From Metellina segmentata (Eukaryota > Arthropoda > Arachnida > Araneae > Tetragnathidae), in NCBI GenBank assembly GCA_947359465.1, contig OX375875.1, positions 13,898,538 through 13,962,537 of the forward strand: a DNA stretch of 64,000 bases. The letters are read 5' to 3'. Every line of letters starts with the position of its first letter. Position 1 is the stretch's first letter. Position numbers and translations under genes: made by a program. Below are positions 1-64,000 of this stretch, in pieces. The notes below the pieces were generated by a model. That model saw only the letters and a list, made by a program, of their open reading frames with translations. It was not told the origin of the DNA and ran no database searches.

Positions 1-1929
1 ATCAGTACTTTCTCGGGAAATCGTTTAAGAATCGAGCTAAACAACACAGTTTTCAATCCTGCGGCGGCGGTAACTTTTTTTTAATATAGAGAGAAATACA
101 AGCTTTTTTCAACCCTAGTTGGAGTGGTGACGGCTTATTTTATACATTACTATATCATGCATTTTTAGCGTTAAGGTTCTTTCTGTCATTAGTGTCCAGG
201 TGATAGAACTGTACATGGTGGAAAAAGGTTATAATTTCACCGGCTTTAAAAGGGTCAAAGACTCAAAATTCAAAAAAAATTTCAAATTTAAAGTCTTTGT
301 TCTGAAATGTTTTATGTAGCTATGCATTGTATTTTGCATTTATAATAACTATTTTATATTTACAAAACTTCAAATTTTTTTTGCTAAAATTAAAAAATGA
401 AAAATTTTGACGTTGGGCAAAATGGGTATATTTTAAAATAATTTGTAACAAATCAAAATTTTTGCATTAATTAACTACCAAAAGTTTATACTATGAATTG
501 TCTTCGTGATTTTTGGTTAAAACAACTAGAAAAAAATAAAAATATATAATTATTTCAAAAATTACATATTTTGTATACTATGTGTTTTACATTGTGTACA
601 AAGTTCGAAAAATTATAGAAAAAAAAGTAATTTATATCTACACAATTACTGATGACAAACTAAAGAAATATTTGAAAAGTAAATGTAGAAAATTCCATTC
701 ATTTATGACAAATAGTTTTCAAGTTATATTTATTTTCACTATTGAAATCCCATTTAACACACAAAAAGAGAAAAAGAGCGTTTAAAATTATAAAGACTTG
801 TTTGATTTACAAATGCCATGTTCATAAAAAGCTGAATATTTCCGGTTCTACTGATTGTTAGAAACAAAATTCAGTGTCATTTTGTTCCGAAATATCTATA
901 TTATGCTTTAAGATAATCATAAAAAAAATTGGGCATTTTTTCATCCTTTGAGTCTCAGACCCCCCTTAATTAGTTCGCTGGACTGCAAATTGCTTTGTAC
1001 TGAATAAGAGTCGAATAGATGAGCTTATTGACTAAAAGAACTCGAAGAAAATACTTTTAATATTTTAAGAACAAAAAAGGATAACCCTCAGAGTTTGTAG
1101 GAGGTCCTAACGTCCTCCATAGGTTCAATATCACATCATTCAACCCTAAGTCCGTTGGCCAGTCTGATCTGGTCTAGTGTCAAACACTTGAGTAACATTT
1201 AGGTTTGCGATCGGAAGATTTTGACAAATTTATTAGATTTCACAGATTATCTGCAGGAATTCGATGACATGTTGAGCAACCCCGTAACAACATGGGAATG
1301 AAAACAATTCAAGGCTGTGACGGGCATCATGTTTTTTTGGGAGGAGCTTCCGAAACTCACTTCATTCGCTCGCATTCGGCCACGCGGCAGTGGGAGGCTC
1401 TAGCCAGGGGAGTTCGACACGTGTTCGACCCCGAGCAGCTGGAATTGTTCGATTTGTAGGGCACACACGTGGAGAAAGGACATACACGTGCCTTCAGAGA
1501 GGAATCATGCCCCTCTCTCACTAAAGGGAAAGTGTATATTTCCCGTGACCCTATTTCCTTGATTGAGGCACCCTGAAGGTCTCCGAGACCTTTTTTTATT
1601 CTATGGGATGTACATGGCGTGAAACAGGAATGAATCTATATACAAATACGAACGGAATGTACACACGCATCCCAACACCCACCCTCAGATTTGTCATCAC
1701 TTCTTATCGCATCGCATCATTTCCTTATCGCATTCCTTCGTATTGGACATAGTCGCCTAAATCGTGAAGGTAACATAGATGGTGTTGTGGAGAAAGGTCA
1801 ATGAACTTTATTTTTCTGCTTTTAAAATATTTTTATTTATTATTATTATTTTTTTTTTTGGAATTATATACTTTTGAAAACAATAAATATATCAGTTGAA
1901 CGAAGCAAACATAAAAGTGCACAGTTAAA
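1..1929. other. AT-rich non-coding DNA, no feature recognised
   Basis: No coding region, paired repeat or transposon end could be supported. Short open frames here are low-complexity and AT-rich. A moderately GC-richer patch at about 1,260-1,720 has no recognisable protein in any frame. It may be part of an old repeat, but no partner was found in this window. Confidence 0.6.
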
Positions 1930-2466
1930 AACAGCGAACTTATTTCGCTTATGTAAAATTTTGCTGAGGGGCATTAAGGTATCCGAATACGTTCAAAACC
2001 TTTTTTTTTTTAAATGTCGTACAGAAACATTTTGTGATAGTTTTATGTTTGGTGTTATTAAACAGTAGAAATGGGTTTTTAATATTTAAAATATGTATTA
2101 ATAATTTTGTAAAAATGATAATTATGTATGATATATTTTAAAGAAATTTGTCAAAAACTTCAAATGTGCTACATGAAAATCTATTCAACCCATTTAAGAA
2201 TTGATGCAACCAAAATTAACTACAATCCTTTTTCTAAGAAATGAGCTAGAATCAAAAAGCTATTTAAATAAACAAACATTTTCCAAGCATCTAAAAAGTA
2301 ATACAAGATTGTTGAGAGTGTTAGAGTCTTATTTCTTAAATAAAAATGGCCATAGTTAAAAAAAATTCAACTCGGCATAATTATTCAAGTTTATTACCTA
2401 GACAACACTAAAGAAACAGTTCTCAAAGTTTTACGAGAATCCATCGATAACTTTTTGTGTTATAAT

Positions 2467-3254
2467 TAGGGTTACTTTTTTGTTACAATAAAAATGGGAA
2501 AAGTTGCATTTATCATTCCCAAACGTTGTATTTATGGAAATAAAGTTGCATTTATTTTGGATGCAATTAAATTCTAAAATAAATTTTTCGTAAAAAAATA
2601 AAACCATTCAAAATATATTGACAATTTTAGTCGTGTAAAACAGTATTATAGTACATACTGAAATACAGAAGAACGTTGAATGGCCGATCCTTGGACAGCA
2701 AATTCTTTAACAGTGATAACCTGCGCCAGCCGCAGTCATATAATGTGTTGTATCGGATAGTAGTAGCGCAAAATCCTTTCGCTTAACATTCAAATATTTT
2801 AAAACGTTATCTACAAGGCGAACGACATATTGATGATCGACACTCACCTCGCAAACTCTGCAGTCGATTACGCAAGTTTCCTCTGGATTATTAAGAGTGC
2901 CAATCAATGTGTTTTAGTACTTCTTGTCATTTATTTCACTTTCATCTTTGGACGAACACCTTCTTACCATGAACTTGTTTGATTCGCAATACTTCAGCGT
3001 TCGCAAGATCAGACATACGTGATCGAAGGGTTGATTCAGAGAGCAAAAAATGAAATAGTAATTTTATATTAATCAATTTTAAGCTACATTTTAAGAAGTT
3101 GCAGTTGGTTGCATTCATGCAAAAAGTTGCATTTATGTTGCGGTTATAACTCATTACTATACACCCCATGTAGGAGAAATTTTGGTTTTAGTACTTTACA
3201 TGCAGCGTAGAACGCGTGAAAAAAAAGTTGCATTTGTTGCAAAAAGTTGTCCTA
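2467..3254 (-). mobile_element. Short decayed hAT element with 8-bp TSD, nested in the dispersed repeat
   Basis: The insert is flanked by identical 8-bp copies of GTTATAAT (2,459-2,466 and 3,255-3,262). Its ends are imperfect inverted repeats starting TAGG and running into a T-rich stretch. 8-bp TSDs are the hAT hallmark. The flanking repeat continues on both sides, matching the uninterrupted copy near 19.8 kb, which supports this as an insertion. At 788 bp it is far too short to be autonomous. Confidence 0.75.
2707..3060 (-). pseudogene. hAT transposase fragment (DUF659-like part)
   Basis: Two adjoining minus-strand frames hold pieces typical of hAT transposases. A segment with LLLSDTTHYMTAAG (cf. 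the 'LLLSDAxxYM' block of this family) is preceded by a segment around STLRSRMSDL. Stops and a frame change separate them. Only the middle of the RNase-H-like domain is present; the C-terminal dimerisation region and the zinc finger are missing. It lies inside the 8-bp-TSD insertion, which fits a deletion derivative. The family call comes from remembered motifs, not from a search. Confidence 0.5.
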
Positions 3255-3700
3255 GTTATAATATTTGAAGTGAGAAAATAATGCCTAAATATTAATTTAG
3301 AATAAAAAATAGTTCGAAGTGTATCGTTTGCTCTCTCTTGCTTTTGCTCTTTGTGTAAACAGTTTTGTTCTTCACTTCTCAATAAAAATGTTCACAATAT
3401 TTCCAAAAGGGAAACCATTTAAACATTTGAGAAAACCTTTCTAAAATTGTATTTGCAAAAAAATAAGTACATTTTAAAATTTTAATTGTGGCAGGTTTTT
3501 GATCTTTTAACGATTACTTCTTGTGTTTTCGGTACCTACTTCCTGTTTTACCGCCTTGATTAAAATCTTAATACATCTGCAACTAATTAGAAAAAATCAG
3601 ATGCAATTGAAAGTCAAATAAGATATAAAACGGTTTTGGAATTTTTGATCAAAAATGACATTTTTAACATGTTTGGATACCTTAAGCATTTGAATGACAT

Positions 3701-4115
3701 CAACATAAAGTCCTCTTATAAACCTCGAAATAAATTAATTTACGCAATTTCGATTTGTTCAAAATCTTCAAAATTCTTTTGTGGTTTTTCAGCGATTCTG
3801 CTGTGATTTATATTCATTGCTTTTCTACTGCAAAGTTTGGAAGTTGTATACTAGTATCCATGAGTAACGAAGAGATAAATCATTCTTGACACATCACTTC
3901 AGCTTTTTCTGATATACTTTGGCAGCAAAGTGTTGCATACCTAAATTTCAAGGAATAAAAATTTAGCAAGTAACATCAATCTTCGATTCAGTAACATGAA
4001 AAGCGGAAAAGATGAACACAGTTATGAAAGTTGAAGCCAGGAGATAATGCTCTTCAATTACAAAACAAATATGAAGATAAGAAACTGAAATAAAACAGGT
4101 ATTTGATGATATATA
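3701..4115. other. AT-rich spacer, nothing recognised
   Basis: No open frame with recognisable content and no repeat partner identified in the window. Confidence 0.5.
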
Positions 4116-4345
4116 GGTATTTTAATTAACGTCGTACAGGAGCAACAGAGCGGGCAATTGACGACGGTCCGGGATCAATCCCAACGGGAAAGATGCGAGG
4201 ACGACACCACGTTATTTTGAACCACGGTCAGATGACGAGGCAACACCTGAGCTGGCACTCCACTCTCCAAACTTCCATAGCACACCAATGTGAGGACGTT
4301 TGAGACCATGACATATTTAACACGCACCAGCCCCCTTTTGGACAG
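4116..4345 (-). repeat. tRNA-derived SINE, 3' part (copy a)
   Basis: The minus-strand sequence matches the body and tail of the SINE family described at 47,928-48,213, including the segments reading AACGTCGTAC, GACGGTCCGGGAT and ACTCTCCAAACTTCC on the plus strand. The tRNA-like head is absent, so the copy is 5'-truncated. Confidence 0.75.
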
Positions 4346-5570
4346 GACAGTTTGAAAAATAAAAGTAATAAATAATGATTAATAAAAAAAATAATAAAAA
4401 TTAATAAATAGTTGTATCTAGTAACGTCTATTTTGTTTCAAAATATACTTTTTTGTTCACCAAGTAAGCGAAATAAACACGTTTTCTTCGATAGAATAGT
4501 TATCGCAAGTGGCACGAAATGAGTACTTGCCTCATTTCACGGTTATGTGAGCATAGTTGGGCTACGGTGCCGCACGTTGAAAAACCGGATGTGTGCACCG
4601 GGCCTAAGGGCGATACAAAATTATAATGAACATCGATCAATTCTCTTTTTTATTCCGTCTCCCCTTCTGAGAATTCAAAACTCCTTTTTTTTCATATTCC
4701 AATAGTGTTTACAGTTCCAAATACTATCGCGTTTACCCTTGAATAATAAATATAATAATTATCGGATCATTTGCACCACGCGCAATACAAATTAAATTCT
4801 CAATTCGCGTGCACACGCGCAATACAAAATTAAGTTATCGTATCGCGTGCGCACGTGCAATAAAGATTAAACAGTTAGGATCGCTTGCACGCACGCGCTG
4901 ACAGCGCCAGAAACGTGTTCCTGGTTTCAAAATACGTGGGAGTAACAGTAACCAAATTCTAACAAACGGCTATCATTTATAAACGAAATCAATCAGTTTT
5001 CCTTGATAAAAAGAAGATAACAGATATATCTGGCGTTCGCTTAGCTGTCTTCCATCAAGTTAATTACTTATTCCGAACAATACCTTTTTCCATGTGTTGG
5101 ATTATGTAAGAATTTCAGCGAAAACAGAAAAAAAAAATTACAGAGAAAAAACTCTTGGCCATGTCTATTGTTTTCAAAATCAAAATTAAATCTGATTGGT
5201 CACAATTTAAGAAAAGATAACAACAAGCACTAGGAAAGTGAAACATAATTTCAGTAGAATACAAAGGACAAATGTATTCATGTGTTGTTAAGGTATTTTG
5301 GCGTCTTGGTTGCGGGAGACGCAGGGAAATACACTTGTTGAAGAAAATCCCAAATTTTATATGTAGCGTTACACTATGGCGATTCCAGACCGCAAAAGAT
5401 CTGGCCTATTTGCCGCTAACAACGAAGTCTTGGCTACGCGTAGGACAGACGTCCTAATTCTGATCGGAATAGTCGTCTGGTAGCATAATCTGGGTCTACC
5501 GTAAAGTATAGGCTGCAAAGGATCTGGCCTATCTGTCAATATTGGCTATCTGACCGGGATGGTCGTCTGG
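4346..5570. other. Non-coding spacer with a GC-rich alternating purine-pyrimidine repeat
   Basis: No gene recognised. Between about 4,775 and 4,895 three diverged units of about 48 bp each contain alternating GCGTGC/CACGCG stretches followed by AATACAAATTAA-like spacers. At about 5,395-5,570 a 'GATCTGGCCTAT' phrase is repeated twice. The function of both is unknown. Confidence 0.4.
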
Positions 5571-5624
5571 AGCAATTCCATATGTAACGGACGTATCATT
5601 GGAAGATAAAAGCATTTCTCACAA

Positions 5625-6364
5625 CTAGCCGTGCTGCGCGTGTGTAATAGTGCTTTTTAAAAACTTTTTTACACGCCGTAATTAAACATGTTTTGATTTG
5701 TATATTTTATTTATTTTTATGAAACAATTCTTCAAATCATTGCGTATTCAATAAAATATTTAAAGAAAGTTGGTCGATATACCGCTACAAAATTACTCAT
5801 GTCTAGTGATATTTTGCAGGAAATAGACATATCATTAAAATCTAACTCCTAAATAATATTTCTGCAATAGATAATATACTGGAACACATAATACAAACCA
5901 AAATAAAATTCCAATCCTTGAAAAAATCCAAAATTCAGAAGAAAAAAAAAAAAACCACGTACGTATCTATTCTAACGTGTTGAATTTCGGCTTCCTGAAT
6001 ATATAGTGAAATAGAATAATGCGACAAAAGACTTTTCAACGATATTGACAAAGACAATAATGATTTATTAACAAAAAGAACACATATTTATAATACTTGG
6101 GAATCCTCAAATATGTCCGCAACATCTCGCAGTCAACTCAAATACCCAACACGGAATTCTAAATCAAATTAAAAAAGTAAACATTAATTCCGACGTTGCC
6201 AGATATGTAATTCCTTATTTTGCATAGAATTGACCTCGACTATGTGAAAACAGCAAGAATTCAAAATATGTGGGTTATTTTATTTACGTTGATTGTTGCC
6301 ATTCGACGATACACAAATAACGTCGATTTCGGGTCCACGTACGTTAGTGTTTTATACATATAGA
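5625..6364 (-). mobile_element. Non-autonomous Helitron, 740 bp
   Basis: On the minus strand the insert begins TCTATATG and ends CACGGCTAG. It sits between host A and T with no target duplication, which is the canonical Helitron signature (5'-TC, CTRR-3', A|T site). The inverted paralogue at 62.48 kb reads straight through as CACAATTACATAATTC, the exact empty site. No Rep or helicase coding sequence is present, so it is non-autonomous. The predicted 3' stem-loop is GC-rich but imperfect. Confidence 0.8.
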
Positions 6365-6444
6365 TTACATAATTCAAATATGTGAAATTTTTTTGGGGGG
6401 TATTTATATAGAGGATAACTATCTCTAAAAGTATCACTAATAAA

Positions 6445-6750
6445 TGTATGAATCGAGTTCACACACAGTTCCTGTAAACTTAATATTTAATGAAAAAGGT
6501 GAAGCTGATGAATAATTTACAAGTGAGTGTTCATACAGCGAGTACACAGTAGCAATGTCCGTCTGGCATGTCTAAGCCACAAACAACGGTGAGCACGTAT
6601 TGCGCATTAAAGTCCTTTCCGAACATCAAAGGAACATCCTTCCTATTTTATGTTTGACTTTCTTCCCCTCGTTTGCTGCTCGCGCAGCCCATAGGAGGTA
6701 GAGGGCGCTGGTGATGAGGAGTGGGGGAGGTTTGAAGTTTTACCCCTACA
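6445..6750 (-). mobile_element. Solo LTR, same family as the E3 LTR, 4-bp TSD
   Basis: The insert starts TGTATGAATCG and ends CCCCTACA (TG...CA), flanked by TAAA at 6,441-6,444 and 6,751-6,754. The inverted paralogue near 62.42 kb carries a single TAAA and no insert. The sequence matches the E3 5' LTR (46,967-49,509) at both ends and through the middle, including GTCCGTCTGGCAT-like and TGCTGCTCGCGCAG segments. The orientation is the same as E3. It is best explained by LTR-LTR recombination of a full element. Confidence 0.85.
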
Positions 6751-6990
6751 TAAATATTTTTATTTAAAAAAATAAAAATAGAGTGAAAATTTTACTTTGG
6801 AGGTGTAACGGACGTATGCCTTTAGGAAAAAAAATTGTGTCACTCTGAACACAAAAGACAAATCGTGTAATGTTTACAATGGAAAATAATGAAAATTTGT
6901 TTTTTATGAATGAAGAAGATTCAAAGATATTAAAAATACATAGATTATTTAATTTGGGAATAATTTGAACTTTTAATAAACATTTCAAAT

Positions 6991-7112
6991 TGTAACGGAC
7001 GTATCATATAGTGTAACGGACGTATCATGTAATCTAACGGACGTATCATGTAATCTAACGGACGTATCATGTAATTTAACGGACGTATCATGTAATGTAA
7101 CGGACGTATCAT
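6991..7112 (+). repeat. Six-copy tandem array of the TGTAACGGACGTATCA motif
   Basis: Six near-perfect copies of TAACGGACGTATCA follow one another at about 20-22 bp spacing, separated by TGTAAT/TCTAAT-like spacers. Single copies occur in element X at 5,583 and 6,804. On the other strand they occur at 60,598, 62,349 and 62,516. Arrays of a short motif near transposon ends often bind a transposase; that role is an inference here. Confidence 0.9.
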
Positions 7113-7430
7113 CTTCTGAAATACATACACTGTTTTATGATTACTTATTGTACAAAATATGTTAAAATCAATTATTTCCATAAATAAAAGAAAAATAATT
7201 ATAATTAAACATTACAGTGATTAATTTAATGGAATTTTCAAAATATAGTGGTACGACACAATGACAAAACATTTTTACGTTAAAAAAACTATACATATTA
7301 AATAATATATCAAAAGTCAATCTAAATCGATTATCTATTGAGATTCATCAATTATGTCCCACAATATCTTCTATATTCACCAACAAAAATTTCATCATTT
7401 TCCGGCCAAAAAAAGTTTTGAAAAAAAAAA

Positions 7431-8598
7431 ATTACCTAATTTTAAAAATAATTGTACCGTAAGAAAGAGTACATTCTGAGTAACACTGCGATATTTTCAA
7501 AATTAAAAACTAATAGCAATAATATATAGATAGGACAGTTTTAAATAAAATAACAAAAATGTCCCGATTTTTCCCGAATTTCAAAAAAATAATATCAAGA
7601 ACCAAATTGAAATTATATTTTTTTTTATCTAACTTTAAATGACTTCTGCATTTATACAAAGGTATACAATTACTATTTGTTAATTGATTCTAATAGCAAT
7701 ACAAATTACCTTTATTTTGATTCATATCACTTATTATTTTGCACATTTTAATTTTTTGGTCTTCTGGCTTACTTAAGCGTGGAAATGCCCACTGGTAGCA
7801 GGCCGTAAGAGAATTGCTAACGGCGAAGTCTGCCTCGGCTTGGGGCTTCCGGGTTTACGCGTCCGAACAGGGCGTTCGGATCAGGTCCGCTCTCGAAGTT
7901 TTTACTTGGGAATCTCATGCCCCGTCCACACTTGACGAACTGAACCAAGATGATTGATTAACCCCGGCGACAGATATGATTGATTGTTCGTTCAGTATGG
8001 ACGGTGAACTGAGCTGTTCGAGCAAGAGAAAAATGATCAGCTTCTTGTCGGTACATCGAAGGAAAGTGAGTGTTTGTGCTCGCTTTATTTGGACGGCGTT
8101 TTTTTGGTTCACTCGCTCACTGTTCAATCAATCACCAGGGCCATCGTTAGGAAACGGGTCGGCGCTCGGAAGATAGAAAAAATATGTTTTCTTTGGATCT
8201 TAAAGTGATATTATTTAAGTAGTCTATTTTTAAGCATTGTGTTGTAAGCATCGTTGACGATTAAAACTTAGTTGTGAAAATGTAATATGCCTATATTATT
8301 GTCAAAATTGATGTGTCCATTCATGTGTATTTAGACGAATAGTGGTATTGGGGAACTTTACACTTCAAAATTTAAGATAAAGAAGAGGTGGCTATTTTAA
8401 GATGTATTTCGACTTTTTTGCAGCTGAAGAAAATTTATAACTGTTGCACTGCAATATTAATACATTTTATCGAAATAAGGCGAATTGAAAGAAATATTAA
8501 ATATTACGCAACTCATTGTGAGTGAAATATTCAGTAAGACATTTTTATCTTGTTTTAATGGAAATAATCTGCTTAATAATCATAAAAATAATTTTATA
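7431..8598. other. Non-coding spacer
   Basis: AT-rich up to about 7,760, then a GC-richer block (7,770-8,180) without a recognisable protein. Overlapping short frames on both strands in that block look like shadows of the inverted repeat at 7,922-8,004. Confidence 0.5.
7922..8004. repeat. Imperfect inverted repeat (hairpin)
   Basis: CCGTCCACACTTGACGAAC at 7,922 is matched in inverse by GTTCGTTCAGTATGGACGG ending at 8,004, with a few mismatches and a loop of about 45 bases. It may be the core of an old foldback MITE; no target duplication was identified. Confidence 0.45.
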
Positions 8599-9269
8599 TT
8601 AACCCATTGTTGCCTATCGTCCCTTTTCAGGGACGCTTCAAAAAAAAAAAAAAAAGCCTCATTTTCATATAAATGCAGCTTTCGACTTAAAAATTATGTT
8701 GAAGTATTTCTAAGCATTTGTTTCAATTATATTCAGTAGATGACAGCATTTGATGGAAATAAAGTTGGTGATGTGGGCTTTCTATATTCATCTTTCACGC
8801 AAAACGCAACTTTTACAATGTCGAATCAAAAGTTAGATTTTGCCATTATTTATAAATCAATTGATCTGTATTTGATAAATGTGGTACTAAATGTAATTCT
8901 TTAGTTTATGTGATTTTTTAAAACTTTATAAGTTTTTAAATTTTGATGATGTTTTTAGCATTTTAGAAACGTACCTAAAAAGGAACGCTAGGCACAGGAG
9001 GGCACGTATATTTAACGTGAGCAAACATGACAAAGATCCTGGCGTTTTTTGTCGGGGTTAACTATTTTGTTGTAAACATCCATTGGAATGCTTTTGTTAA
9101 ACTTAACTTTTTCTTTGAATTTTTAAGGAGATTAAAAAATAAATAAATTATTGTAAAATTCCATTAGTTAACGAAATTTTGGAATTGAGTTTGTTCTTAT
9201 GCATTCTTTTAACAGTAGGGATGCTATTTTGCTTCATTTACGTCTTTACTAATTTGCTGAAATGGATGT

Positions 9270-10285
9270 CAACATTGCTGCAATAAGTTCTGTACTGTGC
9301 AGAAATCGATTTGAGCAAATAATGCAGTTCTTCCACAAGCTTGCAACCCCAAGAGCAGCAACTATCGATTGATGAAAGAATGTTACCGTACTATGTCCGT
9401 CACAGTTACAAACATGGGACAGGAACTGTAAATATTTTTTAAAAATTAAGTATGGGAGGTTCTACTGTCGTGGATTTCGCTTCATACCTAATTGAACATT
9501 CCAACATTGACTTATACTGTGACAATTAATTCACTTCTGCACAAATTGAATATTTGTCCAATAAAGGATTTAATGTGACTGGAGCAGTGCGTCTCTATCA
9601 CACTGAAAAATGCCCAATAAGAGACGTTTCATCTGTAAAAAACATGCCAAAAACATACCATACCTTTGAGTAGAAGTAGGATGAACAGCAAGACAATGTA
9701 ATCCTAGTTATGTAGAACTACACAAATGTTGTAACCATAGCTTCAAATGTGCATGGTGTTTACCCATTGTTAAAAGCTAAACGGTGGTTAAACATAGAAG
9801 AAAAAAATTGCAATTGATTGTCCTAATTTAAATCATAAATATAATTATTGCATGGGAGTACTGACAGAATGGATTAGAACATTGCAAGTTACTATTGTTC
9901 TAAACAGAATAAGAAATGGTGGTGGAATCTTCATATTTGAATTAGAGGCTGCTATTTAAAATGCTTGGCAGTTATAGCGTCTTAGTACATCATCAAACAC
10001 AAATCCTTGCACTTTCTCCAATTCCTAAGAGAGATATATTTGGCCTATTTCAAGAAATGTACTACAGAAAGGAAGTTACACCTGAAAAGATTTTAAGAGA
10101 AACCGAAGACCTTAAAATCCACAGCATCAAATGTCATTAGAAATGGCGGTGAAAAGCATAATTTTATTGTTAATAAGACTCAGGTGAGATGTGCCAATTG
10201 CGGTAAAAAAGTATATCGGAAATGAAGCAAGTGCATGGTGTGTTTACATGACACATGCTTTGTATAATTTCATACAAAAAAAAAC
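9270..10285 (+). pseudogene. piggyBac-type transposase relic (PGBD-like)
   Basis: Conserved piggyBac blocks can be read in order across three frames. They are an N-terminal piece near 9,300 (RNRFEQIMQFFHKL) and the first catalytic-Asp block (SIDERMLPYY, near 9,370). Next are the DNxFTS block with a stop inside it (near 9,525) and the GFNVTGAVRLYHTEKCPIR stretch (near 9,590). The SNVHGVYP block follows near 9,745, then a WWW-type segment near 9,920 with frame changes. The C-terminal cysteine-rich finger (VRCANCGKKVYRK, near 10,190) is last. Multiple stops and frameshifts make it non-functional. In the family the protein cuts and pastes at TTAA, matching the element ends. Confidence 0.85.
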
Positions 10286-10426
10286 TTGCCATATTTACTG
10301 GCATTTTTAAGGCCTTTAAATGCTTTATTAGACTTGCTTAACCAAAAAAAAATCATTTTTATAAAATAGACATCGTTATTAAAAATTATTTCATTCAGAA
10401 AGCTATGTACCCTATGTGGTTCCTAT

Positions 10427-11176
10427 TAGGGATGCGACATCGATGTCGATGTTTTCAAAACATCGATGTTTTGATGTATTTAACATCGATGTATTGAAGT
10501 CGATGTTTTTGTAACATCGATGTTATACTTGTCGATGTTTTTACGTTGTCGATGTTTTATTTTTGAATGAAAAAAATACCGTTTTAAAAATTTAAAAACT
10601 AACCAAGTAGCATAATTTTTAAATTCAGCAAATCGAACATACTTTTAGACCAAAGTGGCCAAGTGTGAAGGGTCTGAAAAGTAGGGATGCGACATCGATG
10701 TCGATGCTTTCACAACATTGATGTTTTAGAAAAAAACATTAATGTATTGGATCCGATGTCCCATCACTAGTTGCTAAACCAGTTTTAAGAAATGGGGAAA
10801 CAAGTTTAAATACACTGAATTTTAAAAACATCGATGGTTTGTTGACGATTTGTATTATCAACATCAATGTTATAATTTTCAACATCGATGTTTTGCTGTC
10901 GATGTGGCATCAATAGTTGGAAAACTAGTTTTAAGAAATGGGGGAAACAAGTTTAAATACACTGAATTTTGAAAACATCGATGTTTTGCTGTCGATGTAG
11001 CATCACAAGTTGCTAAACCAGTTTTAAGAAATGAGTTTAAGTACACTGAATTTTAAAAACATCGATGTTTAAAAACCTCGATGTTTTTGGGTCGATGTAT
11101 TATTAACATCGATGTTTTAATTTTGAACATCGATGTTTCAAAACATCGATGTTTTGCTATCGATGTCGCATCCCTA
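10427..11176. mobile_element. hAT-type MITE filled with CATCGATG palindromes
   Basis: Perfect 8-bp TSDs GTTCCTAT lie at 10,419-10,426 and 11,177-11,184. Both ends begin TAGGGATGCGACATCGAT (18-bp TIR). The interior is a degenerate minisatellite of AACATCGATGTT palindromes on both strands. An internal repeat of the left end at about 10,684 suggests duplication or self-insertion. It has no coding capacity. Confidence 0.88.
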
Positions 11177-11331
11177 GTTCCTATCGTCCCTTTTTATGGA
11201 CATTTGAGTTTTTGACAGTAAAAATCTGCATTTTTAGTTGGATTTTTAAAAATATTTTTTTAGTTGATCTCACGATATTTACTTACAGTATACAAAATAT
11301 CTTCGGGAAAAAAATGTCAGGCATTAATGGG

Positions 11332-11968
11332 TTAATAATCTCTGAATTCTTAATATTTCTGTAAAGCATGGTTTATTCTATTTTCAAAGATGATGTAATA
11401 CTTCTAAAGTTCTGGTAATGCTTAATCCCTTCTGTCCCCTGTAGACAGGCCGAATTACTTGTCAGACTTTGAACGCCCTCTGTCTAGAAGCACTGAGCTA
11501 ATAAGAGTCGTTTGTCACACCCTAATATGTGACGTAATATACCGTTATAGGGAAAAACCCTTTTATCATCTCTTGCGTAAATCCCCATTTAAACATCGGT
11601 GCACTCCTGTAATCCTTCTCTTTCTGATTATTACCATTCATTAATGATATAACATGACCTAGTTCCCTTCCTGCTGGGGAAACTGCCACGATGATGATTC
11701 AATAAAGAACTTTTGTTTTAACTTCGCTGCTTTCTAAGTCCCAATAACATCTGATATCCAACTGTGCCTGGATGTTATGATAAGCCGCCAAGATGTTAAA
11801 GGGGGCTAGATCTAAAAAAGTGCAAAATTTTGTTTGGAGACGCAGGCGAAAGCTGAAGAAAACGCCGAAGTTCGTGGATGGAAAAAAAGGACATACTCCG
11901 CCGGTGTTGCTGTTGCCCGCCAACTGTCGGAGTCAGCATTTTTCCGCCACATGTCCGCAATGGTCTTT
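11332..11968. other. Spacer with a dispersed repeat shared with 21.35-21.47 kb
   Basis: No gene is recognised. Positions about 11,665-11,785 (GGGAAACTGCCACGAT ... CCTGGATGTTATGATA) match 21,357-21,468 in the same orientation, so this is a dispersed repeat of at least 110 bp. The stretch 11,800-11,968 directly precedes the E1 insertion site and is not coding in a supportable way. Confidence 0.55.
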
Positions 11969-11972
11969 GTGC

Positions 11973-12523
11973 TGTAACATGGCTAACATTTGCCTAAAAC
12001 AGCTAGTGAAAAAAACTTTCTGCCACGTTGAGTGTGGGCGAAGGAAATGCACCCTATTAGAGGTTTTCTATGGATACTTCTAAACAGTATAATTCCATAG
12101 CGTGCTTCTAAAAATAGATTTCCCTCAGCCCCACTATGGGTTAACCTGATGTAAATTGGGACCCTCAGCGAGGCTAGGGAGGACGGCAGTTGACCGGGGA
12201 GGTCATCGACTCTGGACGCGGCGTCGGGGGTGGAAGAAAAAGCTGGAAGTTTTGGAGGGAGATGAGCTTTGGATTTTGCAGAGAGAACAACGATTTTGTT
12301 CTGGCTCCCACCCTGGGAAAAACTTTGCGGCAGAACCCTGCCAGAAACGATTGAATTATCATCTCGGATATCCCAACCTGGGATGAGATTTATTGTAATC
12401 AAACCACGTCATTTTGCCAAAGTGTAAAAATTAAGTTTTTTTTTATAATTTTTTTCTTTGTAAATAAAAAAAAAACTCGATTAATATAGAGTTTGATTGC
12501 ATTATTTAGCGTAAAACGCTACA
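11973..12523 (+). repeat. E1 5' LTR (551 bp)
   Basis: Runs from TGTAACATGGC to CGCTACA. It differs from the 3' LTR by about two substitutions and a few short indels (a 3-bp indel around ATTATCATCTCGG and A-run length). An AATAAA at about 12,463 is a candidate poly(A) signal. Open frames inside it occur identically in the 3' LTR and are not genes. Confidence 0.95.
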
Positions 12524-12542
12524 GCTTTAAAGATGGTTATTT

Positions 12543-12552
12543 TGGTGGCAGC
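12543..12552 (+). promoter_or_regulatory. Candidate primer-binding site of E1
   Basis: TGGTGGCAGC lies 19 bases after the LTR. Element E2 has TGGTGGCATG in the equivalent place, 12 bases after its 5' LTR. TGG is the complement of a tRNA CCA end. The conservation between two otherwise diverged leaders is suggestive; the tRNA was not identified. Confidence 0.45.
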
Positions 12553-12611
12553 CTACTTGGATGGCTTAACACCTGAAACTCCGAAAAGCGTTATTTTTTT
12601 TTTTGAACTTT

Positions 12612-13088
12612 TATCGAGCCAACCTGGCTGCTGAAACCTGTGTTCCTGAAACCGTAACAAAGCCTGTGGAACGGATCATCGAGCCAACCTGGCTGCTGAA
12701 ACCTGTGTTCCTGAAACCGTAACAAAGTCTGTGGAACGGATCATCGAGCCAACCTGGCTGCTGAAATCTGTGTTCCTGAAACCGTAACAAAGCCTGTGGA
12801 ACGGATCATCGAGCCAACCTGGCTGCTGAAACCTGTGTTCCTGAAACCGTAACAAAGTCTGTGGAACGGATCATCGAGCCAACCTGGCTGCTGAAATCTG
12901 TGTTCCTGAAACCGTAACAAAGCCTGTGGAACGGATCATCGAGCCAACCTGGCTGCTGGAATCTGTGTTCCTGAAACCGTAACAAAGCCTGTGGAACGGA
13001 TCATCGAGCCAACCTGACTGCTGAAACCTGTGTTCCTGAAACCGTAACAAAACCTGCGGAAACTGATCATCGAGCCAACCTGGCTGTG
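12612..13088 (+). repeat. E1 leader minisatellite, 65-bp unit, about 7 copies
   Basis: The phrase GAGCCAACCTGGCTGCTGAA recurs every 65 bp, eight times counting the partial last copy. Units differ by a few C/T changes. It sits between the 5' LTR and gag, in the untranslated leader. E2 has an unrelated-looking 77-bp repeat in the same position. Confidence 0.93.
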
Positions 13089-13516
13089 ATTGAATGCAAA
13101 AGTGTTCAAGTACCTAACTACTTCTGGTGTTGCCTGTGCTCCGGAAAACTTTCTGAAGGAGTGTCCTTAGAAGAAGACTGCAAAAAGAGTGAGTACTCCT
13201 TTTATTGAATGCACTTGAGGCAATTGGGGTGTTTTATTAAATTTAAATTAACCGTTGTGCTAAAATTTTAAGGGAAATACTTCGATAGTGTTTAATTATT
13301 ATGCTTCGTAGTGATACTCAGAAACAATAGAGTGATTTATGTTAAGGATTCTATTTTTATTTTTGTGTGAAATGTACATGTTTTATTAGTAGTTTTAGTA
13401 AAAAGCTAGTGAGTTAGAAATTTCTACTGTGAGAATTATTGTAAACTATCATAGAAAATTAAATTGAAGATTGTAGTAGTTGAAAGTATAGGTACGGTAT
13501 TGCTCAATTTTAAGCT

Positions 13517-14227
13517 ATGGCATTTTTAATGAGAGCAACTAAAGCTGAGTTGCTCGAGGTAGCAGATGATTTTGGCGTGTTAGCAGCAGAATCAATGAAT
13601 AAGGCTCAAATTATCGGGCTCATTAAAACAATACAAAATTATGATGAGGAAATGGTGAAAGATTCTGTAGAATCGGTGCGGGAAGAAAGAAAAAGGCAGT
13701 CGGAATTAGAGGAAAAGAAAGAACAAATTGAGTTAGAGCAAAGGGATAAAGAGAGAGAATTTGAATTAGAAAAACTACGTATTACGTCAGGAAATCAAAC
13801 TCGCGAATCGACCCCTTTAGAATCAAACATGAGGAGAACCTCTCCGGGACTAAAAAGATTTATGCCTAATTTTAATCCAGACGAAACGGATATTAGTCTG
13901 TATCTCACAACTTTTGAAAGGCAGGCTAGAGGCGCGTCGATAGACGAAGAGGAGTGGATAACTCAATTAATAGCATTGCTTCCTATAGAAATCGGGCAAA
14001 TCATAGTTAGAGAGACGCAAGACGAGTCTAAGACATATGCAGATGCTAAGAAAATTCTTCTGAATAGGTACAAGCTGGGCCCCGAAGCATTTAGAGTAAA
14101 ATTCGTGCAGCACACGCGGAAAGCGAACAGTCGTTGGCGAGATTTCGCCTATGAGTTGGAAAGCTATATGGAAGGATGGGTTGGAGGTCTAGGGATAGAC
14201 ACGTTTGAAAAGTTGAAAGCTCAATAG
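13517..14227 (+). CDS. gag: E1 Gag N-terminal part (coiled coil plus SCAN-like capsid)
   Basis: A 236-residue frame that should continue into the next frame; a one-base loss near 14,215-14,225 ends it early. Residues about 1-45 form a conserved N-terminal module also seen in E2 and E3. Residues about 50-95 are a highly charged E/K/R-rich coiled coil. Residues about 115-235 form the capsid, ending in a segment around LNRYKLGPEAFRVKFVQHTR and WRDFAYELESYMEGW. This resembles the SCAN domain, which is known to derive from the capsid of Gmr1-like elements. Gag forms the particle that packages element RNA. The start at 13,517 aligns with the E2 and E3 starts. Confidence 0.85.
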   Translation: MAFLMRATKAELLEVADDFGVLAAESMNKAQIIGLIKTIQNYDEEMVKDSVESVREERKRQSELEEKKEQIELEQRDKEREFELEKLRITSGNQTRESTPLESNMRRTSPGLKRFMPNFNPDETDISLYLTTFERQARGASIDEEEWITQLIALLPIEIGQIIVRETQDESKTYADAKKILLNRYKLGPEAFRVKFVQHTRKANSRWRDFAYELESYMEGWVGGLGIDTFEKLKAQ

Positions 14228-14235
14228 CCGACCAA

Positions 14236-15150
14236 ATGAAACGCAAAGCCGTGCCGGAAGCGAGGGAACATTTCATCGACACATGGAGAGAAATTATTTC
14301 GCCACTTGAGTTGGCAGACAAATTAGACCAATTTGAAACGGTCAGACAAAACTTTAGGAAACCTATGTCAGGTGGAAAGAAGGAGTTTCAGGGTGTTAAG
14401 TTTAACGAACCCCGTAGAAAGACGGAAGAAAAGTTAAATTTTGGGAGAAGGTTCGAAAGACCCCCATCTTCTCCGGAAAAAGTGAATCGTTTTGATCGGG
14501 CAAAAGAATTTGAAAAAAGGAGACCACTGCGCTGTTATGAGTGTAATAGCTTGGATCATCTCAGACCTTTCTGTCCTAAACTGAAAGAGAAAATATCAAG
14601 AGACATAAATGAATTAAGGTTAGTTGGTAGTGTAAAAAGGGAGTTTGAGCCGTATACAAGCGTAGGATCGGTAAACGGTCGTGAGTGTGAAATTCCTCGG
14701 GACTCAGGGGCTAGCATAGATTTAACCAGTGTTAATTATGCCCCAAAAGAAACGTGGACGGGCGAGATAGTCTGGGTGCGTACCCCACTTGATCCGCAAT
14801 CCAAGTGTCTACCTGTAGCGAGAGTCCGATTAGAGGGTGATTTTGGGAGGATTATAACAAAGGCGGCAGTGGTAGACAAAAATTTATGTCAAAAAAGGTA
14901 CTTGCTTAGTAACCGCACTGCAGAACTAATCGACGGCATTCCTGCGAATGGTAAGAAAAGGCTGGCTGAGATTAACGCTGTCACGCGATCTCAGAGTCAA
15001 AGGCGCGATAGAGAGAAGGACGTCGAGGATTCCCACCTAAACGAAAACAGCGCGTTGTCAATAAACACTCCTCAAGACGACTGCATTGTAGAGGAGGGAT
15101 CAGATAACGAAGGCGATGCAATGGGGAAACTACTCCCCTCGGAACGATAA
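14236..15150 (+). CDS. E1 Gag C-terminal part, nucleocapsid knuckle and protease
   Basis: This frame continues the capsid after the frame break (ADQMKRKAVPEAREHFIDTW matches E2 and E3). It has a single CCHC zinc knuckle near residue 100 (CYECNSLDHLRPFC, CX2CX4HX4C) for RNA binding. Near residue 155 a retropepsin active site reads RDSGASIDL (DSG triad). The frame ends at 15,150 and coding resumes in the frame starting near 15,116. In E2 the equivalent region is one uninterrupted frame, so the break here is most likely a mutation or sequence error, not programmed frameshifting. Confidence 0.85.
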   Translation: MKRKAVPEAREHFIDTWREIISPLELADKLDQFETVRQNFRKPMSGGKKEFQGVKFNEPRRKTEEKLNFGRRFERPPSSPEKVNRFDRAKEFEKRRPLRCYECNSLDHLRPFCPKLKEKISRDINELRLVGSVKREFEPYTSVGSVNGRECEIPRDSGASIDLTSVNYAPKETWTGEIVWVRTPLDPQSKCLPVARVRLEGDFGRIITKAAVVDKNLCQKRYLLSNRTAELIDGIPANGKKRLAEINAVTRSQSQRRDREKDVEDSHLNENSALSINTPQDDCIVEEGSDNEGDAMGKLLPSER

Positions 15151-16108
15151 CATAGGCGGAGAAAATCAGGCACTGATTGACTGCTCGCCCGAGCTGCTTC
15201 GAGACAGGCAGCGAAAATGTGAAACCTTGGGTGTGATTTGGAAAGGTTTAGGGGCAGAGGACAAAAGGATATGCAAAGAATATGTAGTTGAGAACGGATT
15301 ACTGTATAAAATCCAAAGGGATAAGATCGGGGATGAGAGAAAGCTAATTGTTGTCCCTGCAGAATTTAGAATGAGGATAATGGGACTTGTACACGATGAA
15401 TTAGCAGCGCATGCCGGTATGTTTAAAACAAAGGATAGGTTGGCAAGGCGGTTTTATTGGCCTGGGTGCTATAAAGATATAGAGAATTATGTAAGGACGT
15501 GTGACTCCTGCCAAAGAGTTGGAAAATCCTCGGATAAAAAGAAAGCGCCGATGAAACTAGTGCCCATTATCAAAGAAGTATTCAGTAAAATTAACATCGA
15601 CGCGTGTGGTCCCTTGGTGACAAGTGAGTCGGGGAACAGATACATCATCACAGCTATATGTTTAGCTTCGAAATACCCTGAGGCAGTTGCGACAAGAGAT
15701 ATCTCCTCTTTGAGCGTAACAGACGCACTTTTGCAGATATTCTCTAGGATCGGGTTCCCTATCGAGGTCCAATGTGATAGGGGGACTTCTGTCACGAGCA
15801 ATCTTACTACAGAATTTTTTGAGAAGTTTGGTATTAAAGTTACCCATAGTTCTGTCGCACACCCACAATCCAATCCTGTAGAACGGTTTCACCGAACTAT
15901 AAAAAGACTTTTGAGGGTATTGTGCATTGACGCAGGGGAATCGTGGGAGCGTCACTTGCCTGCGGCTCTGTTAGCGTTACGAACGGTAACCCATGAATCT
16001 ATAGGATTCTCCCCGTCAGAATTGGTTTTTGGGAAAAACCTTAGGACTCCTGTGAGGTTCTGCTGTACGACCACTGGGCGCAAAATTCTGGGGAAAGCAG
16101 TCCTGTAA
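15116..16108 (+). CDS. E1 integrase
   Basis: The frame holds the integrase N-terminal zinc site (H-X5-H-X29-C-X2-C, ending CDSCQ) and the catalytic core. The catalytic residues are D162 (NIDACGP), D221 (QCDRGTS) and E256 (NPVERFH), in frame numbering. I count 34 residues between the second Asp and the Glu, against 35 in canonical DD35E enzymes; E2 shows the same. Integrase inserts the cDNA into the genome. The core is followed by a frame break near 16,050-16,070, after which the C-terminal domain continues. It lies directly after protease and before RT. Confidence 0.9.
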   Translation: MQWGNYSPRNDNIGGENQALIDCSPELLRDRQRKCETLGVIWKGLGAEDKRICKEYVVENGLLYKIQRDKIGDERKLIVVPAEFRMRIMGLVHDELAAHAGMFKTKDRLARRFYWPGCYKDIENYVRTCDSCQRVGKSSDKKKAPMKLVPIIKEVFSKINIDACGPLVTSESGNRYIITAICLASKYPEAVATRDISSLSVTDALLQIFSRIGFPIEVQCDRGTSVTSNLTTEFFEKFGIKVTHSSVAHPQSNPVERFHRTIKRLLRVLCIDAGESWERHLPAALLALRTVTHESIGFSPSELVFGKNLRTPVRFCCTTTGRKILGKAVL

Positions 16109-16116
16109 CGGAACAT

Positions 16117-17940
16117 GTGTTTCAAATTTTGAACCGATTACGGAAAGCCCAAGAGTTAGCGGTAGAGAATAGGAGTGACGCGCAACAAAAACAAAAGTTG
16201 TGGTATGATAGGAACGCGGTCCGCCGTGACTTTAAGGTAGGAGACCAAGTTTTGGTTTTGGCTACCTCACGGCCAAATAAACTGGCGGCGCATTGGAAAG
16301 GGCCGGGCACTATAGACGCCCGAATCTCAGACACAAACTATATGATCAAGACAGGCGAAGGGAAGGAGAAATCCCAGATTTATCATGTGAATATGATAAA
16401 GCCATATTATAAAAGGCCAGAAATTATAAATTTGATAGAGTGGGAGGGAGAGACTGAGAATATAGAACATTCTGATTGGGACGTTCCGGTTTTAAACGAA
16501 GGTCCAGATACTCTGGATATGGAAGAAATAATTGAGAACAGCGAGTTGGGAAACAAACTAACTGACTCTCAAATTGATAAATTGCGGGGTTTACTAAAGA
16601 AACATGCCAAAGTGTTCTCGGATAACCCAGGGTTAACCGACATGGTAGAACATGACATTGTGCTTACTTCTGATAAACCACTGAGAACGAGACCGTACCA
16701 AACGTCACCGCGGCAAACAAAAATTCTGAAAAATGAAATTGAGAAAATGTTAGCTCGTAAAATTATAGAGATTGGAGAATCAGATTATGCATCACCAATG
16801 ATTCTTGTTGAGATTGAGGGTAAGGATCCGCGACCCTGTATAGATTATCGACGCTTAAACGCCATTACACGGACGGAATTTTTCCCGCTCCCTAATATTG
16901 AGGAAAGGGTTGAGAAGGTAGCATCCGCTACATATATAACAGTTCTAGATCTTACAAAGGGGTACTGGCAGATCCCCCTCACGAAAGAGGCGCAGCGTGT
17001 AGCCGGATTCGTAACCTCATTTGGGTCCTACCGTCCTTTAGTTCTTCCTTTCGGGTTGAAAAACGCCCCATTCTTTTTCAGCAAACTTATGGCTGAAATT
17101 TTGCAAGGCTGCGATGACTTCGCAGTACCTTATATTGACGATATTGCTATATTTTCCTCAGACTGGGATCAACCCATACTGGATGTAAACGAAGTATTAT
17201 CTAGGTTATACAGGGCGAAACTGAAGGTTAAACCGTCTAAATGTAAATTTGGACAAGACAGGGTCCCATACCTTGGTCACGTCGTTGGAAGTGGTATCCG
17301 AACTCCCGCCGAAGCTAAAATTAGCTGCATTAAAGAGTTTCCGCGCCCCACTACGAAGAGTGAAATAAGGAGTTTCCTGGGAATATCGGGTTACTATAGC
17401 CATTACATTAAAGGGTATTCTGAAATATCAGCGCCCTTAACGAACCTTTTACAGGGGAAAGTAAAGAAAGGGGACATCAAATGGGACAAGGAAAGTGAAA
17501 AGGCTTTCCAAACCCTGAAAGATCGACTCATCGCGAAGCCTGTGCTGCATGCGCCGGATTTTACTAGAGAATTTATAATTCAGTGCGATGCTTCGGATGT
17601 TGCTATAGGTGTGGTTCTATCCCAAAGGGTTGAGGGTAAAGAACATCCTGTTTTATACTTGAGCAAGAAATTCAGTCCGTCAGAAAAAAAATATAGTGCG
17701 ATAGAACGGGAGTTAGCGGCAATAATCTTTGCTCTAAAAAAGCTGAGATTTTATCTGGAAGGGAATCCTTTCTTGATACAGACTGACCACAAACCTTTAA
17801 AGTGGTTAGATTCTAATTCCGATACGAACCGACGACTGTTAAGATGGTCACTGTACTTACAGCCATTTAGCTACAAAATTGAGCATAGACCGGGAACTCA
17901 TAATAAAAATGCCGATTTTCTAAGTAGAATTGCGGCATGA
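16117..17940 (+). CDS. E1 integrase C-terminus, reverse transcriptase and RNase H
   Basis: A 607-residue frame. Residues about 1-110 are the integrase C-terminal module (VGDQVLVL, KGPGTI in place of the usual GPY, then QIYHVNMIKPYY). A linker leads to RT at about 205-385 with CIDYRRLN, LDLTKGYWQIPL and the intact YIDD box (Y339-D342). The RT thumb/connection has YLGHVV and FLGISGYY. RNase H at about 475-600 has QCDASD, ERELAA and QTDHKPL. The frame ends with a stop at 17,938-17,940. RT and RNase H are clearly Ty3/gypsy type. The domain order in one continuous frame proves integrase precedes RT. Confidence 0.93.
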   Translation: MFQILNRLRKAQELAVENRSDAQQKQKLWYDRNAVRRDFKVGDQVLVLATSRPNKLAAHWKGPGTIDARISDTNYMIKTGEGKEKSQIYHVNMIKPYYKRPEIINLIEWEGETENIEHSDWDVPVLNEGPDTLDMEEIIENSELGNKLTDSQIDKLRGLLKKHAKVFSDNPGLTDMVEHDIVLTSDKPLRTRPYQTSPRQTKILKNEIEKMLARKIIEIGESDYASPMILVEIEGKDPRPCIDYRRLNAITRTEFFPLPNIEERVEKVASATYITVLDLTKGYWQIPLTKEAQRVAGFVTSFGSYRPLVLPFGLKNAPFFFSKLMAEILQGCDDFAVPYIDDIAIFSSDWDQPILDVNEVLSRLYRAKLKVKPSKCKFGQDRVPYLGHVVGSGIRTPAEAKISCIKEFPRPTTKSEIRSFLGISGYYSHYIKGYSEISAPLTNLLQGKVKKGDIKWDKESEKAFQTLKDRLIAKPVLHAPDFTREFIIQCDASDVAIGVVLSQRVEGKEHPVLYLSKKFSPSEKKYSAIERELAAIIFALKKLRFYLEGNPFLIQTDHKPLKWLDSNSDTNRRLLRWSLYLQPFSYKIEHRPGTHNKNADFLSRIAA

Positions 17941-18203
17941 GAATCAAAATTGGAATTACATTCTTTAAAGAAATTGTGTATATAGTAAAGTGTTTTTTTT
18001 TTGTGTATATATTTTTGTATAAAGATACTCTGCTGCGTATCACAACGGAAGTAAGGTTAAATTGCTGTCCATTGTTTTTTTTTGTATGCTCTAATCTTGC
18101 CTCTCGTGTATATTCCTACGAGGAGTTACCGCTCTGAGTTTGGGTTCAAGAAACAAAATTAAAGGAACTCTCCGTTATGGTGGACTCTTAACGGTGGGGG
18201 AGC
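17941..18203 (+). promoter_or_regulatory. E1 3' untranslated region with polypurine tract
   Basis: Non-coding between the pol stop and the 3' LTR. The last 12 bases (18,192-18,203, CGGTGGGGGAGC) are purine-rich and directly abut TGTAACA, the expected place for the plus-strand primer. Confidence 0.7.
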
Positions 18204-18751
18204 TGTAACATGGCTAACATTTGCCTAAAACAGCTAGTGAAAAAAACTTTCTGCCACGTTGAGTGTGGGCGAAGGAAATGCACCCTATTAGAGGTTTTCT
18301 ATGGATACTTCTAAACAGTATAATTCCATAGCGTGCTTCTAAAAATAGATTTCCCTCAGCCCCACTATGGGTTAACCTGATGTAAATTGGGACCCTCAGC
18401 GAGGCTAGGGAGGACGGCAGTTGACCGGGGAGGTCATCGACTCTGGACGCGGCGTCGGGGGTGGAAGAAAAAGCTGGAAGTTTTGGAGGGAGATGAGCTT
18501 TGGATTTTGCAGAGAGAACAACGATTTTGTTCTGGCTCCCACCCTGGGAAAAACTTTGTGGCAGAACCCTGCCAGAAACGATTGAATTATCTCGGATATC
18601 CCAACCTGGGATGAGATTTATTGTAATCAAACCACGTCATTTTGCCAAAGTGTAAAACTTAAGTTTTTTTTTATAATTTTTTTCTTTGTAAATAAAAAAA
18701 ACTCGCGATTAATATAGAGTTTGATTGCATTATTTAGCGTAAAACGCTACA
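18204..18751 (+). repeat. E1 3' LTR (548 bp)
   Basis: Near-identical to the 5' LTR with the same TG...CA ends. Followed immediately by GTGC, the TSD copy. Confidence 0.95.
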
Positions 18752-18917
18752 GTGCGTACTTCTCAAGTCGAATCACCAAAAGCGTGGGACGATTCCTGTT
18801 TATGTTTGCTTACTTTGGAATTTTTATTTTTGCACACCGATTTCAATATGGATTGACATTAATGGATGACATCTTTATAATAAAAAACAAAACTACGTTT
18901 TTCACGCTTCACTTAAG

Positions 18918-21233
18918 TAGAGATGGGGAAAATGACTCTTTTTAGGAATCGGATCGGAACCGCTCACTCACTAAAAAGAGCTAGCTCTTTTTGATGACTC
19001 ACCGCTCCTTTAAGATATATAATAATGTATATAACATATCGAAATGTATACAATATGTTTGGGCCATCGAACATCCCTCGTTGTCACGTGAGCGCATGCG
19101 TCCAGACGAAAAGGCGCCAAGCGTTCTTGCAACACCCACGCACACAACACTTGAAACACTCACTCATCCAGCAATTGCGCAGTTTACCTCTAAAATCAAC
19201 AAAAGGAGGAAGACGGGGCCCGAGGACGATAGGCATTGCAGCATAGGGCTGCTAAGCTGTAAAATTTAATTGCTAAGGCATAAGATGGCCCAAAACCATG
19301 TCAATTCATATAACTTTGAAATTGTCCATAAAGAATAAATTACTTTGAGGACACTTCTACTTTTGTAATTCCCGTCATGAACCCGTTGAGATTACAGAAA
19401 TAGCAATTAAAATATCCAAACACGATAAAAATCTCATTTTTGACCAATAATTATAAAAAAGTTTTCGAGTTTATTGGATAGAGTATTTATTTGACTTTCC
19501 AAAACATATTTAATTTTTTCTCTGTTAATTACTTAAAGAAGTATTAAGATTTTAATTAAGGCGGGAAAACAAGAAGTAAGAATGGAAAACACTGGAAATG
19601 GCCATTAAAAGGCCAAAAACATGGCAAAATCTGAATTTAAACCTTACTTTTTTTTGCAAATATAATTTTAGAAAGTTTTTTCAAATATTTAAATGGTTTC
19701 TCTTTTGGAAATGGAGTGAACTTTTTTAAAGAGAAGGAAGAACAAAATTGTTTACACAAAGAGCAAACGCAAGGGAGCAAGCGATGCACTTGAAACTACC
19801 TTTAACTCTAAATTAATATTTTTGCATTATTTCCTCACTTCAGATGTTTCATACAAAAACTTATAACTGGATTCTAGTAAACTTTTGAGAGTTTGTTATT
19901 TATAATGTTGTCAAGTGAATGAACTAGAATAATTATGCTGAGTTCAAAAGTTTCTAAATTATTACTATTTATTTAAGAAATAGGACTGTAAAACTATAAA
20001 AAAATCTTCTATTCATTTTTCAATCACTTGTAAAATTGTTGTTTATTTAAATATCCTTTTATTCTAGTTCATTCCCTAGAAATATGCATGTAGTTTATTT
20101 TGGTAGCATCATTTTTCAAATTGGTTGAATAGATTTTCATGTAGCACATTTGAAGTTTTTGACACATTTCTTTAAAATTTCATACATAATTATCATATTT
20201 TTAGAAAAATTATTAATATATACTTTTAATATTTATAGCCCATTGCTATTGTTTAAAACACAAAACATAAAAATATCATTAAAATGTTTCTATACCACAT
20301 TTAAAAAAAGTGTCTTGGACGTGTTTGGATACATTAAGATTTCTTTCTAAAACCACTTAGTTACCAAATGAGACTTCCTAATAATTTAAATGATATTTTA
20401 AAATCAAATAATAAAAATATAAAAATTTATTTAAGTACTTAAGATTTGTAACTATTTATTTTAAGATATAGGTATATAATACCCTCGAATACTCGTTGTC
20501 CCAAAGATTTTCAAAATCCAAGTCCCCTCCCTGTCTTTTAATAAAATATTTTCAAAATGCCTTGTTTTGTGAAGGCAATGCAATAAAAACGAGTTACGTT
20601 TAATTTAATTTTGTGTAGCTTTATTAAAATGATATCACTCCCGAGAAATCAAGGTTTTATTATAATTATTATATTAATGTTAAGTGAATAACATAATAAC
20701 TGTTAGAATATGTTTTAATAACAACCTTAAGACTAGTTTTAATTAGTGCTAAAAGGCGTGATATCACTTAAGCCGTAAAAACACCCTTTCAATCTAAAAT
20801 TGAATTAAATTTTAAAAAATAACATAAAAATTTGAAACTTCAAAAAAGTAACAAAAAGCTAGGGAGCGCAAAAGAACGAATGCGGAATTGACTCTTCGAG
20901 AGCGATAGTTATCGAAAAGAGTCAAAGAGTTAACTCCCAAAAGAATCAGTGAGCGCAAACGATCGAATGCGGAAATGATTCTTCGAAAGAGTCATACTCG
21001 AAAAGAATCAACTCCCAAAGAATCAACTCCCAAAAGAATCACTGAGCTGGTGATCGCATGCGGAAATGACTCTTCGAGAGTGGAAGCGCTGATTCGTTAA
21101 AAAAGAGTTACCGCTCTAAAGCCCTGATTGGTAAAAAAAGAGCTATAGCTCTTTTTTGACGAATCAGCGCTCGCTCACTCCGTCAAGAGAGCTAACTCTT
21201 TGAGTCAGCTCCTGAGCGGATCGCCCATCTCTA
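18918..21233. mobile_element. Non-autonomous hAT-like element, 2.3 kb, 8-bp TSD
   Basis: Ends are TAGAGATGGG and its inverse CCCATCTCTA, flanked by the 8-bp TSD CACTTAAG (18,910-18,917 and 21,234-21,241). Both subterminal regions are dense in GACTCTT/AAGAGTC and AAAAGAG motifs (for example 18,950-19,010 and 20,890-21,210), typical of transposase-binding subterminal repeats. The interior is AT-rich and has no recognisable transposase. It shares sequence, inverted, with 1.9-3.7 kb. Confidence 0.88.
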
Positions 21234-21241
21234 CACTTAAG

Positions 21242-21469
21242 TGTGAAATGTGATGATGCATCATTTTGTTTCCGCTTTGAATAGTGGCGCAATAGAACTT
21301 TTGTCGGGAAGAACGATTTTTCCCCCGTCTTCTGTCTGCCATCGAAAGAGAGGAAACGAGGGAAACTGCCACGATAGTGCTTCAATGAAGAACTTTTGTT
21401 TTAACTCTGCCTGCCTTCCAAGTCCCAATAACATCTGATATTCAAACAATGCCTGGATGTTATGATATA
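21242..21469. repeat. Dispersed repeat shared with 11.66-11.79 kb
   Basis: The part at 21,357-21,468 matches 11,665-11,785 in the same orientation. The short overlapping frames are not supported as genes. Confidence 0.55.
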
Positions 21470-21471
21470 TA

Positions 21472-22254
21472 TAGTCAGTATCGGTTATATGGTCAGTTCA
21501 GCGGTCCGGAAAAATCAGACCTTATAAGCGGGGTGGCCATATATGAGGAACAATACACACTGTTTAATTATGGCAAGATTATATTCACCTATTATGATAT
21601 AGTGCTCATAAACAAATAATTAAACTTTTAAGAATATTTTAAAAATTAATTCTGTTAAACGGGTTCTCTGGAGCGAGGAATCAAGGTTCCCACTCTATCG
21701 TTCGGATAGCAGGGTCTGACGTCTGCCTGGAGATCGACTCCTGCAGAATGCATTGTGGCCACAATAAAGTTCGTCGGAGGTGGAATTATGGTGTGTGGGT
21801 GTTTCTCCTGGTGTGGACTGGGACCTTGGTCAAAATTCATGGTAAGCTTCGCGCCAATGCCTACTTCACTACACTGTGAAGCGTTCCTTACTTTTCTTTC
21901 ATCTTACACTTATTTCAACTATGAAACAAAGAGATCTGTCTGGCAAGATCCGATAAAAAAGTCCACATTCATCAACTTTGAAGACGTAGGTAGATTCATA
22001 TATTTCGATGACTTTTCTTCAGGTCATTCCCTGTGTTACTCCCCGCCTCAAGAAATGTTACAATTACTATTTTCCAACAAAAAAAACCCGATAACCTCAT
22101 TGAAAAGATGAAAAACCGACCTTACAACCGATAACCAGAAAAATAAAATGATTCTATAAGCGGTGTGCTTTAACACATGTATCCCTATTAAGTTCGACGG
22201 GACTTTAGAAAACTGACCACATAAGCGGGGTGACCGTATAGCCGGTACTGACTG
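21472..22254 (+). mobile_element. Decayed Tc1-like element (first of two)
   Basis: Inverted ends of about 24 bp, TAGTCAGTATCGG at the left and CAGTCAGTACCGG inverted at the right, with TA at the left flank. Inside, at about 21,657-21,860, frames carry Tc1 transposase blocks such as VLWSEESRF, RSDSRVW and GGGIMVCGCFSW. The third catalytic region is missing. It is non-functional and internally deleted. Confidence 0.75.
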
Positions 22255-22256
22255 TG

Positions 22257-22265
22257 TGTATATAC

Positions 22266-22340
<75 letters not shown>
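22257..22340. repeat. (TA)n / (TACA)n microsatellite
   Basis: A run of TACA units passing into more than 30 TA units. The IYIYIY frame on the minus strand is an artefact of it. Confidence 0.97.
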
Positions 22341-22346
<6 letters not shown>

Positions 22347-23060
22347 CAGAAGTCAAAACATTACGACCACCAACTCAATAACGCGTTGCAGCTCCTTTGG
22401 CCTGCAAAAGAGCTGCAACTCGCCTGAGCATAGATGCCACAAGTTCTTGGTACATGCCAGGAGACAGGTAGTACCAGATGTCTAGCAGCGGTCACGCAAA
22501 GTCGACATGTTTGGACATGGTGGTGTTTGAGTTCTGAACTGCCGTTCCATTACATCCCATAAATGTGCTCTATTATGGCGAGTTAGGTTGACAGGAGATT
22601 AAGTTGAAGAATCAGCAGTATGCTCCTCGAACCACTCCAACACAATCCGAGCCTTATGACATTTGGCGTTGTCCTGCTGGAAGATTCCATTTCCAGTTGG
22701 GAAGACAAACACCATGTAAAGGTGCAACTGAACCGCAATGATGTTCAGATAGTTCGCAGCGTTCATGGTCGGTTATACCACAACTACGGTTCCCCAGAGT
22801 CACCCATGAGAACGTCCCACAATGCATAATACCGCTGGCATTATCTCCGTTGGTGGTGATCATCAAGGGCGGTCGAGCCTAGCAAGGGGGCTCCACGAAG
22901 AGAGTGTGGGTGGCGAATGTAACAGTCCACCCCTCCAAAAGAACTGTCGGCTTGCAGAGTTGACAGGAACCAAGTGGGTCTATCGAGACCCAGTCAAAGG
23001 TTTGTCCCATTATGCGCTTCGACAAAGCAGGGTACTAGGTCTAATGACCCGATAAAACAT
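22347..23060 (-). pseudogene. Decayed Tc1-like transposase (second relic)
   Basis: On the minus strand the second catalytic block reads FQQDNAKCHKARIVLEWFEE (near 22,630-22,680), followed by a degraded SPxxN and LWDVMER block. Upstream segments (MNAANYLN, FVFPTGNG) also fit Tc1 transposases. Stops and frameshifts are frequent. The element appears to begin after TA at 22,345-22,346 with CAGAAGTCAAAACATTACG; the right end near 23,060 is not sharp. Confidence 0.75.
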
Positions 23061-23264
23061 AGTAGTGTGCCAAAACATTAAATTACTTGTTTAAAAAAAT
23101 TACAATTAACCTAAATTATTAACAGCAAACACAATAACACCATTACTAATTTAAATGCAATTAAATTTACACATTAATTACACGTGCAATTTGATTTAAA
23201 ACAAATGAATATTTACATAACACAGCTCTTCAGTGACGAACATACGACTTAGTGAATGTGCATT

Positions 23265-23757
23265 CCCATTCCGTTTTATTGAGCGATGGGAAATGTCAAA
23301 ATCGTGCGTCTGTAGCATTAATGCCCAGCGTAAAAGTCTGGAATTCGGGCCCGAATTCCTCCTGAGCCAAGTTAGTGGTCGATGATCAAAAATTATTGTG
23401 AATTTCGTCCCATCCAGATAATAATGCAGTTTCTTATGGCTTAAATTACAGCTGCGTATTCTCGTTCGATGGCACTATAATTCCGTTCCACCTGCGTGAA
23501 CGTTTTGCTTAAATTGAGTATGGGGTGATCATTTTCTGCTTGTTTTGGGACAAGTTCAACCCTACATCCGAACTGTCAGTTTGGACAATGACTGGATCAT
23601 CAAACCTGGGCACCTGTAGCACTGGAAACTTAACCAAGGCTTCCTTCAGCGCCTCGAATGCGGTCACACATTCCGTTGTCCAGGTGATTTTTTCTCTCTT
23701 CGTGTTCCCCTTTAATGCGACCGTCAGAGGAGCCGCGATTATGGATTAGCGGGGAAT
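23265..23757 (-). pseudogene. E4 RNase H relic
   Basis: Minus-strand frames read WTTECVTAFEALKEALVKFP, then VIVQTDSSDVGLNLSQ and, with stops, a degraded remainder. These are the start of a gypsy RNase H domain (first catalytic Asp in QTDSSD). Stops, frame changes and the Tc1/mariner insertion immediately to its right break it. Confidence 0.75.
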
Positions 23758-23758
23758 A

Positions 23759-25050
23759 CAGAGGCTGTTCGCACTTTTTTTAGACGATTTTGGTTAGCGG
23801 TAGTAAAAAATCGTTTGCTGCAAAAGAAATAATTGCAGTTGAACTATGTTTTTAAAAGTTAAAATTATCGTCTGTGGCTGGAGAGGTTTGTTTCTAATCA
23901 AAATGGCGCTTTTAACGAAGCAGTGGTTCGAAGGCAATATTTATGCTCTTTCCGAAGAGAAATATTCATATTCCGTTATCCAAAAACGACGTGAGAGTCA
24001 TGGTTTTGTGATATCTAAAGCGTCGATAGGTAATATCGTCAACAAGAAAGGAAAGAAACGTCAAATTGGAGCCTCAAGTGGGACAAAAATTCCAAACAAG
24101 TATCCAAGGAAGAAACGAACATCTTCGACTATTGCAAAGGCACGTTGTTTAATGTTAAAAGAAAATCCCCTTAGTCAAAGGACAGTTGCAAAATCATTAA
24201 AATGCTCGATGAACACTGTAAACAAAATGATAAACGTTGATTTAAATCTTACGAAACCGAAAAAACGCAATGTGTATCGTCTTTCTCCAAAGCATATCGC
24301 TGAACGCTGGACACGCTGCCGAATTCTATATGAAAAACACTTATACAAAAAAAATGGGAAAAAGTGTCACAATAGATGAATTATGGGTGTATTTAAATGA
24401 TTACAGCAAAAAAAAAGCCATTTATTATTATAAAAGTGTAGAAAAAAATTTAAGTACATGGTTCACAGAATCGAAAGAAAGTTTTTCTAAGGGATTCATG
24501 ATTGTTGCTGGTTTTTCATATAATGACAAGTTAAAAATAAAGAGAGTGGGAAAAAATGTCAAGATTAACTCCAAATACTATCAGGAACATATTTTATCGC
24601 CAATTTTTCTGAATGAAATACCATCGCTTTACCCACAGTGCCATCAATCTGTGGAACTCCATAGAGACAAAGCTAGCAGTCACACATCAAAATCCACTGT
24701 AAATTTCCTAAAAGAAATGGAACAAAAAAAAGGCCATACCCTTCACTGATATCCCTACTAAATCTCCCGATGTATCACCTATGGATTTTTGTGCTTTCGG
24801 ACTTTTAAAATCTGCATTATCCAAACGTCGTCCCACAACCCTTACAGGACTCTGGAAAGCTGTTCAGGAGGAATGGGATAGAATACCTCTTCTGACACTT
24901 CAAAAGGCATTATTATCCTGGAAATTACGGTGTCGAAAGATAGTTCAGAATAAGGGCTATCAAATAGAACATTTAAAACACAAGAATTTTATGTAATTTA
25001 GTTTTGTGAATACAATATATATTGTTTAAAAAATGTGTGAACAGCCTCTG
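23759..25050 (+). mobile_element. Tc1/mariner-superfamily element, 1,292 bp, TA TSD
   Basis: Left end CAGAGGCTGTTCGCAC and right end the inverse of CAGAGGCTGTTCACAC, both flanked by TA (23,757-23,758 and 25,051-25,052). It splits the RT/RNase H part of E4. It carries a nearly complete transposase broken only by two frameshifts. Confidence 0.9.
23846..24996 (+). pseudogene. Tc1/mariner-like transposase with two frameshifts
   Basis: Three overlapping frames together span the family's length (about 370 residues). The first carries the N-terminal helix-turn-helix DNA-binding region, with SQRTVAKSLKCSMNTVNKM as the second helix-turn-helix. The second holds VTIDELWVYLND (first catalytic Asp) and ELHRDKASSH (second Asp). 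The third holds SPDVSPMDFCAFG (third acidic residue, Asp). The spacing is about DD38-39D, uncertain because of the frameshift. Both frame breaks fall at runs of eight A (24,347-24,354 and 24,724-24,731), so they may be sequence errors. A usable start is the ATG in MALLTKQWF near 23,900. Confidence 0.85.
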
Positions 25051-25059
25051 TATATTTAC

Positions 25060-25920
25060 TATAGAACCTTGCTAACTCTAAAAATGACCATATTTGAGTC
25101 TTCATTTCAGGTTTGGCAGATTCAATTATGCATTTTACTTTGGCTTTGGCCGGTTGTACAATTCCATTAGCTATCTGATGTCCTAGGTATTTCACTTTGC
25201 TCTGCACGAATTTGCATTTACTCGGCTTCAACGTTAACTTCAACTTAACTTTTAGCTAGCACTATATCTACGTGTTGGAGATGCGATTCCTAATTAGCCA
25301 AGTAGATGGCCACATAGTCTAGATAGAGGATAGCAAAACTGTCGCACCCTTGCAGTAGTCCTGGGAGACTATAGAAAACATTTTAACATGCCTTAAGAGT
25401 AGATTTCTGAATTTCACAATCTGATCCGCCCCGAGATTTCCTTCCAACTCACTTCCTTTGAAGATTTCGCCGAAATCAAATACGTTTAGGTCATATTTTA
25501 TATGTGGGATGCCCCAGTCTAAATCTGATACTACCTCCCTTCCATCTTCCTGCATAACCAGATTAATAACCTCCTGTTGCTGATGATATAGTTTTAACAT
25601 GTTTATGTGATAGACTCTAACCTGTGTGTGTGGTTCGCTGTATCTCCTACCCTTACTAAATACTTGGTGTGTGAGATTTCTTTCTCTATTTCTCCAGGTC
25701 CTACCAACTGTGCAGTTAATTTATTGGCTCTTGAAGTTGCGAAAATTGATACTTGATTTCCTGGCTGGACTCGTTAACTGCATTCCGATCGTACAACATC
25801 TTCCGGTTACCCTGTAATTCAGTTAGCTGCTTAGTTGCTAATTCCTGGGATTTTTGGATTCGATTGAGGATTGTGAAAACGTGCTCCGTGACGAGAGACG
25901 ATTCACTCTCCGGTTCTGTC
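25060..25920 (-). pseudogene. E4 integrase C-terminus joined to a truncated RT
   Basis: Minus-strand frames first read TILNRIQKSQELATKQLTEL and MLYDRNAV, matching the integrase C-terminal region of E1. The linker follows (FDFGEIFKGSELEGNLGADQ). At about 25,365 the linker end (KMFSIVS) jumps directly to LQGCDSFAILYLDYVAIYLA, the RT active-site region, so roughly 170 residues of RT fingers and palm are missing. The YxDD box has become YLDY. The connection then reads LKPSKCKFVQSKVKYLGHQI. It is non-functional. Confidence 0.8.
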
Positions 25921-25984
25921 CACTTCTTTTATATCAAAGTTTCGGGTATCCGGAGATTTTTCCTGAAAACTAGCTCTGCCGGGT

Positions 25985-27385
25985 AAAATCCCAGATTTTC
26001 ATGTACTACCGTGCGGAAGCTACCGGATAAATTTGCCGGAAAGTGCCTCTTGTGGTGTTTTGGGCACCACAATAATACATATGGAGTGGGACTAAGCAGT
26101 TTCCGTTTTCAGCAATTTATTACACTTAAAAGGATTTCAATACAATAGGACCACTATTTACAGATGTATGTACAAGAAATTATATCTGCACGATTGTTCA
26201 CTAAGAAACATTAAGTTTATCTTCTGAAAGTTTGTATTTTTGTTTTCCCGGGGTTCGACTTCCCGTATAACTATTAAGCGAGCTATCTCGTCCAACACCT
26301 TCCTCTGTGCCTTCTCTCGCTCGAGTCACTTGCCTTCCTTTTCGGGGTATCAACCTCTCTCCTGGAATCCCAGTCTCACAATGACACCTCCCACACTCAT
26401 GGGGTGTCAAATCCCCACACGTGCGAAAGGGTCTTGAAACAGTTAGCCGGGGTGCGTCACAAACACCACTGTCAGGTGGAAATCGGGTGCACAAGTCGGA
26501 CGCCGACCTTGAGTTATTACCACACGTGGCTTTCGGATCCCTTCTCATGGAAAAGTTTCTTTTTCCAGCCGCCACGATCCCACACTCTCCCCTATTTGGA
26601 TGACACATAAAACCCTCAGTAGGCGTATCAAAGTTCAATGGAATCTTTCCACCGGATTAGATTGAGGATGAGCAATAGCACTATATATTATTTTAATTCT
26701 CAATCTATCGAAAATTTCAGTCATGTGTCTACTGGTGAAAGAAGTGCCATCTCTCTCGTCACACTACACTTCTTTAGGGAAAACCATGCGACTAAAAACT
26801 TACAAAAGCACATAGGTGACGGAGACCGAACAAATGTCGCCGAAGGGCATCGCTTCTGGGTATTTGTAGGACATGCATATCGCCGTAATTAAATACTCCT
26901 TCCCTGATTCTTAGTCCGGAAAGGAGCCACACGCATCGATATTAATACGCGGAAATTCTTCCGTAATTATCGGTTTTAACTTAAGGGGCGCTTTCTTCTG
27001 ATCTCGTGCTTTGTCGGCCCGTTGGCATGGATCGAAAGAACCCACGTAATTTTCCTTGTCCTTGAAGCATCCAGGCCAAAATAAATTTCTAGCTGAACGG
27101 TCCTTCGATTTAGTTAGGCCTAAGTGCCTAAGAAAGTTTCATGGCACATTGCTAGCAGTTTTCCCCTCAATCCCTTCGGAATAACAATCAAATCATTGAT
27201 TTCCCTTCTATTATTTTTCTGTTGTATAAATAACAGACCTTCTTTTAGAATCTCTCCATATTTCACACATGTTTCCGTAGTCTTTTCTCTAAACGCTTTC
27301 GTAATTTCACATTTTTGTTATTTTTCAACAATTTCCGATCTGCTAAAGCTATTTAATCTCGTTGTTCATCCGTCATACTACCCTC
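25985..27385 (-). pseudogene. E4 integrase relic
   Basis: On the minus strand the zinc-site end (FWPGCFKDKENYVGSFDPCQ) is followed by APLKLKPIITEEFPRINIDA with the first catalytic Asp and ITAICMSYKYPEA. Next comes IAHPQSNPVERFH with the catalytic Glu and, after an insertion, RHFPANLSG and GFYPAELVFRKNLRIPE. Stops and frameshifts are scattered. Every block has a counterpart in E1 and E2 in the same order. Confidence 0.85.
26051..26571. mobile_element. Unidentified 0.5-kb insertion inside the E4 integrase
   Basis: The integrase reading breaks at CCACGATCCC on the right and resumes at AAGTGCCTCT on the left, where E1 and E2 are continuous, so about 520 bp were inserted. It starts TGTGGTGTTTTGGGCACCAC and is GC-richer than its surroundings. 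A solo LTR is possible, but I see no clear target duplication. A 145-residue open frame inside it (minus strand) has no recognisable domain. Confidence 0.6.
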
Positions 27386-27390
27386 TACTA

Positions 27391-27925
27391 GAGTGCCTAT
27401 ATAATAAGAGTGGCGACAAGGGACCAAATTTGGCCCAATGCGCATGAGTGGCAGCCATTTTTCTACCAGAATCGTCTCAAAGAAGGTTGCTGAGCGAATT
27501 AATATATCATTTCAAGGAGAACAAAAAGCATATGATTGTTATAATATGGATACATTCGGTATAAATGAATCATATAAACACTCAATTACATGCGTAATTG
27601 ATGAGATGGATAACACAACGCGGCAACTTAGATTGCGGAAAACACCACGTTGTTCAAAAAAAGCTATTTACTTAAAAAATCTTCATATTTATTCTGACAA
27701 AACACTAAAATAATAATTAATAAACATTCTGGAACACGAAATGGAACATGAATAAGCTATATTTTCTTTTTTATTTAATGTACACACGTTTTTCTCGAAC
27801 ACACAAAAAGTTCCCATGTTAAGTCTACGGGAGCTTGGAAAAAACCGCCTCGGGCGGTAGAAAAGGTCGCTAAGCCAATCAGAAAGTGTTTCCCGTATGT
27901 CGCCACTCTTATTATATAGGCACTC
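27391..27925. mobile_element. Non-autonomous DNA transposon, 28-bp perfect TIR and 12-bp TSD
   Basis: Both ends begin GAGTGCCTATATAATAAG and stay identical for 28 bp. The flanks carry a 12-bp direct repeat TACCCTCTACTA (27,379-27,390 and 27,926-27,937). The 535-bp interior includes a 91-residue open frame without recognised domains. The TSD length does not fit hAT, Tc1 or piggyBac; the superfamily is unresolved. Confidence 0.85.
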
Positions 27926-27959
27926 TACCCTCTACTAAACTGTCTTTCTCTTCGTAACC

Positions 27960-28250
27960 GAGTGTTCTCGGATAAACGCTTCAATATCCTCCTTCGGTTG
28001 CTTGACAGGTTCGTCCAACCCCCTACTTTTGCCTATCTTTGTCGAGCAGTCTGCCCACGTGTAACCGCATTTATTAGCTCGGTATCCCCTCGATGTTCCG
28101 ACAAAAGCTGCACGATCTTATTTCCAACGATATACACAGCAGCCTTTGTTTGTTCACCGAAATCCGCGATGATGTCTACTCTCTCCACTGGAAAGTATAT
28201 CGCTAGTGTTTTCCATAGGCGAGCAGACATCTAGGATCTAAGTAAGGCAA
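27960..28250 (-). pseudogene. E4 protease-to-integrase linker relic
   Basis: The frame with IADFGEQTKAAVYIVGNKIV and ELINAVTRGQTARQR aligns with the E1 segment after the protease active site (GDFGRIITKAAVVDKN ... EINAVTRSQSQRR). The protease DSG triad itself is not visible; homology stops near 28,250. Confidence 0.75.
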
Positions 28251-29522
28251 AATCTAAACGCCAAACCGCGCAGTAAAAAGGCGAAAAAATTTTTAATTTT
28301 AAAATTTAATTTCTTGATAACATTTTGGGCCTTTTTTCCAAGTGGGCCGTTTGCGATGCATCTGTTGTACCTGCCTAGTTACGGCACTGTGTGCACTGGT
28401 CCTGGAGTAGTAGAACTGTTACAGACAAGTCTACACAAAATACACAGCAGACCACCTATGCACAGTAGCGGAAAAAACGAATTACCCCATTTATTTCGAG
28501 CACTATTCATAGAAGAGCAAATTCAAAGATATCATTCAACAAGAAATAACGTCCTCGAAAAGTTTAAATGCAAAACAATTGCATTAGAGACCGTTTTCAT
28601 ATCAAATTTTACACAAACAAATTCCCAGTGGTAACTTTGTGTTTTGATACTTTAATCAGATTCTATATATCGTTAAATTAGTCTTAATATGGAATTTAAT
28701 GATTTTACTATCTTTATACTAGGAAATATTCAATGTTAAAGTCGCTGTCAGTTGTGAAAAGCGCAGTGAAAAGCGCTATTCGTCGATCGAAATTTCTTGA
28801 CTGAAATAACTCTACAAAGAACTTTAAAATAAATGAAAAAATGTCCATTCTTGGCATATTTGTTTGCAAACACAAAAATTCAAATGGCACAATGTATGCA
28901 ACCCAAAGGCCTACCTACAATTATTTATACAATCGAACTGATATTCCGATCATCCGAAAAGTGAGTAGTAATTTATTCAATTGATCATTGATCAGTAGAG
29001 TTCATCTATACCACACAAAACTGGTAAAGGACAATGTATTTTAGATTACATAAATGAAAATGTCATCCATATTTTAAAAGATTCCTCAGGTTTATTAGAT
29101 ATTTTATCTTTTGGCAGCCCCTAAAATCGCCATAAAAAGGAAATTTTATCGCAAAAACTAACCATTGGAATGAGCTGACATTTTGCATAGTCACATTAGA
29201 AGTTTGTGTGTAGAAAACCCCATGCATGTCATTTGATATTTATTGCGGTTAGTTTAAAATGTTTGTTTGGACATTTTAGACAACGTTTGAGATTAATCTG
29301 ATTGATGTTGACCAATCAACAACCTCTTTCCAACTACGAATAATTCTTTGGAAATTTTAATTGGTGAAGTGTCAAATTTGTCTTCGAACAAATTCCAACT
29401 GACTTCATTTCCAGAACATATACAGAAACACCTACATTTACTTCGGCTGAAGGTAGGTAGGTATTTAACTACCGTCGGGCACGGGAGGAACAAAATGGAC
29501 TATCAGCGATGGTCGGGGTATA
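28251..29522. other. Spacer, nothing recognised
   Basis: Short frames at 28,314-28,634 and 29,293-29,545 have no recognisable domains, and the sequence has no identified repeat partner in the window. Confidence 0.5.
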
Positions 29523-29927
29523 TACAGAGGTGTGAAAATTATTAGAATAATTGTGATTTTTCAGTTTTTCTTGATTTATTTTGTATATACTTGCAATATT
29601 TTATGAAAGGTAATTTGTTTTGTTGATCCAATCAATTTTCACTCCTTTAGAAAAGTTTTGGGGATATAATTTTGTTAAATAATGCCATTTTTTAATAAGA
29701 AAAATATTTGATCTAAAGTAATCAAATTGTTTGCATTGCATTAAGAATTTGTTTGATTAACAAACGAATTTGAAATAAAATTTTAAAATCGTCTACTTGC
29801 TGTGCTAATATTTTCTTTATTTTCTTGAGTTGACATCGGTATTATTTTATTGTTAAATCAATTCTTTTCGCTGCTTTGACTAGTTTATAATTGGTAGCTT
29901 TGTTTACGTTTGTCAAAGGATTATTGC

Positions 29928-31174
29928 ATGATTATGGGTAAACCAAGAGATATTTCTCCTAGAAAACTAGCTGTGGAAAAGTGTCTCATCCAAGAAAATA
30001 ACTATACACAACACGAAATCGCAAAAAAACACAAAAATTTCTCAAGCATCTGTGTATAGAATAAAAAAGATCTTTGGACTCCAAATGCGAATATGGAAAT
30101 TCTAGAGTTGGGAAATGCGGAAGGAAAAGTAAATTTGCTGCAAGAACTGAAAGGAAATTAATTCAAATTGCTAAATCTAACAGAAGAGCAACTAGTCATG
30201 AACTAAAAATCTCTCTTCAAGCGTATGGAGTAAATGTATGTCATTCTTCAATCCGTAGAAAGCTCATCTCAGCTGGACTCAGTGCTCGTCGTCCTCGAAA
30301 AGAGGCTAAAATCACATCTGCTATGGCAAAGAAGAGACTTGCTTGGGCAAAAGTTGTGCAAGAACAATTCATAAATGACTGGAGCAAGGTGAGAAACATT
30401 AATTTTCCTTAATTAATCAGTTGAATTCAAGCTGTTCATTTCTTCACCTGAAATCATGTTTTTTGCATGCTGACTAAAAATACTGAACTGTTTATAAATT
30501 TGATTAAAAATTTCTTTATAGGAATATTTCTCTACAAATTACATACCTTAAAGTATTTTTTATTTTTTAGGTATGTTTTTCTGATGAACCAATGTTTACG
30601 ATATCAGAAGAAAACAGTCAGTATTTCAAGAGAAGTACCAGTGAAGAATTTTCCCCAAATTGCATAGCACAAACGGTTAAACATCTTACTAAAGTAATGG
30701 TTTGTACCGTAATGTCTGCTCAGGGTACTGGACGTTTATACATTGTAGAAGGCATGATGAACCAGTATCAGTACAAAAAAGTGCTTGGACAAAGACTAAT
30801 TCCACAATTAAATGGAGACTTCATATTCATGCATGATGGAGCTCCGTGCCATAAAGCCAAAAGTTATGACCAAATTTTTGGATGAAAAAAATATAAAAAC
30901 TCTTCTATGGCCTGGAAACAGTCCAGATATGAACCCAATAGAGAATTTTTGGGCCATTGTAAAGAAAAAATTAAATAAATGTAACATCACAAACAAAAAT
31001 GGTCTGATAGAAAGACTCATCCAAATTTGGCACCATGACAACGAAATACAATCTAATTGCCAAAAACTCATACAAAGTATGCCAAGACGTATCGAATCTT
31101 TAATAAAAACAAGAGGATGCATACTAAATATTAAATGCATCAATATTTTTCAAAATAATGTGTTACTTCTTTAA
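29928..31174 (+). pseudogene. Tc1-like DD34E transposase, apparently spliced
   Basis: The N-terminal helix-turn-helix starts MIMGKPRDISPRK near 29,928. The paired domain continues with RKLIQIAKSNRRATSHEL and INDWSK. An intron of 182 bp follows (30,389-30,570), and coding resumes in frame with VCFSDEPMF, which contains the first catalytic Asp. FMHDGAPCH holds the second Asp and SPDMNPIENFW the Glu; I count 34 residues between them. Frame breaks lie at an A-run near 30,023-30,029, near 30,065 and near 30,855-30,865. Catalytic residues are all present. Confidence 0.88.
30389..30570 (+). other. Spliceosomal intron inside a Tc1-like transposase gene
   Basis: AAG|GTGAGAAA at the donor and TATTTTTTAG|GT at the acceptor. 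Removing the 182 bases joins W-S-K to V-C-F-S-D-E in frame, as expected for Tc1 transposases (WSKVxFSDE). The intervening sequence is AT-rich and contains stops in the reading frame. Confidence 0.75.
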
Positions 31175-31232
31175 AATAACAAGATTTTATTGTAAATTTC
31201 ACAATTATTCTAATAATTTTCACACCTCTGTA

Positions 31233-31936
31233 GGTGTAACGTTAATTGAAAATGTTACATTTATAATCATCATCGCACCTTCACGAGACCTCAAAATTAC
31301 CCAGACAACACAATTTTTAATAGATTGACCCCCAAAACTAACAGAAACGAACGCTTTCAGAAGATGCTTTTCCGTCCCAGCTAGGAATTAGAATAGCACA
31401 GTCTGAGATTCCCTCTGCTGAAGCGATAGAGAGGGAGGCCTTTTTCAAGAAAAACGCAAGCGAATTAGGGGATCCCGGATTCCCTTCTCATCGTGAAAAC
31501 TCTGGTCTTGTTCTGAAGTGGATGATTGGTGTTCCAGTACCAGTTCTCGTGATATACAGGCCATCTTCAACAGCTACAGATTTATTTTGAGAATCATCCA
31601 GATCAAATGGTGCGTCCTTTGTTTTATAATATAAAACTGGGAAGTGGCCGTCGCCTCTACTATCCTCACCTCATTCCATTCCAGTGAAGCCCAACATACT
31701 TCTGACTCGCGTTCGAGTCTAGCATCGGAACATTCCCAGAGAAATCAATATTCTCTCTCAAACATCTAAAAAGGACAATATCATCTATACCTTTCGATAG
31801 TGGGATACATTGAGCTATTGCTCCAAAAGTCCTATTCCTACATTTTAGAAATCAGAAATCAACTCCTGACAATAACAGGCACAACTGCAATAATTACCTA
31901 CACTACTACATTACTATAATTAATAAATATTTAACA
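31233..31936. other. Spacer, nothing recognised
   Basis: No coding or repeat feature could be supported here. Confidence 0.5.
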
Positions 31937-33828
31937 CTGGCCTCTACATGGCTAGCCCGGCGTTACCCGTGCCCGTAGTGTAAGGTATTAATCTGGTGTA
32001 AAATTTTCCGCAGATTTCAAATCCGTTGAAATTTGCAATAAGTCTTTGACGATTCCGATTTTACGAAATAGAAACTTAACAATCCCAGTCAAAATGTTTT
32101 TTTTTTATCTTTTGCTCTCCTTTGCTGAAATGGAAAGGGCAGGAAATGTAACATGGTTCCCACACCTTTATCCAAAAAAAATTCAAGGACTTTTAAGGAC
32201 TTTTCAAAACCCAAAACAAATTTTTCAAGGACCTAAAATTTTTTATAACGACCTAAAACAAGGCATACACAAAAGTTGTCAATTAAAAAGAAAAATGTGA
32301 ATACAAAAAAAGACAATTTTTTTAAAACTACTGATAGCCAAAAAAAGAAAGTTTATCATCAATTTTGGTAAAAATTTAGACTTTCTTTTTGTTTTTTTTG
32401 CTTTTTGTCTCAACTCAATGCTATCAGGCTACTTGCACACATATCAATTTCGGTTGTGCGATAAATTCTTTTAGTCGCACGAAGAAGAGTATGGGAGCTT
32501 GCACAGACGGTTCGATCTACATGACACAATCTCTATTTTCCTGTCGGCTTCTTTATTATCTAGTCTGAGTTTCTATCTTTGTGATCGTTAAAGATAGAGG
32601 GAAAATTTCAACGGATTTGAAATCTGCAGAAAATTTTCAACAACAGAAATCTTTAATGTAATTTTCTTAATTTTTTTTTTTCAGTTGTAACTTTTATATT
32701 TTTGCAATAAGAATTTGGCTTTATTTCTTTGGATGCGTGACAGGTTTCCAATGACATCCTGACTGCTAAAGCTACGGTTTCCTAAGAAAGCAGTGCTGTT
32801 ATCTAGTGAACGTGATACATCATTATGTGGTGGACATAACAAGATGGCTGTCTTAACGTAGACCAGAGGTGTCAACTTAGACGGACAGAATACTGTGGAA
32901 AATGGACGATCTAGACATAGCATTACTAGTATATCTTGTAGTGTCAAAGCGGGAAACTTCGGTTTCATTCAGAATGATGCTCAAATGGCACACCTGCTTT
33001 GGAGGAAACTAGTCTGGACAAGTAGCAATGCAACACGAAATTACACTATTATGTACTAGTTTTTAAAAAAAATCAAGTACTTTCAAGGACTTTTCACCAA
33101 GTTTCCTAATTTTCAAGGACTTTCAAGGGCCCCTAGTTAGGAAAAACAAATTCAAGGACTTTTAAGGACTTTTCAAGGACCGTGGGAACCCTGTGTAATC
33201 TGTTTTTATTTTTATTTTAACGCGAAGGGCAGAAAACGTAATCTGTTTATTTTTTGAAATCAATAGTTCATGTGAAGTCATAATCTCTTGTGAAAATATA
33301 AAAGAAAATCAAGCGTAAAAGGTATCTATCTGGTGTAAAATTTTCCGCAGATTTCAAATCCGTTAAAATTTTTATTCTACCTTTAACGATCACTGAGATA
33401 AAAAAAAAAGCACTGAAGAACGCCAGTGACAACTTTATTAATACCTTTTACTTCGCTGAAATCCGTTTCGCTGGAAATCAAAATGAATGAATCCAGAAAG
33501 AAACGAAGGTCATTCGAATATGTTCTATCCCATTCTAGAGACGGGAGATGAAAAAACTTGGCATGGTTCCAAAGGCGAAAAGTCAAAATTTTGATGTTTC
33601 TTCATTACTCGGAAGTACGCGGAAAAAGGAAGAATGGTGAAAAAGAACTATTAAATTCATTTTAAAATGTTCTGGATAGAATTTTAAAATTCGCCTCGAC
33701 CCTAAAATTGCAAAAAATTCGGACTACTTGTGTGCCAAATCTTATTACTGTAAGTGTCATAGATTCGTCAGGACTTTTTAAGTCCAAGAAAACAAACAAA
33801 CAAACACTTCCTTTTATAATATTAGAGA
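31937..33828 (-). mobile_element. Non-autonomous Helitron (family of 43,928-44,597)
   Basis: On the minus strand it begins TCTCTAATATTATAAAAGG, preceded by A. It ends with a hairpin-bearing terminus GGCTAGCC...GGCCAG followed by T. The first 250 bp and the last 120 bp match the copy in E3. The phrase AATTTTCCGCAGATTTCAAATCC recurs near both ends and once inverted near 32,600. A 1.04-kb hAT MITE is inserted inside. No Rep/helicase is present. Confidence 0.65.
32152..33193. mobile_element. hAT-like MITE nested in the Helitron
   Basis: The ends are CATGGTTCCCAC and the inverse of CAGGGTTCCCAC, a common hAT-type terminus. Subterminal TCAAGGACTTTT/AAGGACTTTTCAAGGACC repeats occur on both sides. 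A clear 8-bp TSD was not visible. No transposase. Confidence 0.65.
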
Positions 33829-33833
33829 TTACA

Positions 33834-34050
33834 ATAGGTATTTTAATTAGCGTCGCACTGAAGCAAAACGACTTGTTATTGACAGTCAAATCCAACGGAA
33901 ATCCGAGGACACGCTATTTTGATCCACGGTCAGACGACGAGGTAACAACTGAGCTGGGAACCCACTCTCCAAACTTCTACACCACGTTTACGTGAGGATA
34001 TTTGTGACTACGACAAATTTAACGTGAACCAGTGCATTTTGTACACGATG
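33834..34050 (-). repeat. tRNA-derived SINE, 3' part (copy b)
   Basis: Diverged minus-strand copy of the SINE tail and body (AATTAGCGTCGCACTG, CCACGGTCAGACGACGAGG, CCCACTCTCCAAACTTC), without the tRNA head. Confidence 0.7.
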
Positions 34051-34093
34051 GTCTATCGTTCGGACCAGTGTGACGTTAGTTAAAAAAATCGTA

Positions 34094-34662
34094 CACTACC
34101 TTATACTAATGGACCGGACAGCAAGATGTGATGGTATAAGGGAAACAATACATGATTTAATAGGGGGATGGTCCCCACGTTCTGCAATTACACTAGCAAC
34201 CCTTCTGGGCATACTTTAAACAAGGTTTCGATATACAGTTATTGGTATTTGTGTCCATACCTGCTGCGAGAATGTCGCCAGCTCAGCTGTAGATTTCGGA
34301 TGTGGTTAACCGGTACGTAAGCGTCGCTCTAACTCGTCCCACAAATATTCTATGGGGTTTAGGTTGGGAATCTGAGCAGGCTAGGGAAGACGTTTTACAT
34401 CCATGTCTCTATACTACTGCTTGACAGAGGCTGCAACATGACACGAAGCGTTGTCGTCCTGGAAGTAACATTCGTCCATTCCATAAAATTGTCAGAACGT
34501 AGGAAGATGCTGATAGTCCAAAATGTTCATGTAGGCGTCGGCGTTCAACTGTCCAGGAACAACATGCAAAAGTCCCAGGCCATAGCACGAAAACCACCCA
34601 CAAACAAGTATTCGGATTTAATGCAAATTCGCTGGCGTCCGGTTCATTATTGTAGGGTAGTG
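34094..34662 (-). mobile_element. Internally deleted Tc1-like element (family of 40,051-40,567)
   Basis: Inverted ends CACTACCTTATACTAATGG and CACTACCCTACAATAATG (right end inverted), with TA at the left flank. On the minus strand, frames carry Tc1 transposase remains including a NPIE-LWDEL block near 34,330-34,400 and the region before the second catalytic Asp. Only the C-terminal half survives, with several breaks. Confidence 0.8.
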
Positions 34663-35499
34663 TTTTAATTATTGGGAAGAAAAGTCCATAGGGAATCAGA
34701 AAAGTCCATCGGGAATCACAAATGTTCAAATTGACTCATGCTAAACTATGGAGATTGAAAATAAAGCGTAAGAAATCCTTTTTTTTTAATACAAAGACCG
34801 ACTGACGTGTTATATGATCGTGGTTATGTCCCTGTACACAACCGCCATTTTCGAAATTTTGCATTCGAAATTTTGCGCTAAAAATACCAAACTATTCCTT
34901 ATGCTGGTATTTTTAGCCTGAATTAATCGAAGCACACGTGCGAAAATAAAGCATCAGAAAGAATAAATAAACCCAAATGTGGTCTTTAGACTATCAGTTT
35001 TAGATAAGCATCTGGGGAATGCCACGTACAAACTGATAAAAGTTTTTCGTATTGGTTTTTGACTAGGAACCGCATGGAATGATTATTGTGCGGTCAATTC
35101 AAACTGTATAAGCTAGTTTGAAAAGTAGGTCAATAGAGATAAATCACTTATCACCACATACTTATCAATTTGATTAAATTTAGTAAAATTGCTCTAAAAA
35201 CAGTTTTTTATAAATTGTTTTTAGTTTAAGAAACAATTTTTCCTAATAAAATTTGTTTTTACCGCCGTCTGGTTCGCTTAATCGGATCTGTAGCTGTAAA
35301 TCTTATAGGAAGCAACGTACTATCACTAAGCCAGTGGTCGGAAAACCGCGACTATTTAGCTACTTGAGTGCGACTCTGCAACGAATCCACTTCGACAGTA
35401 CTGGCAGTAAATTTTCCACCGGTGATACGAGCAAGAAAGCAATCGAGGAACTTTAGAAGAGTTGAGAAAAATCAAGTACTGTATTTAATTATTGGGTGT
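34663..35499. other. Spacer, nothing firmly recognised
   Basis: A 67-codon frame at 35,253-35,456 may be the upstream edge of the hAT relic that follows, but no diagnostic motif is visible. Confidence 0.4.
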
Positions 35500-36213
35500 A
35501 ATCTTCCAATAATGTTAATATTGCAAGCTTTATTGTTAGTCAAGAGATTGCTAAGAAAGGCAAACCATACACAGACAGTGAATACATTAAAAATTGTTTT
35601 ATAAATGCATCCGAAGAGCTATATTCCGAGATTTTAAGATCAAGGCAGAAATTCTTTAAAAAAATTAGTACCACTGTTTGCTAAAGCAGTAAAAGAACTG
35701 TCAAAATGTCTTCGAATATAGCCAATCAGCAAATCGAAGATCTTAAATTTGTTTCAGTTTTATTAATATCTGTTGAGACGAATCTTGTGACATAAATGAC
35801 GCAGCGAAAGCTTCACGTTTTGTTCGTCTTCGGGTCCTAAAGAAGAACTTATAATTATTGCCACTGAAAGTCAAACACGTGGCGAGGATATTACAAGTTC
35901 TGTCATTGAATGCCCATGGAGAAACATATTCCACTCAATAAAATTGTTTCAACTTCAACAGATGAAGCAAAAAGGATGACCGGAGTGAGAAAAGGTTTTT
36001 GCTTTTATTTTGAAGTAAAATATTAATCACGAGATACTTGTTTACGGTTTTATCATTCATCATGAAGCGTTTTGTGCGCCGACATTTCCATTTCCAGAAG
36101 AAATTTGTAACGTTATGGAATTGGTGATCAAGATTGTCAACACAATTGTAGCTAAAGTTATTTATCATTGCCAGTTTAAAGAATTTTTAGTTGAATTGGA
36201 GAGTGAATAGGGG
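35500..36213 (+). pseudogene. hAT transposase relic (ZBED/GTF2IRD2-like type)
   Basis: Three frames give consecutive blocks of the animal ZBED/GTF2IRD2-like hAT family. These are IAKKGKPYTDSEYIKNCF (near 35,545-35,600), the STDEAKRMTGVRKGF block (near 35,955-35,995) and IIHHEAFCAPTFPFPEEICN with the following FKEFLVELESE (36,050-36,210). The central catalytic region is scrambled by frameshifts. The relic stops where the Tigger-like element begins. The family is named from memory of these conserved motifs. Confidence 0.75.
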
Positions 36214-36215
36214 TA

Positions 36216-37961
36216 CCAGGGAGGGGGGGGGGCATAACCAAAAGAGAGGCTTGGCTCACCCTTGATTTTTTTAAATTTAAAATTGTTTTACCCTTTTTTC
36301 ACTATAGGGCAGTTCACTAAAATGCTCAGACATTCATCTTATTTTAATGCATCTAGCTCAAATAAATGTGGAAATATTTAAAATAAATTATTTTTCTGCC
36401 TAAAAAGTAAGTATGTTATATATATTTTGTAAGATGTTCTCAGATAAACCAATTAAAATTAAAATAAACTAATAAGAGTTCGCAGATTCTAACATAGTAA
36501 GCTTTGATTACAGCCTTAGAGTTTGTACAATAATTTAGACCTAAAATCACCATGTGTTATTCTTTTCAAAATGACCACTTGGGGAGGCTTGACCCATTCC
36601 ATAGAAGGGAGGGTTGACCAGTGTGTCAAGGCACCCTTAGTTAAATATTTTTGAAAATGTTTTGATTATTTAAGCTTCTAAATTAGAATCTTATTTAAAT
36701 TAAACTTCTTTTGATCCCAGAAATTCCCATTAAAATCAATATACGGTACATGATACATTTTTAGCAATTAGGTCTGTTTTGTTTGCATTCTTAAGAAATA
36801 CACTGAAAGAAAAATTGGGGGTCCACTCCAACAAAATTTCTGTTTACACTCCTGATCTGCACCACTGATTACAATATTAATTATATAAAACTGAAAGTTA
36901 TTTCTTTTCCTCAGATGCCTTTTTTCCATAAACCAAGAGGAAAAGCTCATAAGAAACATTCCATAGAAGTTATGGAGGCAGCCGTAAAGAAAGTTTCTGA
37001 TGAGGGTTTTAATATTCGTAGCACAGCAAAAGATTATGACATTGATTGGAAAACTGAAGATATATGTAAAAATATATAAATTGAATAAAAATAAGGAAGA
37101 CGCGCGGATATGCAGTCTAATTAGAACTGGGTAAATTTTTACTGATGAGGAAGAAAGACACTTGAAAGAATATTTATTAACTCCAAAACTACTTGACAGT
37201 TTGTATATCAGTTTAGAATTGCTAACAATAAAAAAATTCCCAAGAAATGGGTTCACGATAAAATAGCTTCGTATGATTGGTTACGTGGTTTCATGCACAG
37301 GCATAAGGAGTTATAACTGAGTATTTCTGAAAGTAAAGATTTGAGTATATCAACTGCATTCAATAAATACACAGCAGGCGAGTTCCTAATAATGAAACTG
37401 GAATCACCACTATACACAAACGAAAGAAAGTAGTAGCTGGCAAAGGTGAAAAACAAGTTTCGAAAGTAACGTCTGGTGAAAGGGGTAGTTATCCTGAATA
37501 TGAAGATTCATCTGCTGTTTTTCAAACAGATGTGACAAAACTCCATGTATTATATCTTCTGGTGACACTGAAAGAATTGTAATGAAAATGCAGTTTGATT
37601 TTATTTTCATACAATTCATAACACTGAGGTAAACATATAATTTAAAATGCGGTATTACATATAAATGTTGTATATTTTAATGTTTTCAAACGGAATAAAA
37701 CATTTAACATCATTAAGAGGGATTTTCAGCACTTTATTGCATGGGCAATTTTTATTATTGCTTTTAACATAATGCTATAATGTACTGCTAATAGTGTTAC
37801 AATACATGTATTAAAACAATTTCAGAAAGTTAAACTATCATATTAAAAGTTGTATATCTTAGTGTTTACATAACTAGTAAAAAATATATTTAATATTCCA
37901 TTATAAAATTAAACATTCTTGCCTGGGTCAATCCTGTATACCATAGGTCAAGCCTCCCTGA
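36216..37961 (+). mobile_element. Decayed pogo/Tigger-like element
   Basis: The left end reads CCAGGGAGG after TA, and the right end has GGTCAAGCCTCCCTGA before TA. The inverse of the right end (AGGGAGGCTTGACC) is also echoed inside the element near 36,580. A degraded pogo-type transposase occupies the middle. A long G-run has altered the left terminus. Confidence 0.7.
36910..37560 (+). pseudogene. Tigger/pogo transposase relic
   Basis: An N-terminal psq-type helix-turn-helix (IEVMEAAVKKVSDEGFNIRS, then AKDYDID) is followed by CENP-B-type DNA-binding segments (ANNKKIPKKWVHDKIASYDW and LRGFMHRHKEL). Next are SISTAFNKYTAGEF and a short block KGEKQVSKVTSGERG that precedes the catalytic domain in this family. 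Stops and a large deletion remove the DDD catalytic core. Tigger proteins are TA-targeting transposases. Confidence 0.82.
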
Positions 37962-39023
37962 TATAGGAAGGCCGGACAATCTCAAATAGTTTAAAATACG
38001 TTAAATACCTGTTTAACTTACCTTACTCCAGTGCGACATTTGTTTAAATACCTACCTACTTCAAACAAGTTACAAGCAAATAAGTGTCAATAAGTAATGA
38101 AATAACCCTCAAAATAGCAGTTATATAAGTAAAAATAAGTATCCCTGTTTTATAAATATGATGAATCTGTGACCTAAATCAATAATAAATGTCAACATTA
38201 GCCGAACCAAGTCCACTCCCGCATCGCCAATAGCTCTTCGTATTGTTCCAGTTCGACGTTTATTAACTACCTTCCTCGCTGTTTCAGTGTAATTTGGCGT
38301 TTTTTGATTGTGTCCGTGCTGCAATTGTGTTCGAGTAACATGCCAAGTTAAGTTACGAAAGAGATTACCAAAACACATAACGCCCTTTGCTTTTAGGTTT
38401 ACAGAAAAATCTTGTCCGAGTCGTGTGTTTGGAGGTCGAGCAGAACATTTATCTGTACATTTATTTGCCATACACTGTTTGTGTGTAACATACTTCGTGG
38501 CGTGTGTTGTGAAACACGAGATGCTTTCGTAATCGCTCGCAAACAGCTAAAAAGTTTCTGCGAGAAAGGTTTTCACACTATAATCATGCAAACAATCTGC
38601 GATTTCCTGCTGTCCAAATTCTATTGCAGGTAGGTATTGCAATTAATGTCGCACGTACACAACATACGATTTATATAAATTATATACGTTTGGGGAAAAT
38701 AACATAACGAAAAGAAAGATGTAGAAGACCAAAGGAAAGGTGGTGTGGCTTAAAATCGAATGGCTAAGGTTGGAGATCTCTGAACCTTTTTGCGTGAAAT
38801 ACAAATATACAAAACAGTGCGGCATACCCTTTGTGATATAATAAAATATTACATCGAGTCCAAAGTTTGCGCATCAGAAAGTTGCATGTTCAAATCAATT
38901 TAATTAAATAATTCCAGTTCTCTCTCTATTTTTAACATTATTTTATTAACAATGACAGGACGGTAACACAATGACAAAAACAAAGAAAATGGGCAGGTCC
39001 ATTGCAGATTGGTCTTCTTTGGA
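37962..39023. other. Spacer, nothing recognised
   Basis: Frames at 38,121-38,633 overlap on both strands and have no recognised domain. Confidence 0.45.
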
Positions 39024-39366
39024 CCACATCCCAATCAACCGGTCTGGTGTTTACGGTGTCTAGCCTGAGGATTGGAAGATTCCTGGTTCGAATCCGGGTC
39101 AGTGGGTGAAGGTTTGTAAGCGTATGGTGTAGAGGCGAATGGTGCACTTTAAATCTGTCGTGGCCGAAAGTCCTCACGTTGGGTTGGTGTGGAAGTTTGG
39201 AGAGTCGGGTGCTAGCTCAGGTGTTGCCTCGTCATCTGACCACGGTCCCAAATTACGTGGTATTGTCCTCGCATCTTTTCCTTAGAGGATTGATCCCGGA
39301 CCGTCGTTAATTGCCAGTTATGTATGCTCTAGTACGACGTTAATTAAAAATACATTACCTTACCCA
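39024..39366 (+). repeat. tRNA-derived SINE, near full length (copy c)
   Basis: About 340 bp with a tRNA-like head (box B GGTTCGAATCCGGG near 39,089), the body (GTGGCCGAAAGTCCTCACG, GAAGTTTGGAGAG) and the tail (GTACGACGTTAATTAAAAAT) ending in ATTACC-like units. The A box is diverged. Confidence 0.85.
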
Positions 39367-40048
39367 AATCAATCGAGCGAATTCCCCATCGGGTAGGGAA
39401 GATGCGCGTTTCAAAATCCCTTTCGTAGGGATTATTACAATATCTGTGGTTAAGTTGCCACACCCTTTAATCTGCTGGGTCTGCAGAAAAGATCATCGCC
39501 ACATCGAACATCTTGAGCACTTTAGATATGTTGTACCTAAACGGAAACTGGAAAGTGTGGAAAAAAGAAAAACGACCTTCTCGAACTCATGGCTTATGCC
39601 CCCACATGCACCATGACTCTTTAAAAATCCTTAAATCATCCCTAGAGCTGCTAATGGGGTCCACGTAAGTCAAGAGAAGGGCGAGTGTGAGGAGTTTTAA
39701 AGTTTTATTTTATGGAATATCAGTTCAGACTACCTATTTTCAAATAATTATTTTGTTAAAACAATTTGGAATAAAATCTAGTTGAAAGTTGTGAGTTGTC
39801 ATTAAAAGAAATAACACATTTCTCACTATGGTAGTGGGTGGTATAAGTGACCTAGCCAACAGCCCTAGCCTAGTCATGTCTGTCATTTTACAAACACCAA
39901 ACTGCCTAACAGTGTCCCAACCCACATTTTATTATTACTTTTTCTTTAAATACGCATATTCAAATCTTCTAAAATTACAAACCAATTTATTGTCAATCAC
40001 TGAAAAACAAATTTTAGAATTTAAAATCCTATTGTTGGTATATAAAAA
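39367..40048. other. Spacer, nothing recognised
   Basis: No gene or repeat partner identified. Confidence 0.5.
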
Positions 40049-40050
40049 TA

Positions 40051-40567
40051 CACTACCCTACAATAATGGCAATTTGTTTGGGGGTGTTTTTCGTGGGATG
40101 GCCTGGGACCTTTACATGTTGTTCCTGATCATTTGAACGCCGACGCCTACATGAACATTTTGGACAGTCAGGTTCTTCCTACGCTCTGGTAATTTTTTGG
40201 AATGAAGTAATGTTAGTTCAAGGACGAGAATGCTCCATCTCCTGTTGCAGCCTCTGTCAAGCAGTGGTATCAAGATATGGATGTAAAACGTCTTCCGTGG
40301 CCTGCTCAGAGTCCCGACCTAAACCCCATAGAACATTTGTGGGACGAGTTAGAGCGACTCTTACGTACCATTAAACACGTCCGAAATCCACAGCTGAGCT
40401 GGCGACATTCTTGAAACAGGAATGGACACAAATACCCATAGATGCGATGTTGTTGAAAGCATGAAAAGAAGGGTTGCTAGTGTAATTGCAGCACGTGGGG
40501 ACCACCCCCCTATTAAAGCATGTATTCTTTCCCTTATACCATCACATTCCATTATTGTAGGGTAGTG
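40051..40567 (+). mobile_element. Internally deleted Tc1-like element, 517 bp
   Basis: Perfect inverted ends CACTACCCTACAATAATGG, flanked by TA (40,049-40,050 and 40,568-40,569). It encodes remnants of a DD34E transposase: [35 protein letters not shown] (second Asp region) and WPAQSPDLNPIEHLWDELER (Glu block). The N-terminal half is absent. Confidence 0.88.
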
Positions 40568-40624
40568 TATTTAAAAAGTGATGGGGGCCAATAAAATCGC
40601 ATTTATCCATTTATCTCCATAGGG

Positions 40625-42195
40625 TATTAACCAGGGTCAGATGACGAGGTCACATCTGAGCTGAAACCTTACTCTCCTCTAAATTGCCACACCAAATTTA
40701 CAGCTTGAAGACATTCCAGGCCACAATAGATTTAACGTGCTTTCATACAAGACGGTCTTTCCTTGGATCTGATTTCCCCTCCTGTTGATTATCCGTTACT
40801 TTACCTAACGGGTTACCGCTACCCTTTTGACGGACTGGTATCAATTCCGAAGGGAATGATCCGTGAACAGCACATCGTAATTCTGAACAATTGTCAGATC
40901 ATGTCTACTTCTGAGCTGGCACACAACTCTCCAGAAAAAACAATCCCACAATCGCGCCAATTTTTAAGTAATTTTAATTAACATCGCACTGGAGGAAGAC
41001 AACGACTTTTGGCTACGGTCCGGGCTCAGAGAAAGATCAGAAGACAACATCATTTAGTTTTGAGCCCCGGTCGGATGACGAGCACATCACGCCAACGTGA
41101 GGGAATTTTAAGCCGTGACATATTTAACATGCACCATCCCCCCTTTGTAGGACCGAGTTGCGAGCGCGCATTTCCGAAATATTCGTGGTATGGTATTTTA
41201 ATTAACGTCGTACTGGAGCAACATAACGGGCTATTGACGACGGTCTGAGATCAACTCCCGAAGGAGATATTCGTGGAAAACAAATTGTAATTTGAAAATG
41301 TGGTCTGATAACGAGGTCAAAACCTGAGCCTTATTTTAGCACACAACTTGGCCAATTACGTTACACCGACCCTCGTTACCCATGGCAACTAAATGCTGAC
41401 TTTTTTGGCAGAAAACAAACAACTGTCCTCCCAAATATTAGTAAACGTTTGTCATTATCTTTCTTAATTATGTCGCTATTTAGTAGTATTTATTGGGTAA
41501 ATTAGTTAGAAGGTAAAGAGAGTGTTATTCATACAACGCCATTCTTATAATTGAGGATAAATTACTCTATCGGTTATTATGTACTGATTCATGAAGCAGG
41601 AAATCACGAGTTTCTGAATCATTTGCCACAGATATCATGAGCCCCAGATTTGTATCTCATTACCTTCCATTAACGCATTTTCTATAACGGTAATTGGTAA
41701 TTTTTCGTTAACGTCGTACTAGAGCAACACAACGGGCTATTGACGACGGTCCAGGATCAGTCCCTGAAGGACAACACCTCGTAATTTTGAACCACGGTCA
41801 GATGATGAAGCAACACCTGAGCTGGCACCCCACTCTCCAAACTATCACGCCAACCCAACGTGAGTACTTTCGGCCACGACAGATTTAATGTACACTAGCC
41901 GCCTCTACACCATACGCTTACAAACATCCATGCCCGGACCCGGATTCGTATACCGTTTGGTCGGCTTCTACAACGGTAACTTAATTATTTAAAAACAAGC
42001 TTTTTACGAAGATCACTGTACCCTATAGGACGAGTAACAGATGCGAGTTCGAATCCAACAAAAAAAAAACGTCGTGTACAAAGGGGGCTGGCGCAGGTTA
42101 AATCTGACGTGGCCCACAAATATCCTTACGTTGTCGTGGTGTGGAAGTTTGGAGAGTGGAGTGCCAGCTCAGGCGTAAGCTCGTTATCTTTGTAA
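40625..42195. repeat. Cluster of SINE fragments (copies d-h)
   Basis: Five to six diverged pieces of the same SINE follow each other. They lie at about 40,628-40,760 (minus), 40,830-40,935 (minus), 40,963-41,165 (minus), 41,190-41,340 (minus), 41,690-41,975 (minus, near full length with tRNA-like head) and 42,050-42,191 (plus). Frames here are SINE shadows. The density suggests a preferred landing zone or tandem accumulation. Confidence 0.75.
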
Positions 42196-42265
42196 TAATG
42201 ACAGGATGTTAAGCTGGATTATTTTACGATTTGAAGCTATATTTGAAGAACTTATTATGTATCAC

Positions 42266-42538
42266 ACACCGGCAAGAAAAGTGACACAAATCAAAGTTAC
42301 AGAATTGTAAAAACATGAACTTAAAGGATGCCGTAAAACGTATATTTAAATAGAAAAAGTTTTTTTTTAAATTTAGGTAAGTATTTATGGTGGTAATTTT
42401 TATAATATTCTATAGAATAGTAATATAACACTTTGGGATACCTTATACATACATTATCATACATACATATACATACATTATCAATGACATAACATCAAAA
42501 TTTTTATTTTTTGATTTGTGTCACTTTCTTGCTAGGGT
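42266..42538. mobile_element. Short inverted-repeat element (MITE-like)
   Basis: CAAGAAAAGTGACACAAATC near 42,273 is inverted at 42,510-42,533 (GATTTGTGTCACTTTCTTG). The arms are about 27 bp with one indel and enclose about 215 bp of AT-rich DNA. No target duplication was established. Confidence 0.6.
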
Positions 42539-42914
42539 GCGATGTGTTGTTTCAAACCGGTTTGTAGCACAATTTCATATATTGAAATACTCATTGTTAA
42601 CCTGAAAATAATATTCTTACTCATACTATAATATTCTTATTACCGAGGTGCAATATGTTAAAAGTTTATTAAAAACAATGATTAAAAAAAAAAAAAAAAA
42701 AACTTTCGAAATAATCGTCTAATTGATTTACATTTTTAAAAAGGTAATAGGTTACCCTTGTAGGTTTGTGTTGAAGACATTCATTTTGAATCTTTCTATT
42801 ATTATTAATTATTTTATTATTAGCGTACGACAAAATGTAATTTTCAAGAAAAAATTTATTCGCCTTCGAACATTTAGTGATAAATATCTTATCAAATTAA
42901 TTTGTCATCCTTCC
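42539..42914. other. AT-rich spacer
   Basis: Nothing recognised apart from an A-run at about 42,685-42,701. Confidence 0.5.
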
Positions 42915-42924
42915 TTAAAGATGG

Positions 42925-43241
42925 CGAAAAACGATATTGCGCATGCCTGATGCAAAAGTGTCCAAGAAAAACGGTGACAACGCTTTGAGCTCGTAACTGC
43001 AATATTTTTCCTGTTGGGGTGTTTTTTTGCTCTTATATTGTATCGGGTGTTGATTTCCATCATCGGTTTTCACTAACAATACAGTTCCAAATCGGAGCCT
43101 GCTTGCATCAGTATGCAATTCCAGAGGTACTCCCTGTTTAAAAATGTGCAAAACAGGTCTTAGAGACAAAATGTCCTTCAATTTGTTAAATGATTCTAAT
43201 TGTTTTACACCAATCGTGAATACATTTTCTTTTCGTAGCAA
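42925..43241 (-). pseudogene. E3 RNase H relic
   Basis: The frame carries FNKLKDILSLRPVLHIF, ELHTDASRLRFGTVLL (first catalytic Asp), HPIQYKSKKTPQQEKYCSYE (catalytic Glu region) and then decays. This is the gypsy RNase H start and middle; the QTDH block is missing. Confidence 0.85.
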
Positions 43242-43302
43242 GTAGCTTAATATGGCTTAGCGATTATTGTTGGATACATTTACGTAAATATCCTTTCAGT
43301 CC

Positions 43303-43500
43303 ATCACGTTGGGTTGGCGTGGAAGTTTGGAGAGTGGGGTGCCAGCTCAGGTGTTACTTCGTCATCTGACCGTGGTTCAAAATTACGAGGTGTTGTCCTC
43401 GGATCTTTCCCTTAAGGGACTGATCCCGGACCGTCGTCAATAGCCCGTTGTGTTGCTCTAGTACGACGTTAACTAAAAATTACCATTACCATTACCATTA
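43303..43500 (+). repeat. 5'-truncated SINE with 11-bp TSD (copy i)
   Basis: Flanked by CCTTTCAGTCC (43,292-43,302 and 43,501-43,511). It starts in the SINE body and ends with (ATTACC)n tail units. The long TSD and tail repeat show LINE-mediated insertion into E3. Confidence 0.9.
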
Positions 43501-43511
43501 CCTTTCAGTCC

Positions 43512-45060
43512 TAGAAATGATTGCACTTGTTTTACCGATTTAGGGATTGGAAAATTTTTTACAGCCAAAGTTTTATTTGGGGAAGGTTGAATTGTACCAT
43601 TTTCAATTACATATACGAGGAATTCTATCTTTCTTTTTAAGAATTTGGCACTTTTTGAAATTTAGTTCTAGACCATTGTCTGTGGCGACTTTTAAAACGC
43701 GTTTCAGTTTCTCTAAGCCTTCTGCTTTGACCTGTGAAAGAATACTAATATCGTCTAAGTAAACTACAACAGTGTTGTCATGAATTAGTTCTCTGAAGAC
43801 ATTATTCAAGAATCGAATTTATACATTTGGAGATGTATATAGACCAAATGGAGCTTTTACAGATTCATACTGCCCGTTATGAGTAATAAACTCGTATATA
43901 TTTTTTAAAAGCCCGTTATATCTCTTACTAGCCACTGTGTGGCTAGCCCGGCGTTGTCCGTGCAAACCAACACCACGGGAAACGCCTTGATATAAGGTGT
44001 ACTGGTGTAAAATTTTCCGCATATTTCAAATCCGTTGAAGATATATTCAATTTAAAACTATTTATTTAAAGAAAATCATATTTTTAAGTAACAATCTGAA
44101 CTGAAATTTTCCGCAGATTTCTAATCCGTTGAAATTTTTACTCAAAATTTAACGGTCTAAGAGATAGAAAAAAGAACTAAGTGACTCCAGTTAAGATTTA
44201 TCGTCTGGCTGGAAAAAAATTCGTCCGCGCAAAATCAAAGCAGAGTGGAAAAAAATTATTTTCTCCGCGTACAAAATGAAAGCGGAAACGTAAAAAATAA
44301 TTTTCTGACCGTTCTCCGAAGCGACGAAAAAAACTTTGCATGGTTCCAAGGTCACGTTGGTAGAAAAGTCAAGATTGGAGTTATTCTTCTTTCGTCCGGA
44401 CAAAGAAGCAGGTAGAGAATAAAACTATTAAATTCATTTAAAAATCTTCTAGATTGAATTTTAAAATTCGCCGCTACCCAAAAATTGCAAAAACTTCGGA
44501 CTACCTGTGTGCCAAATCTCATTGCTGTAAGTGCCATAGAATCGTCAGGATTTTGCGGCCCCAAACAGACAAACACTTCCTTTTATAATATTAGAGAAGA
44601 CAAATGCGGTATTTACTGCTAGCCTTTTCGATTTCCACATGGAAGAATCCATTTTTTAGATCAAGTGAAGTATAAACATTCGATGTTTCCAATTTATCTA
44701 GAACGTCTTATATTAAAGGGAGAGGGTATTTATCTTTAATGACCTTTTTATTTAGTTTTCTGTAGTCAATACAGAGCCGATGCGAGCCGTATTTCTTTTT
44801 ACTCAGCACAACATAAGCTCATTTTTACTCAGCACATGTTTTGCATAATTCCTTCCGATAGCCAAAATTGAACTTGATCGTTAATAATAGTTTGCTATGG
44901 GGGGCAAAGTCAAAACGCCGTGGTCGTTCCGTTATTGGATTTTCATCATTCAGAACTATTCTCACTTTGAAATCTGTCGTAATTCTGAATAAGTGATACC
45001 ACTTCCTGTCTAGATCTATTTCGTTCAAATGGATTGCATCGCTGTCACGAAATCAAAATT
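43512..45060 (-). pseudogene. E3 reverse transcriptase relic (split by a Helitron)
   Basis: On the minus strand the RT N-terminal part (NPITERPRRFDFAP and neighbours, 45,028-44,825) leads to a palm segment. After the Helitron this continues with ITHNGQYESVKAPFGLYTSPNV, the active site VVVYLDDISILS (near 43,745) and FKKCQILKKK. The YLDD box is intact. A canonical gypsy order is seen, with RT following the protease region closely. Confidence 0.85.
43928..44597 (-). mobile_element. Non-autonomous Helitron inside the E3 RT
   Basis: On the minus strand the element starts TCTCTAATATTATAAAAGG and ends CTAGCCACACAGTGGCTAG, followed by T. The terminal 19 bases are a perfect hairpin (CTAGCCAC-ACA-GTGGCTAG). 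The RT coding sequence resumes on both sides with no target duplication. The base before the 5' end is T, not the usual A. It is the same family as 31,937-33,828. Confidence 0.75.
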
Positions 45061-45189
45061 ATTTCTCAACGTCCGAGTTGTGGAGTTCGGAGTTGTAACA
45101 TGCTCGCAGCTGGAATCGTATTAGGGGGGGGGGGGCAATGACATCAAACACAGATGATATTCTTTTTTGAATGCATGGAGGATTGGGGT

Positions 45190-45560
45190 TTCATTTAACG
45201 GGAGTGTGATCGGATTTTATTTCTACATAGCTTACATGAAATGTATTTTTCATACCCCTAATTTCGACACCATTCTCATTTATGGAAATATTCAATTTGT
45301 TGAGAACATCAGTTCCGATAATAGTTTCAGAACACAGTTTTTTTTTGCACATAAATATCACTTTCGACAGAACAATTATCAAAAGACATCTTATTATGAA
45401 AAAATCCTAGCGGACAAATATTTTCACTTCCAATTCCTGTCAAAGATACATTATTAAAGGATAATTTTGGAGACCCAATTTTAATATAACATTCATAGCT
45501 GATCATGGATAATTCTGATCCAGTATCTAATAGAGCATTTATTTTAAAATCTTAAATTAC
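45190..45560 (-). pseudogene. E3 protease-region relic
   Basis: Minus frames read INALLDTGSELSMISYEC-like sequence near 45,530-45,490, with an aspartic-protease style D-T-G triad, followed by CSETIIGTDVLNKLNISI (the hydrophobic-GxD box of retropepsins). Decayed by a frameshift. Confidence 0.65.
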
Positions 45561-45692
45561 CACAGTTGTTTCGATTTTACTTGTACGATTATTAGTACTA
45601 GTAATATTAGAGCTTTGATTACATCTGTTTGGTCACAAAAACCAGAAACATGTCCGAACTTAAAACATTTTGAGCATTTCGGACCTTCTTAT

Positions 45693-45927
45693 TTAAACAT
45701 TAAGAGGCCTTGTGCCCATATAAATTACAGTTAAAACAACGTATTTTTGCTCTATTTTCGTGTTTAATACCATAATTGTACTTACATTTTGAATTGTAAA
45801 CCTTTGGTTGAGCACGAACGATTGATACTGCTTTTTCATGATTCTTGATAAATGGGTTCTTGTTGATATTTTCATACGTCCTTCGGTTTGTTTCTTTTTT
45901 GAAATTACGATTTAACGAAATTACCAT
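45693..45927 (-). pseudogene. E3 zinc-knuckle region
   Basis: Overlapping minus frames contain RCFNCNLYGHKAS followed, across a stop, by Cys, i.e. a CX2CX4HX4C nucleocapsid knuckle. Basic residues precede it. Confidence 0.7.
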
Positions 45928-46675
45928 CTAATTTACCATCTAAATTACCATCCTCAATATTTTTAATTTTGGGCAGCTCATCTATAAAGTGTTCACGTAC
46001 TTCAGAGGGTATTTTCTGTTTCAGTTGGTCTGAAACCAAATATTTTAAATCTTCGAAAGTTCTGACGTTTAATCCGGATGTCCATTCATCGAAATAATTT
46101 TCCAGTTCAAATGCAAAATCGCGCCAAGAGACAGACGGTTCTTTTTTATGGGCAACAAATTTTTGGCGGAATCGTTCAGGGCTTAACTTGAAACGTTTTA
46201 GGAGCAATGTTTTAACATGACTGTATTCGTTAGCATCTGGATCAGGTTCTCTGGCGACAATATTGACAATTTCCTATGGAAGTAAATGTGTGACCCAATA
46301 TTCCTTGAGAATTTCAATACGACTTATCTGTCTTTCAAACAATGACAGATAGACACTAATATCACTACCCATATCATAACGAGGCATTAATTTTAATAAG
46401 TTTTGCGTTTTCGGGACTGTTGAAGAAACAGGACTGTCAGTCTTTATTTTCGCTTCTAGTTCTAATTTTCTTAATTCAAATTCTCGACTTTCTGTCTCTT
46501 TCCGTTCGGCAGAGATGACTTCTAAGCGAATTTTTGCAAAACTTTCATCGTACTCATCATCTTTAGTAATTAGTTTTACTATCTCAGGGATTTTAGCACC
46601 AGGTTGTACAGTTGATCCTAATTCATCGGTGCGATTTAGGAGATCAATCTTTCGTGCTCTTTGTAAGAATGTCAT
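45905..46675 (-). pseudogene. gag: E3 Gag with SCAN-like capsid
   Basis: From the ATG at 46,675 (MTFLQRARKIDLLNRTDELG) the frame runs through a charged coiled coil to EYWVTHLLP. One in-frame stop near 46,273 follows, and then it continues through the SCAN-like capsid (LLKRFKLSPERFRQKFVAHK, WRDFAFELENYFDEW, DQLKQKIPSEVREHFID). The segment is strikingly close to E2 and E1 Gag. In the family Gag assembles the particle. The upstream open frame to 46,882 is probably leader. Confidence 0.85.
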
Positions 46676-47643
46676 TTTCAAAAATTGTACCCACAAGATT
46701 GCTGTCCGGAAGATCAACGTTCTAGGCGATATCCACCGTATCCACGTTTTTTTTTTGCTGTCCGGAAGATCAATGTTCCAGGCGATATCTATTGCATCCA
46801 CGATTTTACGATCACTGTCCAGGAGTTCAATCCACAGAAGAATCACGCAAAATCGCACAGTTCCACAGAAGTTGGAGCACACAGAAGTTAAAGAGTTCGG
46901 TTCACGTATAGTTCAAAACACCTATTTCACACCGGAATGTCCGTGCATCCCGGTCGAACCCCAATTTGTAATAATTGGGTTCGCACACAGATTCGGTAAA
47001 CTTAATGTTTTTTATTAACAAGGTGAATCTGATGAATTATATACAGGTGTTCTGATGACGAGTACAAAGTAACAATGCCCGTCTGGCATTTCTTAGTCAC
47101 AAACAGTTATAACGGTGAGCACGTATGGTTCATTCCATTCTGGTCGGAACATCATAGGAACGTCTTTCCTGTTTTGAGTCCAACTCAGTGGTGCCAGATT
47201 TTAAGAACAAAGTACCTCTATTTTGCAAGGGTAAACCTCTAGAAAACCTCTGAGTTAGAGATCTGGGATACATCGACAATACTTTAAACGACGCCGATGT
47301 ATATCGATATTTTTTATATGTGCCATGTACTAAGCACACACATGGCATTTATTTACAAGCGCATTGTGCTTAGTCTATTTCTACTGTTGCGTGCTGCTGA
47401 ATTAAGATTCATATGTGTATGCTCTATTTTTTCTTCCAACTTTAATAAGTTTTTGATAAAGATGAAAAAAAAGTCTAACGACCTTTTTTTCAATATTAGT
47501 CTCCCGTCTATGCAGTCCTCATCTTAATAACATACACACGTTTTATGCAAAATGCGTTATTTAATTAATAATTATTTACTGTTGTGTGCATTATTATTAC
47601 TATCTTTGTTCAATTGTGCAGTGCATATTCATACATTTATTGA

Positions 47644-48510
47644 ATGCTGAAAAGAATGCCACCAGATCCAGCAAATATCTCCCATATTTCATCTTCACTT
47701 CTTTCAAGCTCGGTTTCCTCTTTGGGCTTTGTGCCATACATTGCATATGAATTAAATTTCCTCAGCATTTCTTTTCAACGATTTAAGTCTACACAGCTTT
47801 CACCTCTAAATTTTAGTCCATACTTAACCATCATGATTGACTCAGTTGTCTTCAGCTGTAGCGAGTTTCTGAGTTTGGTTTTTACATTACTCAGTTGAAA
47901 AAATATTCTCTCGACAGTTGCATTAGATGGCAATTGGTAATTTTTGTTAACGTCGTATTAGAGCAACACAACGGGCTATTGACGACGGTCCGGGATAAGT
48001 CCCTTAAGGGAAAGAAGCAACACCTGAGCTGACACCCCACTCTCCAAACTTCCACGCCAACCCAACGTGAGGACTTTCGGCCACGACAGATTTAAGGTGC
48101 ACCAGCCGTCTCTACACCATACGCTTACAAACATCCATGCCTGGACCCAGATTCGAACCAGGAATATTCCGACCTAGAGTCTAACACCTTAACCACTATA
48201 CCGGTTGGTCGGCCAGTTGCATTAGAAAATGGTTAACTCATTAAGGTCAATGCAAGCTTACATGGCTGTGGAAACTGTTTTTCTCCAGCAGCATCTGTTA
48301 GTTTATCTATGGAGGGCCAGAATTTGACAGGGCTATTCTTGATAAATTCCTCGGCTGACACTTCTGAGATCAATGGTAACCGATTCCACTTACTCTGGTA
48401 CCTATCCACATTTTTACACACAGCTACGAATTGTGCAGCAAGTGGAACAATGCTACATTTCACTTTTCTCACAGCATTATTGGGATGTAGTGTAGTGTAA
48501 CGTAGTGGGC
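47644..48510 (-). pseudogene. hAT transposase C-terminal part, split by a SINE
   Basis: On the minus strand VKCSIVPLAAQFVAVCKNVD to FPQPCKLALTLMS (48,510-48,233) comes first. After the SINE follow SNATVERIFFQLSNVKTKLR and TTESIMMVKYGLKFRG. The NATVER-type block is the conserved hAT dimerisation region. The N-terminal zinc finger and first catalytic region are not recognisable to the right of 48,510. The 13-bp SINE TSD duplicates part of the NATVER codons. Confidence 0.8.
47928..48213 (-). repeat. tRNA-derived SINE, near full length with 13-bp TSD (copy j)
   Basis: Flanked by CAGTTGCATTAGA (47,915-47,927 and 48,214-48,226). On the minus strand the head has A box TAGTGGTTAAGGTG and B box GGTTCGAATCTGG. 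The body follows (GTGGCCGAAAGTCCTCACG, AGTTTGGAGAGTGGGG) and a tail ending in AATTACC-like sequence. It is the best-preserved reference copy in the window, though it has a short deletion relative to copy c. Pol III transcription from internal boxes is expected for the class. Confidence 0.93.
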
Positions 48511-49390
48511 CGAGTGGAGTGCCTTTCTACTAAATTAAACAGCCTAGTTTAAAAATTAGTTGCATTTTATTTTGCAAAGAGTTATATTTACACTTTGTAC
48601 ACAAGAGATTTAAATCCTTATGACATGGGTGGTGTGAAACCGGAAAAAAACTCAACAGCCGCGACCTCATCAACGAGCACCGCAAAACAAAAACCTCCGC
48701 TTCCCTCGAGTTCTGCAACGTATATCCTTTGTCGGCAGACCCCTCATTCCGCCAGCCACAAATCACTGGCACCCCAAAACAAACGGGACAGCTGTTGCGA
48801 CATTCATCAGCAGGGCTCGGGCATATGTTTCAGGAATTCGGAATCAAAGGTCAGTGGCGGTGGCGGCGACGTCACAGTAGACAAATGAAGGAGCACACCA
48901 ATATTATCTTGTAACCTACTACATACTTCTTTGGCTAGTTGAACAAAGAATTTTTTACAGCAACGATCAATAGCGACGACATTCAACTGTTCAGTTGATA
49001 ATGTTTATACTGTGACGCCATGTTCATTCATTCAATCGATTGGCATTCGTTTCGTGTGGATTTCGTAAAACCTACCTTGATTCTGTAAATCTTCTTGACA
49101 TTTGTGCAACACGGAGTAGAAATGGTCACTGCGTAAAACACTGAACCTAGGTTTAATCTCTGTAAATCATAATCACTTCTGAAAAACCAGCAAGTCAGTG
49201 TTGCCACCTCAAAACATCAAAAATCCTCTAGGCTAGTTTACAAATGGCGTATTATAACTATACTTCAGACCTCAACATAAACATTTGTTCTTTTTTTCAA
49301 ACCTCTGTTTTTATCTCCGAGCATTTTGTACCTCTGTTTTTACCTCTGAAACGAATTGAAACCGCTAGATCTAAAGGTAAAACCTCTGAA
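48511..49390. other. hAT interior, no recognisable coding
   Basis: Frames at 48,530-48,914 (both strands) show no hAT or other domain that I recognise. From 49,260 the CAGAGGT/ACCTCTG repeats are subterminal to the hAT right end and echo those at 47,210-47,245. Confidence 0.5.
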
Positions 49391-49509
49391 CTGGCACCCC
49401 TGGTCCAACTTCCTTCTCTCTTCGTCTCCTTTTGCTGCTCGCGCAGCTCACAGGAGATAGAGGGAGCTGGTGATGAGAAGAGGGGGAGGTTTGCAGTTTC
49501 ACCCCTACA

Positions 49510-49727
49510 TAACCATAGTATCTTCTCTCTTTTTATAACTATTGTCTCTCTTTTATCATAGTCTCTTCTCTTTCTTTCTTGTAACAATAATCTCTTCTCG
49601 ATATGTTTTATTTTCAATCTCTCCCCTTTCTCACTCTTCTATCTATAGTCACATCACTACATGTTCTATTTTTCTATATATCTCCCCTTCTCTCTTTCTC
49701 TCTTATAGCTATAGTATCTTCTCTATA
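49510..49727. repeat. Pyrimidine-rich low-complexity tract
   Basis: TCTCTT/TTTCTC-rich sequence between the E3 LTR and the DD41D transposon. Open frames here are compositional artefacts. Confidence 0.8.
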
Positions 49728-51230
49728 CTGGGTGGTCCCGAATTCATGGTACAAACTTTAATGGTAGGTACAGGACATTGTAACAATGATTTATTGTATA
49801 GGAATGTATAGTCGCAAGTGACGCGGTGAGGCGTAAACAGGGGAAATAAAAGGAAAGAGAAATGGAGTGATCGGTTGGTATCATTGCCGGTAGAGGGCAG
49901 TAGATGTCTAGCCGCTGTTGAACATGATGCATCGCAGTAGGGAAAAGCGCCATTCACAATTGTGCTGCCGTAGACGATGGGTGACTTTACGTATGCAGAA
50001 AAAGCAGACATGCATTACATGTACGGCCGTGCAAATGGTAACGGCAGAGCTGCGTTACGAATGTATCGCGCGGAGTATCCTGATCGACGAATGCCGGATC
50101 ATAGAATTTTTCAACGGTTACATCGTCAACTTTGTGAAACAGGTGCGTTCGACGTCAACAGACATGGCGCTGGTCGAGTAAGAGCTGTACGCACTCCAAG
50201 GCTGGAAGAAAGCATCTTGAACATTGTGGCTGATAGACCCGAGTCAAGCACAAGAACTGTTGCGCGTGACGTAGGTGTGAGTCATCAGACTGTATGCAGA
50301 GTGTTAAACGAAAATCGCTTACACCCCTTCCATTTTCAGAAAGTACAAGCATTGAATCCGGCAGATTATCCTCGCCGCGTGAACTTCTGCCTGTGGGTGA
50401 TGCAGCAATGTGCGTTGCAGCCGGATTTCGTAGATTATGTGCTATTTACAGATGAAGCGACATTTTCACGCGAGGGTGTCTTTAATGCGCACAATTCCCA
50501 TGTGTGGGCAACCGATAATCCACATGCAACGCGTCGACATGCGTTTCAACAACGTTTCAGTATTAATGTGTGGGCTGGTATTGTGAACGACTTTTTGATT
50601 GGCCCATACTTACTACCCACGCGGCTCACTGGCGGAAGCTATCTTATTTTTCTGAAAGAAGTGTTACCACAACTGCTGCATGATGTTCCGATCGCCATTC
50701 GTAACCGCATGTGGTTTCAGCACGATGGGGCGCCAGCACACTTCAGCATTGATGTACGGAATTACCTGAATGCCACGTTTGGTACTCGATGGATTGGGCG
50801 TGGTGGACCAGTCCCTTGGCCACCCCGATCTCCCGATTTATCGAGCCTCGATTACTTTTTATGGGGACATCTAAAGCATCTTGTTTATGAGACTCCAGTT
50901 GACTCAGATGAGGATCTCGTCGCTCGCTTATCTGTAGCTGCTGCAGGTGTGCGTGAAATACCAGGCATCTTTGAACGTGTACGCCAATCGCTCCACCGAC
51001 GCTGTCAAGCATGTATCGATACTGGTGGACGCAATTTTGAACAATTACTGTAAACATGACACTTGTCAACAACGCTTTCAATAAAATCTTTGTTTTTCCT
51101 TTCGGCCGTTATTTCCCCTGTTTTCGCCTCACCGCGTCACTTGCGACTATACATTCCTATACAATAAATCATTGTTACAATGTCCTGTACCTACCATTAA
51201 AGTTTGTACCATGAATTCGGGACCACCCTG
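49728..51230 (+). mobile_element. Intact mariner-type DD41D (rosa-like) transposon with about 125-bp TIRs
   Basis: Both ends read C(T/A)GGGTGGTCCCGAATTC and remain nearly identical for about 125 bp. TA flanks each side (49,726-49,727 and 51,231-51,232). The internal transposase ORF is complete and an AATAAA lies after it at about 51,080. The right end abuts a truncated E2 LTR. Very low TIR divergence and an intact ORF imply recent activity. Confidence 0.95.
49977..51053 (+). CDS. DD41D mariner-superfamily transposase, intact, 358 residues
   Basis: Residues about 5-58 form a helix-turn-helix region of the DUF4817 type (YAEKADMHYMYG ... RIFQRLHRQL). Residues about 90-112 are a second helix-turn-helix (TVARDVGVSHQTVCRVL). 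The DDE_3-type catalytic domain has D159 (LFTDEATF), D250 (QHDGAPAH) and D292 (SSLDYFLWG). I count 41 residues between the last two, so DD41D, as described for rosa-type elements; the third acid is Asp as in mariners. The start at 49,977 gives a normal N-terminus. The enzyme excises and inserts the element at TA. No stop or frameshift. Confidence 0.93.
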   Translation: MGDFTYAEKADMHYMYGRANGNGRAALRMYRAEYPDRRMPDHRIFQRLHRQLCETGAFDVNRHGAGRVRAVRTPRLEESILNIVADRPESSTRTVARDVGVSHQTVCRVLNENRLHPFHFQKVQALNPADYPRRVNFCLWVMQQCALQPDFVDYVLFTDEATFSREGVFNAHNSHVWATDNPHATRRHAFQQRFSINVWAGIVNDFLIGPYLLPTRLTGGSYLIFLKEVLPQLLHDVPIAIRNRMWFQHDGAPAHFSIDVRNYLNATFGTRWIGRGGPVPWPPRSPDLSSLDYFLWGHLKHLVYETPVDSDEDLVARLSVAAAGVREIPGIFERVRQSLHRRCQACIDTGGRNFEQLL

Positions 51231-51273
51231 TATAGAAATACATTTAAAAGATATTCCGGAAGTGTACGTTACA
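51231..51273 (-). repeat. E2 3' LTR, truncated to 43 bp
   Basis: Identical over its length to the outer end of the 5' LTR (TACATTTAAAAGATATTCCG and GTGTACGTTACA). It stops exactly at the end of the DD41D transposon; sequence beyond that transposon is not LTR. Confidence 0.9.
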
Positions 51274-51290
51274 ACTCTTCCCCCCTTAGA
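51274..51290 (-). promoter_or_regulatory. E2 polypurine tract
   Basis: On the minus strand TAAGGGGGGAAGAGT lies directly before the 3' LTR start TGTAACG, the standard position for plus-strand priming. Confidence 0.75.
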
Positions 51291-51395
51291 ATAACTTTTT
51301 ACCCTGTAAAAAGTTACCATAACTTTTCAAAAAAAACTAAATTCTACAAAATTTTATACAAATATTTACAAACATATACACAACTGCCAAGTTAC

Positions 51396-54300
51396 CTACA
51401 AAACTATAAAATTAAGCTCAAAGGACATTTTGGTAACGTAGAACAGTCGGCTAAGGCTGTCAGCATTCTGGTGTTTTCTACCCTGACGACGGATTACCTC
51501 ATAGTTCCAGGGCTGCAATGCAAGAGCCCATCTCATGAGACGTGGATTTACCCCAGAGTTCTTTTTTAACCATACTAGAGGATTATGATCAGTTTGGATA
51601 AAGAACCTGGTAGGTCCATCCAGGTAGCATCGTAGCTTCTTGACAGCAAACACAATAGCGGCACATTCCTTTTCGGCTTTCAAGATCTGCGAATGTCGGA
51701 CCGACATTCGATATGGCTTCGCACAGAGGGGCTTTATTTCAGAAAGTTCGATATCAAACTGGATACGATCTGTGAGGCCAGGCACGTTTGAGAAACAATT
51801 GGAATATTTACATATAATACAACTGAGCTGATCAATCTGGTCGTCATCCAGTCTTCCTTTCACTTCACTGTTTCTCAATATCTCCTCGAGATCAAAAATA
51901 TTGGGATTGTTTTCCACGGGCGGGAATTCTTCTTCCAACTCTGATTCTTCATCCTCACAAGTAGTGACCAGATTTATGAATTCAGGCCTCTGGTAATAAG
52001 GTTTTAAAAGATTTACATGGTAGATTTGTGACGAATTTTTCCGGTTAGGCAGGGCAACAAAGTAGTTCGTCTCCGAAATCTTGCTTTCAATGGTCCCAGG
52101 ACCATTAAATTGAACCGCTAACTTATTTACAGGTGAGGGTGCCAGTACCAGTACTTTATCTCCAACATTGAATTCACGTTTCACGGTATTTTTGTCGTAC
52201 CATTTTTTTCTTTTCTTGGCAGCTTCCTCCATATTTTCAATGGCTAGGCAGCGACATTTTTCCAATCTTCTGAGAAGATTGAGGATATATTCAACAACTG
52301 AAGAATTTCCTTCTTCCGGCTGTAACCAGTTTTCATACAGAGGAGTGACGGGAGTCCGTAAGTTTTTTCCATGAACCAATTCAGCTGGACTGAATCCGGT
52401 GGATTCATGAGTAACTGTCCTTAAGGCGAACAAGACTGCATGGACATGCTTCTCCCAATCTGGTCCTTCTTCGTTACACAAAACTCTCAAAATCCGTTTC
52501 AGGGTACGATGAAACCTTTCTACCGGATTGCTCTGGGGATGATACACAGAGCTAAGTACCACCTTGATGCCGAAACGTTCAAAAAATTCCGATGTGAGTT
52601 CGCTCATAAACGAGGTTCCCTGGTCGTGTTGAAACTCCTTAGGAAAACCCATTCGACTAAAAATCTGAAAGAGAGCATTAATTACGGATCTAGATGTTAT
52701 GTTTGGTACTGCCACAGCATCTGGGTACTTCGACGACATACACATTGCCGTAATCAGGTATCTTTGGCCTGAGTCCGTCACGGGCAAAGGTCCTACAGCG
52801 TCAATATTAATACGGGAAAAAACTTCAGTAATCACTGGAACAAGAGTCATCGGCGCTTTTTTCTTGTCCCTTGCCTTTCCAGCTCTCTGGCAGGAATCGC
52901 AAGCCTTCACGAAGTCCTCTGCTTCTTTGTAACAGTTTTTCCAGAAAAAGTACTTGGTCATTCTGTCTTTGGTCTTGGTGGTCCCAAGATAACCTGACGT
53001 GCCTTCATGACACAATTTCAGTATCTTTTCTCGATACTCTATGGGCACGACGATGACCTTCCTTTCGATACCACTCTTGTCCTTCTTGATCTTTACCAAA
53101 AGTCGGCCCTTCTCCAGTTCAAAATCTTTAGGAGGGTTTCCATTTTGGATTTGTTTTACTTGAGAGCTCATCTCTTCATCTTCACCTTGAGCCTTGATTA
53201 GCTGCTCAGTGTCCACTTTTAACAATTCAGTGATATCTTGATCTTCTGCCACCTGAGTGAACTCGTCACTTACTTCCCCTGTTTCCATTTCATTTTTTTC
53301 CAAGGTACTGAATTCTTCGGCTGGGATAGGGTTTTCGGATTCTTTAATTAAAGATTGAGATTCTTCCCTTTCTTTCACTTTTTTCTGATGCCTTGTCAGT
53401 ACTGCATTTATTTGATCCACAGATTGACAATCTTCCCTTTTTAACAAGGCAGCAGTCCGATTCCCTAAAAGATATCGTCCGCGGTCTAGTTCATCTGGAA
53501 TCACAGCAGCCTTAGTGAGTGTTTTTCCCAATTCACACTCTACCAAAACTTCGGCAAGATGTAAACAAGTTGAGCTGGAGTCCAAAGGTTGCTGTACCCA
53601 AACATGTTCACCAGTCATGTCAGCTGAATTCACCAATTTCCGACACACAATGTCAATGGTCGCTCCGGTATCTCTTAGTAAATTTATATCCTGACCGTTT
53701 ATTTTTCCTTTCATGATAAACGGTTCCAGGTATTTCTCAGGTTCTTTGTCCGAAATGTAATTTACAGTTTCCGAAGGTTTCTTCAACTTTGGACAATTTG
53801 GTCGGATATGACCAGGCTGATTGCAATGAAAACACCGCATCTGTCTCCTGCGGTCGAATTCCGGATTTGGGTCTTGTTCGGAAAATCTTCGTTCTATCTT
53901 AACCCCTTTACCATTCATGGTATCACTTCTCCTTGGTGGATTATCGGTCTTTTCAAACTTATTTTGAACTCGACCCTCGAACTTGTCTTTCGCAAAGACA
54001 GGGTTTCGTTTCACAGTTCGTCTAACGTCTTCAAACTTCTCCAACAGTTCCACCAAATCTGTAGGGGAGTTTATTTCTGTCCATTCTCTGAGATACATAT
54101 CCTTAAATTCGGATGGTGTTTTTTTCTTCATCTGATCTGTGATGACCAAATCTCTCAGTTTTTCAAAAGTAAGGACCTGACAACCTGCAATCCATCCATC
54201 GAAATAAGTAGACAATTCATGATAGAAATCCCTCCAGTTCCGATCAACTGCTTTATGGTGTGAACTAAATAACTGTCGAAATCTTTCTGGTGTTAGTTTG

Positions 54301-55064
54301 AACCTTTTTAACAGAATATTCTTGATGTGATCATAATTTATAGCTAGGTCAGCTGGTTCACGGGCTATTATATGAGCAATCTCTTGGGGGATCAAACTTA
54401 ATAGGTGAGATACCCACATTTCTTTACCCAGCGACAGCAAAGTTGCCTGTCGCTCGAACAAGATTAAATAAAGACTCATATCATCTTTCATGTCGTATTT
54501 TGGAAGGATCTTGGTCAAGTCTCGATTCGATGGTCTAGAATGATCAACTGCACCTTGCTGGGTTTGTCTAGTTGCTTCTATTCTCAATTTTTCCAATTCA
54601 TACTCTCGTTCTTTCTGCTTTTCTTCCACTTCAAGGGCTTCAATTCTCCGCTTTTCTTCCACTTCAAGGGCTTCAATTCTCCGCTTTTCTTCAAGGGCTT
54701 CAATTCTCCGCTTTTCTTCAAGGTCTTCAATTCTCCGCTTTTCTTCAAGGTCTTCAATTCTCCGCTTTTCTTCAAGGGCTTCAATTCTCCGCTTATCTTC
54801 CACTTCAAGGGCTTCAATTCTCCGCTTTTCTTCCACTTCAAGGGTTTCAATTCTCCGCTTTTCTTCCACTTCAAAGGCTTCATTTTTCTTTCGAGTTTCT
54901 ATAATTCTACCAAAAAGTGCTTTGGTGAATTCCTCATCATATCCCTCACTTGAAGTAATAAGATTCACTAACTGTTTTATGGATTTTTCTACGGTGATTT
55001 CTAAATCTATCTCCTCCACCAATTTGATCAAGTCCTCTTTCTTTCCCTTAACTAAATAAGTCAT
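51396..55064 (-). CDS. E2 Gag-protease-integrase-(RT deleted)-RNase H polyprotein, 1,222 residues
   Basis: Start MTYLVKGKKEDL matches the E1 and E3 Gag starts. Residues about 58-158 are a coiled coil of repeated EEKRRIEALE units. About 250-340 is the SCAN-like capsid. The CCHC knuckle is C411, C414, H419, C424, and the protease DTGA Asp is D465. The integrase zinc site (about 688-727) has Tyr in place of the second His. The integrase core has D755, D814 and E849 (34 residues between the last two). The C-terminal module has VGDKVLVL and NGPGTI. Near residue 1,128 the first RT residues (RHSQILK) pass directly to the RNase H block AEKECAAIVFAVKKL, then QTDHNPL. About 320 residues present in E1 are missing, in frame. 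Confidence 0.93.
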   Translation of the reverse strand: MTYLVKGKKEDLIKLVEEIDLEITVEKSIKQLVNLITSSEGYDEEFTKALFGRIIETRKKNEAFEVEEKRRIETLEVEEKRRIEALEVEDKRRIEALEEKRRIEDLEEKRRIEDLEEKRRIEALEEKRRIEALEVEEKRRIEALEVEEKQKEREYELEKLRIEATRQTQQGAVDHSRPSNRDLTKILPKYDMKDDMSLYLILFERQATLLSLGKEMWVSHLLSLIPQEIAHIIAREPADLAINYDHIKNILLKRFKLTPERFRQLFSSHHKAVDRNWRDFYHELSTYFDGWIAGCQVLTFEKLRDLVITDQMKKKTPSEFKDMYLREWTEINSPTDLVELLEKFEDVRRTVKRNPVFAKDKFEGRVQNKFEKTDNPPRRSDTMNGKGVKIERRFSEQDPNPEFDRRRQMRCFHCNQPGHIRPNCPKLKKPSETVNYISDKEPEKYLEPFIMKGKINGQDINLLRDTGATIDIVCRKLVNSADMTGEHVWVQQPLDSSSTCLHLAEVLVECELGKTLTKAAVIPDELDRGRYLLGNRTAALLKREDCQSVDQINAVLTRHQKKVKEREESQSLIKESENPIPAEEFSTLEKNEMETGEVSDEFTQVAEDQDITELLKVDTEQLIKAQGEDEEMSSQVKQIQNGNPPKDFELEKGRLLVKIKKDKSGIERKVIVVPIEYREKILKLCHEGTSGYLGTTKTKDRMTKYFFWKNCYKEAEDFVKACDSCQRAGKARDKKKAPMTLVPVITEVFSRINIDAVGPLPVTDSGQRYLITAMCMSSKYPDAVAVPNITSRSVINALFQIFSRMGFPKEFQHDQGTSFMSELTSEFFERFGIKVVLSSVYHPQSNPVERFHRTLKRILRVLCNEEGPDWEKHVHAVLFALRTVTHESTGFSPAELVHGKNLRTPVTPLYENWLQPEEGNSSVVEYILNLLRRLEKCRCLAIENMEEAAKKRKKWYDKNTVKREFNVGDKVLVLAPSPVNKLAVQFNGPGTIESKISETNYFVALPNRKNSSQIYHVNLLKPYYQRPEFINLVTTCEDEESELEEEFPPVENNPNIFDLEEILRNSEVKGRLDDDQIDQLSCIICKYSNCFSNVPGLTDRIQFDIELSEIKPLCAKPYRMSVRHSQILKAEKECAAIVFAVKKLRCYLDGPTRFFIQTDHNPLVWLKKNSGVNPRLMRWALALQPWNYEVIRRQGRKHQNADSLSRLFYVTKMSFELNFIVL
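54590..54890 (-). repeat. Coding minisatellite for the Gag coiled coil of E2
   Basis: Units of 24 or 33 bp, CGGAGAATTGAAG-CC-CTTGAAG based, encode alternating EEKRRIEALE and VEEKRRIEALE. Unit number differs from E1, where the coiled coil is not repetitive. Frames on the opposite strand are shadows. Confidence 0.9.
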
Positions 55065-55589
55065 GATTAAATTCTAAACAGTTTCCCCCTTTTGGACTCA
55101 AATATAACGTAAGGTACAAAATGAAAACTTTTCGAAACCGAAACCGTCCAGAATTCTGACTTACCTTATAGCCAAGCCACAAGAAATATAACTCAAAGAT
55201 AATAGAACAATAGAAAAGAAATAAATGTACAAAAACCAATTTTGTAACCCAAAAGACCTTCAAAAGAAAATTAATTAAAAAAAAAATTTAAATCAAAATA
55301 CCATTTCAAATACAAAACAAATTTAAATTATTAATTAAGATAAATAATCATCTACGACAACTAAAATCTCTTAAATTTCTATTTCACATAAATTCCAAAT
55401 CAATACTAATTTCTATTATAAAAGCAAAATTTGCAATTAAGAAATTTTTTTGTTTCGAAACCTGTTACGATAAATGGAAGTTATCACAAAAACAGAAGTA
55501 AAATTGTACATTAAATATAATAGTGCATAAAACTTTAGATTTAAAACCGAAACCACTTATCTGGAACAGTTGCTTGATGGTACACAGGA

Positions 55590-56245
55590 AGTCCTTGAGC
55601 AGGAACCCAAAGTTCGAACTGGACTTTGCTGACGATGACAGGACGGGATGCCCAAAAAGTTCGGACCGGATGGCCCTTTCGATGCTGAACACACACGCGT
55701 TTCACACACAGGAACAGGACGGGATGTCCCAATTATACTGACCGGACTAAGCTTCGTTGCTGGACACACGCAGTAACAGGATACGTTTCATACACAGAAA
55801 CAGAACGGGATATCCAAAAACATCGGACCGGCTGGCCCACTTCGTTGCTGCCGGACGCACGCAAATTCTCCACTCGCGAGGACGGGATGTCCACAAACTT
55901 CGGACCGGATGGCCCCCTTCGTTGCTGCCGGACGCACGCAAATACTCTACTCACGCGGACGGGATGTCCAATAACTTCGGACCGGATGGCCTCCTTCGTT
56001 GCTGCCGGACGCACGCAAATATTCCACTCACGAGGACGGGATGTCCAAAAACTTCAGACCGGATGGCCTTCTTCGTTGCTGCCGGACGCACGCAAATATT
56101 CCACTCACGAGGACGGGATGTCCAAAAACTTCAGACCGGATGGCCTTCTTCGTTGCTGCAGGACGCACGCAAATTTTCGCTGAACACAGGACGAGATGTC
56201 CACAGTTTATTCTCAAATCAGGACGGGATGTCCAAGACTTCAATT
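55590..56245 (-). repeat. E2 leader minisatellite, about 77-bp unit, 7-8 copies
   Basis: The plus-strand phrase GACGGGATGTCCAAAAACTT followed by CGGACCGGATGGCC recurs about every 77 bp. The central four or five units are very similar, and the outer ones are diverged or shortened. The repeat lies between the 5' LTR and the ORF. Open frames on both strands follow from a stop-free unit and are not genes. Confidence 0.92.
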
Positions 56246-56288
56246 TAATGGGAACGATCACAGTGCATGCCACCATTAATAGGTAGCT

Positions 56289-56704
56289 GTAACGTCGTGA
56301 TAAAAGAAATAGACTTTTTTAAAGAATTAAAGAAAAATTTATTTACAATATGGTAGCGACATCACCGTTACAACTACCTCTCATCATACGTTTTAAACAT
56401 AACGGCTGAAACACGCCATTCCAACACTGCACTCCGTCCACACTTCAACGAAGCATCCAATCGACTCCCAAAAAAGCCGTTACAAAAAAATATCTTTTCA
56501 CCAACGTTATACATAAAAGAAAAAATGAACTTCCGGGAAAATCATTTAAGCTGCTCACATAAATATGTCAAAAGAAAAGATATATCCTTTCCAAGAGTAT
56601 TAAGAAGTAAAAATAAACACAGGAAGTATCACAATATCTTGGAATAAGGAAAAAGAAATACTATAGAAATACATTTAAAAGATATTCCGGAAGTGTACGT
56701 TACA
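56289..56704 (-). repeat. E2 5' LTR (416 bp)
   Basis: TG...CA ends (minus strand TGTAACGTACAC ... CGTTACA). The outer 43 bases match the truncated 3' LTR. On its inner side, 12 bases into the leader, TGGTGGCATG is the candidate primer-binding site. Confidence 0.9.
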
Positions 56705-57266
56705 GCCCTGAAATCAGAATCTTTTTCATGACAATTATTGCGCTTTTCAAGAGTCCACGCTTCGATGTTGTTCCATCTCATCTAAACAACTTTCAAAACT
56801 GTTGTCATCCAATTATATGATCGTGTTCCTTCATATTTATATGGAGAACCAAAATCTCTTCAAAGATAGTTAAAGGTGATGTTTCGCGGAAGCTCCAGGT
56901 TGCGCAGTCTAGACTGATAGCACCTTACGTTATCGCTTGTTGCCTTGTTTATGAGAGCTGTGGTGCTTCCTATTCCAACATTTCAGATACGAAAGGAAGT
57001 ACACATTTTGAACTATGGATTCTAGAGTTGCCACGAACTATTGTGTTAGCTAACATGCGAACTTAACTTCCTGTGTTTTACGTGCACCGGTGAAGTCCTA
57101 TCTCAGTAATGTTAAAATGATCAAATTTTAAGGAATATTTTCTATAATCTTTTACAACTGTTTTGATTTGAATTTTTTATACTAGTTATGAAGACACTTT
57201 TAAATACTTGAACACACGTTTTTTTTTTATTTAAAGACAATTTTAAATTGTGTCATTTTTTTTCCT
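56705..57266. other. Spacer, nothing recognised
   Basis: No supported coding or repeat feature. Confidence 0.5.
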
Positions 57267-57270
57267 TTAA

Positions 57271-57778
57271 CCCTTCTTTGCATGATTTTTTTTTATTGGT
57301 TGAATAAATCAAGGTGATATAATTCATGTTCAAAATTAAAGGAAAAATGGTTAAAAAAAATCTTAGTATATATTTATAGTATAAATTTAGCAAAAAACAA
57401 TGTGATGGTAGCATGTGGTATTTTTTAAATTAAACGCAAACTTTTTCAGAAATTGCTCTAAAAATAACAGAAACACATGTTACAAACCTTTCTTCCACTC
57501 ATTTTCACTTTTTTAGCAATAGAAACTCAAATATAATAAAACAAAATTAAAAACGAAATCATACGTTTATTGCAACTACAACAAACAGCGGAATGACAAC
57601 TTCAAGCTCGTTTTACTGATAGTGACACTTGCTTATTTTTGACAGCTATGTTTTTTTTTATGCAATGGACATTAAAAAGGTATCCAGACACGATCAACTT
57701 AAAGTGAACTTGTTCTCTTATATAATTTTTGGGCATTCAATGTTATGATGGAAATTTCAACCATTATGCAAAGAAGGG
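57271..57778. mobile_element. piggyBac-type MITE, TTAA TSD, 508 bp
   Basis: TTAA at 57,267-57,270 and 57,779-57,782, with ends CCCTTCTTTGCAT and its inverse ATGCAAAGAAGGG. AT-rich interior without coding. The termini differ from the piggyBac at 8,603, so it is another family. Confidence 0.88.
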
Positions 57779-57782
57779 TTAA

Positions 57783-58245
57783 CTCCTATTTTGTTTGAAA
57801 AATGACCAATTTTCATCCCTTTTTTAACAATTAAAATGAACTTTTCTGAACAGATACAAAAAATGCCTCTGTTAAAATATGTTCTAGGGTATGTTACACC
57901 ACGCTTAAGTAAACCAGAAGACCAAAATATTAAAATGTGTAAAAACTTAAGTGTTATACATCAAAATAAATATAATTTGCCTGGCTATAAGAATCAATCA
58001 ACGAATAGTAATTTTATACCTCTGTAAAAATGTAGAAGGCATTTAAAGTTGGATAAAAATATTTACTGTAGTACTTGGTTTAGGTATATCATATTTATTA
58101 CCATATTTCTGATAGAGGAACATATAATATCTTAAACTTTTAAATCTCCAGTAATTATATGATAGTATAAAATAAAAAAAAACTGATAAAAATTAAAGTA
58201 TTATTTATATTAAAGTTTTGGGAAGGAGGAAACTTTTTATATCCT
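57783..58245. other. AT-rich spacer
   Basis: A 63-codon frame at 57,836-58,027 is lysine/asparagine-rich with no recognisable domain. Confidence 0.45.
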
Positions 58246-58406
58246 GCATATGAATACGTCCGTTACAAATATTGTGAAAAAGTTTTCTGACTACATTAAT
58301 TATAAGTATAGACGTTCAACATTATTGAAGTAAAGCAATTACTACAAGCTTAATAATTTCTGATAAAAATATTTTTTTTAAACATATAAATATTTGTTTT
58401 TTAATT

Positions 58407-58455
58407 TGTAACACACGTATCATTGATATGTAGCGGACGTATCACTACTGTGTAG
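58407..58455 (+). repeat. Left motif cluster of element X copy 2
   Basis: TGTAACACACGTATCAT (58,407), TGTAGCGGACGTATCAC (58,429) and TGTAGCGAACAC (58,451) repeat at 22 bp, the same period as the array at 6,991-7,112. One further inverse copy lies at 58,255-58,268. Confidence 0.8.
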
Positions 58456-58753
58456 CGAACACATTATTCGTATAAAATGGACAGTGGTTCTACAAATTTG
58501 TTAGGAAAAAATTTACCATATTGATTAAGGAATAAAAAAATTATTAATGTATAAAAGTACAATATAAAGTACAAAAAAATTTAAGTGGAAAATATTTTTT
58601 TTTAATCAGAAAAAATACTATGTGTGCCTTAACTTTACATGTATTTGCTAATTTTTGAGTTGACATGTTGTCCTTTTTTTTGTTGCAATTTTTATTATTT
58701 GGCAAAAATCTAGATCACCTCAGTCATTAGGAAAAGCAATAAAAAAAGTTAAA

Positions 58754-60110
58754 ATGGCCAAGCCAAAAAATCCCACAAAGAAAGCTCACATTAATTCCCA
58801 ACTTTCACAACACAAAATTTACTTTCTAGAGAATCAGATGACGCAGTGATTTCATTTTTATCAAGAAGATGATATTTTCCGTCAGGTTCCAGGACGAAAA
58901 AATGTTAAAGCAGTTTGGAAAAATGGTAAAAAAAACAAACAAAAGCGACATGTGTATTTCACACTGAAAGAAACTCACGAGCTTTGCAAAACAAAAAATC
59001 CCGAACAAAAGATTTAACTGTCAAAGTTTTCAAGTTTAAGACCAGAGCATGTATTGTTATTTTCTGACTCCACATATTGTGTCTGTGGATGTCTTAGCTA
59101 CATTCAATTCTTATTGGATGCTTTAGTGCATCGCAATTTTACGAAATGTAAAACGGATTTTATTCAAGAAATCGGTTGTACCTATTCACAAGAATGCATG
59201 TTCAACATTTGTGTCAGATGTAAAAATCTTCAAAATGTTGAAAGTCCCACAAACCGAATTTCAAGAAAAAAGAAAAGAAGTAACATGGTATCAATGCAAT
59301 TCAGTGGAGAGTGGAGTTGTAAAAACTACAGAAAGTGGCACTACAGGAAATGTTCTTGAGACCATTAAGGAAAAGCTTAAATATTTTTTAAAGCAATATT
59401 TTATTAAGAAATAAAAGTTTGAATTCTTTACAAAAGCAAAAGAAAATGTATAAAAATTTTCTATAACTCTGCAAATTGATTTTAGTGAAAAATTTTCAAT
59501 AAAGTTTCAAGAAGAACTTCAATCAGCTCATTGGAATAAAGACGACCAGGTCACTATTTACAATGCGTTTGCTTGGTTACTATGTAAAGCTGTGAATCAT
59601 ATGCCATCATATCGAACTACATGCAACATGATAAATATGCAGTCCATTCTTTCCATGAAGCAATAATTAAAGACTGAAGACTAAACTTCCAAAGTTAAAG
59701 GAAGTTAATATATTTTCAGATGTTCTTCACAACATTTGAAACAGAAGTTTAATTTGCTCAATATTACATATGGAGAAGAAGATTTTGGAGTTAAACTCAA
59801 CTGGCATTTTTTCGTCACATCCCATGGCAAAGACGCACCTGATGCTGTAAGTGGCCAAGTGAAATTTCAAATGTGGCAAAAAATTAAATCAAGACAGTTA
59901 GCAATTCTGAATGCAGACAATTTTGTTACTGTACTCAGGGAAAGCTCTCAGAAAACAAATATAATCTTTGTATGTAAAGAAAAAATTGAAAGCATTATTA
60001 ACAACTTGAACGAGCGATTTAAAGGCATATGAACAAGTCCAAAGATTCATTCAATTCACAGTATAATAGCAAATTCTAAAAATATTGTGTATGTTTCAGA
60101 AATTTGTAGA
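58754..60110 (+). pseudogene. Decayed ORF of element X (unnamed transposase-like family)
   Basis: A chain of plus-strand segments begins at ATG 58,754 (MAKPKNPTKKAHINSQLSQH). It continues through SSLRPEHVLLFSDSTYCVCG, a cysteine cluster QECMFNICVRCKNLQ, a TLKEKLKYFLKQYFIKK-like segment and IDFSEKFSIKFQEELQSAHW. An intact 98-codon stretch at 59,736-60,032 includes HFFVTSHGKDAPDAVSGQVK. I recall a widespread uncharacterised metazoan protein family with an FSDG...QFK...WHFFATSHGKG...D signature; the D in FSD and the S-H-G-K-x-x-x-D part would be its core. Stops and frameshifts break it. I cannot name the family. Confidence 0.5.
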
Positions 60111-60697
60111 AAATCTAGAACTCCTTTTCATTTTAGATCAAAAACATTTTTCTGAAACAGTTATCAAAAATGCAGCCGACCAATAAAAATCTGTATCCAT
60201 TAATGACAGTATAGTTTTCGGCTCATGGATAATTATACCAAAATATACTGACTACAGAAATAGGAAAAAAAAACATTTTGTTGGACAAGTGATATAGTCC
60301 AAACGGTGTGCAGTTTTTTAAAAAAGTACTTGGGCAAAAATGTTTTTGGCTGGGAATGATGACGTTTCTGTTGTGAATATATAGAAGATACTGGGGGCAT
60401 AATTGATTAATCTCAATAGATAATCGATTTGTACCACTAAATTTTGAAAATTTCATTTTAGATTACGATTTTTTTTCTTGCCATTTATTATGGTAATGTT
60501 TAATTATTATTATTTTTTCTTTTATTTATGGTAACAATTTATTGTAACACATTTTGTACAGTAAGTAATCATAAGACATTGTATGTATTTCAGAAGATGA
60601 TACGTCCGTTGCAATTTGAAATAATTATTAAAAATTCAAATTGTCCACAAATTAGATAATTTATGTATTTTTCATATCTTTGAATCTTCTTCATTCA

Positions 60698-62260
60698 TCT
60701 ATATAAATAAGAAGAGTGTTTGTTTGTACATTCAATATTTTCGAACCATTTCAAGTTTTCTATCCGTTTTGGACCCTTCTGATGCCGAATCCGCCTTTTT
60801 CTCGTTTGGTGTCTGTCTGTCCATCTGTCTGTCTGTATGTTGTGCCCTATACACGTCCACGCGGTTTAAGATATTTCATGGAAATTTGCATACAGTGAGT
60901 ACTTATCTTCATTTAGTAAGTGGAATTGGTTGTGAAAATCTGTCTGTCCGTCTTTCTGTTCTATGCTCGATTTTGTGTTTGTGTAAGCATCACATGAATT
61001 GTATTCCAGATATTTAATTGCAGTGTATTACATTTTATACATTATCTATAAGTTTAGTGAATGCAATATTAAACATTTCTTTATTGTTATATTTAGATGA
61101 GTTTCATACTAAAAAACCTGAGTAAGCATACTTAAATCAAACATAATTTGGTAGTTTTGGAAAAATTGGAATGTCTATTGAATATTACGATTACTTCGAT
61201 TGCTTTACCAGTATTGTTGAAAAAGTAATTATTCTTCAAAAAATTATATTTTTAATGGAATTTCAACTCTGATACTTCATTTTTTAGAGTCTTATTTTTG
61301 TTCTTTGCGTAATGAAAACGATTTCGGAATACTTGAGACAGACGATATTTTTCAACGAAACGAGAATGAACAAGATCGCGTGAGCAGTGATATTTTCTGT
61401 TTCTTTCAATCTCAATTAATTTCACATTTCTAAATTTTGTGCACTTTTAGTTGTAAGCTGTGGCAACTGTGCGAGATCAAGAGATAAAAATGAATCACAA
61501 ATTAATATCTTTAGAACAATTTTTTCCGACATCTTTTATTGTGTTCTATTTCACTGTTTTCTGTTTTAAATATTTATTATTTTAATAAATGTGTTTTCCT
61601 TCTCATCACATGCAACAGCACCATAAAGTATTCGACTTAAAAATGTCAGGTAAGTCAGTATAAATTTTCAGTAAATTTTAAGTGTAGTAATGCCATTATT
61701 GAGAGAAAAATGCCGTTATTTAAAGAATAATGCCGTTATTGAAAGAATAATAATGTTTAAAAATTCGAACTAGAACTTTTTCCAACATTAAAAAATTTGT
61801 TGTAATAATAACAGTAGAAGACTGCAAAATTTGACAATGTCGCATACCGGATGCAAGAGAGCCACAAGTAAAAAAAATATTGTTTTGTTGACTATGAGTG
61901 CGAGAGCACTCGCCGTAAATCGTAATTTTAATTAATTGAGTTGAACATGAAAATAACTTAAGAAAGTGAATTCCAAATCTCCCTCAAAATCGTCTTTTAT
62001 AGTAGTAACCTTCGTATCACCTTTCGTCATTTTGTAGATTTGTCATATAGCAAGGCTGCGATGTATGTGAAATGTATTACATAAATGGATATGCATGTGT
62101 AGGATTTGTGTCCAAAGTAAGTTGTAGAAAATATAAAGATGGCGAAAGGTGTTAAAATAAATTTTTATTCTACAAAAAATGTAAGTCATTATATATTTTA
62201 ATTATCTCTTCAATCTAGAGTAAACCAATTCATACCGAGTAAGGTCGGGTATTTTGCTAG
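60698..62260 (+). mobile_element. Non-autonomous Helitron, 1,563 bp, with exact empty-site match
   Basis: Begins TCTATATAAATAAGAAGAG and ends TTTTGCTAG, between host A (60,697) and T (62,261). A short hairpin (ACCGA-GTAAGG-TCGGGT) lies about 8 bases before CTAG. The inverted copy 1 of element X near 6,900 reads through without the insert. TCTGTCTG repeats near the 5' end are common in such elements. No Rep/helicase coding. Confidence 0.85.
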
Positions 62261-62545
62261 TAAAAGATAAATTTTTATTATTTTCCTTTGTAAACATCAG
62301 ACGATTTGTCATTTGTGTTCAGAGTGACACAATTTTTTTCCCTAAAGAGATACGTCCGTTACCCTTCCAAAGTAAGTATTAACTCTATTTCTGTTTTTAA
62401 AATAAAAATATTTATTAGTGATGGGTTTAGAGATAGTTATCCTCTATATAAATACCAAAAAATAAATTCACATATTTGAATTATGTAATTGTGACGATTG
62501 CTTTTGTCGACTAATGATACGTCCGTTACATATGGAATTGCCCAC

Positions 62546-63305
62546 TTGTAAACCAATTTTTTTTATTTGCTTGAATAAACTTTTGTTTGAAAAAATTGTT
62601 TCTTTTGTGGAAAAAATACACATTTTGAGACATTGAAGTTTAAAGCACAAAATTTACCTTCAATTAATTTCAAGTAAGTACAGGTACTTTTCAAAAAAAA
62701 AAAATATTTAAAATACTTCTACTCAACATATCTTCACAAATAATATATCATTTTAAACAGAATTGTAAAAGCATTTATTTAAATTTATATTAAAATTTTT
62801 TCAAAAAATGAAGTAGTGTTGATATTTTATAGGGTAATCTGGGAGGAGCCTGACTCAGACAACGTAAGATGGTGTTTTCTGCGTGTGGGCAGCAGTACGC
62901 CATCAGCAGATTATATTTGTGTTAAACCTGTTAAATATTAAATTAAGATTTTTGATTCTCACTTTTCTAATATTCTACGAGGTAGCACGTTAGCCCGATA
63001 AGAAGAGTAGCTGATTAACAAACGGTGGAAACAAAGACCGTTGTGCATGTAAGTCTTGTTGTTTCAAATGTCCTCACGTTGGAGAGGTGCGAAGTTTGGA
63101 GGGTGGGGTTTAGCAATAGTTTTTATTTGTGTTCACGAGTGTTGCGGTAGAGCAGTTGTTAGAGTCTGGGATTAGCACCTGAAAGGGTTCACCAATATCC
63201 TACTGCATTGCTCCATCGCAACGCAAGTTCAACTACATCCCATCTAATTTCTTCTATTCAACAACATTCTCAGTATAATTACAGAATAACATCAGAAATA
63301 AACAG
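62546..63305. other. Spacer with a possible SINE scrap
   Basis: Positions about 63,067-63,115 (TGTCCTCACGTTGG, GAAGTTTGGAG) resemble the SINE body but are too short to classify firmly. Nothing else was recognised. Confidence 0.4.
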
Positions 63306-63310
63306 TGGTA

Positions 63311-63449
63311 ATTTGGTAATTTTTAATTAACGTCGTACTAAAGCAACACAACGGGTTTTTGACCACGGTCCGGGATTAATCCCTAAAGGAACCAAGATCC
63401 TTCCGATCTAGAGGCTAACACCTTAACCACCAGACCGATTGATCGGCCC
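63311..63449 (-). repeat. tRNA-derived SINE with central deletion (copy l)
   Basis: On the minus strand the tRNA-like head (CGGTCTGGTGGTTAAGGTG, near 63,425) is followed almost directly by the tail (GGACCGTGGTCAAAAACCCG, GTACGACGTTAATT). About 180 bp of the body are missing. Confidence 0.75.
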
Positions 63450-63479
63450 AACCTTCTCCCCCTCTTCCTTTGCGGAACT

Positions 63480-63870
63480 ACAGGACTTGCATAAAATCTC
63501 AGTTCAAGAAACAAAGAAAACTGCAGTATGTGAAAGATATCCAGGGAAACAGTTTGGATTGCCTGCTGAGTAATAAGGGAAGAATCCCTACTGATCTACC
63601 AAGAAGGATAGGAGGGGCCTGTTTCCGCTTATGAACCGGACACGACTATCTTAAGCAGCATTTACATAGGATTGGTGTGGCTACCTCTCCGATCTGTCCG
63701 CTTTGTTAAGATGGTCCTATGAACAGACATCACCTTGCGGAGTGCTCTTATTTTACAGGCCATCGACAACAGGGATACTTCTCCCCAAGGACTTTCTTCG
63801 CTCTGTTGGACGGCAAGACAGCGTATGGTCGAGAGGCCTTGAGCTGGGCGTAGGATAGAAAAAATCAGGT
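63480..63870 (+). pseudogene. LINE 3' fragment (RNase-H-less C-terminal CCHC region)
   Basis: In one plus frame TGHDYLKQHLHRIGVATSPI is followed by CPLC, a stop, and DGPMNRHHLAECSYF. The R-T-G-H-xx-Lxx-H-L-xRIG...SP-x-C-P-x-C...H-L-xx-C pattern is the C-terminal zinc region following RT in Jockey/R1/LOA-type non-LTR retrotransposons. Upstream codons (DCLLSNKGRIPTDLPRR) fit poorly. Only this tail is present, with stops. The clade is not determined. Confidence 0.65.
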
Positions 63871-64000
63871 TGGTCGGCTTAGAAATAAACAGTGAAAATT
63901 TTAGCAAAACGTGCGATATCAAGTTGGAGAATAGGTCTTCACTTTTCCCTTCATAAACAATAGGAAATCGCCGAATCTTTCGCATTTCGAATATTTCTCG

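What the first reader, a model, noticed from the sequence alone, without database searches (positions are those of the whole stretch)
11973..18751. Gypsy-type retrotransposon with integrase before RT (Gmr1-like) in an arthropod-like genome
E1 reads Gag-protease-integrase-RT-RNase H. The 16,117-17,940 frame contains the integrase C-terminal domain followed by RT and RNase H without interruption, so the order is not an assembly artefact. RT and integrase motifs are Ty3/gypsy-like. Gmr1-like elements with this order were originally described from deuterostomes (established knowledge); an apparently arthropod, young, complete copy is unusual.
Basis: partly seen in the sequence, partly recalled or inferred. 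Interest (0 to 1): 0.82.

Follow-up and report, generated by a model that had tools for sequence, protein, structure and literature searches.

The report
Damaged spider retrotransposon with integrase-first order
This is one slightly damaged copy of a jumping gene of a known kind (Gmr1-like, with its DNA-inserting enzyme placed before its copying enzyme), in what is probably a spider genome where that kind is abundant, so it is a sound but mostly ordinary find.

Summary
Window 11973-18751 is an LTR retrotransposon: LTRs of 551 and 548 bp (543 of 551 columns identical), a 4-bp target duplication, then Gag, protease, integrase (IN), RT, RNase H. The order is real: seven other genomic copies show it, 97-99% identical to E1 in the last frame, and of 292 related proteins 211 hold both domains, 210 with IN before RT. 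RT is of Ty3/gypsy type. RT and IN trees both place E1 in a set whose named rows are spiders, beside ticks, among integrase-first elements of frogs, turtle, medaka, amphioxus, hemichordate, molluscs and shrimp. Gmr1-like is well supported, though Gmr1 itself and most conventional Ty3/gypsy clades could not be added.

Two parts of the reading fail. Such elements are not unusual in arthropods: crustacean ones were reported in 2013 (PMC3587641), and spider and tick relatives dominate the named database hits. And E1 is complete in structure but not intact: three frame breaks split its coding region, while other copies in the same genome are open. The family is young: two of ten other paired copies have identical LTRs. 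New member of a known kind; low interest.

The parts
11969..11972 (.). left target-site duplication GTGC
11973..12523 (+). 5' LTR, 551 bp, TG...CA
   Evidence: 40 scored LTR matches in the genome, this one included
12543..12552 (+). primer-binding-like stretch TGGTGGCAGC, 19 nt behind the LTR; likely tRNA-Leu (tRNA match recalled, not tested)
   Evidence: sequence; a similar TGGTGGCA stands behind the 5' LTR of the copy at 51-56 kb
12613..13086 (+). 65-bp minisatellite, 7.3 copies, between LTR and gag
13514..14227 (+). gag, first part: N-terminal helices with a weak SAP/Rho_N resemblance, a long helix, start of capsid; frame 2
14209..15150 (+). rest of capsid, CCHC knuckle (14533), protease with D-S-G (in the motif at 14698); frame 1
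15092..16108 (+). integrase: H2C2 zinc domain and DDE core; frame 2
   Evidence: Pfam PF17921, PF00665; motif places
16045..17940 (+). integrase C-terminal domain, then RT (PYIDDIA motif at 17128), then RNase H; frame 1
   Evidence: Pfam PF22938, PF00078, PF17919, PF17917; motif places
18193..18203 (+). polypurine-tract-like GGTGGGGGAGC just before the 3' LTR
   Evidence: sequence; function inferred
18204..18751 (+). 3' LTR, 548 bp
18752..18755 (.). right target-site duplication GTGC
23217..27248 (-). decayed relative with the same order (IN, RT, RNase H), interrupted between RT and RNase H
   Evidence: tblastn
42966..46675 (-). decayed relative: gag, then RT, then RNase H; no integrase match between gag and RT at E 1e-3
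   Evidence: tblastn
51396..55073 (-). relative E2: single 1225-aa frame Gag-protease-integrase-RNase H with the RT part missing in frame; 5' LTR at 56704-56288, 43-bp remnant of the 3' LTR at 51273-51231

Best explanation
E1 is one copy of a recently active family of Gmr1-like Ty3/gypsy LTR retrotransposons in an arachnid, most likely spider, genome. Shown: LTRs, 4-bp target duplication, all domains with catalytic motifs, IN placed before RT, and sister copies with long open frames (1476 aa). Inferred from LTR retrotransposons in general: a transcript from LTR to LTR is translated as one Gag-Pol protein (in intact relatives), the protease cuts it, the particle copies RNA into DNA from a tRNA primer, and integrase joins the DNA to the chromosome with a 4-bp duplication. 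The integrase-first order is inherited, as in integrase-first elements of other phyla, and is thought here to change only the order of the enzymes along the polyprotein. This copy has three frame breaks and by itself cannot make the full protein as sequenced.
For: LTRs, TSD; domains and order; Ty3 the best solved match for RT-RNase H (237 bits; next an 'Enzymatic polyprotein' chain at 187.9; all other chains 108.6 or fewer); eight of eight fetched genomic loci, E1 and seven others, with protease-IN-RT-RNase H order and 97-99% DNA identity to E1 in the last frame; 70 scored matches of 12,945 first-look candidates in the own genome; 40 scored LTR matches of 408 candidates, at 95-100%; 4-bp TSDs in 8 of 10 other paired copies and identical LTRs in 2 of 10; IN before RT in 210 of the 211 proteins that hold both, of 292 examined; nearest row P0154 in all RT and IN trees built.
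Against: The frames are broken in three places, so this copy itself is not autonomous as sequenced. The split between integrase-first and conventional rows is only moderate (RT 86/91; IN 71/84; RT 76 in the 130-row quick tree) and rests on two to four conventional rows, with long branches flagged by the program. E1's own Gag gives no Pfam SCAN match. TSDs were not seen in 2 of 10 other paired copies, one of which has an LTR match that starts at base 3.
Confidence: 0.93

Rival explanations
1. The integrase-first order arose separately in an arachnid lineage of conventional Ty3/gypsy elements, so the family only resembles Gmr1.
For: Conventional reference clades and the type element Gmr1 were not available; the split from conventional rows is moderate or weak.
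Against: Arachnid rows lie among integrase-first rows of frogs, turtle, medaka, amphioxus, hemichordate, molluscs and shrimp in both careful trees; tick relatives carry a Pfam SCAN domain (P0218), a domain traced to Gmr1-like Gag (passages of PMC4592553, and PMC3424704); one of those rows is from Xenopus tropicalis, for which about 200 Gmr1-like copies are in print (as Silurana, passages of PMC4131045).
Confidence: 0.05
2. A Ty1/copia element, read as gypsy by mistake.
For: The domain order alone is that of copia.
Against: Pfam finds RVT_1, RT_RNaseH and Integrase_H2C2 and no copia-type family at E 0.01; Ty3 is the best solved match.
Confidence: 0.01
3. Order made by misassembly or by nesting of two elements.
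For: The window holds interrupted and nested elements.
Against: IN C-terminal domain and RT lie in one frame; eight of eight fetched genomic loci (E1 and seven others) show the same order.
Confidence: 0.01

Closest known systems
Gmr1-like Ty3/gypsy elements (Gmr1 of cod; reported in crustaceans, an annelid, frogs, fish)
   Same: Order protease-IN-RT-RNase H as given for Gmr1 (passages of PMC2582038), Ty3/gypsy RT, single Gag-Pol frame in intact relatives, LTR and protein size like the fish Gmr1-4 table (LTR 337-518 bp, 1506-1634 aa; PMC11117352, passages)
   Different: Arachnid lineage, about 40% identical to the frog relative P0240 in IN and in RT-RNase H; E1 has a minisatellite before gag and three frame breaks
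Spider elements filed in databases as 'retrovirus-related Pol polyprotein from transposon 297/17.6/412' (Araneus, Trichonephila, Argiope and others)
   Same: Same domain order; 47-60% identity in the named spider hits that cover 96% or more of the E1 frame; Araneus, Argiope, Oedothorax, Stegodyphus and Uloborus rows fall in the same set as E1 in the careful RT and IN trees
   Different: Not called Gmr1-like in the database titles seen
Ty3 of yeast (conventional Ty3/gypsy)
   Same: RT-RNase H homologous
   Different: In the solved Gag-Pol chain 7q5b the match to RT-RNase H (584-1009) lies before the match to IN (1087-1328)

Membership tests
Gmr1-like Ty3/gypsy retrotransposons | integrase upstream of RT in pol | tested here: met
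   relatives; definition in passages of PMC3587641, PMC6238403 and PMC2582038
Gmr1-like Ty3/gypsy retrotransposons | RT and RNase H of Ty3/gypsy type | tested here: met
   Pfam; Ty3 best solved match
Gmr1-like Ty3/gypsy retrotransposons | RT and IN phylogeny inside the Gmr1 clade | tested here: inconclusive
   E1 lies among integrase-first elements of several phyla, but Gmr1 itself and the Mag, CsRn1 and Gypsy clades were not available; split from conventional rows 86/91, 71/84 and 76
Gmr1-like Ty3/gypsy retrotransposons | SCAN-related capsid in Gag | tested here: inconclusive
   A profile of E1 Gag with 17 relatives matches the SCAN-domain chains of ZNF24 and ZNF174 (E 5.6e-6 and 5.1e-5); Pfam SCAN at E 0.1 or better in 10 of 18 members of A2, but not in E1's own Gag, whose capsid is cut by a frame break; Foldseek gave no match at E 0.001
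LTR retrotransposon | paired LTRs, TG..CA ends, target-site duplication | tested here: met
   8 of 10 other paired copies have 4-bp duplications
Intact autonomous Gmr1-like element | single open Gag-Pol frame | tested here: not met
   E1 frames 2-1-2-1 with three breaks; other copies have open frames of 1476 aa
Ty1/copia | copia-type RT and integrase | tested here: not met
   (no copia-type family among the matches at E 0.01)

The most novel reading that the evidence does not exclude
Arachnid integrase-first elements form a large, still active clade of their own whose Gag begins with a SAP/Rho_N-like nucleic-acid-binding fold that helps steer integration or nuclear entry, a Gag layout that I did not see described for Gmr1-like elements (not searched for by name).
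Probability: 0.08. Interest if true: 0.4.

Novelty: new member of a known kind. Interest (0 to 1): 0.17.

Why it matters
As far as the searches here went, it extends the described host range of Gmr1-like elements from crustaceans, an annelid and deuterostomes to spiders and ticks, and shows that database titles such as 'transposon 297' hide them. It also fits the view that the integrase-first order is an old layout kept in several animal phyla and not a deuterostome oddity.

Tried and rejected

Considered and rejected: copia, misassembly, a one-off shuffle in E1. The one protein with RT before IN, P0242 of a pseudoscorpion, holds two RT-RNase H-IN sets and looks like conventional elements side by side.

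Rows dropped and limits: of 292 proteins, 81 lacked a match to IN or RT at E 1e-4 and were not counted for order. The 127-row tree set needed both domains nearly full length, with P0242 left out. The careful trees used 43 picked rows of those 127, plus E1 and 4 conventional rows (RT), or E1, E2 and 3 conventional rows (IN). The proteins came from three searches (with E1, E2 and P0181), each of which lists only its best 120, so the order count leans toward relatives of E1. The open-frame and copy counts are lower bounds by the tool's own words.

Literature: ten searches, pairing Gmr1 with retrotransposon, arthropod, spider, insect, Chelicerata, arachnid, SCAN and gypsy, and 'spider genome' with gypsy, LTR retrotransposon and integrase. 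I saw listings, and passages of twelve papers: PMC3587641, PMC8220671, PMC8556966, PMC4592553, PMC6238403, PMC2774666, PMC9415403, PMC11117352, PMC3424704, PMC6562904, PMC2582038, PMC4131045. The passages seen describe no arachnid Gmr1-like element; the one Chelicerata match was a DOI fragment, and the arthropod survey PMC6562904 has no word beginning with Gmr. Papers seen only in listings were not checked. The library lacks most subscription journals.

Full report
What is there. Between 11973 and 18751 lies an LTR retrotransposon in plus orientation. The LTRs (551 and 548 bp) match in 543 of 551 alignment columns, with 5 mismatches and 3 gap columns, start with TG, end with CA, and are flanked by GTGC on both sides. 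Behind the 5' LTR come a primer-binding-like TGGTGGCAGC at 12543, a 65-bp minisatellite with 7.3 copies, and then coding sequence in four overlapping frames: 13514-14227, 14209-15150, 15092-16108 and 16045-17940. Pfam finds Integrase_H2C2 and the rve core in the third frame, and integrase C-terminal domain, RVT_1 and two RNase H models in the fourth. Catalytic motifs stand in place: D-S-G of protease, DDE of integrase, YIDD of RT, acidic residues of RNase H (places; motif meaning recalled). Gag and protease are read from relatives and motifs, as Pfam has no match above its cut-off in the first two frames.

Is the order real. In the window's own genome (1.665 Gb, 173 contigs) the search scored 70 of 12,945 first-look candidates. 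Thirteen rows, E1 included, are 89-100% identical to the last frame of E1 and the other 57 are 56-64% identical. In the eight fetched loci, E1 and seven copies elsewhere, protease, integrase, RT and RNase H follow in this order, with 97-99% DNA identity to E1 in the last frame. Inside the window a decayed copy at 23217-27248 (minus) has IN, RT and RNase H in the same order, and E2 at 51396-55073 (minus) has Gag-protease-IN-RNase H in one 1225-aa frame with the RT part missing. Misassembly is excluded in practice.

How whole and how young. Against relatives with one long frame, E1 changes frame near 14222, between about 15090 and 15150, and near 16052: in the capsid, between protease and integrase, and late in integrase. 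Other copies in the genome have open frames of 1476 aa, so the breaks are damage, or assembly error, in this copy and not a family trait. Forty LTR matches of 408 candidates were scored, at 95-100% identity; 22 of the 40 form 11 pairs about 6 kb apart, E1's among them. In the ten other pairs the LTRs differ by 0 to 12 mismatches, two pairs are identical, and 8 of 10 show a 4-bp duplication; of the two that do not, one pair has an LTR match that starts at base 3, so its edge is unsure. The family has moved recently; by mismatches E1 (5) ranks third oldest of the eleven.

What it is. The best solved relative of the RT-RNase H part is Ty3 (237 bits; next an 'Enzymatic polyprotein' chain at 187.9 bits, all other chains 108.6 or fewer), and integrase matches foamy-virus and Ty3 integrase. 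Named database relatives are mostly spiders (Araneus, Trichonephila, Argiope, Oedothorax, Stegodyphus, Uloborus) and ticks (Ixodes, Ornithodoros, Haemaphysalis) (each lists its best 120). A search started from a more distant relative, P0181, also reached frogs, a turtle, medaka, amphioxus, a hemichordate, two molluscs, a shrimp and a pseudoscorpion. Of 292 proteins, 211 hold both domains, and 210 of these have IN before RT; 81 lack one. The exception, P0242 of the pseudoscorpion, carries two sets with RT before IN. The 11 named deuterostome, mollusc and shrimp proteins checked have IN first. In the careful trees E1 falls in a set whose named rows are spiders (RT 100/97; IN 99/92), beside a tick set, the two together at 100/100 in both trees, and its nearest row is the unnamed P0154 in both, as in the quick trees. 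Agreement of RT and IN argues that the two domains travelled together. The line between integrase-first and conventional rows is moderate or weak (RT 86/91, IN 71/84, RT 76 in the 130-row tree) and rests on two to four conventional rows with long branches. One integrase-first row is from Xenopus tropicalis, where about 200 Gmr1-like copies are reported (as Silurana, PMC4131045, passages).

What is known. [quoted passage not shown] An annelid lineage followed in 2021 (PMC8220671, passages), and the background of another 2021 paper lists Gmr1 among clades present in several phyla (PMC8556966, passages). The premise that an arthropod Gmr1-like element would be unusual is out of date. I found no paper in this library that names them in arachnids, but unnamed sequences are plentiful.

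Verdict. A real, ordinary, slightly damaged member of a known kind, in a group of hosts where the searches here found no description by name. Interest is low; the integrase-first layout as a trait kept in several animal phyla is the only point of general note.

Noticed in passing
window 12613-13086 and 55640-56189: Both E1 and E2 carry a minisatellite (65-bp and 77-bp units) between the primer-binding-like site and gag; the two units look unlike each other by eye.
   Followed up: partly
window 51396-55073 (-): E2 keeps one open 1225-aa frame although about 320 residues of RT and early RNase H are missing in frame; a Gag-protease-integrase-RNase H protein without RT.
   Followed up: partly
window 49722-51236: Tc/mariner-like DNA transposon with 128-bp inverted repeats (98% complementary) and an open 359-aa transposase (DUF4817; HTH_Tnp_Tc3_2 below its cut-off), directly next to a 43-bp remnant of E2's 3' LTR.
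   Followed up: partly
[not shown]
   Followed up: partly
window 11983-12408 (-) and 18214-18636 (-): Both LTRs hold an antisense stop-to-stop frame of 141 and 140 aa.
   Followed up: no
P0034, P0122, P0259: Relatives of E1 filed under archaeal or bacterial metagenome bins (Asgard group, Nitrososphaeraceae, Thiodiazotropha), probably animal DNA in those bins.
   Followed up: no
window 10427-11183: Cluster of diverged repeats built on ACATCGATGTTTT palindromes.
   Followed up: no
window 23217-27248 (-): Decayed Gmr1-like copy whose RT and RNase H parts are separated by about 1.3 kb that holds plus-strand frames (23843-24749) with at most weak helix-turn-helix matches, perhaps a nested DNA transposon.
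   Followed up: partly
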